The notes under the pieces are model-generated. The model searched no databases and was not told where the DNA came from. It saw only the letters and a list, made by a program, of their open reading frames with translations. The translations under genes and the position numbers were made by a program. Positions 1-64,000 of a stretch of 64,000 bases of DNA are shown piece by piece; positions within the stretch are counted from its first letter, which is position 1; each line of letters begins with the position of its first letter. The stretch comes from Rhodothermales bacterium (lineage in GTDB: Bacteria > Bacteroidota > Rhodothermia > Rhodothermales > Bin80), in assembly GCA_958296045.1 (NCBI GenBank), contig CATQHT010000003.1, forward strand, positions 1,499,246 through 1,563,245, read 5' to 3'.

Positions 1-2
1 CT

Positions 3-461
3 GCGCGCACCGCAATTGGGATTGCTTATGCGACACGCAACACGTGGACCTTTACAGCCGACTGGTCCTATGCTCCCTGGACCCGCTTTGAAAGTGATGT
101 GGAGCTCTCGGGCCTAGTGCCCGGTGCCCTGCGCGATCGGCAGCGGCTTTCCGCCGGGGTGGAATACCTTCCAGCCGCTGGTAACGTACAGGAGCCATAT
201 CTGGAGCGCATCGCCTACCGGCTTGGATTCTATATCGATAACGGATATATCAGCCCGGTCGCGGGTCAGGATATAACTACACGTGCCGTCACCGCAGGAT
301 TTAGCCTACCCACCATGTTTGGCGGAACGCGGCTCGACATCAACCTGCAGATCGGGCAGCGGGGAAGCACCTCCGGCATCCTAGTACGAGACCGGTTCGT
401 GACCCTATCTGCCACGCTCAATGTGGGCGAGAGGTGGTTCCTGAAACGTAGGCTCGGATAA
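3..461 (+). CDS. Outer-membrane beta-barrel protein, C-terminal part (5' end outside window)
   Basis: The reading frame is open from base 3 to the TAA at 459-461, so the first exonic ATG at 99 is internal and the gene begins upstream of the window. About 152 residues are visible. They alternate polar and hydrophobic residues as in membrane beta strands and end with a stretch around GERWFLKRRLG, a closing strand typical of Bacteroidota FadL/PorV-like outer-membrane proteins. The stop overlaps the ATG at 461 but the next gene more likely starts at 512. Role in transport of hydrophobic compounds is only a family guess; membership of an outer-membrane barrel is more secure. Confidence 0.6.
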   Translation, partial: ARTAIGIAYATRNTWTFTADWSYAPWTRFESDVELSGLVPGALRDRQRLSAGVEYLPAAGNVQEPYLERIAYRLGFYIDNGYISPVAGQDITTRAVTAGFSLPTMFGGTRLDINLQIGQRGSTSGILVRDRFVTLSATLNVGERWFLKRRLG

Positions 462-511
462 TGCGGTACCGTTGTCGTACTTTGTTGCCTGCTAACATTT
501 GTTCGTTTGCT

Positions 512-1786
512 ATGAAGAACACTGTCTTTGCGCTGATCGCATCCTTGGCTCTGGTGTTTGTCACCGTGCCGCAGGCCGCCCACGGTCAGGGGGCGCGTGA
601 CCTGGACCCGGAATCGGCGATGCACTATACCCTGTACTTCGAGAACTTCAAGGCAAAGAACTACGTCGACGCACTGCCAAACCTTCACTGGCTCCTGGAG
701 AATGATCCAGGGTTCCACCGCAATAAGGATCAGAACTTTGATCGCGCCGTGGTGATCTACGGAGCGCTCGCGGAGGCGGAAGAGGAACCGGCGCAGAAGC
801 GGGTCTATCTGGATAGCGCATTGGCAATTCTGGACCGCGCCATACCGGTGCTGCAAAGCATTGAAGCCGAGGTGGATCCCTTCGAGTGGGTATTGCGCAA
901 AGGGCGCTTCATACAGCAGCATATCGGCGCACTCGACGACCGTAAAGAAGAAGCCATCGAAGCCTATTGGGAATGCTACCGCTTGGATGCGTCAACGCTG
1001 GATCCATACTACCTGGATGTGCTCGTGGGGGACCTGTACACGAAAGGGGATCTGGGCGGCGCACTGGACTTGCTGCGGGAACTCAATGACACACGCGGCG
1101 AGGAAATCGGCGTCAAAGGGCTGGTTGCCAAATACTTTACGGTGATTCCGCCTACGGAGCAGATCGGGTTTTTGGAAGAACAGCTGAAGGCTAAGCCGGG
1201 GGATCCAGAACTCACCGTGCAGCTTTTTGAGCTGTATCAGCAGGAAGCCTATCACGACGAGATGTTAGCACTAGCGCCTCAGATTCTGGCGCTGGATCCA
1301 AAGCCCAATGTGCTGCGCCTGGTATCGAAGATGTATCTCGAAGATGGCAATGCGGAAGAAGCTATGGCGGTCTTCGAACAGCTGAAAGCGCTGCCAGACG
1401 TGGAGATTGTGGCCGAAGACCTCCACAACATGGGTATTGCGCACCAAGACCAGGAGAGCTTTGGGCAGGCCGCATCGTTTTACCGCCAGTCTCTGGAACT
1501 GGACCCTGAGTACTCGGCGGCAAGATTGGCTATTGCCAACCTCTATGCCACGGCGGCCTCCACATGCGGCATCGAAGGCCGCGAGCAGGCCGCGGTATTC
1601 TGGCTCATTGCCGATGCCTACAGCCGGGCTGGCGACGCCGCGGGGGCTGCGCGCATGAAGACCGCGTTCCCTACCGCAGAAGACATCTTCTACGTCAAGA
1701 AATGGACTGAGGGAGAGTCAACGCAGGTCAGCTACTCGTGCCGCGGCCTGACGATCAGTGGTACCACTACGGTACGTCAGCAGTAG
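512..1786 (+). CDS. Periplasmic tetratricopeptide-repeat protein
   Basis: A 424-residue protein whose start is placed at the ATG at 512 because the residues that follow (MKNTVFALIASLALVF then PQAAHGQG) form a clear Sec signal peptide; the frame is open back to an ATG at 461 that overlaps the upstream stop, but that would bury the signal. The mature part is rich in helix pairs of TPR type, with clear repeats near residues 220-350 (e.g. DLHNMGIAHQDQESFGQAAS, LELDPEYSAARLAIANLY). It lies 51 bases after a porin-like gene and probably shares its transcript. TPR proteins scaffold other proteins; a specific partner cannot be named from the sequence. Confidence 0.75.
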   Translation: MKNTVFALIASLALVFVTVPQAAHGQGARDLDPESAMHYTLYFENFKAKNYVDALPNLHWLLENDPGFHRNKDQNFDRAVVIYGALAEAEEEPAQKRVYLDSALAILDRAIPVLQSIEAEVDPFEWVLRKGRFIQQHIGALDDRKEEAIEAYWECYRLDASTLDPYYLDVLVGDLYTKGDLGGALDLLRELNDTRGEEIGVKGLVAKYFTVIPPTEQIGFLEEQLKAKPGDPELTVQLFELYQQEAYHDEMLALAPQILALDPKPNVLRLVSKMYLEDGNAEEAMAVFEQLKALPDVEIVAEDLHNMGIAHQDQESFGQAASFYRQSLELDPEYSAARLAIANLYATAASTCGIEGREQAAVFWLIADAYSRAGDAAGAARMKTAFPTAEDIFYVKKWTEGESTQVSYSCRGLTISGTTTVRQQ

Positions 1787-2039
1787 CCGACAACCCGCAG
1801 TCTTCTGGCATCGCTCACCGCGCGGCGCCGACGTCGGTCAGCAACGGAAAGGAAGGCGCTATCGGATGGTGCCTCCTCCTGTGTGCGCAGTACTATGGGC
1901 AAGCACTCGTATCTTGAGGGGTCTTGCGCGTTCGGTGTGCCTCGATGATGGCACCCACAGGGGACGCTTGGCCCTCGTTTTCTACTTTTCCCTTGCCCAG
2001 CCCTTTCCGCACCAGCGTTTTCGAGCGGAGCACGACTGA

Positions 2040-3335
<1,296 letters not shown>

Positions 3336-3370
3336 TCCCCTATAGCACCAACTTATCAGGGTACCGGCGT

Positions 3371-3667
3371 ATGGCGACCAAGACGGCAGTTCCGACAAGG
3401 CTTTCGCGCACCTTTCTGGCACTAGCGCTGGCAGTAGTCGGAGCACTCTGGTTCGTGTACTTCGACACGTTTAGCCTGGCGAAAAGGCAGCGGTGGAGCC
3501 GGGAATATGAAGTCGTGCAAGCCGAAAACGAGCGCCTGCGAAAGGAGATAAAAGCCCTGAAGGTGAGCGTCGAAGTATCGCCCACTGATGAGGAAATTGA
3601 AAAAATCGCGCGCGAACAGTACGGCATGCGCCGCAAAGGAGAAACCGTTTACCGAATTGCGGAATAG
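3371..3667 (+). CDS. ftsB: Septum formation initiator, FtsB/DivIC family
   Basis: A 98-residue bitopic membrane protein: a short basic N-terminus, one transmembrane helix at about 16-34 (LALALAVVGALWFVYF), then a coiled coil at about 40-72 (EYEVVQAENERLRKEIKALK) and the family's closing EKIAREQYGMRRKGETVYRI segment. FtsB/DivIC links FtsL and FtsQ/DivIB in the divisome. The enolase-ftsB order is common in bacteria and supports the call. It is 3 bases from the GTG of the following ROK kinase, so the two are probably co-translated. Confidence 0.92.
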   Translation: MATKTAVPTRLSRTFLALALAVVGALWFVYFDTFSLAKRQRWSREYEVVQAENERLRKEIKALKVSVEVSPTDEEIEKIAREQYGMRRKGETVYRIAE

Positions 3668-3670
3668 GCT

Positions 3671-4663
3671 GTGAGCATTTGTGCCATAGGAGCGGATCTG
3701 GGTGGCACCAGCCTCAAGGCGGCACTAGTGAGGCGCAGCGCGGGCATCATAGCCACGGTACGCATGGATACGGGCGCGGACCATGGGCCAAGTCATGTGC
3801 TGGGTCAGATCTGCCATGCTGTTCGTGCACTGTTGGCGGAGCGGCCACAGGCAGATGTCCGCGGCATCGGGCTGGGTGCCCCTGGCACCGTGGATCTGGC
3901 GCGCCAGACACTGATCCATCCACCCAACATCCGGTCCTGGGGCCGCATCGATGTGCGCGCAGCGCTGCGGGAGCGCCTTGGCACATCCTGGCCCGTCGTG
4001 GTGGAAAATGATGCCAACGCCGCAGCTCTGGGGTCCGCACACTACGGAGCCGGACGCCCACATGCCTCCTTTATCATGGTGACGCTCGGCACCGGTGTCG
4101 GTGGCGCCATCATCATGGATAAGGAGGTGTTTCGGGGAACCACCGGGGCGGCCGGGGAGATCGGCCACATGACGATCAATTTTGCCGGGCCCATAGACCG
4201 TGCGGGCGTAGCCGGCGCCATCGAGGCATATATCGGGCAGCGGTACCTTACTGAGCATGCGCGCAACCATGTGCAGGCTGAGGGCAGCCCCCTCTTGCGG
4301 CGGATGGCCGGATCCGATCTAGCTGCGCTAGCGCCAGCCATGCTTTCTGAGGCGGCTATTCAGGGAGACGCAGCAGCAACAGCAATCTTGCGCTGGGCAG
4401 GTCACAAACTAGGGTGTGTGCTGGGCGCATGCATCAACCTTTTGGACATCCGTGTCGTGGTGATCGGCGGCGGCGTATCTGGAGCAGGGGAGCACATTCT
4501 GGAGCCAGCCCGTCAGGCGGTCCTGGAATTTGTCAAGCCTGGCATGCGGGAGGGTGTCACCATTTTGCAGGAGACACTCGGCAATGAGGCTGGCATGCTG
4601 GGAGCCGCCCACCTCGTGTTTGACCACGCCGACTCGCATGGGTCCACCAGCGGGGACATATAG
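3671..4663 (+). CDS. ROK-family sugar kinase, glucokinase-like, without zinc-binding cysteines
   Basis: A 330-residue ROK kinase starting at GTG 3671. The phosphate-binding DLGGTSLKAAL is at 9-19, the catalytic base is Asp114 in VENDANAAALG, a second nucleotide motif LGTGVGGAII is at 139-148 and GAAGEIGHM at 159-167. The C-terminal nucleotide signature VVVIGGGVSGAG is also present. Most ROK kinases have a CxCGxxGCxE zinc motif right after the GHM; here the corresponding residues 168-187 (MTINFAGPIDRAGVAGAIEA) hold no cysteine, so the enzyme is a zinc-less variant. Glucose is the likely substrate by position and family, but not proven. The 3' end overlaps the start of the LptD gene. Confidence 0.85.
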   Translation: MSICAIGADLGGTSLKAALVRRSAGIIATVRMDTGADHGPSHVLGQICHAVRALLAERPQADVRGIGLGAPGTVDLARQTLIHPPNIRSWGRIDVRAALRERLGTSWPVVVENDANAAALGSAHYGAGRPHASFIMVTLGTGVGGAIIMDKEVFRGTTGAAGEIGHMTINFAGPIDRAGVAGAIEAYIGQRYLTEHARNHVQAEGSPLLRRMAGSDLAALAPAMLSEAAIQGDAAATAILRWAGHKLGCVLGACINLLDIRVVVIGGGVSGAGEHILEPARQAVLEFVKPGMREGVTILQETLGNEAGMLGAAHLVFDHADSHGSTSGDI

Positions 4664-7322
4664 CGTCGCTAGGGACGATACGTGGCGGGCAGGTCGATGC
4701 TTCGCGCTGACGCTGGTGCTGCTTCTGACTGCGCAGACGGCTAGGGCGCAGGACCGATTGGTGCAGCCGGTCACTTTCGGTGCGACGGATTCGCTGATCC
4801 TGCGCTTCTCGGAAGCAAACGGCGACAGCGCACGCCTTGTAGGGGCGGCAAGGGTCAGCTACGAGGATGCTCAGCTGGATGCCGCCGTCATCACCATCCA
4901 CTTCGATAAGGATCTGGTAAAGGCGCAGAGCGTCCGGTCCGACACCGGGACCGTGGGCCGCCCTCGCTTCACACAGGGAGAAGAGTCGTTTGAGGGCGCT
5001 TCACTGTCGTTCAACCTAGCTTCGGGCCGGGGCCGCATCGTGCAGGCAAGGACTCAGTTCAGCGAGGGGTTCATCCAGGCGGGGGTGGCGAAGGTGCGCG
5101 AAGATAGCACCATCTTCGTGCAAGATGGCGTCTATACCACGTGCAATTGTGCACGGGACGAGACACCGTCGTATTCGCTGCGGGCCTCCAAAATGAAGGT
5201 TGTGGACCAGAAGTGGGTCTATTCCGGTCCAATACGCCTCTTCATTTTTAATATCCCCACGCCTTTCTGGTTACCATTTGGCTTTCTGCCTTACCAAGAA
5301 GGTCGCAGAAGCGGGCTTCTGGCGCCGGAATATGGCGAAGACCAGCGCGGATTCTACCTGCGAAACTGGGGGTGGTACTGGGCCATCAATGACTACCTTG
5401 ACATCCAGGCGCGGTTCGGTCTGTGGACGAAGGGAAGTTGGCAGGTGCACCCTACATTCCGCTACAACAGACGGAATCGCTATTCGGGCACGCTCGACTT
5501 TGACATGGTGCGCGAGCGCAGCGGCGAGCGGGACGACCCAGATGTGGTGGTACGCAACAGTATCCGGCTGGCGTGGACGCACAACCAGCAGTTGAGTCCA
5601 AGCGAGCGCCTCACGGGCAACGTCAACCTGACTTCAAGCAGCTATCTGCAAACGGTGTCGGATCAGTATGACGACAACGTGCGCCAGTCGGTGGGATCGT
5701 CTGTGCGCTACAGCCGGCGCTTTAGCGGAGGTCGCTCGCTGACCTTGACAGCACGCCAGAACCAAGTGCTTTCCACTGGTATGACGGATCTGGCGCTACC
5801 AGAGCTGGCATTTTCTCAAAGCACGCGCACACCCTTTAAGCACTCCAGTGCCTCCCACCGCTCACGTTGGTACGAGCGTCTTCAGTACAGCCTCAATTCA
5901 CGAATCTATAACAGATTCAACTATCGACCACTAAGCGACGCGGAGCTTATCGCGCGCGGCGACACCTTAGCGGACGGGACGCCTGCTAGGACGCACTGGT
6001 GGGATGCGCTGGTGGATCAGGCGACGTACGAGCGTGCGACCGGCGAGGAAGGCAGCAGACTGGACTTCAGAGCCACGCACCGGGTGCCGTTGTCCGCCCC
6101 GTTTGCGATCAGCAGTCTGCCGCTTATCGGACCCTTCCGGCTCAACGTGTCTCCAAACGTGAACTATAGCGAGGAATGGTACCTGGAGACGGATCGGCGC
6201 CAAGTAGACTCCACCGGGGTCACGCGGCGCCAGAGGGTGGACGGCTTCTTTGCGTTGCGCCAATTCAGTCTGGGCATGTCGGCCAACACTACGGTGTACG
6301 GGCTGTTTCCTGTGCAGGCAGGACCGTACCGGGGCCTGCGGCACACGGTGCGTCCGCGGGCGGGGTTTTCGTGGCGCCCGGACTTCTTGGAACCGTTGTG
6401 GGGCTATGCGCGCGTACTGACGGACGCAGACGGCGCGCCTGTGGTGGATACGCTGGCGTCGGGCGAGGCTGTCCCGCGACGATATGCGGTCGTGCAGGGT
6501 GTCCAGTCTGGACGGTCGCGCTCTTTAACGTTTGGTGTCGACAACATTTTCGAGACCAAGCGCGTGCGCGTGGATTCTACCGGCGAAGAACAAAGCCGCG
6601 TGCTCAAGCTGTTCAACGTAAATGTGAGCAGCAGCTACAACTTAGCGGCTGATTCGCTCAACATGGCTCCCATCCGTTTCTCGGCACGCACAAACGTGCT
6701 AGGCAGGGTCAACCTGAACGTTTCGGGGTCCTTTTCGCCCTATGGCCTAAACGCCAATGGTACGCGCCAGGTGCATGACTATATATTCTCTTTGCGCCAC
6801 TTCCGGTTTGCGCGGTTGACCCAACTTTCAATACGGGGCAGCATGCAGCTGCGTGGCAGCCAGCGCCAATCTCGATTGTCGGTCACAGAACAGGCAACCG
6901 AAGAGATGCCGACCTTTGACCGCCCCGCCGACGTAGGCGTCGGCAACCCGTTTGGTACCAGCCCCCAGCGTCTGGTAACGCAGGGGTGGATGCTCAATGT
7001 GGACCTTGGCTATCGCCTAAGTCGTCCGCTTACCAAACTTACGCGCAGCGCTACCATCAACACGCGATTCAGTTTCTCACTGACACCCACATGGCGTGTG
7101 CAAGGCCAGACGGGTTACGACTTCGAGCAGGGCAAGTTAGTGACGACCACCCTGAACATTTCCAAGGAGTTTGAGTGCTGGGATCTGGGGTTTCGATGGG
7201 TGCCGTTTGGCGTGTTTCAGTCGTGGGGGTTTGACCTGCATGTCAAGAGCGGGCGCCTGAGCGAGTTCTTGCGCCTGCGCCAGCCAAAGTCGGAGCGCGA
7301 TCGCGGATTCGGCCGCAGGTAA
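4638..7322 (+). CDS. lptD: LPS-assembly protein LptD (Bacteroidota type)
   Basis: Outer-membrane barrel that inserts lipopolysaccharide into the outer leaflet. The ATG at 4638 gives 894 residues and is chosen because it places a signal peptide (RCFALTLVLLLTAQTARA, then QD) near the N-terminus; the frame is open further upstream inside the kinase gene. An OstA-like beta-jellyroll domain follows (about 45-190, with SEANGDSARL and QDGVYTTCNCARDE), then a large barrel of more than 650 residues beginning near FWLPFGFLPYQEGRRSGLL. It overlaps the ROK gene by 26 bases. An LptF/G-type permease lies at 9090, so two parts of the LPS export route are in this window. Confidence 0.88.
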   Translation: MGPPAGTYSVARDDTWRAGRCFALTLVLLLTAQTARAQDRLVQPVTFGATDSLILRFSEANGDSARLVGAARVSYEDAQLDAAVITIHFDKDLVKAQSVRSDTGTVGRPRFTQGEESFEGASLSFNLASGRGRIVQARTQFSEGFIQAGVAKVREDSTIFVQDGVYTTCNCARDETPSYSLRASKMKVVDQKWVYSGPIRLFIFNIPTPFWLPFGFLPYQEGRRSGLLAPEYGEDQRGFYLRNWGWYWAINDYLDIQARFGLWTKGSWQVHPTFRYNRRNRYSGTLDFDMVRERSGERDDPDVVVRNSIRLAWTHNQQLSPSERLTGNVNLTSSSYLQTVSDQYDDNVRQSVGSSVRYSRRFSGGRSLTLTARQNQVLSTGMTDLALPELAFSQSTRTPFKHSSASHRSRWYERLQYSLNSRIYNRFNYRPLSDAELIARGDTLADGTPARTHWWDALVDQATYERATGEEGSRLDFRATHRVPLSAPFAISSLPLIGPFRLNVSPNVNYSEEWYLETDRRQVDSTGVTRRQRVDGFFALRQFSLGMSANTTVYGLFPVQAGPYRGLRHTVRPRAGFSWRPDFLEPLWGYARVLTDADGAPVVDTLASGEAVPRRYAVVQGVQSGRSRSLTFGVDNIFETKRVRVDSTGEEQSRVLKLFNVNVSSSYNLAADSLNMAPIRFSARTNVLGRVNLNVSGSFSPYGLNANGTRQVHDYIFSLRHFRFARLTQLSIRGSMQLRGSQRQSRLSVTEQATEEMPTFDRPADVGVGNPFGTSPQRLVTQGWMLNVDLGYRLSRPLTKLTRSATINTRFSFSLTPTWRVQGQTGYDFEQGKLVTTTLNISKEFECWDLGFRWVPFGVFQSWGFDLHVKSGRLSEFLRLRQPKSERDRGFGRR

Positions 7323-7389
7323 ACCCGTGCGTTCTATCTCTCTCGCGCAAACCTTGGACGGGTTCCAATAAACGGCTGGCGGGTCATCG

Positions 7390-7815
7390 TCAACCGGGCA
7401 CGACCCAGGCGTCGGTGACGGATTGTAGCCCCACATGGGCGAATAGCGCCCCGATGCTGCCGCGCAACAGGAGGTCCGTGCCCTGGCACCGATCCAGCAC
7501 CGAGCGGACCAGCAGCTTCCCGATGCCATGGCCCTGCATGTCTGGCTCGACAGCCAGATCCACCAGGATGCTGTAAAGCTCGCCGTCAGAAAGGACGCGC
7601 GCGATACCCACAAGGTGGCGGCCCCGCCACGCGGTGAGGACCAGCGAGGACCGCTCAAACATCGCCCACAGCTTCTTCGGATCCGAAACCGGACGTAAGA
7701 GCGGCGCGCGCCGGTACAACACGGTGATTCGCCCAGCCGTGAGCCCCGCAAGTCCTTCGCGAATCTCGATCTCACCCCCTGGCCGGAGTGCCCTGACGGT
7801 GGTTGGCGGTTTCAC
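7390..7815 (-). CDS. GNAT-family N-acetyltransferase
   Basis: A 141-residue acetyl-CoA-dependent transferase. The acetyl-CoA pyrophosphate loop is visible as VEPDMQGHGIGKLLV (around residue 90), preceded by the usual beta strand YSILVDLAV. The N-terminal part (YRRAPLLRPVSDPKKLWAMF) resembles the small YhbS/PA2578-like GNAT proteins. The start codon overlaps the stop of sucC by four bases (7812-7815), so it is translationally coupled to sucC. Its acceptor is unknown. It ends convergently with lptD 67 bases away. Confidence 0.82.
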   Translation of the reverse strand: MKPPTTVRALRPGGEIEIREGLAGLTAGRITVLYRRAPLLRPVSDPKKLWAMFERSSLVLTAWRGRHLVGIARVLSDGELYSILVDLAVEPDMQGHGIGKLLVRSVLDRCQGTDLLLRGSIGALFAHVGLQSVTDAWVVPG

Positions 7816-8984
7816 GAGGCCAGCGCTCGACGTACTTTCTTAGAAGCGTCTGCGAAGTGGGTGGCGGCCACCAACGCAAGCCCACTCTCCTCCAGGACGC
7901 GCCTCCCTTCGGCGGCATTGGTACCCTGCAGGCGGACTATGAGCGGCAGACTCATGCCCACGTTGCGGGCGGCCTCTACGACGCCGCGAGCAACTCGATC
8001 GCAGCGCACAATGCCGCCAAAGATGTTGACCAGGACGGCACGCACATTCCTGTCCGAAAGAAGGATGCGGAAGCCGGCCTCCACCGTCGCCGCACTGGCG
8101 GTTCCTCCCACATCCAGAAAGTTGGCCGGGTTGCCCCCCGACAGTTTGATGATATCCATCGTGGCCATCGCCAGGCCGGCGCCATTGACCATGCACCCCA
8201 CGTTGCCGTCAAGCTTGACGTAGTTGAGGTTATGGCCGCTGGCAGCGACCTCCAAGGGATCATCTTCGGTGGGGTCGCGCATCGCCGCCAGCTTTGGGTG
8301 CCGAAACAGCGCATTGTCATCTAACGTGAGCTTAGCATCAAGCGCCAGCACCTGGCCCTGACGCGTAAGCACCAGCGGATTGATCTCCGCCAGCGAGGCG
8401 TCGCATGCGGTAAACGCGTCATACATACCCGTAACGAGGCGCGCTGCGGCGCGGGCCTGCCGGCCACGGAAGCCAAGATTGAATGCCACCGCCCGTGCCT
8501 GAAAGGGTAGTAGCCCCGTACCCGGATCCACCCAAGTCTTGCGAATCTTCTCTGGCGTTTCGGCGGCGACCTTTTCAATCTCTACGCCACCTTCGGTCGA
8601 AGCCATCAGCACGTTCATGCTGCGGCTCCTGTCCAACGTGATGCCGACATAGTATTCCTTAGCGATGTCCACCGCCTCTACCACCAGCACTTTGCGCACC
8701 GGTACCCCGCCTGGGCCCGTCTGGTGTGTTACTAGGTTCATGCCCAGCATCTGTTGAGCGACGCGTCGCACGCCATCGAGGCTGTCGGTGAGTCGGACGC
8801 CACCCCCTTTGCCGCGCCCTCCAGCATGGACCTGGGCTTTGACCACGAAGCGGCGGGCCCCATCTGCGGCCAGTCTCCGAGCCACTTCGGTAGCTTCGTC
8901 TGCGGTGACTGCCTCTTCGCCGCGCAGCTGCGCCACGCCGTAGGAGTCAAGTAGTGCTCTGGCCTGGTATTCGTGCAGCTTCAT
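7812..8984 (-). CDS. sucC: Succinate--CoA ligase, beta subunit
   Basis: TCA-cycle enzyme subunit that binds nucleotide and pairs with SucD to form succinyl-CoA or ATP/GTP. The 390 residues begin with the classic MKLHEYQARALLDSYGV and contain an ATP-grasp fold: KAQVHAGGRGKGGGVRL at about 49-65, EINPLVLT around 200, GCMVNGAGLAMATMD in the middle, and the C-terminal IFGGIVRCDRVARGVVEA. No sucD is next to it; upstream on the other strand is the LptF/G-type gene. The GNAT gene downstream overlaps its stop. Function is very secure. Confidence 0.96.
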   Translation of the reverse strand: MKLHEYQARALLDSYGVAQLRGEEAVTADEATEVARRLAADGARRFVVKAQVHAGGRGKGGGVRLTDSLDGVRRVAQQMLGMNLVTHQTGPGGVPVRKVLVVEAVDIAKEYYVGITLDRSRSMNVLMASTEGGVEIEKVAAETPEKIRKTWVDPGTGLLPFQARAVAFNLGFRGRQARAAARLVTGMYDAFTACDASLAEINPLVLTRQGQVLALDAKLTLDDNALFRHPKLAAMRDPTEDDPLEVAASGHNLNYVKLDGNVGCMVNGAGLAMATMDIIKLSGGNPANFLDVGGTASAATVEAGFRILLSDRNVRAVLVNIFGGIVRCDRVARGVVEAARNVGMSLPLIVRLQGTNAAEGRRVLEESGLALVAATHFADASKKVRRALAS

Positions 8985-9089
8985 ACGGTTGGAACAGTTC
9001 CTGGCGGTTGGAGCAAAGCACTAGGGCGGATATGAACACGATACAGGGCCAAAGGTACACTTTTACTGCCTCAACTGCGTCAAGACTGT

Positions 9090-10166
9090 ATGACGATATT
9101 TCACCGGCACATCCTGATCCGCGTGCTGCGGACCTACGTGCTGCTGATAGGCGGGCTGGTGGTCTTCTTTATCCTCCTGCACTATCTGGAGTATATCGAC
9201 GACTTTTTGGACCGGAAGGCGCCGCTGGCGCAGCTGCACACGGAATACTATCCCAGCTACGTCCCGGAAATCGTTCGCTTGATTTCGCCGTTGGCCTTGT
9301 TTCTGGCCGTGGTTTATGTGACCGGTGCGTTGGCTCAGACGCTCCAGATTATCACGTTGCAGACCGGAGGCGTATCCCTTTCCCGCCTTATTGTGCCGTA
9401 TATCTGGCTTGGGCTGACTTTGTCGGTGCTCATGGTGGGATTTAACGGCTATGTGGCCCCGATCACCAACCAGACCGTACTGCGTTGGGATGCGCTTTAC
9501 CTGAAGGATGCGCCTCGCCGCATAGATGTGAGCGACGTATATCGGCAGAACGGGCCAAGCGGCACGCTGTTGGTCGGCTACTTTGATCGTCGGGCGGGTA
9601 TCGCGTATCAGGTGGTCTTGCAACACTTTGACGGTGCGGGCCGGCTCATCGGGCGCGTGGATGCGCAGCAGATGATGTGGCGTGATTCATTGTGGCACCT
9701 GCCTCATGCCACAGCGCGCACGTTTGGTCCTAGGATGGAGCACCGGCGGGAGCTGGCAGACGTGGACACTGTGCTGATGGTTCTGCCGCGCGACTTGGCC
9801 CGCACGGAGCGGGACATTGAGGCCATGACGCTTCCTGTGGCAAGGGAATACGTGGCATCATTGCGACGAACCGGCGCCACCAGCATCGGAGGCGCGGAGG
9901 TCGGCTACTATACCAAGTTCACGTATCCACTGGCTCACCTAGTGGTGGTGCTCCTTGCGGTTCCGATCGCATTGCGCCGCCGCCGTGGCGGCCAGGCGAT
10001 GCGTGTCGGTCTGGGTCTTCTTTTGGCATTCTGCTATCTGGCGGCGCAGAAGCTTATCGAACCGTTCGGGTACTTTGGGGACCTCCATCCGGCCGCTACC
10101 GCCATCCTGCCGCACCTGCTGTTTGCGCTCGCTGCGCTCGCCATGATGGCCCGTACTCGGAGGTGA
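9090..10166 (+). CDS. LptF/LptG-family LPS export permease (YjgP/YjgQ)
   Basis: Inner-membrane subunit of the LptB2FG transporter that extracts LPS and hands it to LptC. The 358 residues show three N-terminal transmembrane segments (about 12-32 YVLLIGGLVVFFILLHYLEY, 63-83, 105-125), a large periplasmic beta-jellyroll (about 130-265) and three C-terminal segments (about 275-355) with the basic IALRRRRGGQ loop. Bacteroidota often encode LptF and LptG in separate places; this sequence does not decide which one it is. The ATG at 9090 follows a 105-base divergent gap from sucC that must contain promoters for both. Confidence 0.88.
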   Translation: MTIFHRHILIRVLRTYVLLIGGLVVFFILLHYLEYIDDFLDRKAPLAQLHTEYYPSYVPEIVRLISPLALFLAVVYVTGALAQTLQIITLQTGGVSLSRLIVPYIWLGLTLSVLMVGFNGYVAPITNQTVLRWDALYLKDAPRRIDVSDVYRQNGPSGTLLVGYFDRRAGIAYQVVLQHFDGAGRLIGRVDAQQMMWRDSLWHLPHATARTFGPRMEHRRELADVDTVLMVLPRDLARTERDIEAMTLPVAREYVASLRRTGATSIGGAEVGYYTKFTYPLAHLVVVLLAVPIALRRRRGGQAMRVGLGLLLAFCYLAAQKLIEPFGYFGDLHPAATAILPHLLFALAALAMMARTRR

Positions 10167-10479
10167 TGATGAGGCAGGTCTCACATTTAGTCTTGTATAC
10201 GATACAGCTTAACAGCGGTGTTTACATCCGTCACTTACGGGCATGCAGGGGCATCTCAGGACCTTGCAAACGCTTCGCAGCGCCGTGCTGGAGGTATCCG
10301 GCTACGGTGGCGGCGCACCGAGACAAGAGCCGGTGTGTGCTCGCAAGTCTGGTGTTGTCGGTAACCGCGTGGCTGAAGGCCAAGCTCTGCCTGCCCTATG
10401 CACCTTGAGGACTCGTTGTGAAGCTGCTCGAGTGACTACGGAGCAGAGGTAGGTGGATGGCGCTGTGGCCTGCTGCAGG
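10167..10479. other. Intergenic region carrying one copy of a dispersed repeat
   Basis: No convincing gene was found between the permease and the convergent DUF3467 gene. Small open frames here show no family features. The stretch 10361-10439 is repeated at 47259-47337 (see repeat entries). Confidence 0.5.
10361..10439 (+). repeat. Dispersed repeat, copy 1
   Basis: Seventy-nine bases that match 47259-47337 at 70 positions without gaps (my hand alignment). Shared core blocks include GTAACCGCGTGGCT and CCCTATGCACCTTGAGG. On the minus strand both copies read without a stop in the same frame around LKVHRAGR, so it may be the relic of a coding sequence. Both copies are intergenic. Confidence 0.75.
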
Positions 10480-10809
10480 CTACGCTTCTCCAGCACGGGA
10501 ACGGCCAAAGTAGAAGTGCTTGGCTTCCCTGTGGTCTCCAAGGATTCCGTACCGATCCTCATAATGGCCCATATTTTCCGTAAGGGCTTGCAGCATCCGT
10601 TTGGCGTGGTGCGGCGTGAGGATGATCCGGCTCTTGACACGCGCGGCTTTCATGGCTGGCAGAAATAAGCAAAAGTCTATCACGAACTCTTCCGGCGAGT
10701 GCGCGATCATAACAAGGTTCGCAAACTGACCCTCTGAGATGGACTCGGGCATCTCGATGCTGGTGGAACTGCGAGGATCGGAATCGTCGTCTGGTACATG
10801 GGTTGCCAT
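10480..10809 (-). CDS. DUF3467 domain protein
   Basis: A 109-residue soluble protein. The ATG at 10809 (MATHVPDDDS) is preferred to the upstream in-frame ATG at 10845 because the conserved domain begins shortly after it. The DUF3467 hallmarks are plain: EGQFANLVMIAHSPEEFVID, then KSRIILTPHHAKRMLQALTE. The family is widespread in Bacteroidota and other bacteria and has no settled function. It lies 42 bases downstream of the cysteine synthase-like gene on the same strand and may be co-transcribed with it. Confidence 0.85.
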   Translation of the reverse strand: MATHVPDDDSDPRSSTSIEMPESISEGQFANLVMIAHSPEEFVIDFCLFLPAMKAARVKSRIILTPHHAKRMLQALTENMGHYEDRYGILGDHREAKHFYFGRSRAGEA

Positions 10810-10851
10810 ACTGAAAAAAGGTCTGCGGGCCCCAAAGCGGGCCACATGTAG

Positions 10852-11838
10852 CTATAACAGGTTATGCTGGCGCATCCAGCCGTCGTTGTAGGTCTTTGAA
10901 AGGTAGCGAAATCCGCTGTCAGGAAGAATCACTACGGCGATATGTTCCTTCTGAAGGCGGTTCTGCGTGTCGCAAACCCATTGCACCGCACCCGCCATTG
11001 CCAGCCCGCTGGACTGCCCGGCGAATATGCCCTCCTGACGCGCTAGGTGACGCGCCATCATCGCTGCTTCGCGGTCATCGACGCGTACAAAGTCGTCGAT
11101 CAGGTTACAAGCCATGTTACCAGTCACGACATCCTGCCCTGCACCTTCGGTGAGGTAGGGCTGCACCTCGGCGGGATCCGCCGTGCCGTCATGAAAATAT
11201 TTGAAATACAGCGATCCTACGGGATCCACGCCGATCACGCGGATTTCGGGATTCTGCTCCTTTAGGTAGCGGGAGGTACCGCAGATGGTGCCGCCAGTGC
11301 CAGCGCATGCAAATAGGTGCGTGATGCGCCCTTCGGACTGGTGCCACAGCTCAGGCCCTGTAGTCAGGTAATGCGTCTGCGCGTTGTCCAGGTTATCATA
11401 CTGGTTCATGTGCCACGAGCCGGGCACCTCCTCGGCCAGCCTTCGGGCCACGCTATGGCATGACCGGGGATCCGCCCTCGCGACGCTTTGCGGGCAGATG
11501 ACGACTTTGGCCCCGAAGGCTTTGAGCACGTCGACCTTTTCCTGGCTCTGTTTTGTCGATATGACGCAGATAAGCCGGTATCCTTTACTGATGGCTACCA
11601 GGGCGAGCCCCGCTCCGGTGTTGCCACTAGTGCATTCGATGATAGTGGCGCCAGGTTGCAGGTCGCCTCGTGATTCGGCTTCTTGCACCATTGATGCCGC
11701 GATACGGTCCTTGATGGAGGCTCCAGGGTTGAACGATTCCACTTTGGCCAGCACCGTGCATGGAGCCTTGCTGGCTGCCCGATTGATACGAACCAGGGGA
11801 GTATTGCCGATCGCGCCTAGGATGTCCGTATACCACAT
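10852..11838 (-). CDS. PLP-dependent cysteine synthase / cystathionine beta-synthase
   Basis: A fold-type II PLP enzyme of 328 residues. The PLP lysine is Lys43 in NPGASIKDRIA, the phosphate/substrate loop TSGNTGAGLAL is near 71, and the glycine-rich PLP phosphate cup is GTGGTICGTSRYL near 186. The C-terminal PDSGFRYLSKTYND element is shared by bacterial cystathionine beta-synthases and by O-acetylserine sulfhydrylases. No CBS domains follow, so it is the catalytic core only. The NPGASIKDR form and GVDPVGSLYF lean toward the cystathionine beta-synthase branch. Sulfur amino-acid metabolism is secure; the exact reaction is not. Confidence 0.88.
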   Translation of the reverse strand: MWYTDILGAIGNTPLVRINRAASKAPCTVLAKVESFNPGASIKDRIAASMVQEAESRGDLQPGATIIECTSGNTGAGLALVAISKGYRLICVISTKQSQEKVDVLKAFGAKVVICPQSVARADPRSCHSVARRLAEEVPGSWHMNQYDNLDNAQTHYLTTGPELWHQSEGRITHLFACAGTGGTICGTSRYLKEQNPEIRVIGVDPVGSLYFKYFHDGTADPAEVQPYLTEGAGQDVVTGNMACNLIDDFVRVDDREAAMMARHLARQEGIFAGQSSGLAMAGAVQWVCDTQNRLQKEHIAVVILPDSGFRYLSKTYNDGWMRQHNLL

Positions 11839-12239
11839 TGCCTGTTGGGAATAGTTAGCTGGCCCCGCGCATCCAACGAAGCTCCCCGCGATTTGTGCAT
11901 TAGGGTGCGGCGGTATGTTTGCTGAGCACCGGCAGAACGACGGTTGAATGCCGAATGCTTCGTGGCGTGTTCCATAATCAGGATTTACGTCGTAAGATCG
12001 GTATGCTCAGTGTCAGCAGGGCCGCACCGTGCGCTCGCAGGGTGTGCTCTACTTGGAAGAGGCTGTACGGAACTATCCTGCCCATGCCCGGTGCAATCGG
12101 TTCGCAAACGGCCGGTCCACCGCTACCGAGGGCGAGCGGTTTTGGGGCTCGGTGCTGGTACCTGGTTGATAAGTCGTATTATGAGCTAGTGCCCTGATCG
12201 TGTCCTGAACATTAACCACCTCTGGTGTAACGATTGATT
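11839..12239. other. Intergenic region, no gene recognised
   Basis: Four hundred bases between two divergent genes. It probably holds promoters for both the minus-strand PLP enzyme and the coiled-coil gene, but I see no consensus I would call. Open frames here have no recognisable features. Confidence 0.4.
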
Positions 12240-13046
12240 ATGGCTGAACTTGCAACAAGCGCTGTGACACAGACAGGTATAAGAGTCGATCCGAGGATAT
12301 CGGGCATCGATTCCGAGATATTGAAGATCAGGTTGGTGATCTCGGAGCTGTCAGAGAAGGCTACGAAGGCGGAAGCCGCCATCCTGGCCAAAATTGTGCA
12401 GGTTGCGGCCGAGCAGAACGCCAAGACTGACGAGTTGGAATCCAAGGTTGACGTCAATGTGGCCGAGCTGAAGGGGATGATTGGCAAGTTGGAGTCCAAA
12501 GTTGACGTCAGTGTGTCCGAGTTGAAGGGAATGGTCGGCAAGTTGGAGTCCAAAGTTGACGTCAGTGTGTCCGAGTTGAAGGGAATGGTCGGCAAGTTGG
12601 AGTCCAAAGTTGACGCTAGGTTTGAGAAGCTGGAGTCCAAGGTTGACGCTAGTACGTCCGAGTTGAAGGGGATGATCCACACACTGGAGTCCAAGGTTGA
12701 CACTAATGTGTCCGAGTTGAAAGGGATGATCCGCACACTGGAGTCCAGTGTTAACGCTAGGTTTGAGAAGCTGGAGTCCAGTGTTAACGCTAGGTTTGAG
12801 AAGCTGGAGTCCAGTGTTAACGCTAGGTTTGAGAAGCTGGAGTCCAAGGTTGACACTAGGTTTGAGAAGCTGGAGTCCAAGGTTGACGCTAGTGTGTCCG
12901 AGTTGAAGGGGATGATCCGCACGTTGGAGTCCAAAACGGAGAGCATGTTTGCCGTGCTGGAAAAGCAGAACAGGTCCCTGAAATGGTACATCGGGACCGC
13001 CGTCGGCATAGGCATCCTGTACGCAGCGCTGTTGGAGCTTACTTAA
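12240..13046 (+). CDS. Tandem-repeat coiled-coil protein with C-terminal membrane anchor
   Basis: Not assigned to a named family. The ATG at 12240 gives 268 residues. After a helical head (about 1-60) the protein is built from near-identical 18-residue units (KLESKVDVSVSELKGMVG) and 11-residue units (KLESSVNARFE), covering about 62-235. Eleven residues is a hendecad and 18 is 7+11, so a continuous coiled coil is predicted. The end (WYIGTAVGIGILYAALLEL) is one transmembrane helix, making it a tail-anchored rod. There is no signal peptide. The repeats are also near-identical in DNA, including a 54-bp unit repeated exactly at 12487-12594 and a 33-bp unit three times from 12738. It stands alone between intergenic stretches. 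Confidence 0.7.
   Translation: MAELATSAVTQTGIRVDPRISGIDSEILKIRLVISELSEKATKAEAAILAKIVQVAAEQNAKTDELESKVDVNVAELKGMIGKLESKVDVSVSELKGMVGKLESKVDVSVSELKGMVGKLESKVDARFEKLESKVDASTSELKGMIHTLESKVDTNVSELKGMIRTLESSVNARFEKLESSVNARFEKLESSVNARFEKLESKVDTRFEKLESKVDASVSELKGMIRTLESKTESMFAVLEKQNRSLKWYIGTAVGIGILYAALLELT
12487..12594 (+). repeat. 54-bp exact tandem duplication inside the coiled-coil gene
   Basis: Two back-to-back copies of a 54-base unit that encodes an 18-residue KLESKVD...SELKGMVG module. The copies appear identical base for base, showing recent duplication. Confidence 0.85.
12738..12869 (+). repeat. 33-bp tandem repeats inside the coiled-coil gene
   Basis: Three identical 33-base units (12738-12770, 12771-12803, 12804-12836) and a fourth diverged one (12837-12869), each encoding an 11-residue hendecad around LESSVNARFEK. 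Confidence 0.85.
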
Positions 13047-14269
13047 CGCGAGCGGCGCAGCGCGAACGACTGCGTCGCCATGGCAATGCAGGCATTGCCT
13101 TGGTCACAACGGGGCTGTGCGTCGGTCTCCGTGTCGCAGATGGGCCTCCGCCAAAATGTTACCTTTGCTCGAGCTGCGCGGTACCACCATGCATTCCGCA
13201 GAGCGTCTGGCTGAAGCGAAAGATTGTCGTAAGGCTCGTTGCGAAGGCATTATCGACCAGATCGGTTCCATGACGGAGCGCCCGGTGGATGCGATCAACC
13301 TTGACGGAGCAGACCCTCTACATCGCGGTAACGATGGGCGACATCGTAGGAATGCTTGACCTACGAGATGTCCTTATCGTGGCTGTACAAGGTTGGCTGG
13401 CGAGTCAGAATCAGCAACCTCCCCGGCACCCACGATGGCCAGCCAGTTCTTGCGTGAGACTTCGTGGCGTCAAGCAAAGCAGGTGGCTGACAGCCGGCCA
13501 CCTCACTGTGCCGTACGCGCATCGGCCAGCTCCGATTCACTTGGATGAGACCGCCATGCGCAGTCACTCAAGAGCTGCATGTGTACATTCGGAGGTGGGG
13601 TGGTGAGATGCACCTTGTCAAGGGTCCGGTCCCGAAGGGCGGTGGCGAAGCCGACTGAGCATGGCTTTGCGCCATCAACGCCTTGGACCCTGAAAGCCTC
13701 ATACGCCACGATAAAGCCCTCACCCAGATGGCGATGCCGCACGGGTGCACTTCGCGCATGAGCAACATCAGACTAATGCTGCCCGCTGCCCGTGTGTGAG
13801 GTCCTGGAGCTAAATAAAGAGGTGCTTGACTATGGGCAGTTTCAGTATCGGCAAGAAGAACGCAGGTGCTGCAACAAACATTGGAGCTGGTACCTGTGCG
13901 GGAAGCAGCAAAGATACTGCCTCCTCTCGTCCCGATCTGGCTTATTATGGTAGGAGCCCAAGGGACATACGCTACTTGTGCACATGGAGTATGGCGTGCA
14001 ATCCTGCCATATGGCGTTGCCTGCGCGGGCAGAAGTCCCAGACAACACGGTTCGCGCCGGATCGGGCAGACATCGCCATTTGGAAGACTATCTTTACAGA
14101 AGCGAAAATGGCAGCTGGTAGCGTTGGCTTGATTATTGACGGCGCACTGCCAGACCCAAGACACGCTGACCATCGCAACCTTCAAGTGATGCACCATACA
14201 CACCATGCACTTGCCAGCGAAGGCAACGAGCACAGAATCACGCTGCCCTCTAGGCAAGATGAGATAAAG
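13047..14269. other. 1.2-kb region without a recognisable gene
   Basis: Short open frames occur on both strands, and the Lon frame is open back to 13826, but none has recognisable domains. The frame from 13826 to 14269 reads low-complexity, cysteine- and histidine-rich peptide unlike any Lon N-terminus. This is probably decayed DNA plus the lon promoter. Confidence 0.45.
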
Positions 14270-16690
14270 ATGTACCGGGAGCGAATCCCGGCGACGCTTC
14301 CCATCCTGGCGGTGCGCAACACCGTACTGTTTCCCAGCGCGGTGGAACCCATCATCGTGACGCGAAAATCTTCAGAAAAGCTGGTGCTCCGAGCGTATGA
14401 CGGCAGCAGCAATATCGGGGTTGTATCCCAGCGGGAATTGGACAAAGACGATCCTGAACCAGAGGATCTCTACCGCATCGGCACGATGGCTTCTATCGTG
14501 CGGCTTACAACCATGCCCGATGGCTCCAGGCAGGTAGTGCTTACCGCAAAGCGACGGTTCAGGATCGAGGAGTTTGTGCAAACCGAGCCCTATCTGCGGG
14601 CCCGCGTAACCGCCCTGCGGGAGCCGGAGCTGAATGGCCGGGATCCCGAAGTCGACAAGATGGCCGCCACAGTGCGCGAGCTGGCCAAAGCGATCATTAT
14701 CGCTTCACCCAACATGGACAGCGACGGAGCACAGGTGATTGATAAGATAGAGTCGCCTTCTTTCCTGTTGGCGTTCATCGCATCAAACTCGGACATCCCG
14801 GTGGCGGAAAAGCAGGCCATGCTTGAGTCGAACTCGCTGGTAGAGCGCGCTCAACCACTGATAGAGAACATGCAGCGGAAACTGGAAGCGCTGAAAGTGT
14901 CGCTGGAGATCCGCACGAAACTGAAAGATGAGGCCGACCAGCAGCACAGGGAATTTTATCTGCGACAGCAGCTCAAAGCCATTCAGGAAGAGCTTGGCGA
15001 AGAAGGCGGTTCCGACGAGTTGGAGGCACTCAAAGAGCGGGCACAGCAGAAGAACCTGCCCAAGCATGTGCAGAAGGTGTTTGACCGCGAGCTCACCAAG
15101 CTTAAGCGCACCCACCCGGCAGCGCCAGACTACGCGGTGACGCGAAACTATGTGGACTGGATACTAGATCTGCCATGGACTGAATACACCGAAGATCAGC
15201 TAGATATCGGGCACGCGGAAACGGTGCTCGATGAAGACCACTACGGGCTGGAAAAAGTCAAAAAGCGCATCGTGGAATACCTAGCGGTGCTAAAGCTCAA
15301 AGGCGACATGAAAGCGCCCATCCTGTGCTTTTACGGACCTCCCGGCGTGGGTAAGACCAGCCTGGGGCGTAGTATCGCGCGAGCGCTGGGACGCAAGTTT
15401 GCACGTATGAGCTTGGGGGGTGTGCGCGATGAGGCGGAAATCCGCGGACACCGCCGTGCTTACGTCGGTGCATTGCCCGGCCGCATCCTGCAGGGACTCA
15501 AAAAGGCGGGCTCCAGCAACCCCGTGTTTATGCTGGACGAGATTGATAAGGTGGGATCCTCATGGATGGGGGATCCGTCGAGTGCGCTGCTGGAAGTGCT
15601 AGACCCAGAACAGAACACCGCATTCAGCGACCATTACTTGGAGCTGGACTACGATCTGTCCAAGGTGCTCTTCATCGCTACAGGCAATTTTCTGGACCGG
15701 ATTCCTCCACCGCTGCGTGATCGCATGGAGATCATAGAGATCACTGGATACACGCAGGACGAGAAGCTTCAGATCGCCAAAGGGTATCTGGTGCCCCGCC
15801 AGATCGAGCGCAACGGGCTTAAGCCCGAGCAGCTTACGCTAAGAGACGAAGCCATCAGCGCCATCATTGACGCTTACACGAGGGAGTCGGGCGTTCGGCA
15901 GCTGGAGCGCACCATAGGAGGCGTGGCGCGCGGCGTGGCTAAGAAGGTGGCTGCCAAAGAGGCTGAGAAGGCTGTGGTGAGTCAAGAAGATCTCGAAGAA
16001 TATCTCGGGGCCCGCCGGTTCTATAGCGAAGTGGTGGAGCGCACTGAGGTGCCAGGGGTGGCCACCGGTCTCGCATGGACGCCAGCCGGGGGAGACATCC
16101 TGTTCGTTGAGGCATCCGTGGCACTTGGCTCGGGTAAGCTACGGCTCACCGGCAAGCTTGGAGACGTCATGAAGGAGTCAGCCCACGCGGCACTCAGCTA
16201 TGTGCGCTCCAAGGCGCACGGATTGGGTATCCCGGTCAGCGCATTCAGGAAGTGGGATCTGCATGTGCATGTCCCCTCAGGCGCTGTGCCTAAGGACGGC
16301 CCCAGTGCAGGTGTCGCTTTGATGACAGCACTGGCTTCCATTTATACCCAGCGACGAGTCAAGCACGACGTGGGCATGACTGGAGAGGTCACGCTGCGAG
16401 GGCTGGTGCTGCCGGTGGGCGGCATCAAGGAAAAGGTGCTGGCTGCCAAGCGGGCTGGCATCCGAAAGGTGCTGCTGCCCTGGAAGAACGAGAAGGATAT
16501 CAAAGAGATACGCACGGATGCGCTGGAGGGGCTGGAAATCTCCTACATTCGGCGAATGGATGAGGTGCTAAGCATGTGCCTGGAGCAAAATGCGTCCACA
16601 GATCCGGCTGTGAAGTTCGCCGTCCCTGACAAGCCGGTCACCAATGGTTCGGTATCAGAAAAGGAGGCCGGGAGAGTGCACGCAGCCTGA
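14270..16690 (+). CDS. lon: ATP-dependent protease La (Lon)
   Basis: Cytoplasmic AAA+ serine protease that degrades misfolded and regulatory proteins. I place the start at ATG 14270 ([20 protein letters not shown]) although the frame is open 444 bases further. With this start (806 residues) the Walker A lysine is Lys362 (GPPGVGKT), the catalytic serine Ser679 (PKDGPSAG) and its lysine Lys722 ([10 protein letters not shown]), the same numbers as in E. coli Lon, which supports the choice. Order: substrate-binding LAN domain 8-205, helical region 215-310, AAA+ 320-590, protease 605-775. A short non-conserved tail ends at GRVHAA. No Shine-Dalgarno is visible. Confidence 0.96.
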
Positions 16691-17124
16691 CGAGTTGTCT
16701 GCCGCCGCTGTTGGGCACGACACCATGCGCTACGTACACCGGTACCCGCATGCTAAGGCGCCTTAGGGACGGTGGTGCCGAAGTACCTCTGTCTTCACCT
16801 GCGAACCTGATGAGCGCGCTCTTGCCGTCCTTCAGTAAGGAAGAGCGGGAGGGTTTCTAGCCTGACTTTCCAACAGGTCTGTTTAAGTGACAATAGAGGG
16901 GTGGTTGCGCGCGGTGGCCGGGATCTGGTCAGTTATGTGTTACGCAGTTTCGTGGGAGTACTGCATAGACCACTTCAGTAGCGGCGCTTCGGATACCGGA
17001 CAGCAACAGTTATTGTCATGCAAATGATCACGGTATCGGCATCTTTGAGCGGTAACTACGTTCGGCCTTGACCTTGAAATCTGTACGTATTATATCAGGA
17101 TGTGCTGCCTCATGACACCTAAGA
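16691..17124. other. Intergenic region between lon and a transposase
   Basis: No gene or clear terminator was recognised. It probably contains the left end of the transposable element that encodes the gene at 17125; no inverted repeat pair was found by eye. Confidence 0.4.
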
Positions 17125-18828
17125 ATGACAGATCAAGATATCGCCAGACTCTTCTTGAGTCCCGACAACCCTCGGCAAAGGCGCTACGAGGCGCTGCGCG
17201 CCCGATTTGTAGATGGCAAACCCTGGGCCCAAATTGCTGAGCAATTCGGGCTCAATCAAGGGACCTTGCGCAATCTGGCCTGTGAACTGCGCAAAACCCA
17301 GGTTATCAGCCAGTTCGACGACCGGAACACCAAGACCCATTCTAGACGCGACGCCAGGATCATTGAGCTACGCCAAAAAGAGCAACTCTCCAATGCGGAG
17401 ATTGCCGACCGACTGAAGGCAGACAACCTTAGAGCTGGCACGACCACCATTGGCTTGGTGCTCAAGAGGGCGGGATTTCCCAGGCTTCCCCGGCGCGTGG
17501 CACGCGCGGTACCCCAAGTGTTTGGTGCGGCCGAATCCGACATCCGCCAATTCCAAATTCGCACCGACCGATGGCACACCCGGTTTGGCGGTCTGTTCTT
17601 ATTTGCCCGAGATCTGGCGAACGCAGCGCTGGACCGCGTTGTGGCCGACTGGCCCAGCAGCCAAAAAGTGCCAGCCCCCGCCATGATCCGGGCCCTCTTG
17701 GCTCTCAAACTCTGGGGTATCGGACGCCCCTACCATGTTATGCCCGACATTCTGGATCAAGGCAGCGCCTTTTTTGCCGGACTCAATGTGATGCCCAAGA
17801 AGTCCACACTCACGGAGTACAGCACACGAGTGGGTCGCCAGCATTTGCGCACCCTGATGGATGCCTGGCATAAAGTGACCCAGACGCTGCTGCCGGCGTC
17901 CGATGGCTCGTTCGATCTCGATTTCCACACCATCCCCTACCATGGCGATGAAGCCCTTATGCAGCAGCCCTTTGTCTCCAAACGTAGCCGGCGGCAGCGC
18001 GGCATACTGGCATTAGTAACCAGGGAGGCCCAGCAGCGGGTCCTCGTCTACGGCAATACTACCATTAGCAAGGCATCAAAGAACGACGCCATTTTGGAGT
18101 TCGTTGATCTCTGGGAGCAACGCGCGGGGCATCTGCCCAGAGAACTGGTCTTTAACAGTCGCTTTACCACGTACGCCAACCTCGCCGAACTGCATGCCCG
18201 TGGCATCAGTTTCTTGACGCTACGCCAGCGTGCACCTACCATCATTGATCGACTAAGCCAAAGGCCACTTAACAGCTGGAGGAAGATCCGGCTGCATAAC
18301 ATCGGGCGCAAATATGCGACGCCCCGCGTGCTGGACGATATCATCAGCCTGCGCCATTACCCGCATCCATTGCGCCAACTTGCCATCGAAGGGTTGGGCC
18401 GAGACAAACCTACGCTCTTGATCACCAATCGCATGAATGATCACCCCGCTATACTGATTGACCGCTATGCCCAACGCATGCTCATCGAAAACGCCACTGA
18501 AGATGCTATCAACTTCTTTCATATGGACGCCCTCTCCAGTACCGTGCCGTTGCGCATCGATCTGGACCTGCAACTGACGCTCATCGCGAGTACGCTGTAC
18601 CAAGGATTAGCAAAACGCTTGGGCGCCCGCTACGCGACGGCCACATGCCAGACCCTGTTCCAACGCTTCGTGAGCGCCCCAGCCCTGGTCATCACCAATG
18701 AACAACAGGTCGTTGTCCGACTCACCCGCCGAGCACACAACAACGAATTGCGCGCGGCCGGCTATGTTGGACCGCAAGGCCGAATACCCTGGATCCACGG
18801 TCGGCAACTCATCCTTGAATACAGCTGA
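17125..18828 (+). CDS. DDE-type transposase with N-terminal helix-turn-helix; second catalytic Asp replaced
   Basis: A 567-residue protein. Residues 20-110 contain two helix-turn-helix-like segments (WAQIAEQFGLNQGTLRNLA and LSNAEIADRLKADNL) and the rest is an IS4/IS1634-like RNase H fold transposase. The first catalytic Asp is in DLDFHTIPYHGDE (about 275), the Glu in RMLIENATEDAINFF (about 455). At the expected second Asp (VFDS in relatives as I remember them) the sequence reads LVFNSRFTTYANL, Asn from codon AAC. If the alignment is right, the enzyme cannot cleave DNA. The open frame is otherwise full length, so the change would be recent, or the protein has another use. Confidence 0.78.
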   Translation: MTDQDIARLFLSPDNPRQRRYEALRARFVDGKPWAQIAEQFGLNQGTLRNLACELRKTQVISQFDDRNTKTHSRRDARIIELRQKEQLSNAEIADRLKADNLRAGTTTIGLVLKRAGFPRLPRRVARAVPQVFGAAESDIRQFQIRTDRWHTRFGGLFLFARDLANAALDRVVADWPSSQKVPAPAMIRALLALKLWGIGRPYHVMPDILDQGSAFFAGLNVMPKKSTLTEYSTRVGRQHLRTLMDAWHKVTQTLLPASDGSFDLDFHTIPYHGDEALMQQPFVSKRSRRQRGILALVTREAQQRVLVYGNTTISKASKNDAILEFVDLWEQRAGHLPRELVFNSRFTTYANLAELHARGISFLTLRQRAPTIIDRLSQRPLNSWRKIRLHNIGRKYATPRVLDDIISLRHYPHPLRQLAIEGLGRDKPTLLITNRMNDHPAILIDRYAQRMLIENATEDAINFFHMDALSSTVPLRIDLDLQLTLIASTLYQGLAKRLGARYATATCQTLFQRFVSAPALVITNEQQVVVRLTRRAHNNELRAAGYVGPQGRIPWIHGRQLILEYS

Positions 18829-19488
18829 TTGCGGACACACCTGCACAAACATGTCACCTAACACCCGTGGTTGACAATCCAGGCTAGGAGACGGCCTCGG
18901 TGACGCTGCGCAACTTTTCCAGTGCTACAGTGCATTGTTACCAGATGTGCGTGTGCTAGCAGGCCAAGGGGACAGCGTCGCGGGGTACAGGAGTATGCGC
19001 TAGTCAGCCCAAATCTGCGGGCACCGGTGGGATTCTCATTAGGGCGTATTAGCGTAGAGGACCCAAGGTGATCGCGACTATTAAGCAATCCCAACGGGAG
19101 CGGACTGACCAGCATTACGCAGGCTGCGTCGGCGGTGCACGAATCCGCACGGATGGCTATTAGCTATGTGGCACAGTCCACGATGCTGTCAGCATTTATT
19201 GGTACTCACCGCGGCTGTGACCGCCGGTCACCTACAAAGAGGCACCACCCTTTCCCATGCTGCACGGGTATTGGTGAAGTGGCGCGGCCTGTTCAGCGGC
19301 CCTACAACGGAGAAGGCGGTCTGGCAGATACCTGAGGGGCCTGACCACGAGCTGCTTAGGCCGCTTCGACCCAAACAACCGCAAACCTGGCTGATGGGAC
19401 AGTAACGCGGTAGCTGTGGTGGGCGCGTCTATGTCGCCCGAACGGCAACAGGCGCAGACGCACCCGAGGACGCGTAAACGCTCGCGTA
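18829..19488. other. Intergenic region downstream of the transposase
   Basis: No secure gene. An open frame on the plus strand at 19166-19405 ends in a proline-rich segment (LLRPLRPKQPQTWLMGQ) and could be a relic, but I cannot name it. Confidence 0.4.
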
Positions 19489-19701
19489 TCAGAGGCGGGG
19501 GCCCGAGCGGTCCTTTTGACTGCCGTGCAGCCCCTCCCGAAACGCTTCCTTCGACTCGCGAGCCAGCCTGCCGGCTTCACGTACCGAGGTGCTCACCAGA
19601 CGCACGCCCCAATGGGCCGTCGCGCCAGCCAGCCACACGACGCGGCCCAGCGGCGTGAGCTCATCAAAACGAATGACTTTGCGCGGTCGTTCAGTTGCCA
19701 A
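19489..19701 (-). CDS. Small hypothetical protein
   Basis: A 70-residue frame on the minus strand that reads like a genuine protein: basic N-terminus (MATERPRKVIRFDELTPLG), a short hydrophobic stretch (VVWLAGATAHWGVRLV), then an amphipathic helix (VREAGRLARESKEAFREG). It follows 19753-19989 on the same strand with a 51-base gap. No known family is recognised. The overlapping plus frame is only the unused upstream extension of rsgA, so this strand is the more likely coding one. Confidence 0.5.
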   Translation of the reverse strand: MATERPRKVIRFDELTPLGRVVWLAGATAHWGVRLVSTSVREAGRLARESKEAFREGLHGSQKDRSGPRL

Positions 19702-19752
19702 ACCGAAGTCGGCCAGAATTTACGGCCTTCAAACGTGGCCCAACGCCTCCCG

Positions 19753-19989
19753 TCAGGACTCTTCAGTGTCCGCTGTAGTGCTGCCGTGTTTGCCACCCTT
19801 GCTAGAAAACCCTCCGAAGAAAGACGCGCAGCTCTCCTCAATGCTGTCCGCCACCTTGGAACACGCATGCATCAGGGTGGCTGCGGACTCCTGGACCAGA
19901 AAGGTCAAGCGACCCTCCAGGCCAAGGTCATTGAACGCTTGCCGCGCTTGATCGTACTTATGTTCCCGCGAATCTTTCTGTTCTTCCAT
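19753..19989 (-). CDS. Small hypothetical helical protein
   Basis: A 78-residue minus-strand protein with a charged helical composition: EEQKDSREHKYDQARQAF, then GLEGRLTFLVQESAATLMHA, and a Gly/Ser/Lys-rich tail. Amino-acid use is typical of a real soluble protein, without the Arg/Cys/Trp excess of shadow frames. It starts 73 bases from the rsgA start on the opposite strand, so the two genes share a divergent promoter region, and it is followed by the 70-residue gene. Function unknown. Confidence 0.55.
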   Translation of the reverse strand: MEEQKDSREHKYDQARQAFNDLGLEGRLTFLVQESAATLMHACSKVADSIEESCASFFGGFSSKGGKHGSTTADTEES

Positions 19990-20061
19990 AGCCTACATAC
20001 ATGCTTGTGCACTCGTCACAGTAGACGAGTTCTGGGCCAACATGTTTCACCGGTGGACCAA

Positions 20062-21027
20062 ATGCCAAACGATGTGACCAACACGAATCCGCTGGTTGAG
20101 GGCGTGGTGGTCCGTTCCACTGGCAGCTGGTCACACGTCAAGACAGCCAAAGGCGTGGTGCCCTCGCGGGCGAGCGGGCGGCTGCGGCTACGAAGCCATG
20201 AACTCACGAACCCGGTGGCGGTCGGGGACCGCGTACGCTTGCGCCAAGTGCCCGACGGTACGGGCTCCATCATGCATGTGCACAGGCGCGGCAACTACCT
20301 GGGCCGCCGCGCTGCAGGACGTCGCGTGGGACGCATGCAGGTACTGGTGTCCAACGTGGACGCCGTCTGGATCATTCAGTCCGTGGCACTTCCCAAACCC
20401 AATTCCGGTCTCCTGGACCGGACGCTGGTGGCAGCAGAATCCCAAGACATCACCGCGGGCATCGTATTCAACAAGGTGGACCTGCCGGGCGACGTGGCAC
20501 ATCGGAAGGTAGAAAAGCTGCGGGACCGCTACTCAATACTCGGGTATCCCGTCTTTTTGACCAGCGTGCTAACCGGCGAAGGCGTACACGGCTTTCGTCA
20601 GGAACTGCAGGACAGGGTAAACATCTTTGCCGGACCGTCAGGAGCCGGCAAATCGTCGTTGCTCAACCTGATGGAGCCGCGCCTGCGGCTGCCTGTGAAG
20701 CCTGTTAGCCTGAAGAGCCGCAAAGGGCGCCACACCACTACCTATGCGGAGCTCCTTTGGCTCACGGGTGGCGGCGCCGTGGTGGACACACCCGGTGTTC
20801 GGGAGTTCGGCCTGATCAATGTGCCACCCGAATCGCTCGGGCGTTGCTTTCCTGAGTTTCGCCGGTACCTGAGAGACTGTCGCTTCCGGAATTGTCGACA
20901 CGACCGCGAGCCTGGCTGCCGCGTGAAGAAGGCCATGACGAACCGCGTCATCGCGAATCAGCGTTATAGAAGCTATCTGAGGATCCTACGTTCCATTGAG
21001 GCAGGCGAAGCGGATGTGGGCCGCTGA
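20062..21027 (+). CDS. rsgA: Ribosome small subunit-dependent GTPase A
   Basis: Circularly permuted GTPase that helps mature the 30S subunit. The start at ATG 20062 (321 residues) fits the family length; the open frame continues upstream but that DNA codes on the other strand. Order: OB fold (about 10-95), then the permuted motifs G4 FNKVDLPG (about 136), G1 GPSGAGKSSLLN (about 192) and G3 VDTPGVREFG (about 243). The C-terminal zinc knuckle follows as CRFRNCRHDREPGC. The 3' end overlaps the FG-GAP protein gene by 14 bases. Confidence 0.94.
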   Translation: MPNDVTNTNPLVEGVVVRSTGSWSHVKTAKGVVPSRASGRLRLRSHELTNPVAVGDRVRLRQVPDGTGSIMHVHRRGNYLGRRAAGRRVGRMQVLVSNVDAVWIIQSVALPKPNSGLLDRTLVAAESQDITAGIVFNKVDLPGDVAHRKVEKLRDRYSILGYPVFLTSVLTGEGVHGFRQELQDRVNIFAGPSGAGKSSLLNLMEPRLRLPVKPVSLKSRKGRHTTTYAELLWLTGGGAVVDTPGVREFGLINVPPESLGRCFPEFRRYLRDCRFRNCRHDREPGCRVKKAMTNRVIANQRYRSYLRILRSIEAGEADVGR

Positions 21028-22534
21028 CAGCCTCAATGGTGCTGCAGGGGCGTTGCGCCAAGTGACGGCCATCGTGCTTGCCTTGATGATCTGTACCGTC
21101 TCAGGACCGCTGCGAACAAAGGCTCAGGCAACTAGGCTGTCTTCGGCCGCCGGTAAGGGGTTCGGATCGACAGTCAGCGCTGTAGGCGATCGCGTTGCGG
21201 TCGGCTCTCCAGACGAAGCAGACAACGCGGGCGCAGTGTATGTGTACCGCATTGTGCCGGGTCAGGGCTGGTCACTGGAGGCGCGCCTGGCCGGTATCGG
21301 GAAGGAGAGGTTCGGGCAGAGCGTCGCGATGGACGGCGCACAGCTCCTCGTGGGCGCCCCCGATGGCGGGCCGATGGGCGGTGGCTCCGCATACCTGTTG
21401 CGCAGCGACTCGCTGGGATGGCACCGGGTGGAACACCTCGTGCCGCCACAGCCCGGCCAAGGTGACAAGATGGGTGCCGCGGTAGCATTGAGGGGCCTGG
21501 TAGCTATGGTCGGGGCGCCGCTGCGAGCCGCGGGCTCAGGGGCCGTGTATGTGTTTGAGCAAACCGGGCCTGTACAGTGGGGTTTGCGCCAGGTCCTGAC
21601 AACCTCAGCCTCTGGTGCCGCCCATCTTGGCGGCGCGCTCGACTTGGAGCAGGACATTGCATTGGTCGGGGCTCCGCTATCGGACGAGCAGCGCGGTCAG
21701 GAGGCTGGCATGGCCTTTGTTTTCGAACGAACGGGCAGCTCCGACTGGGCCGAACGCGCCACGCTGGTCGCTGGAGACGCCACGGGGGGAAGCGCGTTTG
21801 GCGCATCCGTATCCGTCGATGTGCATGCCCTATCTGGCCGCGCCACGGTATTTGTCGGTGCCCCTTTTGCAGGAGCGGCGACCGCCGGTGCAGCATACCT
21901 GTTCAGTCAGGTAGGGGGCCAGTGGACGCAGCGAGCCCGCTATGAATCCGCCGGGCGCATGGCCCAAGATCGCATTGGCTCTTCGCTCGCAGTAGCTGAG
22001 GATCACTTCCTGATAGGGATGCCAGGTGTGGATGCCGATGCCGGCGCCGTCACGGTGCTGACCATAGATACCACGGTATTTGCCTGGCATGAACGAGCTT
22101 GGCATGCCTCACCACAGCAGCCCATGACTACAGCCTTTGGACATGCCCTCGCCATTAGTAGTTCGTTTATGGTGGTAGGAGCACCCCTGGAGTCGAAGAC
22201 AGATTCCACCTCTGGGGCTGCATACATCTTCGAGCGATCCGTGGCACTAGGGCCCGTGCCGGGCCCGCCGCACTCGGCAGACGAATGGGCCAGCTATCCG
22301 AATCCATTCAGCAACCGGGTGACCATAAGACTGCCCAGCGCATGTGTGCCGCCGCTCAACCTCACGATTATCAACATAGTGGGTCGACAGGTGGCGATGC
22401 TTCCTGGTCCGAACGCGTGGCAGCGCACCGTGACCTGGCAGCCGCCCAACCATCTCGCCCATGGTGTGTATGTTGTGACAGGCACTTACGGCTACATGCC
22501 GTGTGGCACGCACCTGATGGTGCGGAGCCGGTAA
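21014..22534 (+). CDS. Secreted FG-GAP beta-propeller protein with T9SS sorting domain
   Basis: A 506-residue extracellular or cell-surface protein. ATG 21014 is preferred to the TTG at 20996. A signal segment (VTAIVLALMICTVSG) is followed by about seven FG-GAP-like blades, each with a pattern such as FGQSVAMDGAQLLVGAPDG. After a linker comes a type IX secretion C-terminal domain beginning DEWASYPNPFSNRVTIRLP and running to the end (GVYVVTGTYGY then RSR). The presence of this domain predicts export across the outer membrane by a T9SS encoded elsewhere. Ligand is unknown; related propellers bind sugars or proteins. It is coupled to rsgA by overlap, probably only by position. Confidence 0.82.
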   Translation: MWAADSLNGAAGALRQVTAIVLALMICTVSGPLRTKAQATRLSSAAGKGFGSTVSAVGDRVAVGSPDEADNAGAVYVYRIVPGQGWSLEARLAGIGKERFGQSVAMDGAQLLVGAPDGGPMGGGSAYLLRSDSLGWHRVEHLVPPQPGQGDKMGAAVALRGLVAMVGAPLRAAGSGAVYVFEQTGPVQWGLRQVLTTSASGAAHLGGALDLEQDIALVGAPLSDEQRGQEAGMAFVFERTGSSDWAERATLVAGDATGGSAFGASVSVDVHALSGRATVFVGAPFAGAATAGAAYLFSQVGGQWTQRARYESAGRMAQDRIGSSLAVAEDHFLIGMPGVDADAGAVTVLTIDTTVFAWHERAWHASPQQPMTTAFGHALAISSSFMVVGAPLESKTDSTSGAAYIFERSVALGPVPGPPHSADEWASYPNPFSNRVTIRLPSACVPPLNLTIINIVGRQVAMLPGPNAWQRTVTWQPPNHLAHGVYVVTGTYGYMPCGTHLMVRSR

Positions 22535-22578
22535 TATGGAGCCAAATGTTGCGGCAAACGGCGTCTGCTCGCCAGCCT

Positions 22579-23745
22579 CTACACCACTACCCTGCGCAGC
22601 TGAGCTGGAATCCCTATCAGGATTACATGGCGGCTTGTGCCGACGAGCTTCGCGATACGTCCGATAGAGTTGTCATCTTCCGGGTTGTCGCTAATGATGG
22701 TGACACGGTCACCAACGCGAATTCCAGACACATGGCTCACATCCACCATGGTACCGTTCATACATACCTTACCCACGATGGGGCATGTGGTACGGCGCAC
22801 CTGCACGCAACCGCAGTTCGTCAGGCCGATATTCACGCCCGCGTAGTAGCCGCTTACCACCGTAGCCACCGTGAGGGCACGGGGCGCAATAAAGGTGTGG
22901 CCGTATCCTATGGCCTCCCCCGATGCCATGTGGCGCACGGACCCGATGGTAGACACCACCGAGAGTGCGGGCTTGAGCGGAAGCGCGCGGTGCGGGCTGT
23001 AATCATAGCCGTAGAGCCCGAGCCCGAGCCGGATAACGCTGGCATCCGTCCGGGACGACCAGTAGCTGCCTCCCGTACCTGCTAGGTGCAGATAAGGGGC
23101 ATCTGGAAATGCTTCTCGCACGACACGCGTCACACGGTTCCAGGCAGCCACCTGATTGTCGGCGACGCTCGTGTCCAAGGTAGCAGTCTTAGCCATGTGA
23201 GAACATGCTCCCTCCAGTACAAGGCATCGCGCCTGGCGTAGCACGCGCACAGCATCATCGAGCTGGTCCAACCCTATGCCGTACCGCCGCATGCCAGTAT
23301 CCACCTTGAGGTGAAAACGGCGGGGACGTCGCAACGTGGCCGCGAGCTCCACAAGTTGCCCGAAGTCCACCAGCCCGAAGGCTACACGCGGCATTCGGCA
23401 GCGCACGATATTCTCCGTAGCCGTGTAGCCGACTATCAGGATGGGAGTGCGGATTCCCTCGTTGCGCAGGATGAGCGCTTCGTGGTAGCTCTCCACCACC
23501 AGAAACGGTGGCTGCGCCTCCTCCAGGATCCGGGCAGTCTCGACCAGCCCGTGACTGTAGGCGTTGCTCTTGAGCACGGGCGCGATAGCCGCGGGCGCAC
23601 ACGTGCGCGCAAATGTCTCGTAGTTGTGGAGCAGCGCGGCGCGTGAGATACGCACTTCCACCAGGCGCTTGTAACGGTACCGACGGGTGCGCAGCCACCG
23701 CAATGCCGTGCGCGCACGACGAAGAGTCGATCCGCAGATTGACAT
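22579..23745 (-). CDS. alr: Alanine racemase-family PLP enzyme
   Basis: Fold-type III PLP enzyme. With ATG 23745 it has 388 residues; in-frame ATG 23826 and GTG 23832 lie upstream, the latter 3 bases before the preceding stop, so the start is uncertain. The PLP lysine is Lys59 in VLKSNAYSHG (usual form VVKANAYGHG). KVDTGMRRYGIG, GSYWSSRTDASVIRLGLGLYG and the catalytic tyrosine in VSGYYAGVNIG are present. The conserved CMD reads CMNGTMVDV (Asp to Asn). It is the last gene of a five-gene operon of oxidoreductase and hydrolase genes, so it may act on another amino acid rather than feed the cell wall. Confidence 0.82.
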   Translation of the reverse strand: MSICGSTLRRARTALRWLRTRRYRYKRLVEVRISRAALLHNYETFARTCAPAAIAPVLKSNAYSHGLVETARILEEAQPPFLVVESYHEALILRNEGIRTPILIVGYTATENIVRCRMPRVAFGLVDFGQLVELAATLRRPRRFHLKVDTGMRRYGIGLDQLDDAVRVLRQARCLVLEGACSHMAKTATLDTSVADNQVAAWNRVTRVVREAFPDAPYLHLAGTGGSYWSSRTDASVIRLGLGLYGYDYSPHRALPLKPALSVVSTIGSVRHMASGEAIGYGHTFIAPRALTVATVVSGYYAGVNIGLTNCGCVQVRRTTCPIVGKVCMNGTMVDVSHVSGIRVGDRVTIISDNPEDDNSIGRIAKLVGTSRHVILIGIPAQLRRVVV

Positions 23746-23834
23746 GCTTAGTGGTCCGGTAACACACGGCGGCACAGCCGCTACGGCAAGGCTGCCGAAT
23801 CCCGGCGCGGCACCGTAGAACGCCATAGGCACAT

Positions 23835-24761
23835 CTACATCACGCGGTCGGTGAATGCGCGATTGTGCACCGTGACCGGGACCTTCATAAGCTCCAGCAC
23901 TCCGCGTGCCACATGCTCCGACAGGCGACGAAAGGCCTCCTCACCCTTTTCCCGCGTGGCACGCAACGGGTTCCCTATGACGCCACTCTCGATAAACTCG
24001 TGGTGGTCCATAGGAAAGTTGAAGTAGTGATAGCCCTCAAACTCCACATCGGGCATGCCGTCTTTCTTTTCAAAGGATCGAGGTAAGAATTCCGGGATGT
24101 GCGCACGGGTGAATTCTGCGCGGTCCATACGCACCAGGCGTTCATTCCAGGCAAGGTCCTGCGACGTTTCCAGTTCGCTTGCATGCCAACCGGGTGTCTC
24201 ATCTGGAGGGTTCTCCATGAGTCCTTTAAGGATGCCGGTATAGCGCTCCATGTACGGCTTAACGAAGCTGATCAGCGCACCGGTTTCGTAGCGCAGCGTG
24301 CGCAGGACCGGGTCGACGACTTTGATGTTTGATCCGTGGCCGTTGATGAAGATGATTCTATTGAATCCGTGGTGGATAAGGCTGCGTGCCACATCATGCA
24401 TCACGGCGAGCAGCGTGGTGCTTCGCACGGTGATGGTGCCGCGGCCCTGACCGGGTTCATGCATGTGTTGGGGCGAATACCCCATCCAGATGGGCGGTGT
24501 GTGCAGCACCGCGATCATGTGGGCGACGCGCATCGACATATGCACGGCCGTTACGGTATCCGTGTACAGCGGCAGGTGCGGGCCATGTTGTTCCAAGCTG
24601 GCGACCGGGATCAGGATCAGGTCCTTGGTCTTGAGGTATTCCTTGACGTCTGTCATTGTAAGGTCCCCCAGATCCCAGGATAGGAACTGCTCTCTGAAAG
24701 CAGCGTCGTCGCTTGTCAGGCGCGGCAGATGGCTATAGTCGGTAGCGGTCGAGGTCATCAT
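23835..24761 (-). CDS. Creatininase-family amidohydrolase
   Basis: A 308-residue member of the creatininase superfamily (creatinine amidohydrolase, ArfB formamide hydrolase, MftE). Metal ligands are expected in VASLEQHGPHLPLYTDT (Glu, His, Asp near residues 55-71), in INGHGSN (His) and in WHASELETS (Glu), all visible. Length is longer than the usual 240-260 because of an N-terminal extension and a C-terminal region with HYFNFPMDHHEF. The start overlaps the stop of the Tm-1-like gene by four bases. Substrate unknown: the family hydrolyses C-N bonds in small cyclic or formyl amides. Confidence 0.85.
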   Translation of the reverse strand: MMTSTATDYSHLPRLTSDDAAFREQFLSWDLGDLTMTDVKEYLKTKDLILIPVASLEQHGPHLPLYTDTVTAVHMSMRVAHMIAVLHTPPIWMGYSPQHMHEPGQGRGTITVRSTTLLAVMHDVARSLIHHGFNRIIFINGHGSNIKVVDPVLRTLRYETGALISFVKPYMERYTGILKGLMENPPDETPGWHASELETSQDLAWNERLVRMDRAEFTRAHIPEFLPRSFEKKDGMPDVEFEGYHYFNFPMDHHEFIESGVIGNPLRATREKGEEAFRRLSEHVARGVLELMKVPVTVHNRAFTDRVM

Positions 24762-25972
24762 GGGTTTTCTAGAAGGGTAATCAGCAGGTCGGCGGCTTCG
24801 CGCCCAAAGACCGGGTCATTGACATGCACGACGCGCGTATGTACAGGGATGCGGGATAGCAGAGCGGCTTGGAGGCGTTCAAGAAAATGCCGGTCTGCGG
24901 CCGGATCCCAGAATGGACCTCCTGGCACATTGGGGATCGATAGGCCCTCGGTGGGCACCAGAATCTCCACAGGTCCAGTGGCGGCGTTAAGCTTTCGGGC
25001 AAAGATGTCCCCAAGCTGGCCCATCTCCTCGTGTGTGGCGCGCACGAGGACGTATTCCGGGTTATGATCGTAGCGGGGACGACTCGCTAGCCCCTCGGGG
25101 ACGGTGCCGCGGTTCCAGACGCTAAAGTCGATGCAGCCGGGCACCACGACCTGGGGGAGCCCCAACCTCCCGGCCACCTCCAGCCGTTGCGGACCGCCGT
25201 CGTGGATGCCCCCTACCAGCGGATCGTATACCTCATTGGTAGTAAAGTCGAGAATTCCGACGAACTGGCCGTCCTCTGCCAGCTCTTCCATGGCGGGTCC
25301 GCCCACGCCGTTGGAGTGAAAGATGACCGCTTCGTACCCAGCGGCCGCCAGTCGTTCCTTAGCGGCCATGACGGCCGTAGTCGTGTTGCCAAGCATTGTT
25401 ACGGCCACGTACCGCCCGCGGGGCGGATGCAGCACATGTCCGTGCTCTACCATGCCTTTCAATGCTGCGGCCACATTGTCAAAAACGGTACACGCGACCG
25501 GGTTCAGGCCCAGTATGTCGACCACCGAATGGACCACCATCATGTCACGTGTCCCGACGAGGGGACCAAAGTAGTGGGCTCCCGAGGCGATCGGTGACAC
25601 CAGCACTTTGGGAACTCCGACGGGCAGCACCATCATGGCGGCGGCCCCCATCACGGCGCCCTCCGCGCCGCCCATGCTGACCATGGCCTGCAGCCGACCA
25701 TCGGCCAGGAGCTGGCGCGTCAGCACCTGTAGTGCGTCGCGCATCTTCGCGACAGCCCGCCCGCGGCTGCCAGCACTGCGTATCGCGTCGATGGTAGTAC
25801 CGCCCACTTCTGCCACGGTAGCGTGGTCGATGTCGGGTACTATGTCGAGCGGCTCACCCAGGATGCCGGAGTCTACCACCAGGGTATCAAGCCCCAGCGC
25901 CTGTAGGCGGTCCCGCAGGTAGCGGATTTCTGGGCCCTTGGTGTCGAGCGTTCCGACGATAACAACAGCCAT
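24758..25972 (-). CDS. Tm-1-like ATP-binding protein (UPF0261)
   Basis: A 404-residue protein of the UPF0261/Tm-1 N-terminal family, named after the tomato protein that blocks tobamovirus replication. The opening VVIVGTLDTKGPEIRYLRDR is the family hallmark, followed by DSGILGEP, SMGGAEGAVMGAAAMMVLP and GYEAVIFHSNGVGGPAMEEL. In bacteria it usually sits next to a PEP-hydrolase-like TIM barrel, which is absent here; the neighbours are a creatininase-like hydrolase (4-base overlap) and an Fe-S protein (6-base gap). The family binds ATP, but its reaction in bacteria is not established. Confidence 0.9.
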   Translation of the reverse strand: MAVVIVGTLDTKGPEIRYLRDRLQALGLDTLVVDSGILGEPLDIVPDIDHATVAEVGGTTIDAIRSAGSRGRAVAKMRDALQVLTRQLLADGRLQAMVSMGGAEGAVMGAAAMMVLPVGVPKVLVSPIASGAHYFGPLVGTRDMMVVHSVVDILGLNPVACTVFDNVAAALKGMVEHGHVLHPPRGRYVAVTMLGNTTTAVMAAKERLAAAGYEAVIFHSNGVGGPAMEELAEDGQFVGILDFTTNEVYDPLVGGIHDGGPQRLEVAGRLGLPQVVVPGCIDFSVWNRGTVPEGLASRPRYDHNPEYVLVRATHEEMGQLGDIFARKLNAATGPVEILVPTEGLSIPNVPGGPFWDPAADRHFLERLQAALLSRIPVHTRVVHVNDPVFGREAADLLITLLENP

Positions 25973-25978
25973 GGTGCG

Positions 25979-27064
25979 TTACGGGCGTATTAGGGCCGCA
26001 AGGGCTTCGAACAGCCCCTGCACTTTGAGACCATAATCTGGGGCAAATCGTGTCAGCTGGACCAGGGTTGCCGGATCTTCGCAAAGCACGCTGCCGGCCC
26101 CTGTAGCCTTTGCGTCCTCCAGGCGTGCGCGCGTGAGCGCCTCGGCGATGTCTGGGCGCGTAAACTGCACCGCAGTGCTCCCTACGGGGTGCGCGCGTTC
26201 GCGGCGCCAGAAGAGCTCGCGCGGGGCTTGCCCGAGGACGGTGGTAGCGAGCGAACGAATCGGATTAAAGCGCTCCGATGCACGCACAGCGTGCGTAGGA
26301 TCCACGTAGGCAGCGTCTCCAGCTCCTGCGCGTAGCTGCAGCGTGCCATCCTGGATTCGGCGCGCCAAGAAGGTGGCAAAATCTGTGAGCACGATATCCG
26401 CGGGCCATATGACCCCCAGCCGCTCCGGCCCCATCTGCCTGAATGTGAACAGGTCCGCTGGTGACAGCACCAGCAGCTGCGTGACCGAAGCATCCCGGGC
26501 CTCTTCGACACAGGCACGGAAATTCTTGCGGGCGGTCGCCGGGAATCCTATGGAGCATGCCAGGTACCCATTGCTGGCGCCAGCGCCGACCAGCGCGGCA
26601 GAGGTGCTGCAGGCTTCGAGCAGCAGGCGCGCGGCTGTGATGGACTCGGGCCAAAGGTTGTGTGCCTCGTCGCCTGCAAAGAGCGCCAATTCGCTAGTGT
26701 GCGTGTGAGTCTGGTGCACTCGTTCGCCAAAGGCGGATCCGGTGCGTAGCAGACGGTGGTGCAGACGCACGACAGTGTCTGGAGCCAGTCCTCGCGCAGC
26801 TATCTCGGCCCGCACTGCGGCGATGGCCGCTGGAAGGCGCTGATCGGTGACGCAGTGAGCCCGGCAAAGACCAGCGTCTGGCTCCGCGTAGAGTACGCGC
26901 AGCGTAGAGGTGTTCCACTTGAGCAGTCCCCTGCGCTGTGAAGCCACCATGAGCGCAATGCCATGTGGCGTAAGCGTTTCGTTGCTCGTGATATGCCCAA
27001 CCGGCGCCACATGCCGGCACATAAGGCAGTAGCGGCAGTTGCTTATAGCTTCCTGGCTCATCAC
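25979..27064 (-). CDS. Fe-S oxidoreductase subunit (GlpC/heterodisulfide-reductase-like)
   Basis: A 361-residue protein with one N-terminal iron-sulfur motif, CRYCLMCRHVAPVG (residues 10-23), and further cysteines in GLCRAHCV near 66. The two middle regions (VGAGASNGYLACSIGFPATA and VTQLLVLSPADLFTF) resemble the CCG-type domains of GlpC/LutA-like subunits but I do not see the canonical CCG pairs. It overlaps the FAD oxidase by four bases (27061-27064). The pair is best read as a two-subunit dehydrogenase in which this protein carries electrons from the flavin. A quinone or ferredoxin acceptor is not shown by the sequence. Confidence 0.68.
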   Translation of the reverse strand: MMSQEAISNCRYCLMCRHVAPVGHITSNETLTPHGIALMVASQRRGLLKWNTSTLRVLYAEPDAGLCRAHCVTDQRLPAAIAAVRAEIAARGLAPDTVVRLHHRLLRTGSAFGERVHQTHTHTSELALFAGDEAHNLWPESITAARLLLEACSTSAALVGAGASNGYLACSIGFPATARKNFRACVEEARDASVTQLLVLSPADLFTFRQMGPERLGVIWPADIVLTDFATFLARRIQDGTLQLRAGAGDAAYVDPTHAVRASERFNPIRSLATTVLGQAPRELFWRRERAHPVGSTAVQFTRPDIAEALTRARLEDAKATGAGSVLCEDPATLVQLTRFAPDYGLKVQGLFEALAALIRP

Positions 27065-28596
27065 AGTCCGAATCCGACCTTACCTGGATTCATGATCCCA
27101 TTCGGGTCGAGGGCTTTCTTGATGCGCTCTAGAAGCGGCCATGCGTCCCCGTATTGGCGGCGCATGAACCGAGAGAGCTTAAGGCCCACGCCGTGGTGCT
27201 CGTTCACCATGCCACCATTCTCCAGCACCGCGGTCATGGCCACGTTCCAGACGCGGTTGTGCAGTCGCACGGCTTCGTGCGGATCTTCTGGAGGGTTCTT
27301 GATGATGAAGCGTGTATAGACCATGACGCCCCAGTGAAACCAGTGTGAAAAGTGGCCGATGAAGTCGATATCCCAATCCTGAAAGGACTCTTCCACAGCG
27401 CGCTTCTCTGCATAGTAGAGCTTCTCGATCTTATCGTACGTGGTGATGGTTTCTGTTGTCCCGTACATCCAGGGAAGCTTCAGGCTCTGTGGTGGATAGT
27501 AAAAGTCATACCGGTGTTTCCACCATGACTCTCCGGGCTCGCGTCCGAGATCTTTGGCCCCGAAGTGGCCGATAATTTCCATGGCCTTCCTTTCCTGGAG
27601 CGATGCTAGGTCGCGATCGCCATCAAATCCGATCACCATATAGGCGCCTTCCAGTTCGTAGCCAAGGATTTTACGCACCCTTGACGCTGTGGAGCGAGGG
27701 TCATAGAGGCGGATCACGAAGGGCTCCAGTCGCCTTGTCATAATCTGGCGGCCGGCCTCGAGGGCTTCGCTGAGGTTATCAAAGAGCACCGCTCGTAGTA
27801 GGCGCACCTCCGGCAGGTAGTCCAGCTGCATCGTGGCTTCGGTGATGACTCCGAAGGTGCCTTCTGAGCCCAGAAACAGGCGGTAGAAATCCGGGCCTGC
27901 GGCGTGCTGAGGCACGATCGGAGTGCGCAGGATGTGTCCGTCTGGGAGGACGACTTGCATCCGCAGCACCAGATCCTCCGCTTTGCCGTACTTGGTGCTG
28001 ATGGTACCGGTTCCTCGGGGCGCAAGGTAGCCGCCCAGGGTGGCGCAGTTGGCCGAAGCCGGATAGTGAGGGAGCATCAGGCCACGTTCATTGATGGCCC
28101 ATTCCAGCTGCGTGCCGTTGATGCCGGCTTGGGCCGTCACCGTCAGTGACCGCTCATCTATCTCGATGATGCGGTTCATCCTCTTGGTGTCCAGGATAAT
28201 GCCGCCGAAGGTGCTGAGGGCACCTCCCTGGGATCCAGAACCGCCTCCCCAGGGGATGACGGGGATCCTGTACGTATTGGCGATCTGCAGCACCTTCGAA
28301 ACCTGTTCCGCGCTGTTTGGCCTGACGATAAAGTCAGGCTTCTTTGGTGTCTTACCCCGGTCCAGCCACATCTGTGGTAGCCAGAACCAGTCGGTGGCAT
28401 AGACCAGCAGGTCAGTGTCGTCGGTCGAAAGGTGCGGAGTGCCAACGACCTCCTCTAGCTCACTGCGAATCATCTCGGCCTGCAGGCCTTGCATGGCATC
28501 CTCATTGTACCCTTGGGCGGGCGCATCGACGCGATTGGCGCGATGTTCTGTATAATACGGCTTATAGACCAGCTGCTCAATGCTTGCCACCACCAT
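27061..28596 (-). CDS. FAD-binding oxidoreductase (GlcD/alkyl-DHAP synthase-like)
   Basis: A VAO/PCMH-type flavoenzyme. ATG 28596 gives 511 residues; the frame extends to 28704. The PP-loop for FAD is at IPVIPWGGGSGSQGGALS (about 114-131), with PHYPASANCATLGGYLAPRG and LFLGSEGTFGVITEATM further on. The C-terminal NEHHGVGLKLSRFM and LDPNGIMNPGKVGFGL are typical of glycolate/D-lactate dehydrogenases and alkyldihydroxyacetone-phosphate synthases. A 2-hydroxy acid or alcohol substrate is inferred. It heads the operon, and its start codon overlaps on the opposite strand with a start codon of the ThuA gene (CATG at 28594-28597). Confidence 0.85.
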   Translation of the reverse strand: MVVASIEQLVYKPYYTEHRANRVDAPAQGYNEDAMQGLQAEMIRSELEEVVGTPHLSTDDTDLLVYATDWFWLPQMWLDRGKTPKKPDFIVRPNSAEQVSKVLQIANTYRIPVIPWGGGSGSQGGALSTFGGIILDTKRMNRIIEIDERSLTVTAQAGINGTQLEWAINERGLMLPHYPASANCATLGGYLAPRGTGTISTKYGKAEDLVLRMQVVLPDGHILRTPIVPQHAAGPDFYRLFLGSEGTFGVITEATMQLDYLPEVRLLRAVLFDNLSEALEAGRQIMTRRLEPFVIRLYDPRSTASRVRKILGYELEGAYMVIGFDGDRDLASLQERKAMEIIGHFGAKDLGREPGESWWKHRYDFYYPPQSLKLPWMYGTTETITTYDKIEKLYYAEKRAVEESFQDWDIDFIGHFSHWFHWGVMVYTRFIIKNPPEDPHEAVRLHNRVWNVAMTAVLENGGMVNEHHGVGLKLSRFMRRQYGDAWPLLERIKKALDPNGIMNPGKVGFGL

Positions 28597-29473
28597 GGGA
28601 TCCTTCCTGTTGCTATTTCTATTCGCATCTGCGCCAGCGGCGAGTCCGAAGGTGCTGCTCATTTCTGGCCAGAACAACCATGACTGGGAGCGAACGACGC
28701 CCATGCTTCAGTCCATCCTGGAGTCCACCGGCCGTTTTGAGGTCACCGTGTCACTTACGCCTGCCCGGGGTTCTGATGTGGCTGCATGGGATGCCTGGCG
28801 CCCTGACTTCAGCGCGTATAACGTAGTACTGTTGGACTATAATGGCGAGATGTGGCCTGAGATCGTCAGAGATGACTTTGAGGCATTTGTAGCTGGTGGT
28901 GGGGCCGTGCTGGTGCAACACGCGTCCAACAACCCGTTTGCTGGGTGGGAAGCGTACGAACGGATGGTGGGTCTTCTCTGGCGCCGAGCGGACGCCGGTT
29001 ACAGCGCCTACATGGACAGCGCGGGAACGCTGGTGCGGGTGGCACCCGGCGAAGGACATGGGGCTGGGCACGGGAGCTTGCACGACTGGCAGATCATGAC
29101 GCAGGACGCGGAGCACCCCGTCATGAAGGGGCTGCCGAGTATTTGGGCACATCCATTTGACGAGTTATACCACAGCCAGCGCGGTCCAGCGGAAGAGATG
29201 CATGTTTTGGCCACAGCCTGGTCGAATCCGGAGCATGGAGGCACGGGTAAGCACGAACTTGTGGTCTGGTGGATACCCTTTGGCGAAGGCAAGGTCCTCA
29301 CGCTATTGCCAGGTCACCTGTGGGCTGGTCAGGAGGATGACCGGGCGTGGAGATGCGCCGGGTTCCAGACGCTTGTGCAACGCGGCGTGGAGTGGCTGGC
29401 CACGGGCAACGTAGCCATGTCAGTGCCGGAAGATTTTCCAGCGGCTAACACTTTCAGCATTCGCGACTGGTAA
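28580..29473 (+). CDS. Exported ThuA-domain protein
   Basis: A 297-residue ThuA-like protein (class I glutamine-amidotransferase-like fold, named after trehalose utilisation). A signal peptide follows the start (MGSFLLLFLFASAPAASP). Typical segments are VLLISGQNNHDWERTTPMLQ, VVLLDYNGEMWPEIVRDDFE, GGGAVLVQHASNNPF and the late LPGHLWAGQEDDRAWRCAGF. Two starts are possible, ATG 28580 and ATG 28595; the latter places the signal peptide at the very N-terminus and exactly overlaps the divergent FAD oxidase start. ThuA proteins occur in sugar-oxidation gene sets of Planctomycetes and Bacteroidota; the reaction is not known. Confidence 0.83.
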   Translation: MLATTMGSFLLLFLFASAPAASPKVLLISGQNNHDWERTTPMLQSILESTGRFEVTVSLTPARGSDVAAWDAWRPDFSAYNVVLLDYNGEMWPEIVRDDFEAFVAGGGAVLVQHASNNPFAGWEAYERMVGLLWRRADAGYSAYMDSAGTLVRVAPGEGHGAGHGSLHDWQIMTQDAEHPVMKGLPSIWAHPFDELYHSQRGPAEEMHVLATAWSNPEHGGTGKHELVVWWIPFGEGKVLTLLPGHLWAGQEDDRAWRCAGFQTLVQRGVEWLATGNVAMSVPEDFPAANTFSIRDW

Positions 29474-29678
29474 TCGTATTGAAGGTTGGGTACAGGCTCG
29501 ACGGCGCGGGCTGGGCGCTCCGGCCGAAGAATGCGTACGCGATGGCTTAATGTTTGGCCTGATGTGGTGGTAGCCAGTAGTTCGTGTAGCAATGGCTGCG
29601 GCGGGAGGGGCTCAATCGTCTCGGTGGCGGCGGCTACTGACATCGTAGCTGCCATGTACTTCTCGCGCTCCCACAGGG

Positions 29679-29940
29679 CTAAGTGATCGACTGCAACTTG
29701 ATGAGCGTCATCTTCTACGTTTGCATCAGCTTTCCTGCCGTCTCCATGCGAATAGAAGTAGATGCCGCTGGCATTGGCGCTGGCGTCCTATTCCAGCTCA
29801 TGCGAACCTGCCAGGTAGGATTTAGCGGTAAGCACGGTCACTTATCGGCCAAGCGGGTCAAGTACCGTCGGTCGGACTCGGGACTCCTCTGGCACGCAAA
29901 AAATCTTGATGTGGCGAGGCTTAACAGGTTGGGGTAGTTC
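29679..29940 (-). pseudogene. Remnant of a T9SS C-terminal sorting domain
   Basis: Reading the minus strand from about 29940 in shifting frames gives a recognisable sorting domain: NYPN near 29930, then VPEESRVRPTVLDPLGR, a stop, VTVLTAKSYLAGSHELE, a stop (TAG where Trp is expected), DASANASGIYFY, a frameshift, RMETAGKLMQT, a stop, and KMTLIKLQSIT ending at TAG 29679-29681. The order and spacing match type A domains, so this is the dead 3' end of a secreted-protein gene. The rest of the gene is not recognisable upstream (29941-30230). The plus-strand frames here are shadows. Confidence 0.75.
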
Positions 29941-30230
29941 TGCTCTAGGGCGAAGGCCCTGGGAAGCTATTTAAGGCCCCATCAACAGATACATCCCTTT
30001 CCGCCCACGGAACCGTTCACACTCCACGCCCGTGCATACCGGCAATAGCTTCATCATCGCAAGTCTTCATGCGCTAAGTGGAGACCGTCAGCCATCCACT
30101 ATCAGCGTATCCGTCCGAAAGTCTGCATCTTAAGCAGGCAGAATCATTGCTCGACCTTGTGGGAGGTACTATTGACCAATCCGTGAGAGGTCGGGGCATA
30201 GCAACGAGAGTCAGGGGCGCATCAGCGGTG

Positions 30231-30485
30231 ATGTTTCCGTGGACCGCGCGTTATTTGCATGGTAGGCAGTGTCTGGAGGCATTTTGCCAGGAGCATGGCA
30301 TAGCGCGTAGTCAGCTGATGTACTGGCGCCGCAAGTACATGGAGGTTCCTTTCCCTGTTCGGCGGGACGGGGGAGCGTCGATAGCGTTACAGTTTCCAGG
30401 CGGTGCCGGTTTGCGTGTATTTTCGCCGGTGCCGTCGTTGTTTCTGTCGGCGCTGATTCATGGTGAGGATGGCCGCTCATGTTAG
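30231..30485 (+). pseudogene. tnpA: IS66 accessory protein TnpA
   Basis: Eighty-four residues from ATG 30231 in a frame open from 30078. The helix-turn-helix-like part CLEAFCQEHGIARSQLMYWR is followed by a short linker and FPGGAGLRVFSPVP, the same order as in the TnpA at 42123 (PIAAFCAEHGISPGVSYCWR and YPGGMQIRFLAPV). The reading frame is intact but the element cannot move without TnpB and TnpC. Confidence 0.7.
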
Positions 30486-30733
30486 CGCTGGGGCGCAAGG
30501 ACTATCTGCATGCCGGGCCATACAAAGCAGCCCAGCGCGCTGCCATCATCTACTCGCTGCTGGGTACCTGGAAATTGCACGGCATTGATGCGCGAGCCTG
30601 GCCAGAAGATGTGCTAGAGCGCATGTCAACGTACACCACAGCCACCGGCGATTTGCTGCCACATCGGTGGACCAAGCGTGAAAGCGCCGCCACCTTACAG
30701 ACACAGCTCCCACCCGTGTGCGCCAGCGCATAA
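30479..30733 (+). pseudogene. IS66 transposase TnpC, C-terminal fragment
   Basis: Eighty-four residues. The segment GRKDYLHAGPYKAAQRAAII, then YSLLGTWKLHGIDARAWPEDV and LLPHRWTK, is the conserved C-terminal domain of IS66 transposases. It begins at an ATG overlapping tnpA, where tnpB should begin, so a deletion has joined the start of tnpB to the end of tnpC. No catalytic residues remain. Confidence 0.7.
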
Positions 30734-31088
30734 GCCTCTCTGCGCCGCTCTTGGGCGCAAGACCTGCACAGCAGTGCACAACCAAGCGCCCTGCGCGCAC
30801 CCACCGCTATCTCCGCTGGAGTACCCATCAAGTCGCTTCGGCAGCTAGCGTAGCACCGTCACGCAAGCAAGGTAAGCCGCCAAGCGGCTGCGACCAGCAT
30901 CCCCACGACCTTGCAGTACGCAGCCTGAAGCAAGTAAATGGCGCGAAACCACCTCCGCACGGCACTATTCAGCTGAAATAAACAGATGTTCAGACTGATA
31001 CGGAACGGCTACCATCTGGCGCGGTACCAATTTGGATGGGTTCGAACCCGCCACGGGAAAGCATTCACAGAAAATCCCGCGACCAGCC
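30734..31088. other. Intergenic region, no gene recognised
   Basis: Sequence between the IS66 remnant and the thioredoxin-like gene. It must hold the right end of the IS remnant and the promoter of the following gene. A tRNA-like T-loop at about 31037 was examined and rejected. Confidence 0.4.
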
Positions 31089-32774
31089 ATGAAGGAGTTC
31101 ACTCGCACGCTCGTTCCCGCCCTGCTTCTGATATTGCCTGTGTCGGCTTGGGCCCAGATCACGGTCACAGGATCACTGCTGGGTTTCGAAGGGGAAACCA
31201 TGCAACAGGCTCATATCGCTGTTACGGGTGGACCACAGGATGCGAATGTCCTGGTCCAGGCAGAAGACGACGGTCAGTTCTCTTTTACGCTTCCGGTTTC
31301 AGGGGGGTATGCTTTGTACGCTATGGGCGTACACCACGAGATACTGCCGCTTCCACTGATAATACAAGAGAGCGTGCCCGTACAGTTAGACCTGCAGCTC
31401 GCTCCGAAACGGATTAGTCAGGTTCTGGACACCGTTTGGGTTGTAGCAGCCGAATCCTCGGGAGGAAGCAAGTCTCTAATGAGATTGACGTCAGATGGAA
31501 TATATGGAGCATACTTGGAGTCTCCGTCCGATTCTTTCGCGTATCAGATTCATGGAGTAACGCGTGGCGAGGAAACCGTCGTGCTCGCGGGGAGCCGGGC
31601 CGACGCTGTATTGCTCGACCCGAATGGGCGATACACCGACACGCAGAGCGACTATTTCAGCTTGGAAAAGGTAAAGGACCAGCATGTGCTGATAGTATTC
31701 AATTCGGCTTCGTTGTCAGGACACTCGGCCGATCCAGTTCTACGATCTACGCCGCCGGAAATTGCGGATGTCTTTGCTGCGCACATGGACATGGCGGAGC
31801 ATGCGAAGCTTGTTGATGACGCGTTTTGGGCATTTCAGAGCACGGAAAGAGCACGTGAAGACCTTGACGACTATCGGGCAAGGAAATTGCAGCAGGCCGA
31901 GATGGCCAAAAGAAAGATAGCCGCGGAAAATAGTGGTTTGGGGCACCAGTGGCGCTTGATGCGCTATTTCGATGCATCGATGGCCTCGGGCTCGGACTCG
32001 CTGCTATCCCGCAGGGTGCTGAATGAGGTCCCGCCGGCTTCTCCGTTCTGGTCCTACGCGGCTCGACACCGCATCGGTGCGTCCAGTCTCATCAGGAACT
32101 TAGCTGGCTATGCGAATGCAACCAGTCAAGTGAATGAATACCTTCGGCAAGCTATTGATAACCATGCTGACCCTAGAGTCCGTGCTCAATTCTTGATGGC
32201 TGCTGTTATCCTTGCCGATGGAGGAGGAGATGACAAGCGCAAATGGAATTACTACGAGGAGCTTCGGGAAGGCTATGGAGACTCATGGCAGGCAGAACGC
32301 GTGCGCCGGAAATTCAGTCCAGATCGGGCGCTCTCTGTGGGGAATCCCGTTCCTGATTTTGCTTTTGTCGACCTTAAGGATGTAACTGTCACGCATTCGA
32401 ATCAGACGCTTGCAGGGAAAGTCTTGCTACTGGATTTTTGGGGCACCTGGTGCCCTCCCTGCATCGAAAAGCTTCCAGAAATGCACGAGGCTTATGAGAA
32501 GTACAAAGGTGCTGGGTTCGAGATTTTGAGTGTAGCTGTGATGGACGAGCGTGCCACGCTCGATGCATTCAGGAAGGAGCAATACCCTATGCCGTGGCTT
32601 AACACGCTTCTGGAGGACGCAGAATATGAGAGCGTGGCCGCTAAGTTTGAAATAACCAGCTATCCCCGCCCGATTCTGGTGGACAGGAACGGTATCATCG
32701 TGGGCATTGATGACGAATTGCGAGACAGCAAGCTGATGGATGTCCTAGCGGCCACTCTTGGCCCAAGAGAGTGA
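31089..32774 (+). CDS. Exported TlpA/thioredoxin-fold protein
   Basis: A 561-residue envelope protein; ATG 31089 is used because a signal peptide (FTRTLVPALLLILPVSAWAQ) follows at once. The N-terminal third is a carboxypeptidase-regulatory-like beta sandwich (ITVTGSLLGFEGETMQQAHI), the middle is helical (EHAKLVDDAFWAFQSTERAR onward) and residues about 415-561 form a TlpA-type thioredoxin domain with the redox site WGTWCPPC and the cis-proline region ITSYPRPILVD. Such proteins are common in Bacteroidota and reduce or isomerise disulfides in the periplasm. No partner gene is next to it. Confidence 0.85.
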   Translation: MKEFTRTLVPALLLILPVSAWAQITVTGSLLGFEGETMQQAHIAVTGGPQDANVLVQAEDDGQFSFTLPVSGGYALYAMGVHHEILPLPLIIQESVPVQLDLQLAPKRISQVLDTVWVVAAESSGGSKSLMRLTSDGIYGAYLESPSDSFAYQIHGVTRGEETVVLAGSRADAVLLDPNGRYTDTQSDYFSLEKVKDQHVLIVFNSASLSGHSADPVLRSTPPEIADVFAAHMDMAEHAKLVDDAFWAFQSTERAREDLDDYRARKLQQAEMAKRKIAAENSGLGHQWRLMRYFDASMASGSDSLLSRRVLNEVPPASPFWSYAARHRIGASSLIRNLAGYANATSQVNEYLRQAIDNHADPRVRAQFLMAAVILADGGGDDKRKWNYYEELREGYGDSWQAERVRRKFSPDRALSVGNPVPDFAFVDLKDVTVTHSNQTLAGKVLLLDFWGTWCPPCIEKLPEMHEAYEKYKGAGFEILSVAVMDERATLDAFRKEQYPMPWLNTLLEDAEYESVAAKFEITSYPRPILVDRNGIIVGIDDELRDSKLMDVLAATLGPRE

Positions 32775-33124
32775 AGAGGCTACTAGGGAATGGGCCCACA
32801 ACAGTGTTCGCCAAGGGTTCCAATTGGAGAAAACATGCGCAGAACTTCGTGTACTTTTGCGCCAATCTCAGGATCGGGAGCTTTGCTTAACAATTGTATA
32901 AATCGCCCGTAGCTGTCTCAGCAGATCTGTTCCGCTCTTCTACCATGCCCATCCCGCGCGTTTTCATCTTGTACTCTTGCATATTCCGACAAACTCGCGC
33001 GCCCAATCCAATCCAAGCTGGACACCCAATCCGCCGCAGAGTGGACGCCTGCGCTGGAGTGTTCCATGCCGCGTTATGGTGGTAACGTAGGCTGCCATGA
33101 CCTGTGGCCGCTGGGAGTTGATGG
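32775..33124. other. Intergenic region, possible relic on the minus strand
   Basis: No intact gene. On the minus strand about 32804-32935 reads DSYGRFIQLLSKAPDPEIGA then HEVLRMFSPIGTLGEHCCG without a stop, which looks protein-like but is unassigned. Confidence 0.3.
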
Positions 33125-33680
33125 CTAGAATGAAGGTGAGTCTTCCGGGTTTTCCGCCACGTTCATGTTAGCCATTTGTCTTCGCATCGAGTCGCCGGTC
33201 AGCTGGATGCGGTGCGCGTTATAGACCAGGCGATCCAGGATAGCATCGGCGAGTGTAAGGTTTTCCATGGCCTGATGCCAGCGTTCCACCGGGAGCTGGC
33301 TGGTAGCAACGGTGGAGCTGACTTGGTGTCGGTTATCCAAGATTTCCAGCAGATCATCTTGCTATGCGCTGGTGTAATTTTTCAGCCCTCAATCATCAAG
33401 AACCAGCACGGCAAGCAGCGACAATGTACGCAGCAGTTTCAAGAACCGGCCCTCTTCTCGTGCCAGGGCGATGTCTTCGAGCACTCGTTGCCACCGGAAC
33501 TAGCGCACTTTATGCCTTTCAGGCAGGTGCAGTGGGCCAGTGCACAGGCAATATAACGCTTGCCCACGCCGACGGGGTCGGTGATGACCACATTCTGGTT
33601 TTAGGGTACCCCGTCGCATCCGGCCAGATTCTGTCAGCCCACCTTATTCTTAAGCAGGAGGTCGTGAGCGGCCGTTGGGG
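33125..33680 (-). pseudogene. istB: Degenerate IS21 helper ATPase gene istB
   Basis: The last part (33125-33340) is open and matches the end of the intact IstB at 44860: VATSQLPVERWHQAMENLTL and ADAILDRLVYNAHRI. Further upstream the Walker A region survives as VVITDPVGVGKRYIACALAH in another frame (about 33530-33590), and LAGCDGVP, a stop, NQNVV precede it. Frameshifts and stops separate the blocks, so the gene is dead. Its divergence from the other copy shows it came from a different IS21-type insertion, whose istA is not visible. Confidence 0.75.
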
Positions 33681-34866
33681 GACTCCCTACCCTTTAAGCA
33701 AGGCCACAGAAGGTAAACGTAGGGCTCAGAAAGACATCGATTCAACCGTAACCAGGGTCTTGATTTCGGCACACGGACTGGATGATCACCGCCTAGAGAA
33801 AACGGTCAAAGCCATATGGTGACGGTCGAATTGGGACGCGTAGCAACGGACCGGGTACAGAAGTGAACCGCATAGGCTTGGCTGCGACAGGTAACGCGGT
33901 ATATCTTGGCTGTCCTCAATGATCGGGTACGACACTGAGTCGCATGGGCTTCGGGTGGAAGCTTCTCCGTCGCGAGCGCACGTACGTACGTCACGCCCGG
34001 CCGTGCTATTCACATTCAGCAAGACTCGTAGAGCTTCCCGTAATGAGAGGCGGAAGACCGTCGGCGGTTTGAGCGGATTCGCGTTTGTTGTCCGCCACCA
34101 TGGCCACGGCACTGCTGTCTATCCCACCCAGACGCTCGGTAGCATTGACATTGTCCCTGACTCGGACTACAATCGTAAGCATCGCAGTGTTAAAGAACTA
34201 GGCATTGCGGTCAGTGATCTTCACCAGCACCACGCGGGGGGTTCGTTGGACGAAGAGCGATTCGGCCCCGTACAAAGGCGGCGTTCCGTAAAGGGCCGCC
34301 ATAGCAACAAACAGACACGGATACCGGCTGGCAGTGCTCAGCAATGTGGAGGTGTACCGAGGATAGCGCGGGAGGAAATGGTAGGAACGGTTTTCACCCG
34401 TAATTCTGAGAGAGTCCAGAGGCTCAAGCCATCGCACTACCCGACAAGCCATCCAGGAAACCCTAATGGACCAGGCGCTGGCACGGCAGCTACAGTCAGC
34501 GGGCTGACCGGCCGTAGCAGCGTTCAGCATACGATCGTCCTGTGCATCTGGTGCGAGAGGTTATATCGGGTGGCGCGCACCTCGCTACATGGTTCGGACG
34601 ACTGCGTCTGGCGGTCGCGGCGTAGAAAACGAACGTGTCTGGACGGAGCACACAGTGCCGCAGGGTCGCCCCATTCCTACTTCACCACGTGGACTGGGCC
34701 CAGGTCCCAGCCGCCATTGGGTCCGAGAAAACTCATGGAGCGCTCAGGTGCGGAGCAATCATGGGGCGAGGAGGCGGTGACAGTCGCCAATCACGCACCT
34801 AGCAAGGCGAGGCATTTTATCTGGCCAATGCCGATCTTTACAGCTACCTCCACAGCCTGCTGAACA
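33681..34866. other. 1.2-kb region without a secure gene
   Basis: An open frame of 314 codons runs at 33919-34863 on the plus strand, but it is rich in Arg, His and Ser with no domain, and short frames on the other strand are equally poor. The minus-strand peptide VRVRDNVNATERLGGIDSSA (near 34110-34170) looks protein-like and may be part of a dead transposase. Nothing can be named. Confidence 0.35.
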
Positions 34867-36279
34867 ATGCGCTTCCCATCAATATTATTGGCACTTCTCT
34901 GTGTCACCGCGTGTCAACCGACCGAGCGATCCGCAGAGCCGCTCAATGTCGTAGTGCTGTATACGGACGACCAGCGCCACAATACGATCGCGGCACTAGG
35001 CAACGACGTAATTGTCACGCCCAACATGGACCGCCTCGTTCGCGAAGGTATCGCCTTTACGCACGCTCACACAATGGGCGGAATGCATGGAGCGCTTTGC
35101 GTACCCAGCCGCGCAATGCTCATGACCGGACGGCCGCTCTTCAGCCTCTTGGGAAGTGGCAACTCCATCCCACCGGATCATACCATGATGCCAGAGCTGT
35201 TCAGAGAGGCGGGCTATGCTACCTTTGCTACAGGCAAGTGGCACAACGATCGCGCATCGTTTGCGCGCGCATTTGGAGGAGCGGGCCATGTGTTTTTCGG
35301 GGGCATGCACGGGCCCGGCGAAGGCGGACATGAAGCACCGCTGCTGAATGCCTTCGATTCAACCGGCACGTACGCGCAAGAGGATCGACGCCAGGTTCCT
35401 GGCTTTTCTAGCACACTGTATGCTGACGCGGCCATCGACTTTTTGCATAGGCCGCATAACGACCCCTTCTTCTTGTACGTGTCATTCACTTCGCCGCACG
35501 ACCCGCGTACGCCCCCAACGCCTTTCGATCAGTGGTATGATGCCGGCTCCATGACGCTTCCACCGAATTACACGCCGGAGCATCCCTTCGATAATGGGGA
35601 GCTGCGTGTTCGCGACGAAATGCTGCGAGATCATCCGCGCACCGAGCAGATTGCCAGAGAAGAGCTGGCGACCTACTATGGCATGATCAGCGAGGTGGAT
35701 GCGCAGATTGGCCGTATTCTGGATGCACTCGACGCGTTGGATCTGCGGCGCCGGACGCTCGTGGTCTTCGCTGGTGACAACGGCCTAGCGGTGGGCAGCC
35801 ATGGACTACTCGGCAAACAGAATCTGTATGAGCACAGCATGCGCGTTCCGTTAGCGTTTGCTGGACCAGGCGTCCCGCACAATGAGCTGCGTGACGGTCT
35901 AGTATATATCCATGACATCTTTCCGACTGTGGCCGCCCTTGCAGGTCTGGAGGCACCGCCAACGGTGGAAGGTCACAGCCTGATCCCCTTCATAGAGAAC
36001 GCTGCCGCGCCCGCCCGTGACGCGGTCTTTTATGCCTACCGGGATCTTCAAAGAGGTGTTCGGACAAACGACAACTGGAAGCTTATTCAGTACCAGGTGG
36101 AGGGCAAGAGAACCGACCAGCTGTTTGACCTCAGCAGCGATCCGTACGAGATTCGCAACTTGGCGGACGACCCGTCATATGCCGACCGGCTCGAAGCCAT
36201 GGAGGCAAAATTAAAGCAGATCAGCCTCGACTTTGATGATCCGCTGAACCTGACGCTAAGCGACTGGGGCAAGAACTGA
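34867..36279 (+). CDS. Arylsulfatase-family lipoprotein
   Basis: A 470-residue type I sulfatase. The signal sequence ends in a lipobox (LLCVTAC, Cys16), so it should be lipid-anchored. Calcium ligands Asp34-Asp35 are in LYTDDQRH. The formylglycine precursor is Cys78 in CVPSRAMLMTGR, the Cys-type motif that needs an anaerobic- or FGE-type maturase not found in this window. FATGKWHND, TSPHDPRTPP and FAGDNGLAVGSHGLLGKQNL are the other active-site regions. Sequence near YAYRDLQRGVRTNDNWKLI is the usual C-terminal subdomain. Substrate is unknown; a sulfated polysaccharide fits with the second sulfatase at the right edge and the uronate genes. Confidence 0.93.
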   Translation: MRFPSILLALLCVTACQPTERSAEPLNVVVLYTDDQRHNTIAALGNDVIVTPNMDRLVREGIAFTHAHTMGGMHGALCVPSRAMLMTGRPLFSLLGSGNSIPPDHTMMPELFREAGYATFATGKWHNDRASFARAFGGAGHVFFGGMHGPGEGGHEAPLLNAFDSTGTYAQEDRRQVPGFSSTLYADAAIDFLHRPHNDPFFLYVSFTSPHDPRTPPTPFDQWYDAGSMTLPPNYTPEHPFDNGELRVRDEMLRDHPRTEQIAREELATYYGMISEVDAQIGRILDALDALDLRRRTLVVFAGDNGLAVGSHGLLGKQNLYEHSMRVPLAFAGPGVPHNELRDGLVYIHDIFPTVAALAGLEAPPTVEGHSLIPFIENAAAPARDAVFYAYRDLQRGVRTNDNWKLIQYQVEGKRTDQLFDLSSDPYEIRNLADDPSYADRLEAMEAKLKQISLDFDDPLNLTLSDWGKN

Positions 36280-36477
36280 ATCGCAACGGGATCATGAAGC
36301 TGCTTGCTCGGATTTGAATCCCGTCGCCATCAGTGGATGCCAAGCGGCAAGGCGGCCCGAGTCTACATAAGCTAGGCTGCCATTGGGACCGCCTGCCAAG
36401 TAAGGTGGCTGGGTGGCCTGGGGCCGCTCCGCCAAGTGCAAAGCATGGAGCAACGGGGCACATCCTGTCCAGATCAA

Positions 36478-38859
36478 TCAGCGAGGCAGGTGCTGCTCAA
36501 AAAGCTTTAGAATGCGGCGATATTCGTCGCGCCAACTGGAAGGCTCCCGAAAGCCATGTCCTTCCACCGGATACAGCGCAATCTCCCAGTCGTCCTTGCC
36601 AAGCTCAATGAGGCGCTGGCCCAGCCGCACAATGTCCTGAAACTGAACGTTGAGGTCCATGATGCCGTGCGGCATCAGTAACGGGTCCTCCAGCCCGTCC
36701 ACGAAATTGATCGGTGAGCTGCGGGCAAAAGAAAGCGAGTCGGTTTCAGGCGTGTTGAGGATGTTGGAGGTGTACGGGTCATTGTAGTGGGCCCAGTCCG
36801 TGACGCTGCGCAACGCGGCGCCGGCTCCGAAGTGCTCCGCCTCCGTGAACAGCGCCATAAGCGTTATGAAACCCCCATAGGAGCCGCCGTAAATGCCGAT
36901 GCGCTCGGCTTCCAAGTCGAACCGTTCCTGCAGATACTTCGAGGCGTCGACATAGTCCTGCAGGTCGCGACCCCCCATATGCCGGTAGATCGCCGTGCGC
37001 CAGTCGCGACCATATCCCGACGACGCCCTGAAATCCACCTGGAGCACTGTGTAACCAAGGTCGGTAAGAAGATTGTGAAACATGTACTCCCGATAGTAGC
37101 TGCTCCAGCCGTGATGCACATTCTGTGCGTACCCAGCACCGTGCACGAACAAGACACCCGCGCCGTTGCTCTCATCGGGCACAAATAGGTGCGCCGGCAC
37201 CATGGCGCCGTCCGAAGCCTCGTAGCGGATCGTTTCGGGAATACGCCATTGATACGCCTGCCACTGTTCTGACGGAGAGACGGTGATCCGCTGTGCGCTG
37301 TCGGCAGGACTCTGCAGATACACTTCAGGCGGCTCGGTGATGAATGAGCGCAAGACTCCCAGCCGTTCGCCGTCTGGGCTGATAGCGGTGCTGTTGCGAC
37401 CATCCAACGTCGTGAGTATACTGCGCACCCCGCCGCCAATAGGCATCTCGTAGAAATGCCGCGCAAACGGGGATTGCTCCGTGCTGGTGAAGTACCAGCG
37501 GGTCCCGTCACGAGATATCTGCGGACCAAACACCTCAAAGTCGCCGCTAGTGAGCAGCGTCCTGGTGCCCGTCTCCACGTTGACGGTATACAGATGGCTG
37601 TAGCCGGAAGCCTCGCTCTGAAACCAGAAGTGCCGCCCGTCTGGCAGCCAGCCCCCGGCGCTGGAGCCTCCAAACCAGGAAATGCCTGGTCCGGCAATCC
37701 ATGCGTCATCATGCTGCCGGTCAAGAGTAGTGATCGTCCCGTGAGCCGCATCTAGACGAACAAGCCACCGATCCTTGTGGTCGCGTGCGCGAATCTCCAG
37801 CACCGCAAGGCTCCCATCCGCATTCCAGAAAGGTCCATAGCTGTACAGCGCCCGACGGGTTTTAGCGGAATCGACTTCGATCCCTTGCTCACCCAGGTAT
37901 GCTGGCACATCGTATACGCCTTCTACCTGGTGCAGATCGATGGTATAGGTAGTATCTCGACGCAGGTCTTGGATGTGCAGCGTAGCGGTCCCATAGGGTC
38001 TTCCCACCTTCGCGCGCGCCGAGCGCTCTTGGGCATATCCGCTGGCTGTGACATAATCCATGCCCACGGTGCGCTGCGCGTTGGCGTCTTCCTGGATTAC
38101 AAAGGACACAAAACGCTCGCTTGGATCGATGCGGAGCTGCGACGGAGAATTGTCGTTCAACCAGAAGGTCGGAGGTGGACTTTCAGCCGCCCGGTCCCGC
38201 TCGCGGGCCTCTTCCTGCAGCTCTTCCTCTTCATGTTCCTCGCGAATGTGGTCAAAGAGCGCCAGCTGCTGATCCTTCAGAATCTGCGCCTGTGCGCTGT
38301 CTTTCCGCTCCTGGGGTTCTTTGCCGCTACGCAGGTCCGTCAACTGCCGCACCGCGCCTGTTGTGAGATCCTGGCGGAACAGGTTACCCTCTGCGCTGAA
38401 AACGATGGCTTCCCCATCTGGAGTAAAGCGCGGACTGCTTTCGGACCTCCTGGTATGCGACAGGCGCGTGGTTTCTCCCGAGTCCCGATAGTGCAGGTAC
38501 AGGTCTCCACGCTGGGCATAGACCTTACGATTGAATGAGGCGTCATATACATGCGTCTGATGATGCCAGCCCGTAAATGACGGGCCGAGCACACGACGCT
38601 CTTCGTGCGTCAACTTGACGGGTTCGCCACCGTCCCGATCGACCTTGAATAGCGAGTCTGCTGGAAACACGCCTTGCGGATTCCATCTGAAGTACAGCAC
38701 TTGGCCGTCTTCCGACCAGAAAGGCATGCCGGGCCAGGAGCCGATCCACGTATCGGGGTCCTGCATGATCTTGTCTACAGAAAGCTGAGACTGCTGCGCC
38801 AGGAGCGGTCCGCAGAGAAACAGGCCCAAGCCCAGTAAGAGAATCTTCCGATGTGTCAT
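36478..38859 (-). CDS. S9-family serine peptidase (DPP-IV/acylaminoacyl-peptidase-like)
   Basis: A 793-residue exported peptidase: signal peptide at 1-21 (ILLLGLGLFLCGPLLAQ), a beta-propeller with WD40/PD40-like strands to about 530, then an alpha/beta hydrolase. The catalytic triad is Ser660 in GIYGGSYGGF, Asp735 in HGIMDLNV and His768 in VEGHGF. FVHGAGYAQNVHHGW is the oxyanion-region loop. An insertion of acidic helix (EEHEEEELQEEARERDRAAE) lies near 215. It probably trims peptides in the periplasm or outside. It converges with the sulfatase gene across a 198-base gap. Confidence 0.92.
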   Translation of the reverse strand: MTHRKILLLGLGLFLCGPLLAQQSQLSVDKIMQDPDTWIGSWPGMPFWSEDGQVLYFRWNPQGVFPADSLFKVDRDGGEPVKLTHEERRVLGPSFTGWHHQTHVYDASFNRKVYAQRGDLYLHYRDSGETTRLSHTRRSESSPRFTPDGEAIVFSAEGNLFRQDLTTGAVRQLTDLRSGKEPQERKDSAQAQILKDQQLALFDHIREEHEEEELQEEARERDRAAESPPPTFWLNDNSPSQLRIDPSERFVSFVIQEDANAQRTVGMDYVTASGYAQERSARAKVGRPYGTATLHIQDLRRDTTYTIDLHQVEGVYDVPAYLGEQGIEVDSAKTRRALYSYGPFWNADGSLAVLEIRARDHKDRWLVRLDAAHGTITTLDRQHDDAWIAGPGISWFGGSSAGGWLPDGRHFWFQSEASGYSHLYTVNVETGTRTLLTSGDFEVFGPQISRDGTRWYFTSTEQSPFARHFYEMPIGGGVRSILTTLDGRNSTAISPDGERLGVLRSFITEPPEVYLQSPADSAQRITVSPSEQWQAYQWRIPETIRYEASDGAMVPAHLFVPDESNGAGVLFVHGAGYAQNVHHGWSSYYREYMFHNLLTDLGYTVLQVDFRASSGYGRDWRTAIYRHMGGRDLQDYVDASKYLQERFDLEAERIGIYGGSYGGFITLMALFTEAEHFGAGAALRSVTDWAHYNDPYTSNILNTPETDSLSFARSSPINFVDGLEDPLLMPHGIMDLNVQFQDIVRLGQRLIELGKDDWEIALYPVEGHGFREPSSWRDEYRRILKLFEQHLPR

Positions 38860-39206
38860 TGTGATGCGTGCGGGTATGCAGTGCGGATTAGGATACGATA
38901 ATCCGACTGGCTACGTAGCAACGTTGCGTCTTCTGGGCGGCACTGCTGATCCTTCACTTTCAGAACAAGGACCTATGGCGATCGCCAGACGCATCGGGTC
39001 AACAGCCACATGCGCATGCCCGCGGCATAGGCCAGAGCGCACTTCGTTACAGGGTCTGCATCCTTAGAGCTGAGCCTCACAGCACCGCAGGCAAGGGGCG
39101 CGCAAGACCGCCTTGTTTGGCGGCTGAGGGACCCGGGGGCGACGGTCAGAGGCCTTGCGCGGAAGCCTATTGCCTGTTAAGGCCCCTGCACGCTGTCCGC
39201 TTGCAT
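38860..39206. other. Intergenic region, no gene recognised
   Basis: Between the start of the S9 peptidase (minus strand) and the 3' boundary of the group II intron remnant. It must hold the peptidase promoter; I see nothing else to name. Confidence 0.4.
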
Positions 39207-39246
39207 GTCGAGTAGCCCGGGGGAATCTCTCCCCCAGGCCCTCATA

Positions 39247-39280
39247 GAACCGGACGTGCACGTCTCCACGCATCCGGCTC
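39247..39280 (-). ncRNA. Group II intron domain V
   Basis: A 34-nucleotide hairpin reading GAGCCGGATGCG, then TGGAGACG, then the pairing arm TGCACGTCCGGTTC on the minus strand. It has the AGC catalytic triad near its base, the GNRA-like tip and the matching GGTTC end that characterise domain V. It sits about 230 bases after the maturase stop, the normal position. Confidence 0.85.
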
Positions 39281-39394
39281 TTCCCGGTCCGTCAGACGGT
39301 TGTTGCTAACCATCCAGAGCTGCCTCCCAATGGATCGTCCCGTTTCCAGTTGTCCTATAGATCAACAACAGACCAGGCTACTCCATCGCGGTAG

Positions 39395-39414
39395 CCCCAG
39401 GGTTTCCCCTGGGG
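39395..39414. other. Strong hairpin in the intron linker
   Basis: Inverted repeat CCCCAGGG/CCCTGGGG with a four-base loop, extended by one G-C pair. It lies between the maturase stop and domain V and is probably part of intron domain IV; a terminator role is possible but there is no T run. Confidence 0.5.
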
Positions 39415-39509
39415 CCCCGCCCAGGTAGGGTCGGGGTCTGGCGCGCCAATCCACAGGACTCAGTCGGTAACCGCCTTGTCCTGGAATCACGTTTCCAGAC
39501 CCCACCACA

Positions 39510-39845
39510 TCAAACCACGGCGTGCGGTTTTCCCGCACCGGGCTTTCCTGCTGGATACGCCGTAAAGTTCATACGCAGTTGGCGTGGGCGTGCTTTCGGC
39601 TTGTAATACGATATGTGCCACTGGTTGTACAGTCCCAGTCGCTCGTAGAACAGGCGCCTATTCCACCGTTTCCAACCATAGCTCCGACGTCCTCGGGCTC
39701 GCATCAGATGGCGCCTGATCTTCAGTTCTACCCAATTGCGGATGTAACGAAAGCATCGGCTGGATTGCCCTATCCGAAAATAGTTCAGCCATCCCCGCAA
39801 AATCGGGTTGATACGTTCAATTACACGTGTGACCGGCTGTGAGCG
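39510..39845 (-). pseudogene. Group II intron reverse transcriptase/maturase, C-terminal fragment
   Basis: The open frame is 39510-39929, but similarity begins only near 39845. The maturase X domain is clear: ERINPILRGWLNYFRIG, then IRNWVELKIRRHLMRARGRR, YGWKRWNRR and LGLYNQWHISYYKP. The reverse transcriptase fingers and palm, including the YADD box, are absent. The first 25 or so residues of the frame are not maturase. Confidence 0.85.
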
Positions 39846-39958
39846 AAAACGTCGGATTACGCAGCCTGCTCCGATGGAGTTGTTTCTTATCGCTTTTTGT
39901 GCTACCCTGGACACTCCCTGTTTGGCCATGGCCAGCTCTAACCTGAACGGTGATTACC

Positions 39959-41998
39959 ATGACTGACAAGCTTACCTCGATCGTATCGCAACTTTGGCAC
40001 AGGCATGGTTGGTGCCTGATTCTAGCTGGGTTGGCCTGCACACTGTCCGTGCAGACTGCCACGGCACAGCCGGTGTCAACCGCATTCGACATACTGAAGG
40101 CCTTGTACGAGTCTACTGACGGCGACAATTGGACGGACAACACGGGTTGGGATATAACCAGGGTACCAACTGCTGCAGAATTGGATACATGGCATGGCAT
40201 TACCTACGACGGAGGGACCGAGGCTCTGCGACGGGTTGCTTTACGTGATAATAACCTTGTAGGTCCGATTCCCAGCGAGTTGGGCAGCCTTTCCAAACTG
40301 GAACGCCTTGACTTATCACAGAATGCTATATCGGGTACGGTGCCCGCCAGCCTGGGCAACCTTTCCAAACTGAGAAGTCTTAACCTGGGGAGCAATGATC
40401 TTTCGGGCACGATTCCGAGCGAGTTGGGCAACCTTTCCAATCTGGAATGGCTTTACTTGCAAGGCAATGCTATATCGGGTACGGTGCCCGCCAAGCTGGG
40501 CAATCTATCGAGTCTGAGATATCTTGTCTTGGCGAAAAATGATCTTTCGGGCAAGATTCCCAGCGAGTTGGGAGACCTCCTGAACCTCGAGTGGCTCACC
40601 GCAGACGTCAATGAGCTTTCGGGCACGATTCCCAGCGAGTTGGGAAACCTTTCCAAACTGAGAAATCTTAACCTGGGGAGCAATGAGCTTTCGGGCACGA
40701 TTCCCAGCGAGTTGGGAAACCTCCTGGACCTCGAGTGGCTCTCCGCAGAATACAATGATCTTTCGGGCACGATTCCCAGCGAGTTGGGAAACCTTTCCAA
40801 ACTGAGAAATCTTCTCCTGGGGAGCAGTGATCTTTCGGGCACGATTCCCAGCGAGTTGGGAAACCTTTCCAATCTGGAAATCCTTGCATTATCAGGCAAT
40901 GAGCTTTCGGGCACGGTTCCCAGCGAGTTGGGAAACCTCGTGAACCTCAAGGATTTCGGCGCATCCAATAATGAGCTTTCGGGCCCACTTCCCAGCGAGT
41001 TGGGAAACCTTTCCAATCTGGAATACCTGTATCTTCACGACAATCAACTCTCGGGTCCATTCCCCGACTGGATCGAAAACCTTACGAATCTTAAGAGTCT
41101 TTCATTGGGTTGGAACAATTTCTCAGGTGGAATCCCCAGCAGACTGGGTGATCTGGTAGGTTTGACAAGCCTTCGGCTGACCGGGAGTACTATATCAGGT
41201 ACAGTCCCCGGTGGGCTCGGGAATGCTTCGGCACTGGAACTCCTCCGCCTGGACACCACTTCTCTAAGTGGATCACTGCCGACCACCCTCACGCAGCTAA
41301 GCAACTTATCAACATTCTACTTTGCTGGAGCCCAAGGCCTTTGTGCACCGGCGGACAGTGCCTTCCAGGCGTGGCTGAACAGCATCCCGGATACAAACGG
41401 GCCCATGTGCGCACCTTTGAATCTTACAGGTACCATTGCAAATCAAATCCTTCCCAGAGCACAGCCCATTGCACCGCTGGTCTTGCCTGAAGCCTCGGGA
41501 GGTGTGCCGCCGATCAATTACACGCTGGCGCCTACACTGCCGACAGGATTGAGCTTTGACTCGGCAACGCGCACGATCAGCGGTACACCGACGGAAGTCA
41601 CGCAAGCTCCCTTGCCCTATACGTACACGGCGACCGACATGAACGGATCCGCCGACAGTTTGCACTTTACTATTGAGGTGTTTTCACCAGTGGACGCTGA
41701 GCATGCGACGTTGCCGGAATCGTTTGCCGTGCAAGGCCATTATCCGAATCCCTTCCGTGAATTGACCCGCATCGTGTTCGATCTGCCTTGGCCAGCACGC
41801 GTGACCGTTGAAGTAATGGACGTAACGGGCCGGCGCGTACTTGCTGTAGCGCCGGTGGATCTGGCCGCTGGATGGGCGCATAACATTGCAGTAAGCGGCA
41901 TTACTCTTCCTTCGGGACTCTACCTGTATCGCCTGATGGCCGTGTCGCCCGAGAGCCACGCAACGTATCTGATGGGCCGCTTCGTGCACGTTCGCTAA
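39959..41998 (+). CDS. Secreted plant-type leucine-rich-repeat protein with Ig-like and T9SS domains
   Basis: A 679-residue surface or secreted protein (ATG 39959; GTG 39950 is alternative). A signal segment near 15-35 (CLILAGLACTLSVQTATAQ) is followed by an LRR N-cap (ALYESTDGDNWTDNTGW), then about 15 LRR units of 24 residues (about 85-455) of the plant LxGxIPxxLGNL type, such as LSGTIPSELGNLSKL. A putative Ig/cadherin-like domain (PTGLSFDSATRTISGTPTEV) and a T9SS type A sorting domain (HYPNPFRELTRIVFDLP to the end) close it. Several LRR units are nearly identical in DNA, so unit number may vary between strains. It is probably an adhesin or binding protein. Confidence 0.88.
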   Translation: MTDKLTSIVSQLWHRHGWCLILAGLACTLSVQTATAQPVSTAFDILKALYESTDGDNWTDNTGWDITRVPTAAELDTWHGITYDGGTEALRRVALRDNNLVGPIPSELGSLSKLERLDLSQNAISGTVPASLGNLSKLRSLNLGSNDLSGTIPSELGNLSNLEWLYLQGNAISGTVPAKLGNLSSLRYLVLAKNDLSGKIPSELGDLLNLEWLTADVNELSGTIPSELGNLSKLRNLNLGSNELSGTIPSELGNLLDLEWLSAEYNDLSGTIPSELGNLSKLRNLLLGSSDLSGTIPSELGNLSNLEILALSGNELSGTVPSELGNLVNLKDFGASNNELSGPLPSELGNLSNLEYLYLHDNQLSGPFPDWIENLTNLKSLSLGWNNFSGGIPSRLGDLVGLTSLRLTGSTISGTVPGGLGNASALELLRLDTTSLSGSLPTTLTQLSNLSTFYFAGAQGLCAPADSAFQAWLNSIPDTNGPMCAPLNLTGTIANQILPRAQPIAPLVLPEASGGVPPINYTLAPTLPTGLSFDSATRTISGTPTEVTQAPLPYTYTATDMNGSADSLHFTIEVFSPVDAEHATLPESFAVQGHYPNPFRELTRIVFDLPWPARVTVEVMDVTGRRVLAVAPVDLAAGWAHNIAVSGITLPSGLYLYRLMAVSPESHATYLMGRFVHVR

Positions 41999-42011
41999 GG
42001 GGCCCCTTAGT

Positions 42012-42480
42012 CGTAAGCGTGCGGTGAACTACCTCTGGATTTGGGGTTGAGAACTCAGGAGATTTCCTCCTGTGACCTAGATCCTGGATCCGAAGACAAA
42101 ATCGGGATGCACGGCGGAGCAGATGTTTCCGCTGGTGGAGCAGTTCGAGAATGGTATGCAGCCCATAGCGGCGTTTTGTGCCGAGCACGGCATTTCGCCA
42201 GGGGTATCCTACTGCTGGCGGCAGAAGTACCGCAAGGAGACCGCTTCGGCAGGCGAGAACGTTTTCATAGCGATAGGCAGAGGGCCGGAGGCGAGTGAGA
42301 AGGTGCCCGTGGGGGTGCTGTATCCAGGCGGGATGCAGATACGCTTCCTAGCGCCGGTGTCCACCTCCTTCCTGCCGAAGTTGATGCGGTCATGACCGTA
42401 CTGGATTCTTCGCGCCGGTATTTCTTCTACCGTCCGCCGCTGGACATACGCAAGAGCATTTACGACTTGTGTGCCTTGCC
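42012..42480 (+). mobile_element. Left end of an IS66 element, truncated
   Basis: Begins at GTAAGCGTGCGGTGAAC, which matches the usual IS66 left end, 14 bases after the LRR stop. It holds tnpA and the first 30 codons of tnpB and breaks off near 42480, where sequence of a different element begins. Confidence 0.7.
42123..42395 (+). CDS. tnpA: IS66 accessory protein TnpA
   Basis: Ninety residues from ATG 42123; codons from 42087 (KSGCTAEQ) look like family sequence too, so the true start may be upstream. PIAAFCAEHGISPGVSYCWR is the helix-turn-helix-like part and YPGGMQIRFLAPV the C-terminal strand. The stop overlaps the tnpB start as ATGA (42392-42395), the usual coupling in IS66. Confidence 0.8.
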   Translation: MFPLVEQFENGMQPIAAFCAEHGISPGVSYCWRQKYRKETASAGENVFIAIGRGPEASEKVPVGVLYPGGMQIRFLAPVSTSFLPKLMRS

Positions 42481-42514
42481 CAAGTTTGTCAATGTAGTGG
42501 ATTGTTTTGCGTGA
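42392..42514 (+). pseudogene. tnpB: IS66 TnpB, N-terminal fragment
   Basis: Forty codons from ATG 42392. RRYFFYRPPLDIRKSIYDLC is the TnpB start; after about residue 30 the sequence changes to unrelated residues and a TGA at 42512-42514. The change marks the junction with the IS1634-like fragment. Confidence 0.75.
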
Positions 42515-42571
42515 GTTAACATATCCATAACATACAGGGAAGGTTATAAGGGCTGCTATGGCACGTGTGGT

Positions 42572-42970
42572 TTACATGTTAACATGCTCTTCAGAGGGAC
42601 GCCTTGCTTTCATTCTGCGGGTGTACGTGTTGGTTTTCAGCCCCATCGCACGGAAGACTTTACGGTGGAACGGCTTGAGGTCCTCGTCTTTGTTGAGCAG
42701 GGTGCAATGGGTTGCGTTTTGTGGGAGCACGGTTGTTACACGATGCATCTGGTTGAACTTGACCTTGAGTGTGCCCCAACTGCTGTGGATACCGCCGGTT
42801 CTTAATCGGCTGGGTATCAGATGCGCTGCGTGAAAGGCGAGAATGGACAGGAAGAGATGGGCTTCTATGCGAAGGTCCCGACTGTGATACATCCGACGCA
42901 ATCCAAGATCCGATTTTGTGGTGCGGAACGTGCGTTCGATCTCTCCTAGCTGCCAATAGGTCTGTGCGTG
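42572..42970 (-). pseudogene. IS1634-family transposase, C-terminal fragment
   Basis: About 130 residues on the minus strand: YWQLGEIERTFRTTKSDLGL (with the catalytic Glu in GEIERTF), then RIEAHLFLSILAFHAAHLI and GGIHSSWGTLKVKFN. These are the end of an IS1634-type DDE transposase. The N-terminal two thirds are missing, cut off at about 42970-43040 where the IS21 element begins. Its 3' flank meets the truncated IS66 at about 42480. Confidence 0.8.
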
Positions 42971-43106
42971 TCCAACGACACCTAGAATTGAGACCAGCGA
43001 CAATTAGAATTGCGGGGAAAGGAATCGGTGAGATGCGTATCTACGGGCAGGATTGTTCGCCTGTCAACACGCATTCAGCATGGTTGCAAATTCCAATGGA
43101 AGTGCG

Positions 43107-43155
43107 CCGCCGATTCCAGAGCATGCGCGCCATCGATTCCGGAGCATGTGCGCCA
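43107..43155 (+). repeat. IS21 left-end subterminal repeats
   Basis: Two adjacent units of about 25 bases sharing GATTCC, GAGCATG and GCGCC. Multiple end repeats bound by IstA are a hallmark of IS21. The reverse complement of this block resembles 45672-45718. Confidence 0.6.
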
Positions 43156-43290
43156 CGTACATGCACATGTGTGCATGGTAGTCTTTGGGGCTGTTGGAGC
43201 TGGTGTGATCGGGGGTATAATGTCGTGTAGAAGGTCCCCTTATCATCGTTATTCTGGGTCTTTGTTTAATCAGACAAGAGGCCCAGCGCC

Positions 43291-44866
43291 ATGGCAACCC
43301 ATCGTATTCCCATGAAGAGAGTTAGGCGCATTTTGGTGCTTTACTTTGAGCGATCCTACTCTGAGCGCCGCATCCCTCAGCATGTAGGAGTTGGTCGTCG
43401 TACGGTATCTCGCACGCTTTCGCGGTTGAAGCTGTCGGGATTGACCTGGGCGCAGTGCAAGGAGTTGAGCGATATCGATCTGGAGAACAAGCTTCACGGC
43501 TCGTCTGCGCCGCAGCGCGCCACGGCTCGTCCATTACCGGACTGGGATAAGGTTCACCGGCAGCGGCTGGAGTTCTCGTATTTGACGCTGCGAATGCTAT
43601 GGCTCGAGTACAAGGAGGAGCATCCGAATGGCTTGGAGTACAGTCAGTTCTGCAAGCGATATGGTGACTGGCGCAGGAGCGATCCGAGCGTGGACATGCG
43701 CCTGGAGCATCGGGCGGGCGACAAGCTTTTCATAGACTACTCGGGCAAGCGGCCGTCGCTTATTGACCCGTCAACGGGCAAGGCGCGCGAGGTGGAGCTA
43801 TTCGTAGCAGCGCTGGGCGCTTCGCATTACGTCTATGCGGAGGCCACGCTGACGCAGAAGCAGAAGGATGTGTGTATGTCGCTTCGCCGCTGCCTGGAGG
43901 CGTTAGGGGGGGCGCATGGTGGTGCCCGACAACATGACGACGGCCGTAGCCCGCGTGCACCGGGGCGACGTACCGAAGATCAACGCCAAATTTCAGGAGC
44001 TGGCCGACCATTACGACTGTGCTGTGGTGCCTGCTCGTCCACGACATCCAAAGGACAAAGCTATCGCCGAGAAGTCGATTCAGCTTGTTCAGAGGCAGAT
44101 CTTAGCACGGCTTCGGCATGAGCGCTTTCTGAGTCTTGCCGATCTTAACATCGCCATACAACGCTTGTTGGTGGATCTCAATGCCCGGCCCTTCCAGAAG
44201 AAGAAGGGCAGCCGTCAGAGCTGGTTTGAAGAGGTGGACAAGCCGGCCCTGCGTCCGTTACCGCCAACGCCCTATCGTTATTCGGAATGGACTAGCAAGC
44301 GGAAGGTGCAGACCAATTATCATGTGGCGATCCAAAACGCCTACTACAGCGTGCCCTATAAGTACGCTGGACGCACGGTGTACGCGCTGGTGGGCGAGAA
44401 TACGGTTCAGATCTTCCTTGATAAGGAGGATGATATGGCTATTGCCTCGCATCCCCGCTCCCCCTGGAAAGGGGATTACGTGACGATAGAGGACCACATG
44501 GCCTCTCAGCACCGCGCGTACAGCTCTTGGACACCGGAGCGATTCATACGCTGGGCCGCCACATTCGGGCCCAACATGCAGACGCTTATTGAAGCGAACT
44601 TCGGCCGTTTCCGCATCCCCGAGCAGTGCTACGTGCGTTGCAGAAGCCTGCTGAACCTAGCTAAGAAGCATGGCGCACCAGTCATGGAGCAGGCCGCTGA
44701 GGAGGCGCTCGAGCGCGGAAGGCTCAGCTATCCCGCGGTCAAAGAAATCATTAACCAGCTTGTTCGCAAACGCGGCACCAAGCAGCACCGCACCGTGGAT
44801 CACGACAACATTCGCGGCGCCACCTATTACGGCTCCGCATCAACCCAAGGAGGAGACCCATGTTAA
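43291..44866 (+). pseudogene. istA: IS21 transposase istA, split by a +1 frameshift in a G run
   Basis: First part 43291-43912 codes for the N-terminal HTH (SERRIPQHVGVGRRTVSRTL) and the first catalytic Asp (LFIDYSGK). The frame is lost in a run of seven Gs at 43906-43912. With six Gs the frame continues as ALGGRMVVPDN into the second part (43916-44866), which holds the second Asp (PDN) and the Glu (KDKAIAEKSIQLV). All three catalytic residues survive, so one extra G is the only visible defect. It could be mutation, a sequencing indel or a site of slippage. The stop overlaps istB by seven bases. Confidence 0.85.
44847..44853 (+). promoter_or_regulatory. Shine-Dalgarno sequence of istB
   Basis: AAGGAGG six bases before ATG 44860. 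It is notable because host genes in this window mostly lack such a site, so the element brings its own translation signal. Confidence 0.75.
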
Positions 44867-45618
44867 TCCATCCCATCGTAGCTAAGCTTGAACACATGCG
44901 CCTGGTGGGCATGGCCAGCGCTTTGCGAGATCAGCTCGTGACCCCAGATATGGCCGAGTTCGACTTTGAGGAACGCCTGGGACTGATGGTCGATGCAGAG
45001 ATGGCACGGCGCGAATCACGTCGCTTGAATCTGAGACTCGGGCACGCTAAGCTAAGGTGTCAAGCAAGTATGGCCGACGTCGACTACGGAAAGGGGCGTG
45101 GCCTCAGCAAACGACTCATGCTGCATCTGGCCAGCTGTCAGTGGATTCAGCGGCATGACAATGTCATCATTACCGGCGCGACAGGCACGGGCAAGACCTA
45201 CTTAGCCTGTGCGCTGGCTCATAAGACATGCCTGGAAAACTACCGGGCACAATACCACCGCCTTTCGCGACTCTTGCAGGATATGCACCTCGGGCGCGCC
45301 GATGATACCGATCGGAAACTCCTGCGTAAGATGTCAAAGGTCGATGTATTGATCACCGACGACTGGGGTACCGGCGAAGTGAACGTCACGCAACAACGCT
45401 ACCTCTTGGAGCTGTTCGACGACCGATACTGGAGTCGGTCCACCATCGCGACCAGCCAAGTCCCCGTGGAACAATGGCACGACACCATGGAAGATCCTAC
45501 CTTGGCCGATGCCATCCTTGACCGACTGGTTCACAATGCACACCACATCTCACTCAAGGGTGAATCCATGCACAAAACACACGCCCTGCGGAGCATCAAA
45601 CCCTACGACCAGGCATGA
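44860..45618 (+). CDS. istB: IS21 helper ATPase IstB
   Basis: A 252-residue AAA+ protein that remodels target DNA for IstA. Walker A is ITGATGTGKTYLACALAH (about 105-122), Walker B VDVLITDDWG (about 160-169), and sensor I IATSQVPVEQWHD (about 197-209). The C-terminal ADAILDRLVHNAHHISLKGES is typical. Intact and with a strong ribosome-binding site, overlapping istA by seven bases. It is clearly different from the decayed copy at 33125. Confidence 0.93.
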   Translation: MLIHPIVAKLEHMRLVGMASALRDQLVTPDMAEFDFEERLGLMVDAEMARRESRRLNLRLGHAKLRCQASMADVDYGKGRGLSKRLMLHLASCQWIQRHDNVIITGATGTGKTYLACALAHKTCLENYRAQYHRLSRLLQDMHLGRADDTDRKLLRKMSKVDVLITDDWGTGEVNVTQQRYLLELFDDRYWSRSTIATSQVPVEQWHDTMEDPTLADAILDRLVHNAHHISLKGESMHKTHALRSIKPYDQA

Positions 45619-45671
45619 CACATATACATGTGTGCAAAGGCCGATTTCGTGCCCCTGACGCAAGACGTAGG

Positions 45672-45718
45672 GTGGCGCGCTTGAAGCCGGAATTGGTGGT
45701 GCAGTGGATCGGAATAGG
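45672..45718 (+). repeat. IS21 right-end subterminal repeats
   Basis: Two units (TTGAAGCCGGAATTGG and AGTGGATCGGAAT) that match the reverse complement of the left-end block, marking the right end of the IS21 element. Confidence 0.55.
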
Positions 45719-47023
45719 CAACTAGCAAAAACGATGGGAAAGCCCGTAACCACGGTTCCTAACCGAGACTTAGCTGCTGTAAGGGGATATTGGCGATTCA
45801 TCGAGAAGGCCGATAGGTTCGGTATCACACCTGCAAAGATACTGGCGCCGCACCGGCAGCGGACCATTGAGCGGATGCGCACCCAGAAAACGGTGCTGTG
45901 CGTGCAGGATGGTACAGACATTAGTTACAGCACACGTCCGCAGTGCGACGGATTGGAAGTAATCGGTAGTAACCAAACCAAGGCACAGGCGCGCAGCGTA
46001 CATCTGCACGCGACCCTGGCTTTGAACGACGAGGGATTGCCCTTGGGAGTATTACGGTGTTCGTACAGAAAAGAGGAAGGGCAAACCACGACGCATCAGT
46101 GGATTGACGGGCTTCGCGACATAGATGAGGCTGCACAGACGCTGCCGCGCAAGACGCGCGTGCTTAGCGTGATGGACCGGGAAGCGGATGCATTCGAGAT
46201 CTTTGCGGCACAGCGCACTTTGAAGCGGACCGATGTGCTGATTCGGGCCAAACACGATCGGAATCTGGGTAAGAACCATGATCGCCTGTTTAAAGCCATG
46301 CGCCGTGGACCTGCTGCCGGTGTGCTGGAGCTCTTGGTAGAGCGTCTGAGTCTTCGGGCGAAGTCTGGTCGGATCACGCACAAGGGCCGTCCGAAGCGTA
46401 ATGCACGCATGGAGGTGCGTTTTCGCCAAGTGAGGCTGCCAGCAACAGGCGGGTCTGCCGAAGATCCCATGAAGGTCTCCGCGGTCCACGTTCGTGAGAT
46501 AGCACCGCCCAAAGGTGCAGATCGGATTGAGTGGTTTCTGCTAACCACCGTGGAGGTTACCTCACTACAGGAGGCAGAGCAGATACTGGAATACTACACC
46601 CTGCGCTGGCGCGTGGAGGACACCTTTCGGGTACTCAAGACGGGTTGCCGCGTCGAAAAGCTGCGCATGCAGCAGGCAGAGAACCTGCACCGAGCAATAA
46701 CGCTGCATATCGTCACGTCCTGGCGGATCATGCTCATGACGCTGTTGGGGCGTGTGACTGCCAACATGGACGCGGAAGTGATTTTCACGGACGCGGAGAT
46801 GCATATGTTGCGGGTCTATGCCCGCAATTACGACCTTCCCGAACTTAAGGACCTCACCTCGGGAATTATGTTGATGGCAATGATGGGCGGCTACATGAAC
46901 CGAAAGCACGACCCGCCGCCTGGGCACGAAATCATGTGGCGTGGGTACGCAAGTCTGCAGATGCGCGCCATAGCCTACAAAGAACTCAGGATTTACGACC
47001 TTGTGGAGCGCCCGCCACCATAG
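45704..47023 (+). pseudogene. Tn5-like IS4-family transposase, 5' end cut by IS21
   Basis: The 439-codon frame from GTG 45704 keeps all three catalytic residues of a Tn5/IS50-type enzyme: Asp in CVQDGTDISY (about 69), Asp in SVMDREADAFE (about 160) and Glu in LRWRVEDTFRVLK (about 306). The first few codons lie in the IS21 right end, and the N-terminal DNA-binding part found in Tn5 relatives is shortened by roughly 20 residues or more. A promoterless, truncated enzyme is likely inactive, although it could be expressed from IS21. The rest of its IS is not seen upstream of the IS21 left end. Confidence 0.8.
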
Positions 47024-47386
47024 CGCATGGCGTAGGTTCGGCAATCTCAACGGTTTCGCTCACCGCACGCTCCACAAGGTGCATGCCCGCAATGCGAGGG
47101 GGTACACGCGCCCGTCGCGGTCGGCGCATACACCCTTAACTCACGCTCGCTACGCGAATGGCCTTGACCCTTTGCATCTACCACTTAGAATAGCGTAACA
47201 TTCATCTCCAGCGCGAAGCGCAGGCCTCCCGCTACGAGGGCTATGCTTTTCTCGTCGGGTAACCGCGTGGCTAAGGGCCAAGATCTGCCCGCCCTATGCA
47301 CCTTGAGGGCTCGTTGCCAAGCTGCTGGAGTGATTACCGGGTAGGCCAAGCCCGACCACTCACTGTCACAATATTGCGACCATACC
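47024..47386. other. Intergenic region carrying the second copy of the dispersed repeat
   Basis: No intact gene. The repeat copy is at 47259-47337. On the minus strand, next to it, the frame ends ALVAGGLRFALEMNVTLF and a stop, which looks like the last strand of an outer-membrane barrel, but too little remains to call a gene. Confidence 0.4.
47259..47337 (+). repeat. Dispersed repeat, copy 2
   Basis: Matches 10361-10439 at 70 of 79 positions without gaps. It is 37 kb away, in the same orientation, and next to mobile DNA. Confidence 0.75.
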
Positions 47387-48496
47387 ATGCCTAAGTGGTT
47401 GATTGTCTTTCCGCTGATGCTGGCCCAAGCACACGCGCCCGACCTGCCGTTAGAGAAGATCACACTTCCAGATGGCTTCACCATTTCAATCTACTCTGAC
47501 GAAGTCCCCAACGCTCGGCAGATGGCGTTGGCTCCTGGCGGAACCCTATTTGTTGGCTCTCGCCGCGCAGGTACCGTCCACGCGGTAGTCGATTCCGATG
47601 GCGACTATAAGGCCGACGAAGTGCACGTCATTGCCGAAGGCCTTACAATGCCGTCCGGGCTGGCCATCCACGAAGGCGACCTCTACGTCGCTGCCGTCAG
47701 CACGATCCTGCGCTATGATGACATCGAGAATCACCTGGCAGATCCACCAGAACCGGCAACGATCACCGATGCGCTGCCCTCAGATCGGATGCACGGATGG
47801 AAGTTTATCGCATTCGGCCCCGACGGCATGCTCTACGTCCCGGTGGGTACGCCGTGCAACACATGCGAGCGTGCAGACCCATATGCCACGGTGTTGCGCA
47901 TGAACAAAGACGGCAGCGGCCAGGAAGTCTACGCGCGTGGCATCCGCAACACCGTGGGCTTTGACTGGCATCCGATGACCGGAGACCTGTGGATCACCGA
48001 CAACGGCCGTGACAACATTAGCGACGATCCGGCCATCACCGACAACCTGCCAGCCTGCGAGCTCAACCATGCACCCGAGCCCGGCCTACACTTCGGGTAC
48101 CCCTACTATCATCAGGGTGACACGCCTGACCCCGAATTCGGGGAAGGTCGCAGCGCCGAGGAATTTGAGAAGCCGGCTGTCCTGCTCGGCCCCCATGTGG
48201 CGCCCCTGGGCATGGAGTTCTATGAAGGCGAGATGTTTCCCGAGTCCTACAGAAACCATGCATTCATTGCGGAGCACGGCTCATGGAACCGGCGCGAAAA
48301 GATTGGATACCGCGTCAAACTGGTACAGTTCGACGAGGACGGCATGGCCGTAGGGCAGACGGTGTTTGCACAAGGCTGGCTGGATGGCCAGGAGGCATGG
48401 GGCAGGCCTGTAGATGTGGCCGTGCTGCCCGATGGTTCCATGCTTATCTCCGACGACCAGGCGAACGCGATATACCGCATCACCTACCAGGAGTAA
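47387..48496 (+). CDS. Exported glucose/sorbosone dehydrogenase-like beta-propeller
   Basis: A 369-residue member of the PQQ-dependent aldose sugar/sorbosone dehydrogenase family. A signal peptide (WLIVFPLMLAQAHA) starts it. Family signs include MHGWKFIAFGPDGMLYVPVG, RGIRNTVGFDWHP, WITDNGRDN and FIAEHGSWNR; these contain the His and Arg residues that bind PQQ and substrate. Cys pairs (PCNTC near 158) may form a disulfide. It would oxidise a sugar in the periplasm, but many family members lack known activity. It follows dead mobile DNA and precedes the acetamidase gene tail-to-tail. Confidence 0.87.
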   Translation: MPKWLIVFPLMLAQAHAPDLPLEKITLPDGFTISIYSDEVPNARQMALAPGGTLFVGSRRAGTVHAVVDSDGDYKADEVHVIAEGLTMPSGLAIHEGDLYVAAVSTILRYDDIENHLADPPEPATITDALPSDRMHGWKFIAFGPDGMLYVPVGTPCNTCERADPYATVLRMNKDGSGQEVYARGIRNTVGFDWHPMTGDLWITDNGRDNISDDPAITDNLPACELNHAPEPGLHFGYPYYHQGDTPDPEFGEGRSAEEFEKPAVLLGPHVAPLGMEFYEGEMFPESYRNHAFIAEHGSWNRREKIGYRVKLVQFDEDGMAVGQTVFAQGWLDGQEAWGRPVDVAVLPDGSMLISDDQANAIYRITYQE

Positions 48497-48514
48497 CCGG
48501 CTCCAAGGCTCTCT

Positions 48515-49522
48515 TTACGGGTCAAAGGGCCCGAAAAGGCTCTTGTCGATGTGCATGGCAACCAGCATGTTCGGAACATCAACGACTTCTGCTATATGCA
48601 GGTCGGCGGCAAGGGACGCCAGGACATAGGCGTCATTGCGCTCCAAGCCCCGTCCAGCTTCCAGATAGTCGATCATGTAGCGCGTGGCCTTGCGCGCCGC
48701 CTCGTCAATGGTGGGTGCAAACCCGGTGACCGCGTAGTACGAGGAGGTCTCATATTGGGGCTCTTGGATGTGGTCCATGCCTTTGTGGACATTGACCTCG
48801 TACACAATACGCATAGGCGCTTCAATGGCCGTGCCGCAGACTTCCCCCAGCCCCTGCGCTGCGTGCGTGTCGCCGATAGAAAATAACGCCCCTGGCACGA
48901 GAACGGGAAAGTACACGGTGGTGCCAGCCACCAAATGAGGATCATCCATGTTGCCTCCGTTCTTGCGCGGAGGAATGGTGCTCAGCATTGAATCCGTTGC
49001 CGCAGCGACGCCCATCACGCCCGGAAAAGGCTCCAACGGGATTCGAATCCCGTTGGCGAACGACGCGTAGGTCGCACCATCGGCAAACTCGAACATCCTT
49101 ACGTACGGCTCGGTGAATTCGTCCGCGAGAAAGCCGAAGCCCGGGATGATGGCGGACCAGCCGAAAGCGCCGATCTCAATCTCGTGCAACGTCACCGCCA
49201 GCACATCGCCCACGTCTGCACCCTCCACGTAGACGGGTCCCGTGAGCGGATGGATGGGATCAAAGTCCAGGTTAGCAGCGGTCTCGGCGGTGGAGCTCAA
49301 GTCAAACTGTCCGTCTGAAGCTTCTTTCGTCTGTACCTCTATGATGGCGCCCGAAGGCACACGCAGGACGGGCGGGATGGCTGCGCTGAACTTATTGTGG
49401 GTACGCGATGCGTCCAGCACATAGTCCACGGCAACAGGCGCGGACGGGTCTGGGTCAGGATCACTTGCGGGCTGGCAGGCGGCAATTACGGCCAGAAGGC
49501 TGGCCAAAGCAATGATTCTCAT
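48515..49522 (-). CDS. Acetamidase/formamidase-family lipoprotein
   Basis: A 335-residue FmdA/AmdA-type amidohydrolase. ATG 49522 is preferred to the upstream 49675 because a lipoprotein signal follows (IIALASLLAVIAAC). Family signs are THNKFSAAIPPVLRVPSG, GPVYVEGADVGDVLAVTL, PPRKNGGNMDDPHL and GDTHAAQGLGEVCGTAIE. These enzymes release ammonia from short amides in the cytoplasm; a lipid-anchored periplasmic form is unusual. A 24-base perfect palindrome lies within the coding sequence (49033-49056). The start is divergent from the DinB gene. Confidence 0.86.
   Translation of the reverse strand: MRIIALASLLAVIAACQPASDPDPDPSAPVAVDYVLDASRTHNKFSAAIPPVLRVPSGAIIEVQTKEASDGQFDLSSTAETAANLDFDPIHPLTGPVYVEGADVGDVLAVTLHEIEIGAFGWSAIIPGFGFLADEFTEPYVRMFEFADGATYASFANGIRIPLEPFPGVMGVAAATDSMLSTIPPRKNGGNMDDPHLVAGTTVYFPVLVPGALFSIGDTHAAQGLGEVCGTAIEAPMRIVYEVNVHKGMDHIQEPQYETSSYYAVTGFAPTIDEAARKATRYMIDYLEAGRGLERNDAYVLASLAADLHIAEVVDVPNMLVAMHIDKSLFGPFDP
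49033..49056. repeat. Perfect 24-bp palindrome inside the acetamidase gene
   Basis: Half-site CCAACGGGATTC followed directly by GAATCCCGTTGG. The two halves are exact reverse complements without a loop. On the coding strand it spans codons for an AsnGlyIleArgIlePro segment. Confidence 0.85.
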
Positions 49523-49649
49523 GGCAGATGCAGATTGGACTGCGGTGTATAAATGTATGCACTGGCCCGATGGCGGGCAATGGCGGGACCCGTCGTCGGT
49601 CGGCATCGTAAGCGTCCGACTGAATTTTCCTATCAACCTGCTCAAGCTC

Positions 49650-50168
49650 ATGAGTGACAACCTGGAGTCCTCCATGATCCTGCACTACGCTGCCGGCGAC
49701 CTTAAGAACGAACTTGCGGTAACGCGCAGGATGATGGCGCGCGCACCGGAAAAGCACTACGCGTGGCGACCGCACGAGAAGTCATTCAGCCTGGGCGATC
49801 TCCTAAAGCACCTCTCCAACCTCGTGCCATGGGGCATCGTCAACCTGACCGAGGATTCCTACGACATCGGCACCCCCCGCGGCCCGCGCAAGCCCTTAGA
49901 AAGCCGTGAAGCGCTCCTGACCAAGTACGATGAGCGGGTCGAAAAGCTGATGGGCGCGATAGAGAATCTGTCGACACAGACTCTGGAGGAACCGTGGTCG
50001 CTGTACCATGGCGACATCAAGCTCTTTACCAACACCAAAGGCGACGTGTTGCGCCACTGGTGCATCAGCCACATGGTGCACCACCGCGGGCAACTCAGCG
50101 TGTACCTGCGCCTCCTGGATGTGCCTGTACCGAGCAGCTACGGTCCCACAGCTGACGAGCGCGGCTGA
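49650..50168 (+). CDS. DinB-family protein
   Basis: A 172-residue four-helix DinB/YfiT-like protein. ATG 49650 (MSDNLESSMILHYAAG) is chosen because the helical bundle begins here; the frame is open to 49512 but overlaps the divergent gene. The three metal-binding histidines are expected in LLKHLSNLVPW and in the late ISHMVHHRGQL. The family includes mycothiol- and bacillithiol-dependent transferases and many proteins of unknown function. A role here is not shown. Confidence 0.85.
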   Translation: MSDNLESSMILHYAAGDLKNELAVTRRMMARAPEKHYAWRPHEKSFSLGDLLKHLSNLVPWGIVNLTEDSYDIGTPRGPRKPLESREALLTKYDERVEKLMGAIENLSTQTLEEPWSLYHGDIKLFTNTKGDVLRHWCISHMVHHRGQLSVYLRLLDVPVPSSYGPTADERG

Positions 50169-50204
50169 TTTTCGCACTGGGGCGCGGCCACGTCAGCCGG
50201 CTTG

Positions 50205-51668
50205 TCAGGTGGCTGCAAGCTCCGCCGAGAACTCGCGAAGCACCTCCAGAGCCACATCAATGTCGCTCAGGTGCGTCCGAAAGCAGACGACTGCCATGCG
50301 CAGGACCACCATGTCATCCAAGAGGGTCGAGGAAATGAAGATGCGCCCATCCTGCAAAACACGCCGGATAAGCTCCCGATTGAACGCGTTGGCATCACCG
50401 CGCGCTGGACGATACCGGTACGTCACGATGGACAGGTCGGGATAGGGTCCTACCTCAAAGCCAGGCGTCTTGGACAACTCCTCGTAGAAATGGCGCGCTA
50501 AGCGGATCTTCTCAGATAAAGCGGCCCTGAACGGCGTTAATCCCAACACCTTGAGGGGTAACCACATCCGCAGCGCACGAAAATGCCGCGTCAGTTCCGG
50601 CGACACATACGCCGGAGACAACTCGGTCGGATGGCCAACGATGTCCTGGAAATACGCTCCGCGCCCGCCATGGGCTCGGGCCAGTAGCTCCTTGTCACGA
50701 ACGAGCAATGCTCCCGACCCGTAGGGCATAAACAGCGTCTTGTGCGGATCCAGCACCAGCGAGTCCGAGAGTCCAATGCCGTCCAGCACTGGAGCCCCTT
50801 CTGGGCACAGCACGAAGAACGCCCCGTAGGCACCGTCCACATGATTCCAGAGACCATGCGTGGTGGTGATTTCGTGAATGTCGCGTAGCGGGTCTATGGT
50901 GCCCGTATCGGTGGATCCGGCCGACGCAACCACAAGCCACGGACGCAGGCCTTGAGCCTTGTCTTTTTCGATCGCTTGTTCCAGTCCCGTTGCGGACATC
51001 CGAAACTGGTCATCTACCGGTATACGGCGCAGCACACATTCTTTGAGTCCCACAATACGCAGCGCCTTGTCCACGCAGTGGTGCGTGTGCTTGGTCAGGT
51101 ACACGACCACGTTTGGTACCTCCGCACATCCGATGTCGTGCGCTTCGCGGGCCGTCACAATAGCAGACATGTTGGCTAGGCTGCCTCCAGAAGCCAGATA
51201 GCCTCCTGCCACTGCCGGGTAGCCCACCATGGCTGCCATCCAGCGAAGCATCATGTTTTCCATGCGCACCGCCCCTGGTGAGGAGAAAAACATGCCAGAG
51301 TAACGGTTAAATACCGCACCCAGAAAGTCTCCGAACGCCGACACGGGGATCGAACCGCCAGGGATATAGCCCAGAAAGCGCCCAGAGCCCGGATTAACAC
51401 CGACCGTGTCTACATGGCGCTTCAGGAGGGCCAGCACATTGTCCACCGGCATCCCTGCTTCGGTGACCGGCGAAGCCAGAAGGCCTGCGCCGCTGCGACT
51501 GCCAAAAGTGTAGGCCCTTCCCGTAGGCATGCCCCGAATAAAGGAGTACGCATAATCCAGGACCTTATCGCCGAGCTCATCCCATTCTTCCGGCGATGGT
51601 TCCAAGCGCCGGGCGATGCGCTCCAGCTGTCGGATACGGGTCAGGTTCGCTTGCTGTTGACTCATCAT
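50205..51668 (-). CDS. PLP-dependent amino-acid decarboxylase (group II)
   Basis: A 487-residue aromatic-L-amino-acid-decarboxylase-like enzyme. The PLP lysine is Lys310 in VLDPHKTLFMPYG, PLP-phosphate binding is expected at SGGSLANMSAIVTA (about 160), and DGAYGAFF carries the stacking region after the Asp in NHVDGAYG. THHCVDKALRIVG holds the His that stacks on PLP. It probably makes an amine and CO2 from an aromatic or acidic amino acid. A TATAAT hexamer lies only five bases before the ATG, which would give an almost leaderless transcript; this is weak evidence. The gene is divergent from the KDPG aldolase gene across 156 bases. Confidence 0.88.
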   Translation of the reverse strand: MMSQQQANLTRIRQLERIARRLEPSPEEWDELGDKVLDYAYSFIRGMPTGRAYTFGSRSGAGLLASPVTEAGMPVDNVLALLKRHVDTVGVNPGSGRFLGYIPGGSIPVSAFGDFLGAVFNRYSGMFFSSPGAVRMENMMLRWMAAMVGYPAVAGGYLASGGSLANMSAIVTAREAHDIGCAEVPNVVVYLTKHTHHCVDKALRIVGLKECVLRRIPVDDQFRMSATGLEQAIEKDKAQGLRPWLVVASAGSTDTGTIDPLRDIHEITTTHGLWNHVDGAYGAFFVLCPEGAPVLDGIGLSDSLVLDPHKTLFMPYGSGALLVRDKELLARAHGGRGAYFQDIVGHPTELSPAYVSPELTRHFRALRMWLPLKVLGLTPFRAALSEKIRLARHFYEELSKTPGFEVGPYPDLSIVTYRYRPARGDANAFNRELIRRVLQDGRIFISSTLLDDMVVLRMAVVCFRTHLSDIDVALEVLREFSAELAAT

Positions 51669-51824
51669 GGGTCATTATATTGTTAATCGCGAGCGGCAAC
51701 TCTGCGGATATGACGACCTGGTGGGTCTCGCCAGCAGACACGATGCTCCCCAAACGCATGTAGCGCCATCGGGTACGATGGGTTTTCCGGCCGCGACATC
51801 GCCCTTTCCATACAATCTCTTCCA

Positions 51825-52475
51825 GTGAACAAGACTGCCGCCGTCGCGCACATCGAAGCGGCCAAAGCCGTGGCGGTCATCCGGCTGACATCGGGCCAGC
51901 GGGTAGTGCCGGTCACCGAGGCCCTCCTCAAAGGCGACGTGACGGTGATAGAAGTCACGTTGACCACGCCCAGAGCTCTGGCGGCCGTGGAAATGCTCGT
52001 ACGCAAACTCTCGCCGCCAGCGCTGGTCGGAGTAGGATCCGTGTTGCATGCTGGCGATGTGGCTCTGGCCGCAGACTGCGGGGCACGGTTCATCGTCAGT
52101 CCTATAACAACGCAGGCCATGATCGAATGTGCCCAAAAGCGGGGGATGATCGTGATGGCGGGAGCGTTTACTCCGACCGAGGCGCACCGTGCGCAGACGC
52201 TCGGAGCGGACTTCGTAAAGGTGTTCCCTGCGGGTTTCTGGGGTCCCAAGTATCTGGGTACGTTACTGGCTCCCATGCCGCACCTGCGACTTTGCCCCAC
52301 GGGCGGCGTCACGCCGGAAAACGCTGGAGACTGGATCAAGGCAGGCGCGGTGGCGGTTGGGGTGGGTAGTGCACTCGTGGACCAGAAGGCCGTCCGCCAG
52401 GGCCGCTATGACGAACTGACGCGTCGCGCTCGCATCTTGGTTAATTCCGTCGCATCAGCACGCGATGAGCTATGA
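51825..52475 (+). CDS. eda: 2-dehydro-3-deoxy-phosphogluconate aldolase
   Basis: Cleaves KDPG to pyruvate and glyceraldehyde 3-phosphate. GTG start, 216 residues. The Schiff-base lysine is Lys132 in ADFVKVFPAG and the catalytic Glu43 is in VIEVTLTTPR; VGVGSVLHAGDV (68-79) and CPTGGVTPENAGDW bind the phosphate. The stop overlaps the start of the sugar kinase by four bases (ATGA, 52472-52475), a classic KDG kinase-aldolase pair. It feeds uronic-acid or Entner-Doudoroff carbon into glycolysis. Confidence 0.94.
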   Translation: MNKTAAVAHIEAAKAVAVIRLTSGQRVVPVTEALLKGDVTVIEVTLTTPRALAAVEMLVRKLSPPALVGVGSVLHAGDVALAADCGARFIVSPITTQAMIECAQKRGMIVMAGAFTPTEAHRAQTLGADFVKVFPAGFWGPKYLGTLLAPMPHLRLCPTGGVTPENAGDWIKAGAVAVGVGSALVDQKAVRQGRYDELTRRARILVNSVASARDEL

Positions 52476-53506
52476 AGGTTGTTTCGCTAGGAGAGCTCAT
52501 GATGAGGCTTTCGGCACCAGATCACCAGCGTTTGACCCAGGCTGAAACATTAGAGGTCACTTTCGGGGGCAGCGAGGCCAACGTAGCTGCTTCGCTGATC
52601 CGCCTGGGTGCCTCGTGCGATCTCGTTACGTGCCTGCCTTGCAATGCCATTGGGGACGCGGCTTTGAGCCATCTACAGCGGTATGGCGTCAGTTCCCGGT
52701 GGGTCCAGCGCGGCGGCCGTCGCATGGGTCTGTACTTCCTGGAGCATGGCGTCAGCCAGCGGCCGTCCAAGGTCGTATACGATCGGGAAGATTCGTCCTT
52801 TAGCACGATGCAGCTCTCCGTCTCCGACTGGAACAATATCCTGGAGGCGGTGGACTGGTTTCACTTCTCCGGCATTACGCCGGCGCTCAGTGGCCGTGCA
52901 CATGCAATGGTGGCGCGCGCGCTGGAGGTGGCGCAGGTTAAGGAGGACCTCCGGGTGAGCTGCGACCTGAACTACCGTTCGAAGCTTTGGTCGGTGGCCG
53001 AGGCACGCCGCTGTATGCGTCCGCTGATGTCGCAGGTGGACGTGCTGATTGCCAACGAAGAGGACCTGTGGCACTGCCTTGGCCTGCGTGCTGACAGATC
53101 GGATGTCGAAGCGGGTCATCTAGATAAGGATGCATACGCTCATTTGGCGCGGACAGCAGCGAAGAGGTACAAGTTTCAGGCGGTCGCCATCACCATGAGA
53201 GAAAGTGTTTCCGCGTCCTTTAACCGATGGAGCGCCGTACTGGCCCACGAACAAGAAGGTGAGACGGTACTGCATTCGACCAAGTACGACATTCAGGTGC
53301 TGGATCGCGTTGGTGCGGGCGACGCCTTCGCCGCGGGACTGATCTATGGCCTTCTCGCGCTAGATAGCGACTCGCAGAAAGCACTTGAGTTTGCCGTGGC
53401 AGCCTCGTGTCTGGCGCACACGACGCGCGGCGACTTCAACTTAGCCACCCGGCTTGAAGTCGAGGCCCTGATGCAAGGCACTGGATCTGGGCGCGTCGTG
53501 CGGTAG
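52472..53506 (+). CDS. kdgK: 2-keto-3-deoxygluconate kinase (PfkB family)
   Basis: Phosphorylates 2-keto-3-deoxygluconate to KDPG for the adjacent aldolase. The 344 residues show the PfkB N-terminal motif FGGSEANVAASLIRLG (31-46) and the C-terminal RVGAGDAFAAGLIYG (279-293) with catalytic Asp284. LNYRSKLWS (167-175) is typical of KDG kinases. Substrate is inferred from the aldolase with which it overlaps. It ends against a convergent ROK gene with a hairpin in the gap. Confidence 0.9.
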   Translation: MKVVSLGELMMRLSAPDHQRLTQAETLEVTFGGSEANVAASLIRLGASCDLVTCLPCNAIGDAALSHLQRYGVSSRWVQRGGRRMGLYFLEHGVSQRPSKVVYDREDSSFSTMQLSVSDWNNILEAVDWFHFSGITPALSGRAHAMVARALEVAQVKEDLRVSCDLNYRSKLWSVAEARRCMRPLMSQVDVLIANEEDLWHCLGLRADRSDVEAGHLDKDAYAHLARTAAKRYKFQAVAITMRESVSASFNRWSAVLAHEQEGETVLHSTKYDIQVLDRVGAGDAFAAGLIYGLLALDSDSQKALEFAVAASCLAHTTRGDFNLATRLEVEALMQGTGSGRVVR

Positions 53507-53507
53507 A

Positions 53508-53529
53508 GGGCGCTTAGGCGGCAGCGCCC
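53508..53529. terminator. Hairpin between convergent genes, possible bidirectional terminator
   Basis: GGGCGCT (53508-53514) pairs exactly with AGCGCCC (53523-53529) around an eight-base loop, directly after the kinase stop and 18 bases before the end of the opposite gene. There is no long T tract on either side, so strength is uncertain. Confidence 0.45.
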
Positions 53530-53547
53530 CTTAGCGCGAATCACGAT

Positions 53548-54429
53548 TCAGGGCACTGCCTCTTGCGCCAGCGCGATTCCACCCAAAATGCCGGCGTCGT
53601 CGCCCAGCGCAGGCGGCACGATATACGAGTCGATGGCCCCGATGATGGCCGGTACCCGGAAATAGCCGTTCAGCCTGTCCCGCACGCCCTGGCGGATCAT
53701 TGGAAACAGGTGCCGCTGCTTCATCACGCCACCTCCTAGGATCACGCGCTCGGGAGCCAGTGCCAGAATAAACCCGGTGATGGCAAGACTCAAATAGTGG
53801 GCCTCGTAGCGCCACGCCTCGTGGTCGGGCGCCAGTGTGGACCCGTCCTGCCCCCAGCGGGCCGCGATAGCGGGCCCTGCAGCCATACCCTCCAGGCAGT
53901 CGCCGTGAAATGGGCAGGTCCCGGCAAAGGTGTCGCCCGCGGCTCGCGCCACAGGGACATGCCCCATCTCGGGGTGCAGCGCACCGTGCAAGCGGCGACC
54001 GTGAACCAGGGCGCCGCCCCCGATGCCCGTACCCACGGTGAGGTACACAAAGGTAGAGGTATCACGTGCCGCGCCCCAGCGGTGCTCCGCCACAGCTGCA
54101 GCATTCACATCGGTGTCAAAGCTCACAGGAGCCCCCAAGGCCTCGGTGACCATCGCGGCAATGGGCGTGTGGGTCCATTGCAGCTTTGGTGTGGTGGTGA
54201 TATGGCCCCACGTTGGTGAGCCGACCTGCGGATCGATCGGACCAAATGCTCCGATCCCTATGCTGTGGACACGCTGAGGATGCCCCCGAAAGAAAGCGAC
54301 GGCCCTGGCAACCGTGGATTGGGGATCCCGCGTGGGAAAGCGGACCACAGCGCGCAGGTCATCTGGACCCGTGCCGATGCCGCACACGAACTTCGTGCCC
54401 CCCGCCTCGATACCTCCGTACAGGCCCAT
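53548..54429 (-). CDS. ROK-family fructokinase
   Basis: A 293-residue fructokinase of the Mak/GmuE type: phosphate loop YGGIEAGGTKFVCGIG (4-19), catalytic Asp in SFDTDVNAAAVAE (about 107), VGTGIGGGALV and GHVPV. The zinc site is expected at CPFHGDCLEGMAAGPA (about 170-185), present here unlike in the ROK kinase at 3671. Bacterial fructokinases of this branch phosphorylate fructose and mannose. It is the last gene of the minus-strand operon headed by the gld-like genes, six bases after htpG. Confidence 0.9.
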   Translation of the reverse strand: MGLYGGIEAGGTKFVCGIGTGPDDLRAVVRFPTRDPQSTVARAVAFFRGHPQRVHSIGIGAFGPIDPQVGSPTWGHITTTPKLQWTHTPIAAMVTEALGAPVSFDTDVNAAAVAEHRWGAARDTSTFVYLTVGTGIGGGALVHGRRLHGALHPEMGHVPVARAAGDTFAGTCPFHGDCLEGMAAGPAIAARWGQDGSTLAPDHEAWRYEAHYLSLAITGFILALAPERVILGGGVMKQRHLFPMIRQGVRDRLNGYFRVPAIIGAIDSYIVPPALGDDAGILGGIALAQEAVP

Positions 54430-54435
54430 GCGCCA

Positions 54436-56307
54436 TCAGGTAGCGGCGCGGGTGGCCTCGACCAGGAGGTCTGTCATGCGCTGCACAAAAGACGTCGTCT
54501 CCGTAAGGTCACCATCAATAAGAAGCGCACCCTCGTACACCTGGTGCACGGCCTTGTCCACCAGATCTTCGCTGGTGGACTCCTCATGCAAAGCCATGAT
54601 GTTGCGCATCAAAGGATGTGAGAGGTTCAGCTCCAGCACCTTTTTGGCTCGAGAAGCCGCTCCCGTACCCGGCCCCATGATCCGCATCATGCGCTCCACC
54701 TGGGAATTCATGCCGTCTTTGGCCACCGCCAGCGTGGCCGCGGAATCCACCAGGCGCTTCGACGCCACCACATCCTGCACCTTGTCGTTCAGCTTAAGCC
54801 GGAACAGGGCCAGAAGCTCGTCCTGGTAATCGCCGGGGAGCGACTCGTCTTCCTCGCTGCTTTCTATCGCCAAGTCGGCGGCTTCGATACTCTTGAGGGG
54901 CTTCTCGTCGTACGAGCTCAGGTGAAATGAGGTGAACACATCCACCGGCTCCGCCATCAGGAGGACCTCTATATCCTTCTGACGGAAATACTCCAGATGG
55001 GGGCTCTGGCGCGCCAACCCCAGATTCTCCGACAACAGGTAGTAGATCTCGGTCTGGTCCTCGTCCATGCGCTCCACATAGGCCCGAAGCGATGTGAAGC
55101 TGTTGGCCTCGGTCTTTGTTGATGGATAGCGAAGAAGCTCAATCAGCTCATCGCGCCGCTTGTGCTCGCTGGCAATGCCCGCCTTGAAAACCTTGCCGAA
55201 TTCCTGCGTGAAGGTCGTGAATCGACTCTTATCCTCATCCCCGGCCCATTCGCGCAACAAACCCAGCACCTTGCCCGTGAGGATGGTTTTGATTTTGCCC
55301 GCCAAAGGGCTGTTCTGTGTGGCTTCACGGGACACGTTAAGCGGAAGATCATCCGTATCCACCACTCCGCGGACAAACAGCAGGTAGTCAGGCAAAAGAT
55401 GCTTCGCCTGGTCCTGAATCAGGATGCCCGAGGAATACAGCTGCACAAACTGGTCGTAGTCTTCGCGAAACAGCCCGGGCGGAGCTTTGGCCGGAATGAA
55501 CAGGAGCGCGTCGAAGTTGACCAGCCCTTCGATATGGAGATGCAAGTGGCCAAGCGGATCCACATAGTCATTAGCAACGAACTTGTAAAAGTCGCTGCGC
55601 TCCTCATCGGTCAAGTCTTCCTTGCGCTTCTTCCAAAGCGCTTTGACCGTGTTGACCTGCGTATCTCCGAGAAAGATGGGGAAATCCACAAAGTTGGAGT
55701 ACTTGCGGATTATCTGCCGGATGCGATACTCCTGGCTAAACTCCTTCTCTTCTTCCTTCAGGTGCAGCGTGACCGTGGTGCCCGGCTTAGTGCGCTCGGC
55801 AGGTTCGATCGTATAGGTGTCATCGCCCTCTGAGGTCCATCGCAATGCGGTGCCGCCAGAGCCCGCTTCCCGGGTCTCGATCACTACGCGCTCCGCAACC
55901 ATGAAGGACGCGTAGAAGCCTACTCCAAATTGGCCGATGAGAGATGCGTCAAGGGGCTTGTCCGACTTCTGGAGCTCCTCCAGGAAGGAAAGCGTGCCGC
56001 TGCTGGCGATAGTGCCGATACGTTCCTGGAGGTCCTGGCGCGTCATCCCGACGCCGGTGTCTTCCACCGCCAGCGTGCGCGCGTCCTCGTCCAGCGTGAT
56101 GGTGATCCGGTGGTCGGACCGGGCCAGATCTGGGTCCGAAAGCGCCAGAAAGCGCACCTTATTTATTGCATCGCTCGCGTTGGAGATCAGCTCGCGCAGA
56201 AAGATCTCCTTGTGCGTATACAGTGAATGAACAATCAAGCGCAGCAGCTGCTGCATCTGCGCGCGGTACCTGAATTCCTGTACCGCGCCCTTAGCGTCGT
56301 TGGGCAT
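54436..56307 (-). CDS. htpG: Molecular chaperone HtpG (Hsp90)
   Basis: Bacterial Hsp90, 623 residues from ATG 56307 (MPNDAKGAVQEFRYRAQM), close to the usual 624. The frame extends upstream but adds a non-homologous peptide. The GHKL ATP-binding part carries LRELISNASDAINKVRFLAL, LAVEDTGVGMTRQDLQERIG and LIGQFGVGFYASFMVAERV (about 25-135). The middle region has LPLNVSREATQNSPL and the catalytic-loop Arg; the C-terminal dimerisation domain follows (about 500-623). It is ten bases downstream of the DUF4340 gene, so it is likely transcribed with the ABC genes. Confidence 0.97.
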   Translation of the reverse strand: MPNDAKGAVQEFRYRAQMQQLLRLIVHSLYTHKEIFLRELISNASDAINKVRFLALSDPDLARSDHRITITLDEDARTLAVEDTGVGMTRQDLQERIGTIASSGTLSFLEELQKSDKPLDASLIGQFGVGFYASFMVAERVVIETREAGSGGTALRWTSEGDDTYTIEPAERTKPGTTVTLHLKEEEKEFSQEYRIRQIIRKYSNFVDFPIFLGDTQVNTVKALWKKRKEDLTDEERSDFYKFVANDYVDPLGHLHLHIEGLVNFDALLFIPAKAPPGLFREDYDQFVQLYSSGILIQDQAKHLLPDYLLFVRGVVDTDDLPLNVSREATQNSPLAGKIKTILTGKVLGLLREWAGDEDKSRFTTFTQEFGKVFKAGIASEHKRRDELIELLRYPSTKTEANSFTSLRAYVERMDEDQTEIYYLLSENLGLARQSPHLEYFRQKDIEVLLMAEPVDVFTSFHLSSYDEKPLKSIEAADLAIESSEEDESLPGDYQDELLALFRLKLNDKVQDVVASKRLVDSAATLAVAKDGMNSQVERMMRIMGPGTGAASRAKKVLELNLSHPLMRNIMALHEESTSEDLVDKAVHQVYEGALLIDGDLTETTSFVQRMTDLLVEATRAAT

Positions 56308-56317
56308 TGGGTCCTGG

Positions 56318-57202
56318 TTACTCCGCAGCAAAGGTGGAACGATCCGGGAAATAGGTCTCCAAGCGGCTGGCAATCACGCGATAGGTGGGCTCTTTGGCGG
56401 AAGAAGACAGCGCTAGCGCATCCTCGGTCTGCATCAAAGTCAGCCTGTCGGTGGTGCCGACCTGGTAGGTGAAGCTGATCGAGTACAAAGCATCCTGCAG
56501 CACCTGCTTTGGGATATCATCATAGAATCCGTCCGCATTGAATAGGGAGAAGCGGCGCAGCCAGTTTTCAACCGACACGCTGTCCGCTGCCTCTTCGTCC
56601 ACATCCCACCCGGTATCGGTGCGGGTGATAAGGTAGCTGTCGGTGGGCAGCGTTACAGCGACGGACTGCACGGAGGCGGTCACAAGGTTCATGATGCGCC
56701 GATCACGCCATCGGTCCGTGTTCTGCTGTACCGTGATGCGCCGACGCGTAGAATAAATGCGGGGCTCGTCACCGAGCTGTACATAGACGCTCTGATAGTC
56801 GGGCCCCTGGCGCGAAACGGTAAGGTGTAACGAGCCGTCGTCCCATTCGACATGCACCTGCGCGGCCGTCGAATCAAATCCGTAATAGGCGTGACGATCT
56901 GGATCATCGGTGACGGGCGCATCAAGCCGCATCTCACTCAACTGTCGCACTAGGCCAGATACCGTGTTGGAATCCGCCACGGCGCGCACCGGACGGCTCA
57001 TAATCCATTGGGCGCCCTGGCGCTCCACCACCACCGTGTCAGCCGGAAACTCTACCGTAAGCTTATGGACCGCGCTGGAAGGAACCTCCACCGTAGGCAT
57101 GCGCGCAATGGTGGTAGGGTTGGTGTCGCGAATAAACAGGAGCCAGACCAAAAGGAGCAGGACAAAGCTGCTGCCGAGAAAAAGAAGCTGCTGCTGCTTC
57201 AT
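56318..57202 (-). CDS. DUF4340 domain membrane-anchored protein
   Basis: A 294-residue protein with one N-terminal transmembrane helix (LLFLGSSFVLLLLVWLLF, 6-23) and a long exported part of mixed beta structure. DUF4340 hallmarks are VVERQGAQWIMSRPVRAVAD (about 58-77) and a second repeat, ITRTDTGWDVDEEAADSVSV (about 190-210). The family is regularly found after gldG-like genes, as here (109 bases downstream), and is thought to work with that ABC complex outside the membrane. Molecular role unknown. Confidence 0.85.
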   Translation of the reverse strand: MKQQQLLFLGSSFVLLLLVWLLFIRDTNPTTIARMPTVEVPSSAVHKLTVEFPADTVVVERQGAQWIMSRPVRAVADSNTVSGLVRQLSEMRLDAPVTDDPDRHAYYGFDSTAAQVHVEWDDGSLHLTVSRQGPDYQSVYVQLGDEPRIYSTRRRITVQQNTDRWRDRRIMNLVTASVQSVAVTLPTDSYLITRTDTGWDVDEEAADSVSVENWLRRFSLFNADGFYDDIPKQVLQDALYSISFTYQVGTTDRLTLMQTEDALALSSSAKEPTYRVIASRLETYFPDRSTFAAE

Positions 57203-57311
57203 GTCTGTCGTGTATTATGCTAATAGGTTGACGGTGATGCTACGCGGTGCCACTACTTCTTGGCGGCCTGCTGGGTACCAGCGAAGCGCGTGCACGCGAA
57301 CGCGGTAGGGA

Positions 57312-58823
57312 CTACTGAACAACAACGATCTGACGGCCCCGACGCCGACGCCAGCGCGCCAGCCCGAACAGCATGACCAAAAGAAGCGGACCAGCCATAT
57401 TGGTATACTTGATAAAGGGCTTAGTACCATCGGGGACTTCGTCCAGGGTACGCGCCTGAAGACTCTTCGACCGGATGGTCAGCAAGGCTTCGTCCTGAAT
57501 AAGCCAGTCCACCAGGTTGAGCCCGAAGGTGGCGTGCACAGCGGCAGCCTGACCCAATAGCGACTGGTTAAACAGGTCCCCATCTCCGACGACGACCATG
57601 CGCGTAGGCGCCCCCGTGCGGCCTGAGGTGTAGGCGCTGGGGAACGTACCCGAGTATGCGGCCCCCAGCACAAAGGGACCGCCCGAAAGCGTGGCCGTGG
57701 TCTGCGTGGGCTGCAGCATAAAAAAGCCGCGCTGCTCGCCACTCTTGTTGCTTGAATAGATCAGAGGCTCGCGCTCCACGCCTGGCGGCAAGGCCACCGA
57801 TGTATCAATAGAGCTGACGAAATAAAACATGAGGCTGGCCAGGCGGCTTACCATCATGTTGTTCGGATTGAATTTGGTGGCCACCGGAAATAGCGGGTAT
57901 TGAATCTGCTGCGCCACCGTGAAAGGACCTTGTCGCCTCTGCACGTTGATCACAGAGTTTGTCTCATCCATGACCAGGTTGGGCGCAACGGTGGCGCCGT
58001 AGGCGGTCAGCAAGAACTCCAGACCGATGTTGAGTTCGGCAGCCTGCCCCATCTGCAGATTGCCATCAACACGGTTGACCAGCATGCCGATGCGCCCGCC
58101 ATTCATCAGGTAGTTGTCGATCGCCTGCAGATGCTCGGGTGGCAACGTGTCGGTAGGCGCGACGATCATCAGCACATCCGCGTCAAGCTCCGCGTCAAGC
58201 TCGACCGTTTCCACGCCATAGTTGGCGCCTAGCCCTTCGAAAAAGGCAGGCATGTCCTGGGACGGGTTGGGCTCACCGTGGCCGGTCAGGAAGGCGACCT
58301 CCGGCTTGCGGTCCCGGGTCAGGCGGCGGATAGCGCTGGTCAGGTCGTACTCCAGGCGCGACAGGTCCTGCACGAACGGGATGACCTCGCGCTTGCTTTC
58401 ATACTGAATGGCTACACCCATGAAGGCGTTCTTCAGCTGTACGCTGTTTTCTTCCACCACCTGGATCTGCACCGGCTGGATATGATAGCGGTTCGCTTCA
58501 GCCTGCATCTCCTCATCCTCGGCTGGGTCGACAAAGCGGTACTGGATGTTGGTGCCGCCGTAGGCGCGGTAGTCGTCGAGCTTGTCCTTGAGAAATCGCC
58601 GGTTGGCTGCGAATTGGGCTGGCAGGTCGGTAGTGAAAAAGGCCGTGATGGTGACCGGGTCATTCAGGTTACGAACCAGATCTTTGGAGGCGTCTGACAG
58701 GGAATAGACTTTGTTGTCGGTGAAGTCTACCCGTACAAACATGCTGAGCCCGATCAGGTTGACCAGGATCAGAATGCCGCCTGCAAGAAGGATGCCTGTC
58801 TGCGATGTCCAATTTCTCTTCAT
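57312..58823 (-). CDS. gldG: GldG-family ABC transporter auxiliary protein
   Basis: A 503-residue protein with a transmembrane helix at each end (about 10-28 ILLAGGILILVNLIGLSMFV and about 470-488 MAGPLLLVMLFGLARW). The large exported part contains the DUF4350/IFT52-like segment, e.g. VAFLTGHGEPNPSQDMPAFF and ADVLMIVAPTDTLPPEHLQA. GldG forms a complex with GldA and GldF; in Flavobacterium these were linked to gliding. The 5' neighbour encodes the permease 27 bases away. Confidence 0.88.
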   Translation of the reverse strand: MKRNWTSQTGILLAGGILILVNLIGLSMFVRVDFTDNKVYSLSDASKDLVRNLNDPVTITAFFTTDLPAQFAANRRFLKDKLDDYRAYGGTNIQYRFVDPAEDEEMQAEANRYHIQPVQIQVVEENSVQLKNAFMGVAIQYESKREVIPFVQDLSRLEYDLTSAIRRLTRDRKPEVAFLTGHGEPNPSQDMPAFFEGLGANYGVETVELDAELDADVLMIVAPTDTLPPEHLQAIDNYLMNGGRIGMLVNRVDGNLQMGQAAELNIGLEFLLTAYGATVAPNLVMDETNSVINVQRRQGPFTVAQQIQYPLFPVATKFNPNNMMVSRLASLMFYFVSSIDTSVALPPGVEREPLIYSSNKSGEQRGFFMLQPTQTTATLSGGPFVLGAAYSGTFPSAYTSGRTGAPTRMVVVGDGDLFNQSLLGQAAAVHATFGLNLVDWLIQDEALLTIRSKSLQARTLDEVPDGTKPFIKYTNMAGPLLLVMLFGLARWRRRRGRQIVVVQ

Positions 58824-58850
58824 GGCGTCTGCTTGATAAGGCGCTTAGCG

Positions 58851-59558
58851 CTACTCTGGGCGTCTTGCAAGGTTGTAGTTCGTGACCAGAAAGGCGAAGC
58901 CTGACAGCGACAGATAGAACACCACGTCACGCGAGTCTATAACGCCGCGCATCAGGTTTTCAAAGTGATAATCCGTGCTCAAGAACTGCAGGATTGCCCC
59001 CAGGTCTGGGCCTACAAAGTCGACGATCTTGTCAAAAAGGAAGAACGCGAAGATTATCCCGAAACCCAGGATGAACGCCACGATCTGATTGCGCGTCAGG
59101 CTCGACGCGCAGATCCCGATGGCGCCATAGGTGAGGCCCAGAAGGAATAGCCCCAGATAGCCGCCCAGCGTGGCGCCGAAATCCAAGTCTCCCAGGATGG
59201 AAAGCGTAATCACATAGAAAAGCGTCAAACCTATCGCTACTAGGAGCAACAGCGACACCGAAAGCAGCTTTCCCAGAATTACCTGCCAGTCCCGAACGGG
59301 AAAGGTGAGCAGGAGCTCCAGCGTACCAGCACGCCGCTCCTCTGCGAAAGAGGACATGGTGAGCGCCGGTACGAAGAACAGGAAAACGAATGACGCGATG
59401 TTAAACATCGATCGCAGCGACGCCTCGTTCTGCAAAAACAGCGGGTTAGCAAAGAACCACCCCGTGATGGCAAGAAAGACGCTGAGAACGACGTAGGCAG
59501 CTGGCCCGTCAAAGTAGGCCCGCAGCTCACGTCTGGCGAGAGTCCAGGTATGATGCAT
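58851..59558 (-). CDS. gldF: GldF-family ABC-2 type permease
   Basis: A 235-residue inner-membrane permease with about six transmembrane helices (for example YVVLSVFLAITGWFFANPL at 22-40, ASFVFLFFVPALTMSSF at 55-71, LLSVSLLLLVAIGLTLFYVI). The motif AEERRAGTLELLLTFPVRDW is typical of ABC-2 permeases of the NosY/GldF type. It lies 15 bases after the ATPase gene and 27 before gldG. Confidence 0.9.
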   Translation of the reverse strand: MHHTWTLARRELRAYFDGPAAYVVLSVFLAITGWFFANPLFLQNEASLRSMFNIASFVFLFFVPALTMSSFAEERRAGTLELLLTFPVRDWQVILGKLLSVSLLLLVAIGLTLFYVITLSILGDLDFGATLGGYLGLFLLGLTYGAIGICASSLTRNQIVAFILGFGIIFAFFLFDKIVDFVGPDLGAILQFLSTDYHFENLMRGVIDSRDVVFYLSLSGFAFLVTNYNLARRPE

Positions 59559-59573
59559 GATACGTTTAGAGAA

Positions 59574-60542
59574 TCAGGCAGAGGTAAGCTGCCGGAACAC
59601 GTCTTCCAGGTTACCCTCCTCACGATGCAGCTGTGTGAGGGCCCAGTTGTGATCCACTGCCAGCTGAAACAGCTGGTCGCGGATGTCGCGTCTTGACGAG
59701 AGCACAAACCGCGACTCGTCTTCGGCAATGTCTCGTTCCAAAATATTGATGCCATAGTCGGCCAGGACCGCAGCAGCCTCGCTGCCGTCGCCGCGGATGC
59801 TGTACCGCACACGCCGGCCGCCCACGAAGTTCTCCTGCAGCAGCCGCGGCGTGCCGTCGGCCACGATCTTGCCCTTGTGAATTATCAGGACGCGATCGCA
59901 GGATGCCTGCACCTCTGGCAGGATATGGGTGGACAGCACCACGGTCTTTTCGCGGCCGATCTTGCGAATCAGCTCGCGGATTTCGACGATCTGGTTCGGG
60001 TCCAGGCCCGAGGTGGGCTCGTCCAGAATCAGTATGGGCGGGTTGTGAATCATAGCCTGGGCCAGACCTACGCGCTGCCGATACCCTTTTGATAGCGTAT
60101 CGATCTTTTTGCCCAAGACGTCGTGCAGCCCGCAGGCATGCGTCATCTCTTTGATGCGCGCACCGCGCCGCTCTTTGGCGATACCGCGCATCGCCGCGAC
60201 AAACTCCAGGTAGTCATAGGTGACCATCTCCCGGTAGAGCGGGGTGCTTTCTGGCAGGTAGCCAATACGGCGGCGTATCGCCAGCGTGTCTGCACGCACA
60301 TCCATGCCGTCCACCAGGACAGTGCCTTCGGTAGGGATAAGGTAGCCGGTGATCACCTTCATAGTGGTGGTCTTACCAGCGCCGTTGGGCCCCAGAAAGC
60401 CTACCACCTCGCCGGGTCGCACGTCGAACGTGATGTTATCGACGGCGCGCTCAGGACCGTAGCTCTTGGTCAGCCCCCGTACGTTGATGGTCCCGACGGA
60501 CGTGCCATTGTGGTCGGCTTCGGAATGCAGTATATCTTCCAT
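59574..60542 (-). CDS. gldA: ABC transporter ATP-binding protein, GldA type
   Basis: A 322-residue ATPase. Walker A is FLGPNGAGKTTTMKVITGYL (about 49-68), signature TLSKGYRQRVGLAQAM (about 149-164), Walker B ILILDEPTSGLDP (about 171-183) and the H-loop in VVLSTHILPE. The C-terminal domain of about 90 residues is that of NodI/CcmA/GldA-like importers and exporters. First gene of a six-gene minus-strand run ending with fructokinase. The start at ATG 60542 is followed by acidic residues before the ABC core. The upstream gap contains an inverted repeat. Confidence 0.92.
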   Translation of the reverse strand: MEDILHSEADHNGTSVGTINVRGLTKSYGPERAVDNITFDVRPGEVVGFLGPNGAGKTTTMKVITGYLIPTEGTVLVDGMDVRADTLAIRRRIGYLPESTPLYREMVTYDYLEFVAAMRGIAKERRGARIKEMTHACGLHDVLGKKIDTLSKGYRQRVGLAQAMIHNPPILILDEPTSGLDPNQIVEIRELIRKIGREKTVVLSTHILPEVQASCDRVLIIHKGKIVADGTPRLLQENFVGGRRVRYSIRGDGSEAAAVLADYGINILERDIAEDESRFVLSSRRDIRDQLFQLAVDHNWALTQLHREEGNLEDVFRQLTSA

Positions 60543-60640
60543 AAGACTGAGTAACGCCTGGTTGAGCTGGCGCAGTGAACCTGGACAGAAACGTCCGAAT
60601 TCCCTGTTTCGTATTCAGCCTTTAAAAATACCGGCGCTGC

Positions 60641-60653
60641 TGTGCATTGCACA
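60641..60653. promoter_or_regulatory. Inverted repeat TGTGCA-T-TGCACA in the divergent promoter region
   Basis: A short perfect inverted repeat with one central base, in the 186-base gap between the gldA-type gene and the glycosyl hydrolase relic. It is followed by an AT-rich stretch. It could be an operator, but the regulator is unknown and no second copy was found. Confidence 0.3.
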
Positions 60654-60728
60654 ACCCTTTTCTTTTGAAAGTTCCTTGAAAACAACCGGCTGCCCGCTTG
60701 CCGTACCGATGTCCGACGCTGTGGCGCG

Positions 60729-61910
60729 ATGGTTGATCTAAGAGAGGTGCCCTCACTCGCCGACTTAGCTTCCGGGCTGCCTCGGCTCTGGGACCGGTTG
60801 GCCAGCAAGCTGCGTGCGCTGGCAGCGCGCCTGGACCTGTCGCAGGGTGCGCCGGTACATACCATAGAGGGGCGCTACTGGCCGCGCGACTGGACAGAAT
60901 GGACGCTCGGCTTCCATGTTGGGTCGTCATTGTTGCAGTTTGATGCTACCGGTGACGAGGCGTTTCTGGATCTGGCGCAGCGCCAGGTGCGTGCGCATAT
61001 GGAGCCGTCGGTCATGCATTTTGGCGTGCACGACCACGGCTTTACCTGTGCAAGTACGTTCGGCACCTGGCTTCAGCTCATGCATGAGGGAAGCGTGGAC
61101 GATAGGGAGCGCGCGTATTGGACGCTGGCGCTCAAAGTGAGCAGAGCGGTTCAGGCGCTGCGCTGGACACGCCTGGGGCCTGGGCGCGGGTACATCTACT
61201 CATTCAATGGGCGGCATTCGCTGTTTCTGGACACGAGTCGTTCGCTTAAGGTCTCTGGCGCTTGCACACCGATTGAGGGCGGTGCTGTGCGAAGAGCAGG
61301 ACAAAAGGACAACGCTCCTGGCCCGCCTAGTGCAGCATGCTGAAGCGACGGCGGACCACATCGTGTACTACGGCAAGGGGCGCGACGGGTATGGCGTAAA
61401 GGGACGCGTAGCGCACTAGGCCATCTTCAATGTAGATTCCGGGACGTTTCGCTGTCCAGGCACGCAGCAAGGATAGGCGCCGGTCACGACATGGACGCGG
61501 GGGCTGGTCTGGATAATCTGCGAGTTTGCAGAGCTGCTCGAATACGTCGATACACTCAGCGATAAGGACGCTCACCCGTTTGGGGGCAAGGCGATCCTTC
61601 GGGGCCTCATGCTCCGCCCTTTGCTAGAGGCGAGCGACTACTACCTGAACGAGATGCCCAGCTGCGGGGTGCCATATTGGGATACCGGAGCACCGGGACT
61701 GGTCCGGTTGAATCCTGCCTACCGGTGCTATGCCGCGGACCCATTTAATGATTTCGAGCCGGTGGACAGCTTGGCAGCTGCCATTGCGGCCCAAGGGTTG
61801 TTCCGGCTGGGGCACCATCTGGGGCGGCACAACCTGAGTAGTCGCTTCTGGCGCGGAGGACGCAAGATTGCGCAGACACTCCTTTCGGATCTTCACCTGA
61901 GGGCTGGCGA
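60729..61910 (+). pseudogene. Unsaturated glycuronyl hydrolase-like (GH88/GH105-type) gene, inactivated
   Basis: From ATG 60729 the protein reads as an alpha/alpha-barrel hydrolase: WPRDWTEWTLGFHVGSSLLQ, and HDHGFTCASTFGTW with the family's His-Asp. An extra T at about 61254 shifts the frame after SRSLK; homology continues as ALAHRLRAVL to KGRVAH. TAG codons follow at 61417-61419 and 61474-61476, on either side of AIFNVDSGTF and RCPGTQQG. It goes on through FEPVDSLAAAIAAQGLFRLG to about 61910, where an IS605-type element interrupts it. Expected activity was removal of unsaturated uronic acid from polysaccharide-lyase products. All changes look like ordinary decay. Confidence 0.75.
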
Positions 61911-61914
61911 AAAA

Positions 61915-63208
61915 TTAACCTATCTGCCTGGTTGGCCGGTGGTCACTTTCGCCTGAACTCGTGGGTGCACAACACCCCTGCGGATGCAGCTCACGAGCAC
62001 GATTCTGTACACTCCCCAGACCCGCCACAGCATCCAACAGCGGATGCCGCTCAGCGTCCGGGTGAGCAGACACATGTTGCGCGTACGATAGGCTCGCCGC
62101 CCATCCATCAGGGCAAAGGCCCCGATACAACACGTTCAACGCCGCGTTAACGTCGCGGCACTGGGTCTTTCCGCACGTGGCACAACGATGCTTCCTGTCA
62201 GCCAGGCGTAGCCTTTCCTCTGGCTTGTGATGGCAAGCGCTGCATCTCTGCGTTGTGTCGTTCGGCGGAACCAGCTCCACCTTGCCGCCAAGCAAAGTGG
62301 ATTTGTACTTCAACAGCTGCACCAATTCGTACAGCCCTTGCGCGCGCATTCGATCGGTTCAGCCCCGTCTCGCGGCTGCCACCGGCGCGTGTCATGCGTC
62401 CTACTTTCAGGTCTTCCAGAAACAGATTCGCGGATCGCTTGACGACGTCGGCAGCCACCTCGTGGCGGTACCCGCGGTTGCGTCTTACTACGCGCTCGGC
62501 CTCCTTGCGCCAAGCACCGAACCGCTTGCGGCGCAGACGCGTGCCTTTCTTCGTCTTAGCAGCCCGACGCTGCAAAGCGTCCCTGCGGGGCTCACTCTTT
62601 TTGATGGGCGCGTAGCTCTTTCCATCCGCCAGCGTCGCGATGGCCTTGCAGCCAAGGTCCACGGCCATCGGTGTGTCTGCGCAGCTGTTCTCTGGCGCCT
62701 CGGGGCGCTCGTACACGACTTGTATCGTGTATTCGGTACCCAGCGAAGACCGCACGATGCGCAGGAACTTGCAGCCGTAGCGCTTGATCAACCCGCGCCG
62801 ATCGGTGAAACGGACGTACCCGACGCCCTTGATGCGAACGCGATAGTCTTGGCGCCTGACGCGTTCGGGCTTTCGTAACAGCCTGAAGCTCTTCACCAAG
62901 TCGCCGCTGAAACGCGGCGGGCGCGCATGGTGCTTATTGAAAAAGCGCTTGTAACCCTCCGTCACGCCCCTGATCACAGAACGCTGCTCCGTCATGCCGA
63001 ACTCGAGATTGCGCTCATCGGCTCTGCGGGCGGCCATCCAGAGCTTCGTCAACGTGAAATAGCTCGGATGCCTCTCTGTTACCTTGTGTGCGTTGCGGCA
63101 TTGTTGGACCGCCCAGTTGCGGACCCACTTACCGTTAACGAACATCCGCCGCAGGCGGGCATAGCCCGCCTCCTTTGTATAGCAGCGGTATGTCTGGCTC
63201 AGTAGCAA
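61915..63208 (-). pseudogene. tnpB: IS200/IS605-type TnpB, frameshifted
   Basis: RNA-guided nuclease-family protein of IS605 elements. The N-terminal frame (62198-63208) carries the first RuvC Asp in MAVDLGCKAIATLAD and the Glu in LFLEDLKVGRM. The frame then shifts near 62345; the second frame (61915-62349) holds QGLYELVQLLKYKS, a zinc finger with CSAC and CATC, and the last RuvC Asp in CRDVNAALNVL. Loss of one GC pair from a GC repeat (minus strand AATGCGCGCGCAAG) explains the shift. No tnpA is near, so this is an IS1341-like element; an omega-RNA would overlap its 3' end, next to the ruined hydrolase. Confidence 0.85.
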
Positions 63209-63702
63209 GGCTACGGGCGCTCTCGTGGGTCGGCTTTCAGGCGTGCCGTCTGGGCAGCCCGGATCCGCTTCGAGTACGCAATCAGGGCCTCATCGACAAC
63301 GGCTCGGCGCACGACGCCCGTTTACGGCGCCCCTTCGCGCAGGGCAAGACCGAAAGCAGCGTCAAGGGCGCTACGTGAAACGTAAATAAGGACTATTTCC
63401 GACATTCAGGCGGGAGCGGTTATTGGCGTGCATAGCATCTGCGCAGGTACGGAGCCGATGGTTCCGGTCAGGCTAAGCTAATATTGCGCCAGCCCTGAGC
63501 TTGTCAGAGGACCATGAGGGTCTGCTACTTCATGGCGTATACCATTGGCCTCGTCGCTAGGATCATGTCCCCAAGGGCCGCAAGGTTGCCTGCGGAGAGT
63601 CTGTGATGTGGGGCGATTACCACTTGAGAGAGTTAGCGCTCTACATGCAGCGTCTTATGAGCGGCCCCTATCTGGCGTTCTGGAACGTGTCCTGACCCAA
63701 AT
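63209..63702. other. Intergenic region, possible relic
   Basis: No intact gene. A minus-strand peptide, RRAVVDEALIAYSKRIRAAQ near 63240-63310, followed by LKADPRERP, looks like part of a small DNA-binding protein or antitoxin but cannot be confirmed. The left end of the TnpB element should lie near 63210-63250. Confidence 0.35.
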
Positions 63703-64000
63703 CTAACGGGGTTCGGGGCGGTACGCGTCAAAGGTGGCTTGTGCGCTGTCGACCATGGCCACGAGCCGCCGAGCGGTAGCAGGGTGATCGTCAATCACGT
63801 TGACGCTTTCGCCGATATCGATATCCAGATTGAACAGCGCCAGCGAAATGGAGTCGCGCGTGTATGCTCCCGGATGGGTCCAGGTGGCCAGGTAGGCACC
63901 GTGGATGCTGCGAAACCGGTGCGGAACATGCAGCTTCCAGCTTCCAGCGCGCACCGCCTGCACCTGGTACCCCTGGACAAAGAAGAAGGCCGTATAGGGC
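63703..64000 (-). CDS. Sulfatase, C-terminal part (5' end outside window)
   Basis: The frame is open to the right edge of the window, so only the last 98 residues are seen. PYTAFFFVQGYQVQAVRAGS, then WKLHVPH and ALFNLDIDIGESVNVIDDHP, form the end of a type I sulfatase (the R-x-G-x-W-K-L strand and the final helix). It has no catalytic residues in this part. It is the second sulfatase in the window and lies on the far side of the ruined glycuronyl hydrolase gene. Confidence 0.8.
   Translation of the reverse strand, partial: PYTAFFFVQGYQVQAVRAGSWKLHVPHRFRSIHGAYLATWTHPGAYTRDSISLALFNLDIDIGESVNVIDDHPATARRLVAMVDSAQATFDAYRPEPR

Follow-up and report, generated by a model that had tools for sequence, protein, structure and literature searches.

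The 64,000-nucleotide stretch of Rhodothermales DNA analysed here (the window) holds five consecutive open reading frames on the minus strand, whose families are those named in the initial annotation. These, with two flanking genes, are as follows:

22579..23745, minus strand: alanine racemase (TIGR00492; open frame reaches 23832), outside the conserved block
23835..24761, minus strand: CRE, a creatininase-superfamily metallohydrolase (PF02633)
24758..25972, minus strand: UPF0261 protein (Tm-1-like), N and C domains (PF06792, PF23189), of the creatininase-paired clade
25979..27061, minus strand: FES, a small Fe-S subunit with one intact [4Fe-4S] site and a CCG-repeat-like C-terminal half
27061..28494, minus strand: FAD, a VAO-type flavoprotein, likely a dehydrogenase subunit (FAD_binding_4 and FAD-oxidase_C; open frame reaches 28704)
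28580..29473, plus strand: ThuA-family gene, divergent from the operon (PF06283, 9.4e-21)
34867..36279, plus strand: sulfatase (PF00884, 3.7e-47)

The first four genes are packed as tightly as originally described: FES and FAD overlap by 1 base with an ATG start or by 4 bases with a GTG start, 6 bases separate FES from UPF0261, and the UPF0261 stop and CRE start codons overlap by 4 bases (ATGA). Most of the listed relatives of the oxidase start near the aligned MQGLQAEMIRSEL, which suggests that it probably starts at ~28494 and not at 28596; with this start the distance to the divergent ThuA gene is ~100 bp or less. The first ~29 residues of the racemase frame are not conserved among relatives and its start is probably near 23745, giving a gap of ~90 bp after CRE rather than 2.

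Thirty-one loci were collected with FES as the query, and FES is therefore present in 31/31 by construction. FAD was found in 31/31 (running off the contig start in four loci, L021, L022, L027 and L028, and of irregular form in L014), UPF0261 in 27/31 and CRE in 25/31, with contig ends accounting for five of the six shortfalls of block genes. Locus L014 has FAD, FES and a TIM barrel (see below), with UPF0261 and CRE absent within 8 kb downstream. UPF0261 and CRE lie no more than 0.6 kb apart, ORF to ORF, in 25/25 loci, and in 14 of these 25 the frames overlap by 4 bases. The loci come from five phyla (Rhodothermota, Deinococcota, Chloroflexota, Poribacteria and Balneolota). It is clear from these counts that the co-occurrence of FAD, FES, UPF0261 and CRE is more than chance; the operon first noted, which packs the two subunits of a redox enzyme together with UPF0261 and a creatininase-like hydrolase, is conserved outside the source genome, across Rhodothermota and other phyla. 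The phylum search also gave three weak matches to FES (E 3e-6 to 5e-4), confined to ~100 N-terminal residues, and these were not used as homologues. Plasmid-borne copies of FES were considered and rejected, a search of 72,556 plasmid records having found none. In the literature searched no paper describes this gene set, in keeping with the earlier remark that it belongs to no described pathway. The ThuA gene adjoins the operon in 12/31 loci, 11 apparently from same-family genomes and one labelled Rhodothermaceae. In 3/14 same-family regions a sulfatase orthologue follows ThuA at a distance of 1.1-1.2 kb, compared with 5.4 kb in the window; the orthologues in L102, L105 and L106 show 65-66% identity.

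The recurrent neighbours of the block are sugar genes: xylose isomerase, xylulokinase, PfkB kinase, Gfo/Idh/MocA dehydrogenase, ketose epimerase and the nickel racemase LarA, to which a sugar ABC transporter and a sulfatase are added within the family of the source genome. In Chloroflexota the neighbours are XylA and XylB (both over cut-off in L016), PfkB, Gfo/Idh/MocA, LarA and a DeoC-type aldolase. A TauE exporter follows CRE in one Chloroflexota locus (L017); a sulfonated substrate is not argued for, a single locus being too little. A TIM barrel of the ketose-epimerase type occurs in 19/31 loci; in 13 it comes immediately after FES, in four it is no more than 0.9 kb from CRE and in two it is farther off. 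It is beside the block in 17/31 loci and is a likelier fifth member of the set than the alanine racemase. Solved structures related to it are those of D-tagatose 3-epimerases and TM_0416, and IolO was the best NCBIfam match of both copies tested, at 136.9 bits (L016) and 123.8 bits (source genome), under the cut-off of 300. The source genome's own orthologue (80% to L013) is ~1 Mb from the block, in an operon with a sugar-type binding protein, an ABC ATPase and a permease. In G198, of the same family, and in G179, of the same order (68% identical), the TIM barrel is present although CRE is not.

The racemase, by contrast with the four block genes, was found in none of the 31 FES loci (1.0-5.9 kb being visible past the block where CRE is present) and beside CRE in 0/14 same-family regions; the two sets share many genomes, so that these counts are not additive. 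It exceeds the cut-off of the TIGR00492 equivalog (233.4 bits against 168), is the only PF00842 (Alr) match in its genome, and is missing from 8/14 same-family genomes that hold CRE. Therefore, of the five-gene operon originally proposed, four genes stand and stay together in relatives, while the racemase is rejected as a pathway gene; it is likely to be an ordinary housekeeping cell-wall enzyme. This bears directly on the proposal that a nitrogen-containing ring is oxidised and opened and that the racemase acts on the amino-acid product. The creatininase fold and the position of the racemase frame immediately downstream in the source genome would be consistent with such a route, but the distribution of the racemase and the sugar genes around the block make it very improbable. 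Furthermore, the creatininase fold need not mean an amide substrate, because IolN, an NCBIfam family of the same superfamily, is named as a diketo-inositol hydrolase.

CRE matches PF02633 with an E-value of 5.8e-59, and all of its NCBIfam scores are under cut-off: it scores higher as a creatininase (TIGR04448, 117.1 bits, cut-off 235) than as IolN (100.5 bits, cut-off 245) or MftE (98.3 bits). E57, H59, D68 and H142 of CRE align with creatininase E34, H36, D45 and H120, and Ser144 occupies the E122 position. In an alignment of 17 sequences, including 15/25 loci and Thermus, the D68 position is Y in L016. E34, H36, D45, H120 and E122 are the metal-binding positions of the Pseudomonas creatininase.

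Known arrangements resemble the block in part. Thermotoga maritima reportedly uses an inositol route IolM-IolN-IolO (Rodionova et al. 2013, cited in PMC3750489), and the trio was represented here by models NF041097, NF041098 and NF041099. That system likewise combines a creatininase-fold hydrolase, a DTE-type epimerase and a dehydrogenase, and it supplies the best or near-best named match for two parts of the present set; however, each part here scores under its family cut-off, the Zn-dehydrogenase IolM is absent from the block, where FAD/FES stands in its place, and UPF0261 is an extra part. On Thermus plasmids (T. thermophilus NZ_AP024930.1 and T. brockianus AP031327.1), CRE (47% identical) again adjoins UPF0261 (40%), with a class II aldolase next to them and a Zn-dehydrogenase and a sugar isomerase divergent. 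This cluster differs from the block in having the Zn-dehydrogenase instead of FAD/FES and in adding the aldolase and a tripartite tricarboxylate transporter; the predicted dehydrogenase type thus varies while CRE and UPF0261 persist. The Thermus Zn-dehydrogenase reaches 225.2 bits as IolM (cut-off 450) and more, 244.8, as threonine dehydrogenase; the isomerase scores 26.9 bits against IolO, and the aldolase 109 bits against 3-oxo-tetronate 4-phosphate decarboxylase, an enzyme that normally acts after a sugar-acid kinase.

In the redox pair, FAD matches PF01565 (2.2e-41) and PF02913 (1.5e-28), and its nearest solved structures are alkyl-DHAP synthase (2uuu, 1.3e-58) and D-lactate dehydrogenase (8jdc, 1.5e-41). 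No Pfam family matches FES at E<0.1, and its profile matches the CCG-type iron-sulfur reductase 9ojn (E 1.2e-9) over a span that includes the CCG repeats. The FES alignment covered 29/31 loci, the incomplete L025 and L032 being left out. The cysteines of cluster I (C9, C12, C15 and C70), which form the single intact [4Fe-4S] site, are invariant in 30/30 sequences, and past residue 70 no Cys is invariant in these 30 and no column exceeds 17/30. Only this one site is kept in 18/30 sequences, and the second was lost in concert within one part of the tree. The layout of a FAD_binding_4/FAD-oxidase_C flavoprotein gene adjoining that of a CCG-superfamily Fe-S subunit is that of glycolate oxidase GlcD-GlcF and its kin, although FES is short and has the conserved cysteines of a single site in those 18 sequences. 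The block could oxidise a sugar acid (an aldonate or other 2-hydroxy acid) in the style of glycolate or D-lactate dehydrogenase; CRE would hydrolyse a lactone or an amide, UPF0261 would be a sugar-acid kinase, and no ring C-C bond would be cleaved. The matches of FAD to GlcD and D-lactate dehydrogenase and its CCG-family partner would suit this, as would LarA beside the block in 3/31 loci and the Thermus aldolase; yet FAD is far under the GlcD cut-off (188.2 bits against 567.9) and nearer to alkyl-DHAP synthase, the CCG cysteines (GlcF/HdrB/LutA type) are not conserved in the 30 FES sequences, and the epimerase and Gfo/Idh/MocA neighbours fit keto sugars. We consider this possible but somewhat unlikely.

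The UPF0261 protein exceeds the Pfam cut-off of 27 in both domains (PF06792, 161.4 bits, 2.9e-47; PF23189, 221.6 bits, 9.8e-66), and its solved relatives are PDB 9mpy (2.3e-56) and Tm-1 (3wry, 1.8e-55). According to PMC5028733, its homologues occur in bacteria, archaea, fungi and plants, in the last as a portion of Tm-1, which confers virus resistance on tomato; UPF0261 and PF09370 (TBST) co-evolve and are thought by its authors to interact. The present protein is of the same family and has both domains, but here the creatininase-like hydrolase takes the place of PF09370. A PF09370 gene as the adjacent partner was rejected, since no such gene or domain lies beside UPF0261 and the genome's sole match is on another contig (C2); the usual TIM-barrel partner is indeed missing, as first observed. 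In the tree, creatininase-paired UPF0261 proteins form a clade separate from the PF09370-paired ones (95/96); the position of the Thermus sequence, on a long branch, is uncertain. In the literature searched no paper assigns UPF0261 a biochemical role, and the ATP-dependent role predicted here derives from the family name and the gene partners. Alternatively, UPF0261 may not be a step enzyme but rather an ATP-dependent partner or activator of a paired catalytic subunit, creatininase-like here and PF09370 elsewhere. The reported co-evolution and the close coupling of the UPF0261 and CRE frames, ATGA overlap included, would agree with this, but in an alignment of 29 UPF0261 proteins with either partner, which took in 21/27 loci (near copies L010, L011, L018 and L031 and incomplete L022 and L028 left out), the polar residues D10, K12, E15, K122, H219, E229, D242, E247, D282 and N304 are invariant, as would suit a catalytic site common to both; we hold the activator role to be unlikely.

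The reading that we tentatively prefer, at rather less than an even chance, is that the block and the ketose-epimerase-type TIM barrel together would serve to break down a compound resembling a cyclitol or a sugar; the substrate, reaction order, electron acceptor and each named reaction are what we infer. A dehydrogenase (Gfo/Idh/MocA or SDR, from a gene nearby or elsewhere) would make the first keto group. Oxidation of a second carbinol would be the task of the FAD/[4Fe-4S] pair, whose sole remaining cluster would hand electrons on towards the respiratory chain. CRE could then hydrolytically cleave the dicarbonyl ring to an open-chain keto acid, as the name of IolN implies, the TIM barrel may epimerise this, and a reaction that needs ATP, in the simplest case a phosphorylation, would fall to UPF0261 ahead of aldol cleavage. 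Favouring the route are the occurrence of the block in 31 loci of five phyla, the best match of the TIM barrel to IolO and the IolN match of CRE, the Thermus CRE-UPF0261 adjacency, the Chloroflexota sugar genes, and the kept CRE positions and FES cysteines. It is weakened by the sub-cut-off scores for IolN, IolO and IolM, with creatininase and threonine dehydrogenase outscoring IolN and IolM, by the Ser at the Glu122 position, the low IolO score of the Thermus isomerase, the occurrence of the TIM barrel without CRE and its distance from the block in the source genome, the lack of an aldolase or kinase inside the window's block, and the gene content of L014. The fullest form of the proposal is a new pathway, patchily present in five phyla or more. 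Its FAD/Fe-S dehydrogenase, with a single cluster, would produce a dicarbonyl ring, a creatininase-fold enzyme would open this by hydrolysing a C-C bond, and UPF0261 would be an ATP-dependent sugar-acid enzyme; as a whole this form is doubtful.

For a protein such as UPF0261, conserved partners are the best handle. Its association with a metallohydrolase and a flavoprotein among sugar genes is a second partnership, one that points to carbohydrate chemistry and yields a small, defined set of proteins for assay, and the concerted loss of one of the two [4Fe-4S] sites in FES offers a clean natural experiment on electron-transfer wiring. If the prediction of sugar breakdown is true, UPF0261, a widespread protein, would gain a metabolic role.

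Five consecutive genes on the minus strand of the window encode a FAD oxidase, a small Fe-S subunit (FES), a Tm-1-like protein (UPF0261), a creatininase-like hydrolase and an alanine racemase. The FAD oxidase and FES genes share 1 base (4 if a GTG start is used), 6 bases separate FES from UPF0261, and UPF0261 overlaps the hydrolase gene by 4 bases. Comparison with relatives places the FAD oxidase start probably at around 28494 and that of the racemase probably at around 23745, leaving about 90 bp between hydrolase and racemase. The compact five-gene operon of the initial annotation holds for the first four genes, which touch, and not for the racemase. Next to these genes lies:

28580-29473, opposite strand to the operon: ThuA-family gene

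A scan of a genome collection with FES as query gave 31 loci. The FAD oxidase adjoins FES in all 31 (truncated where the contig begins in four and irregular in L014), UPF0261 follows in 27 and the hydrolase is present in 25. In three of the four loci lacking UPF0261 (L023, L025, L032) the contig ends inside FES or no more than about 1.1 kb after it; in L014 UPF0261 was not found in the 8 kb covered. The contig end falls inside UPF0261 in L022 and L028, the hydrolase is split over two frames in L006, and in L029 the order is inverted, with the hydrolase ahead of UPF0261. The loci are labelled Rhodothermales, Trueperaceae, Chloroflexota (Anaerolineae, Caldilineae, Herpetosiphonaceae), Poribacteria and Balneolaceae. 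The conserved gene order sought in the initial annotation is found in several phyla, and conservation of the four-gene block is well beyond chance.

The block is rare within the phylum; searching 198 of its genomes with FES gave five matches, of which two are full-length, one in this genome and one in another member of its family, and three are weak and partial. It is nearly general within the family, where 14 of 15 genomes have the hydrolase; identity is 84-92% in the 13 other than this genome, with one match a 71-residue end piece. In 10 genomes drawn from the order's other families no hydrolase match exceeded 31%. This patchy spread would suit lateral transfer. Second hydrolase-like copies with stops, at about 58-65% identity, are seen in this genome (G000 C3:1452013-1452895, outside the window) and in G209 (C26:9863-10518), the latter adjoining the TIM-barrel epimerase gene (c4, below).

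The racemase scores over the alanine-racemase cut-off and is the sole Ala_racemase_C match in the genome. It is in none of the 31 loci, within the 1.0-5.9 kb visible past the block. Seven of the 15 family genomes have an orthologue: eight have the hydrolase without the racemase, one the reverse and six have both. Among these six the two genes are neighbours in this genome alone; G199 has them on one strand, separated by 8.6 kb and with the same FG-GAP neighbour past the racemase, and in four drafts they are on separate contigs. The proposal that the racemase belongs to the pathway, handling an amino-acid product, is not supported; most simply, it would be a cell-wall enzyme moved near the block by rearrangement. 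Transposase-like genes lie at 17125-18828, 43291-47023 and 62198-63208 (DDE types, an IstA/IstB-like pair and OrfB_IS605; called from Pfam matches, save that the IstA/IstB-like pair was judged by eye from its sequence and 43291-44121 has no Pfam match), so the region has been open to rearrangement. A repetitive coiled-coil ORF (LESKVD repeats), opposite which runs a long open frame, is also present at 12234-13046. Eight family genomes (G200, G201, G167, G204, G206, G208, G209, G210) gave no match to the alanine-racemase C domain. Completeness is estimated at 95-99% for seven of these eight, and the source of their D-alanine becomes a question.

A likelier fifth member than the racemase is a ketose-epimerase-type TIM barrel, c4, which directly follows FES in 13 loci, lies convergent within 0.9 kb of the hydrolase in 4 and is farther off in 2 (19/31 in total). 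Pfam describes it as xylose-isomerase-like, and in L016 NCBIfam gives IolO/D-psicose-3-epimerase-like names (136.9 and 114.4 bits, both under cut-off); among solved proteins D-tagatose 3-epimerases are nearest, and TM_0416 is matched too. It occurs in all 15 family genomes searched, including G198, which has no hydrolase, and at 68% in G179, from another family, without a close hydrolase; c4 is therefore not tied to the block alone. In the window genome it is about 1 Mb from the block; the operon that contains it there also encodes an SDR dehydrogenase, a permease, a two-domain sugar ABC ATPase and a periplasmic binding protein of sugar type.

When FES of the window and 29 of the 31 loci were aligned (n=30), C9, C12, C15 and C70 were invariant; C19, C60 and C63 are all cysteine in one set of 12 sequences, whereas the remaining 18, which include the window, have cysteine at none of the three. 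From the ferredoxin pattern, we take the invariant four to belong to one [4Fe-4S] cluster and C19, C60 and C63, with C66, to a second. One change explains this split in the unrooted FES tree (99/96); loss of the second cluster, rather than gain, is suggested because the two-cluster pattern is usual. L015 and L016 contain no cysteines beyond the invariant four. The match of FES to iron-sulfur reductase 9ojn covers CCG repeats and lies in the C-terminal half, where no cysteine is conserved; the eight metagenomic members examined have single remnants in H(P/A)CGN and EDPGC.

Passages of a published analysis describe UPF0261 and the PF09370 (TBST) protein as co-occurring and co-evolving (PMC5028733), and in the Rubrobacter, Haloterrigena and Thermomicrobium plasmids examined the two are adjacent or have one gene between. 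The window UPF0261 is 68-82% identical to the 21 block members (out of 27) that were aligned, and identity to seven other sequences is 36-43%. A supported branch (95/96) in a tree of 29 sequences sets apart the six not paired with the hydrolase, and the 22 from the block form their own group (99/95); the Thermus sequence is a long branch of unsure placement. Among the six is this genome's second UPF0261 (L001), which neighbours a cupin and a ThuA-DUF7133 protein, not PF09370. That second UPF0261 (within L038, at G000 C3:1807359-1812480) and the genome's only PF09370 gene (within L042, at C2:338983-343257) lie on separate contigs. Both have a cupin gene and a large DUF7133/ThuA protein next to them, an arrangement that resembles a single operon duplicated and then split.

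The neighbours scanned include nothing recurrent that indicates nitrogen-ring catabolism, the chemistry initially suggested; those that recur are of sugar type. In Chloroflexota the neighbours include xylose isomerase and xylulokinase (both over cut-off in L016), a PfkB kinase, further sugar isomerases, a cupin, a GntR regulator, a molybdenum hydroxylase, LarA (3/31 loci) and a Gfo/Idh/MocA dehydrogenase best named, under cut-off, levoglucosan dehydrogenase. In the Rhodothermota family ThuA is near the block (12/31 loci), and a sulfatase orthologous to that at 34867-36279 is in 3 of 14 regions scanned. The window also contains, at 51825-53506, a KDPG/KHG aldolase gene that overlaps a PfkB kinase gene by 4 bases; the two likely form a pair for a 2-keto-3-deoxy sugar acid, and a ROK-family gene comes next, in the opposite orientation.

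Our best reading, a tentative one, is that the block and the TIM barrel form a cyclitol- or sugar-type catabolic route. To the observed gene content, order and conserved residues this adds predicted reactions: the FAD oxidase and FES would oxidise the compound, the creatininase-like enzyme would open a dicarbonyl by hydrolysis, the TIM barrel would epimerise the product and UPF0261 would carry out a step that needs ATP. Four of creatininase's five metal-ligand positions are kept in the hydrolase, and the fifth is Ser. One main rival, only a little less likely than this reading, is a route that oxidises a sugar acid and involves no C-C hydrolysis. Among plasmids the closest hydrolase (Thermus, 47%) lies directly ahead of a UPF0261 gene (40%), which a class II aldolase gene follows; a GntR regulator, a Zn-dehydrogenase and a sugar isomerase are encoded divergently. 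The dehydrogenase reaches 225 bits for IolM of the Thermotoga maritima inositol trio (cut-off 450) and 245 for threonine dehydrogenase, the aldolase 109 bits for 3-oxo-tetronate-4-phosphate decarboxylase (cut-off 250; two other family names slightly higher) and the isomerase only 27 bits for IolO. This cluster is like the block in the adjacency of hydrolase and UPF0261 but has the Zn-dehydrogenase in place of the FAD oxidase and FES, so that the pair stays together while the redox enzyme changes. The other main rival, somewhat less likely again, is that UPF0261 is a non-catalytic partner.

No description of this gene set was found in the open-licence PubMed Central literature searched, and every part of it is from a known family or superfamily. 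Should UPF0261 act as proposed, the gene set would be of wider interest.
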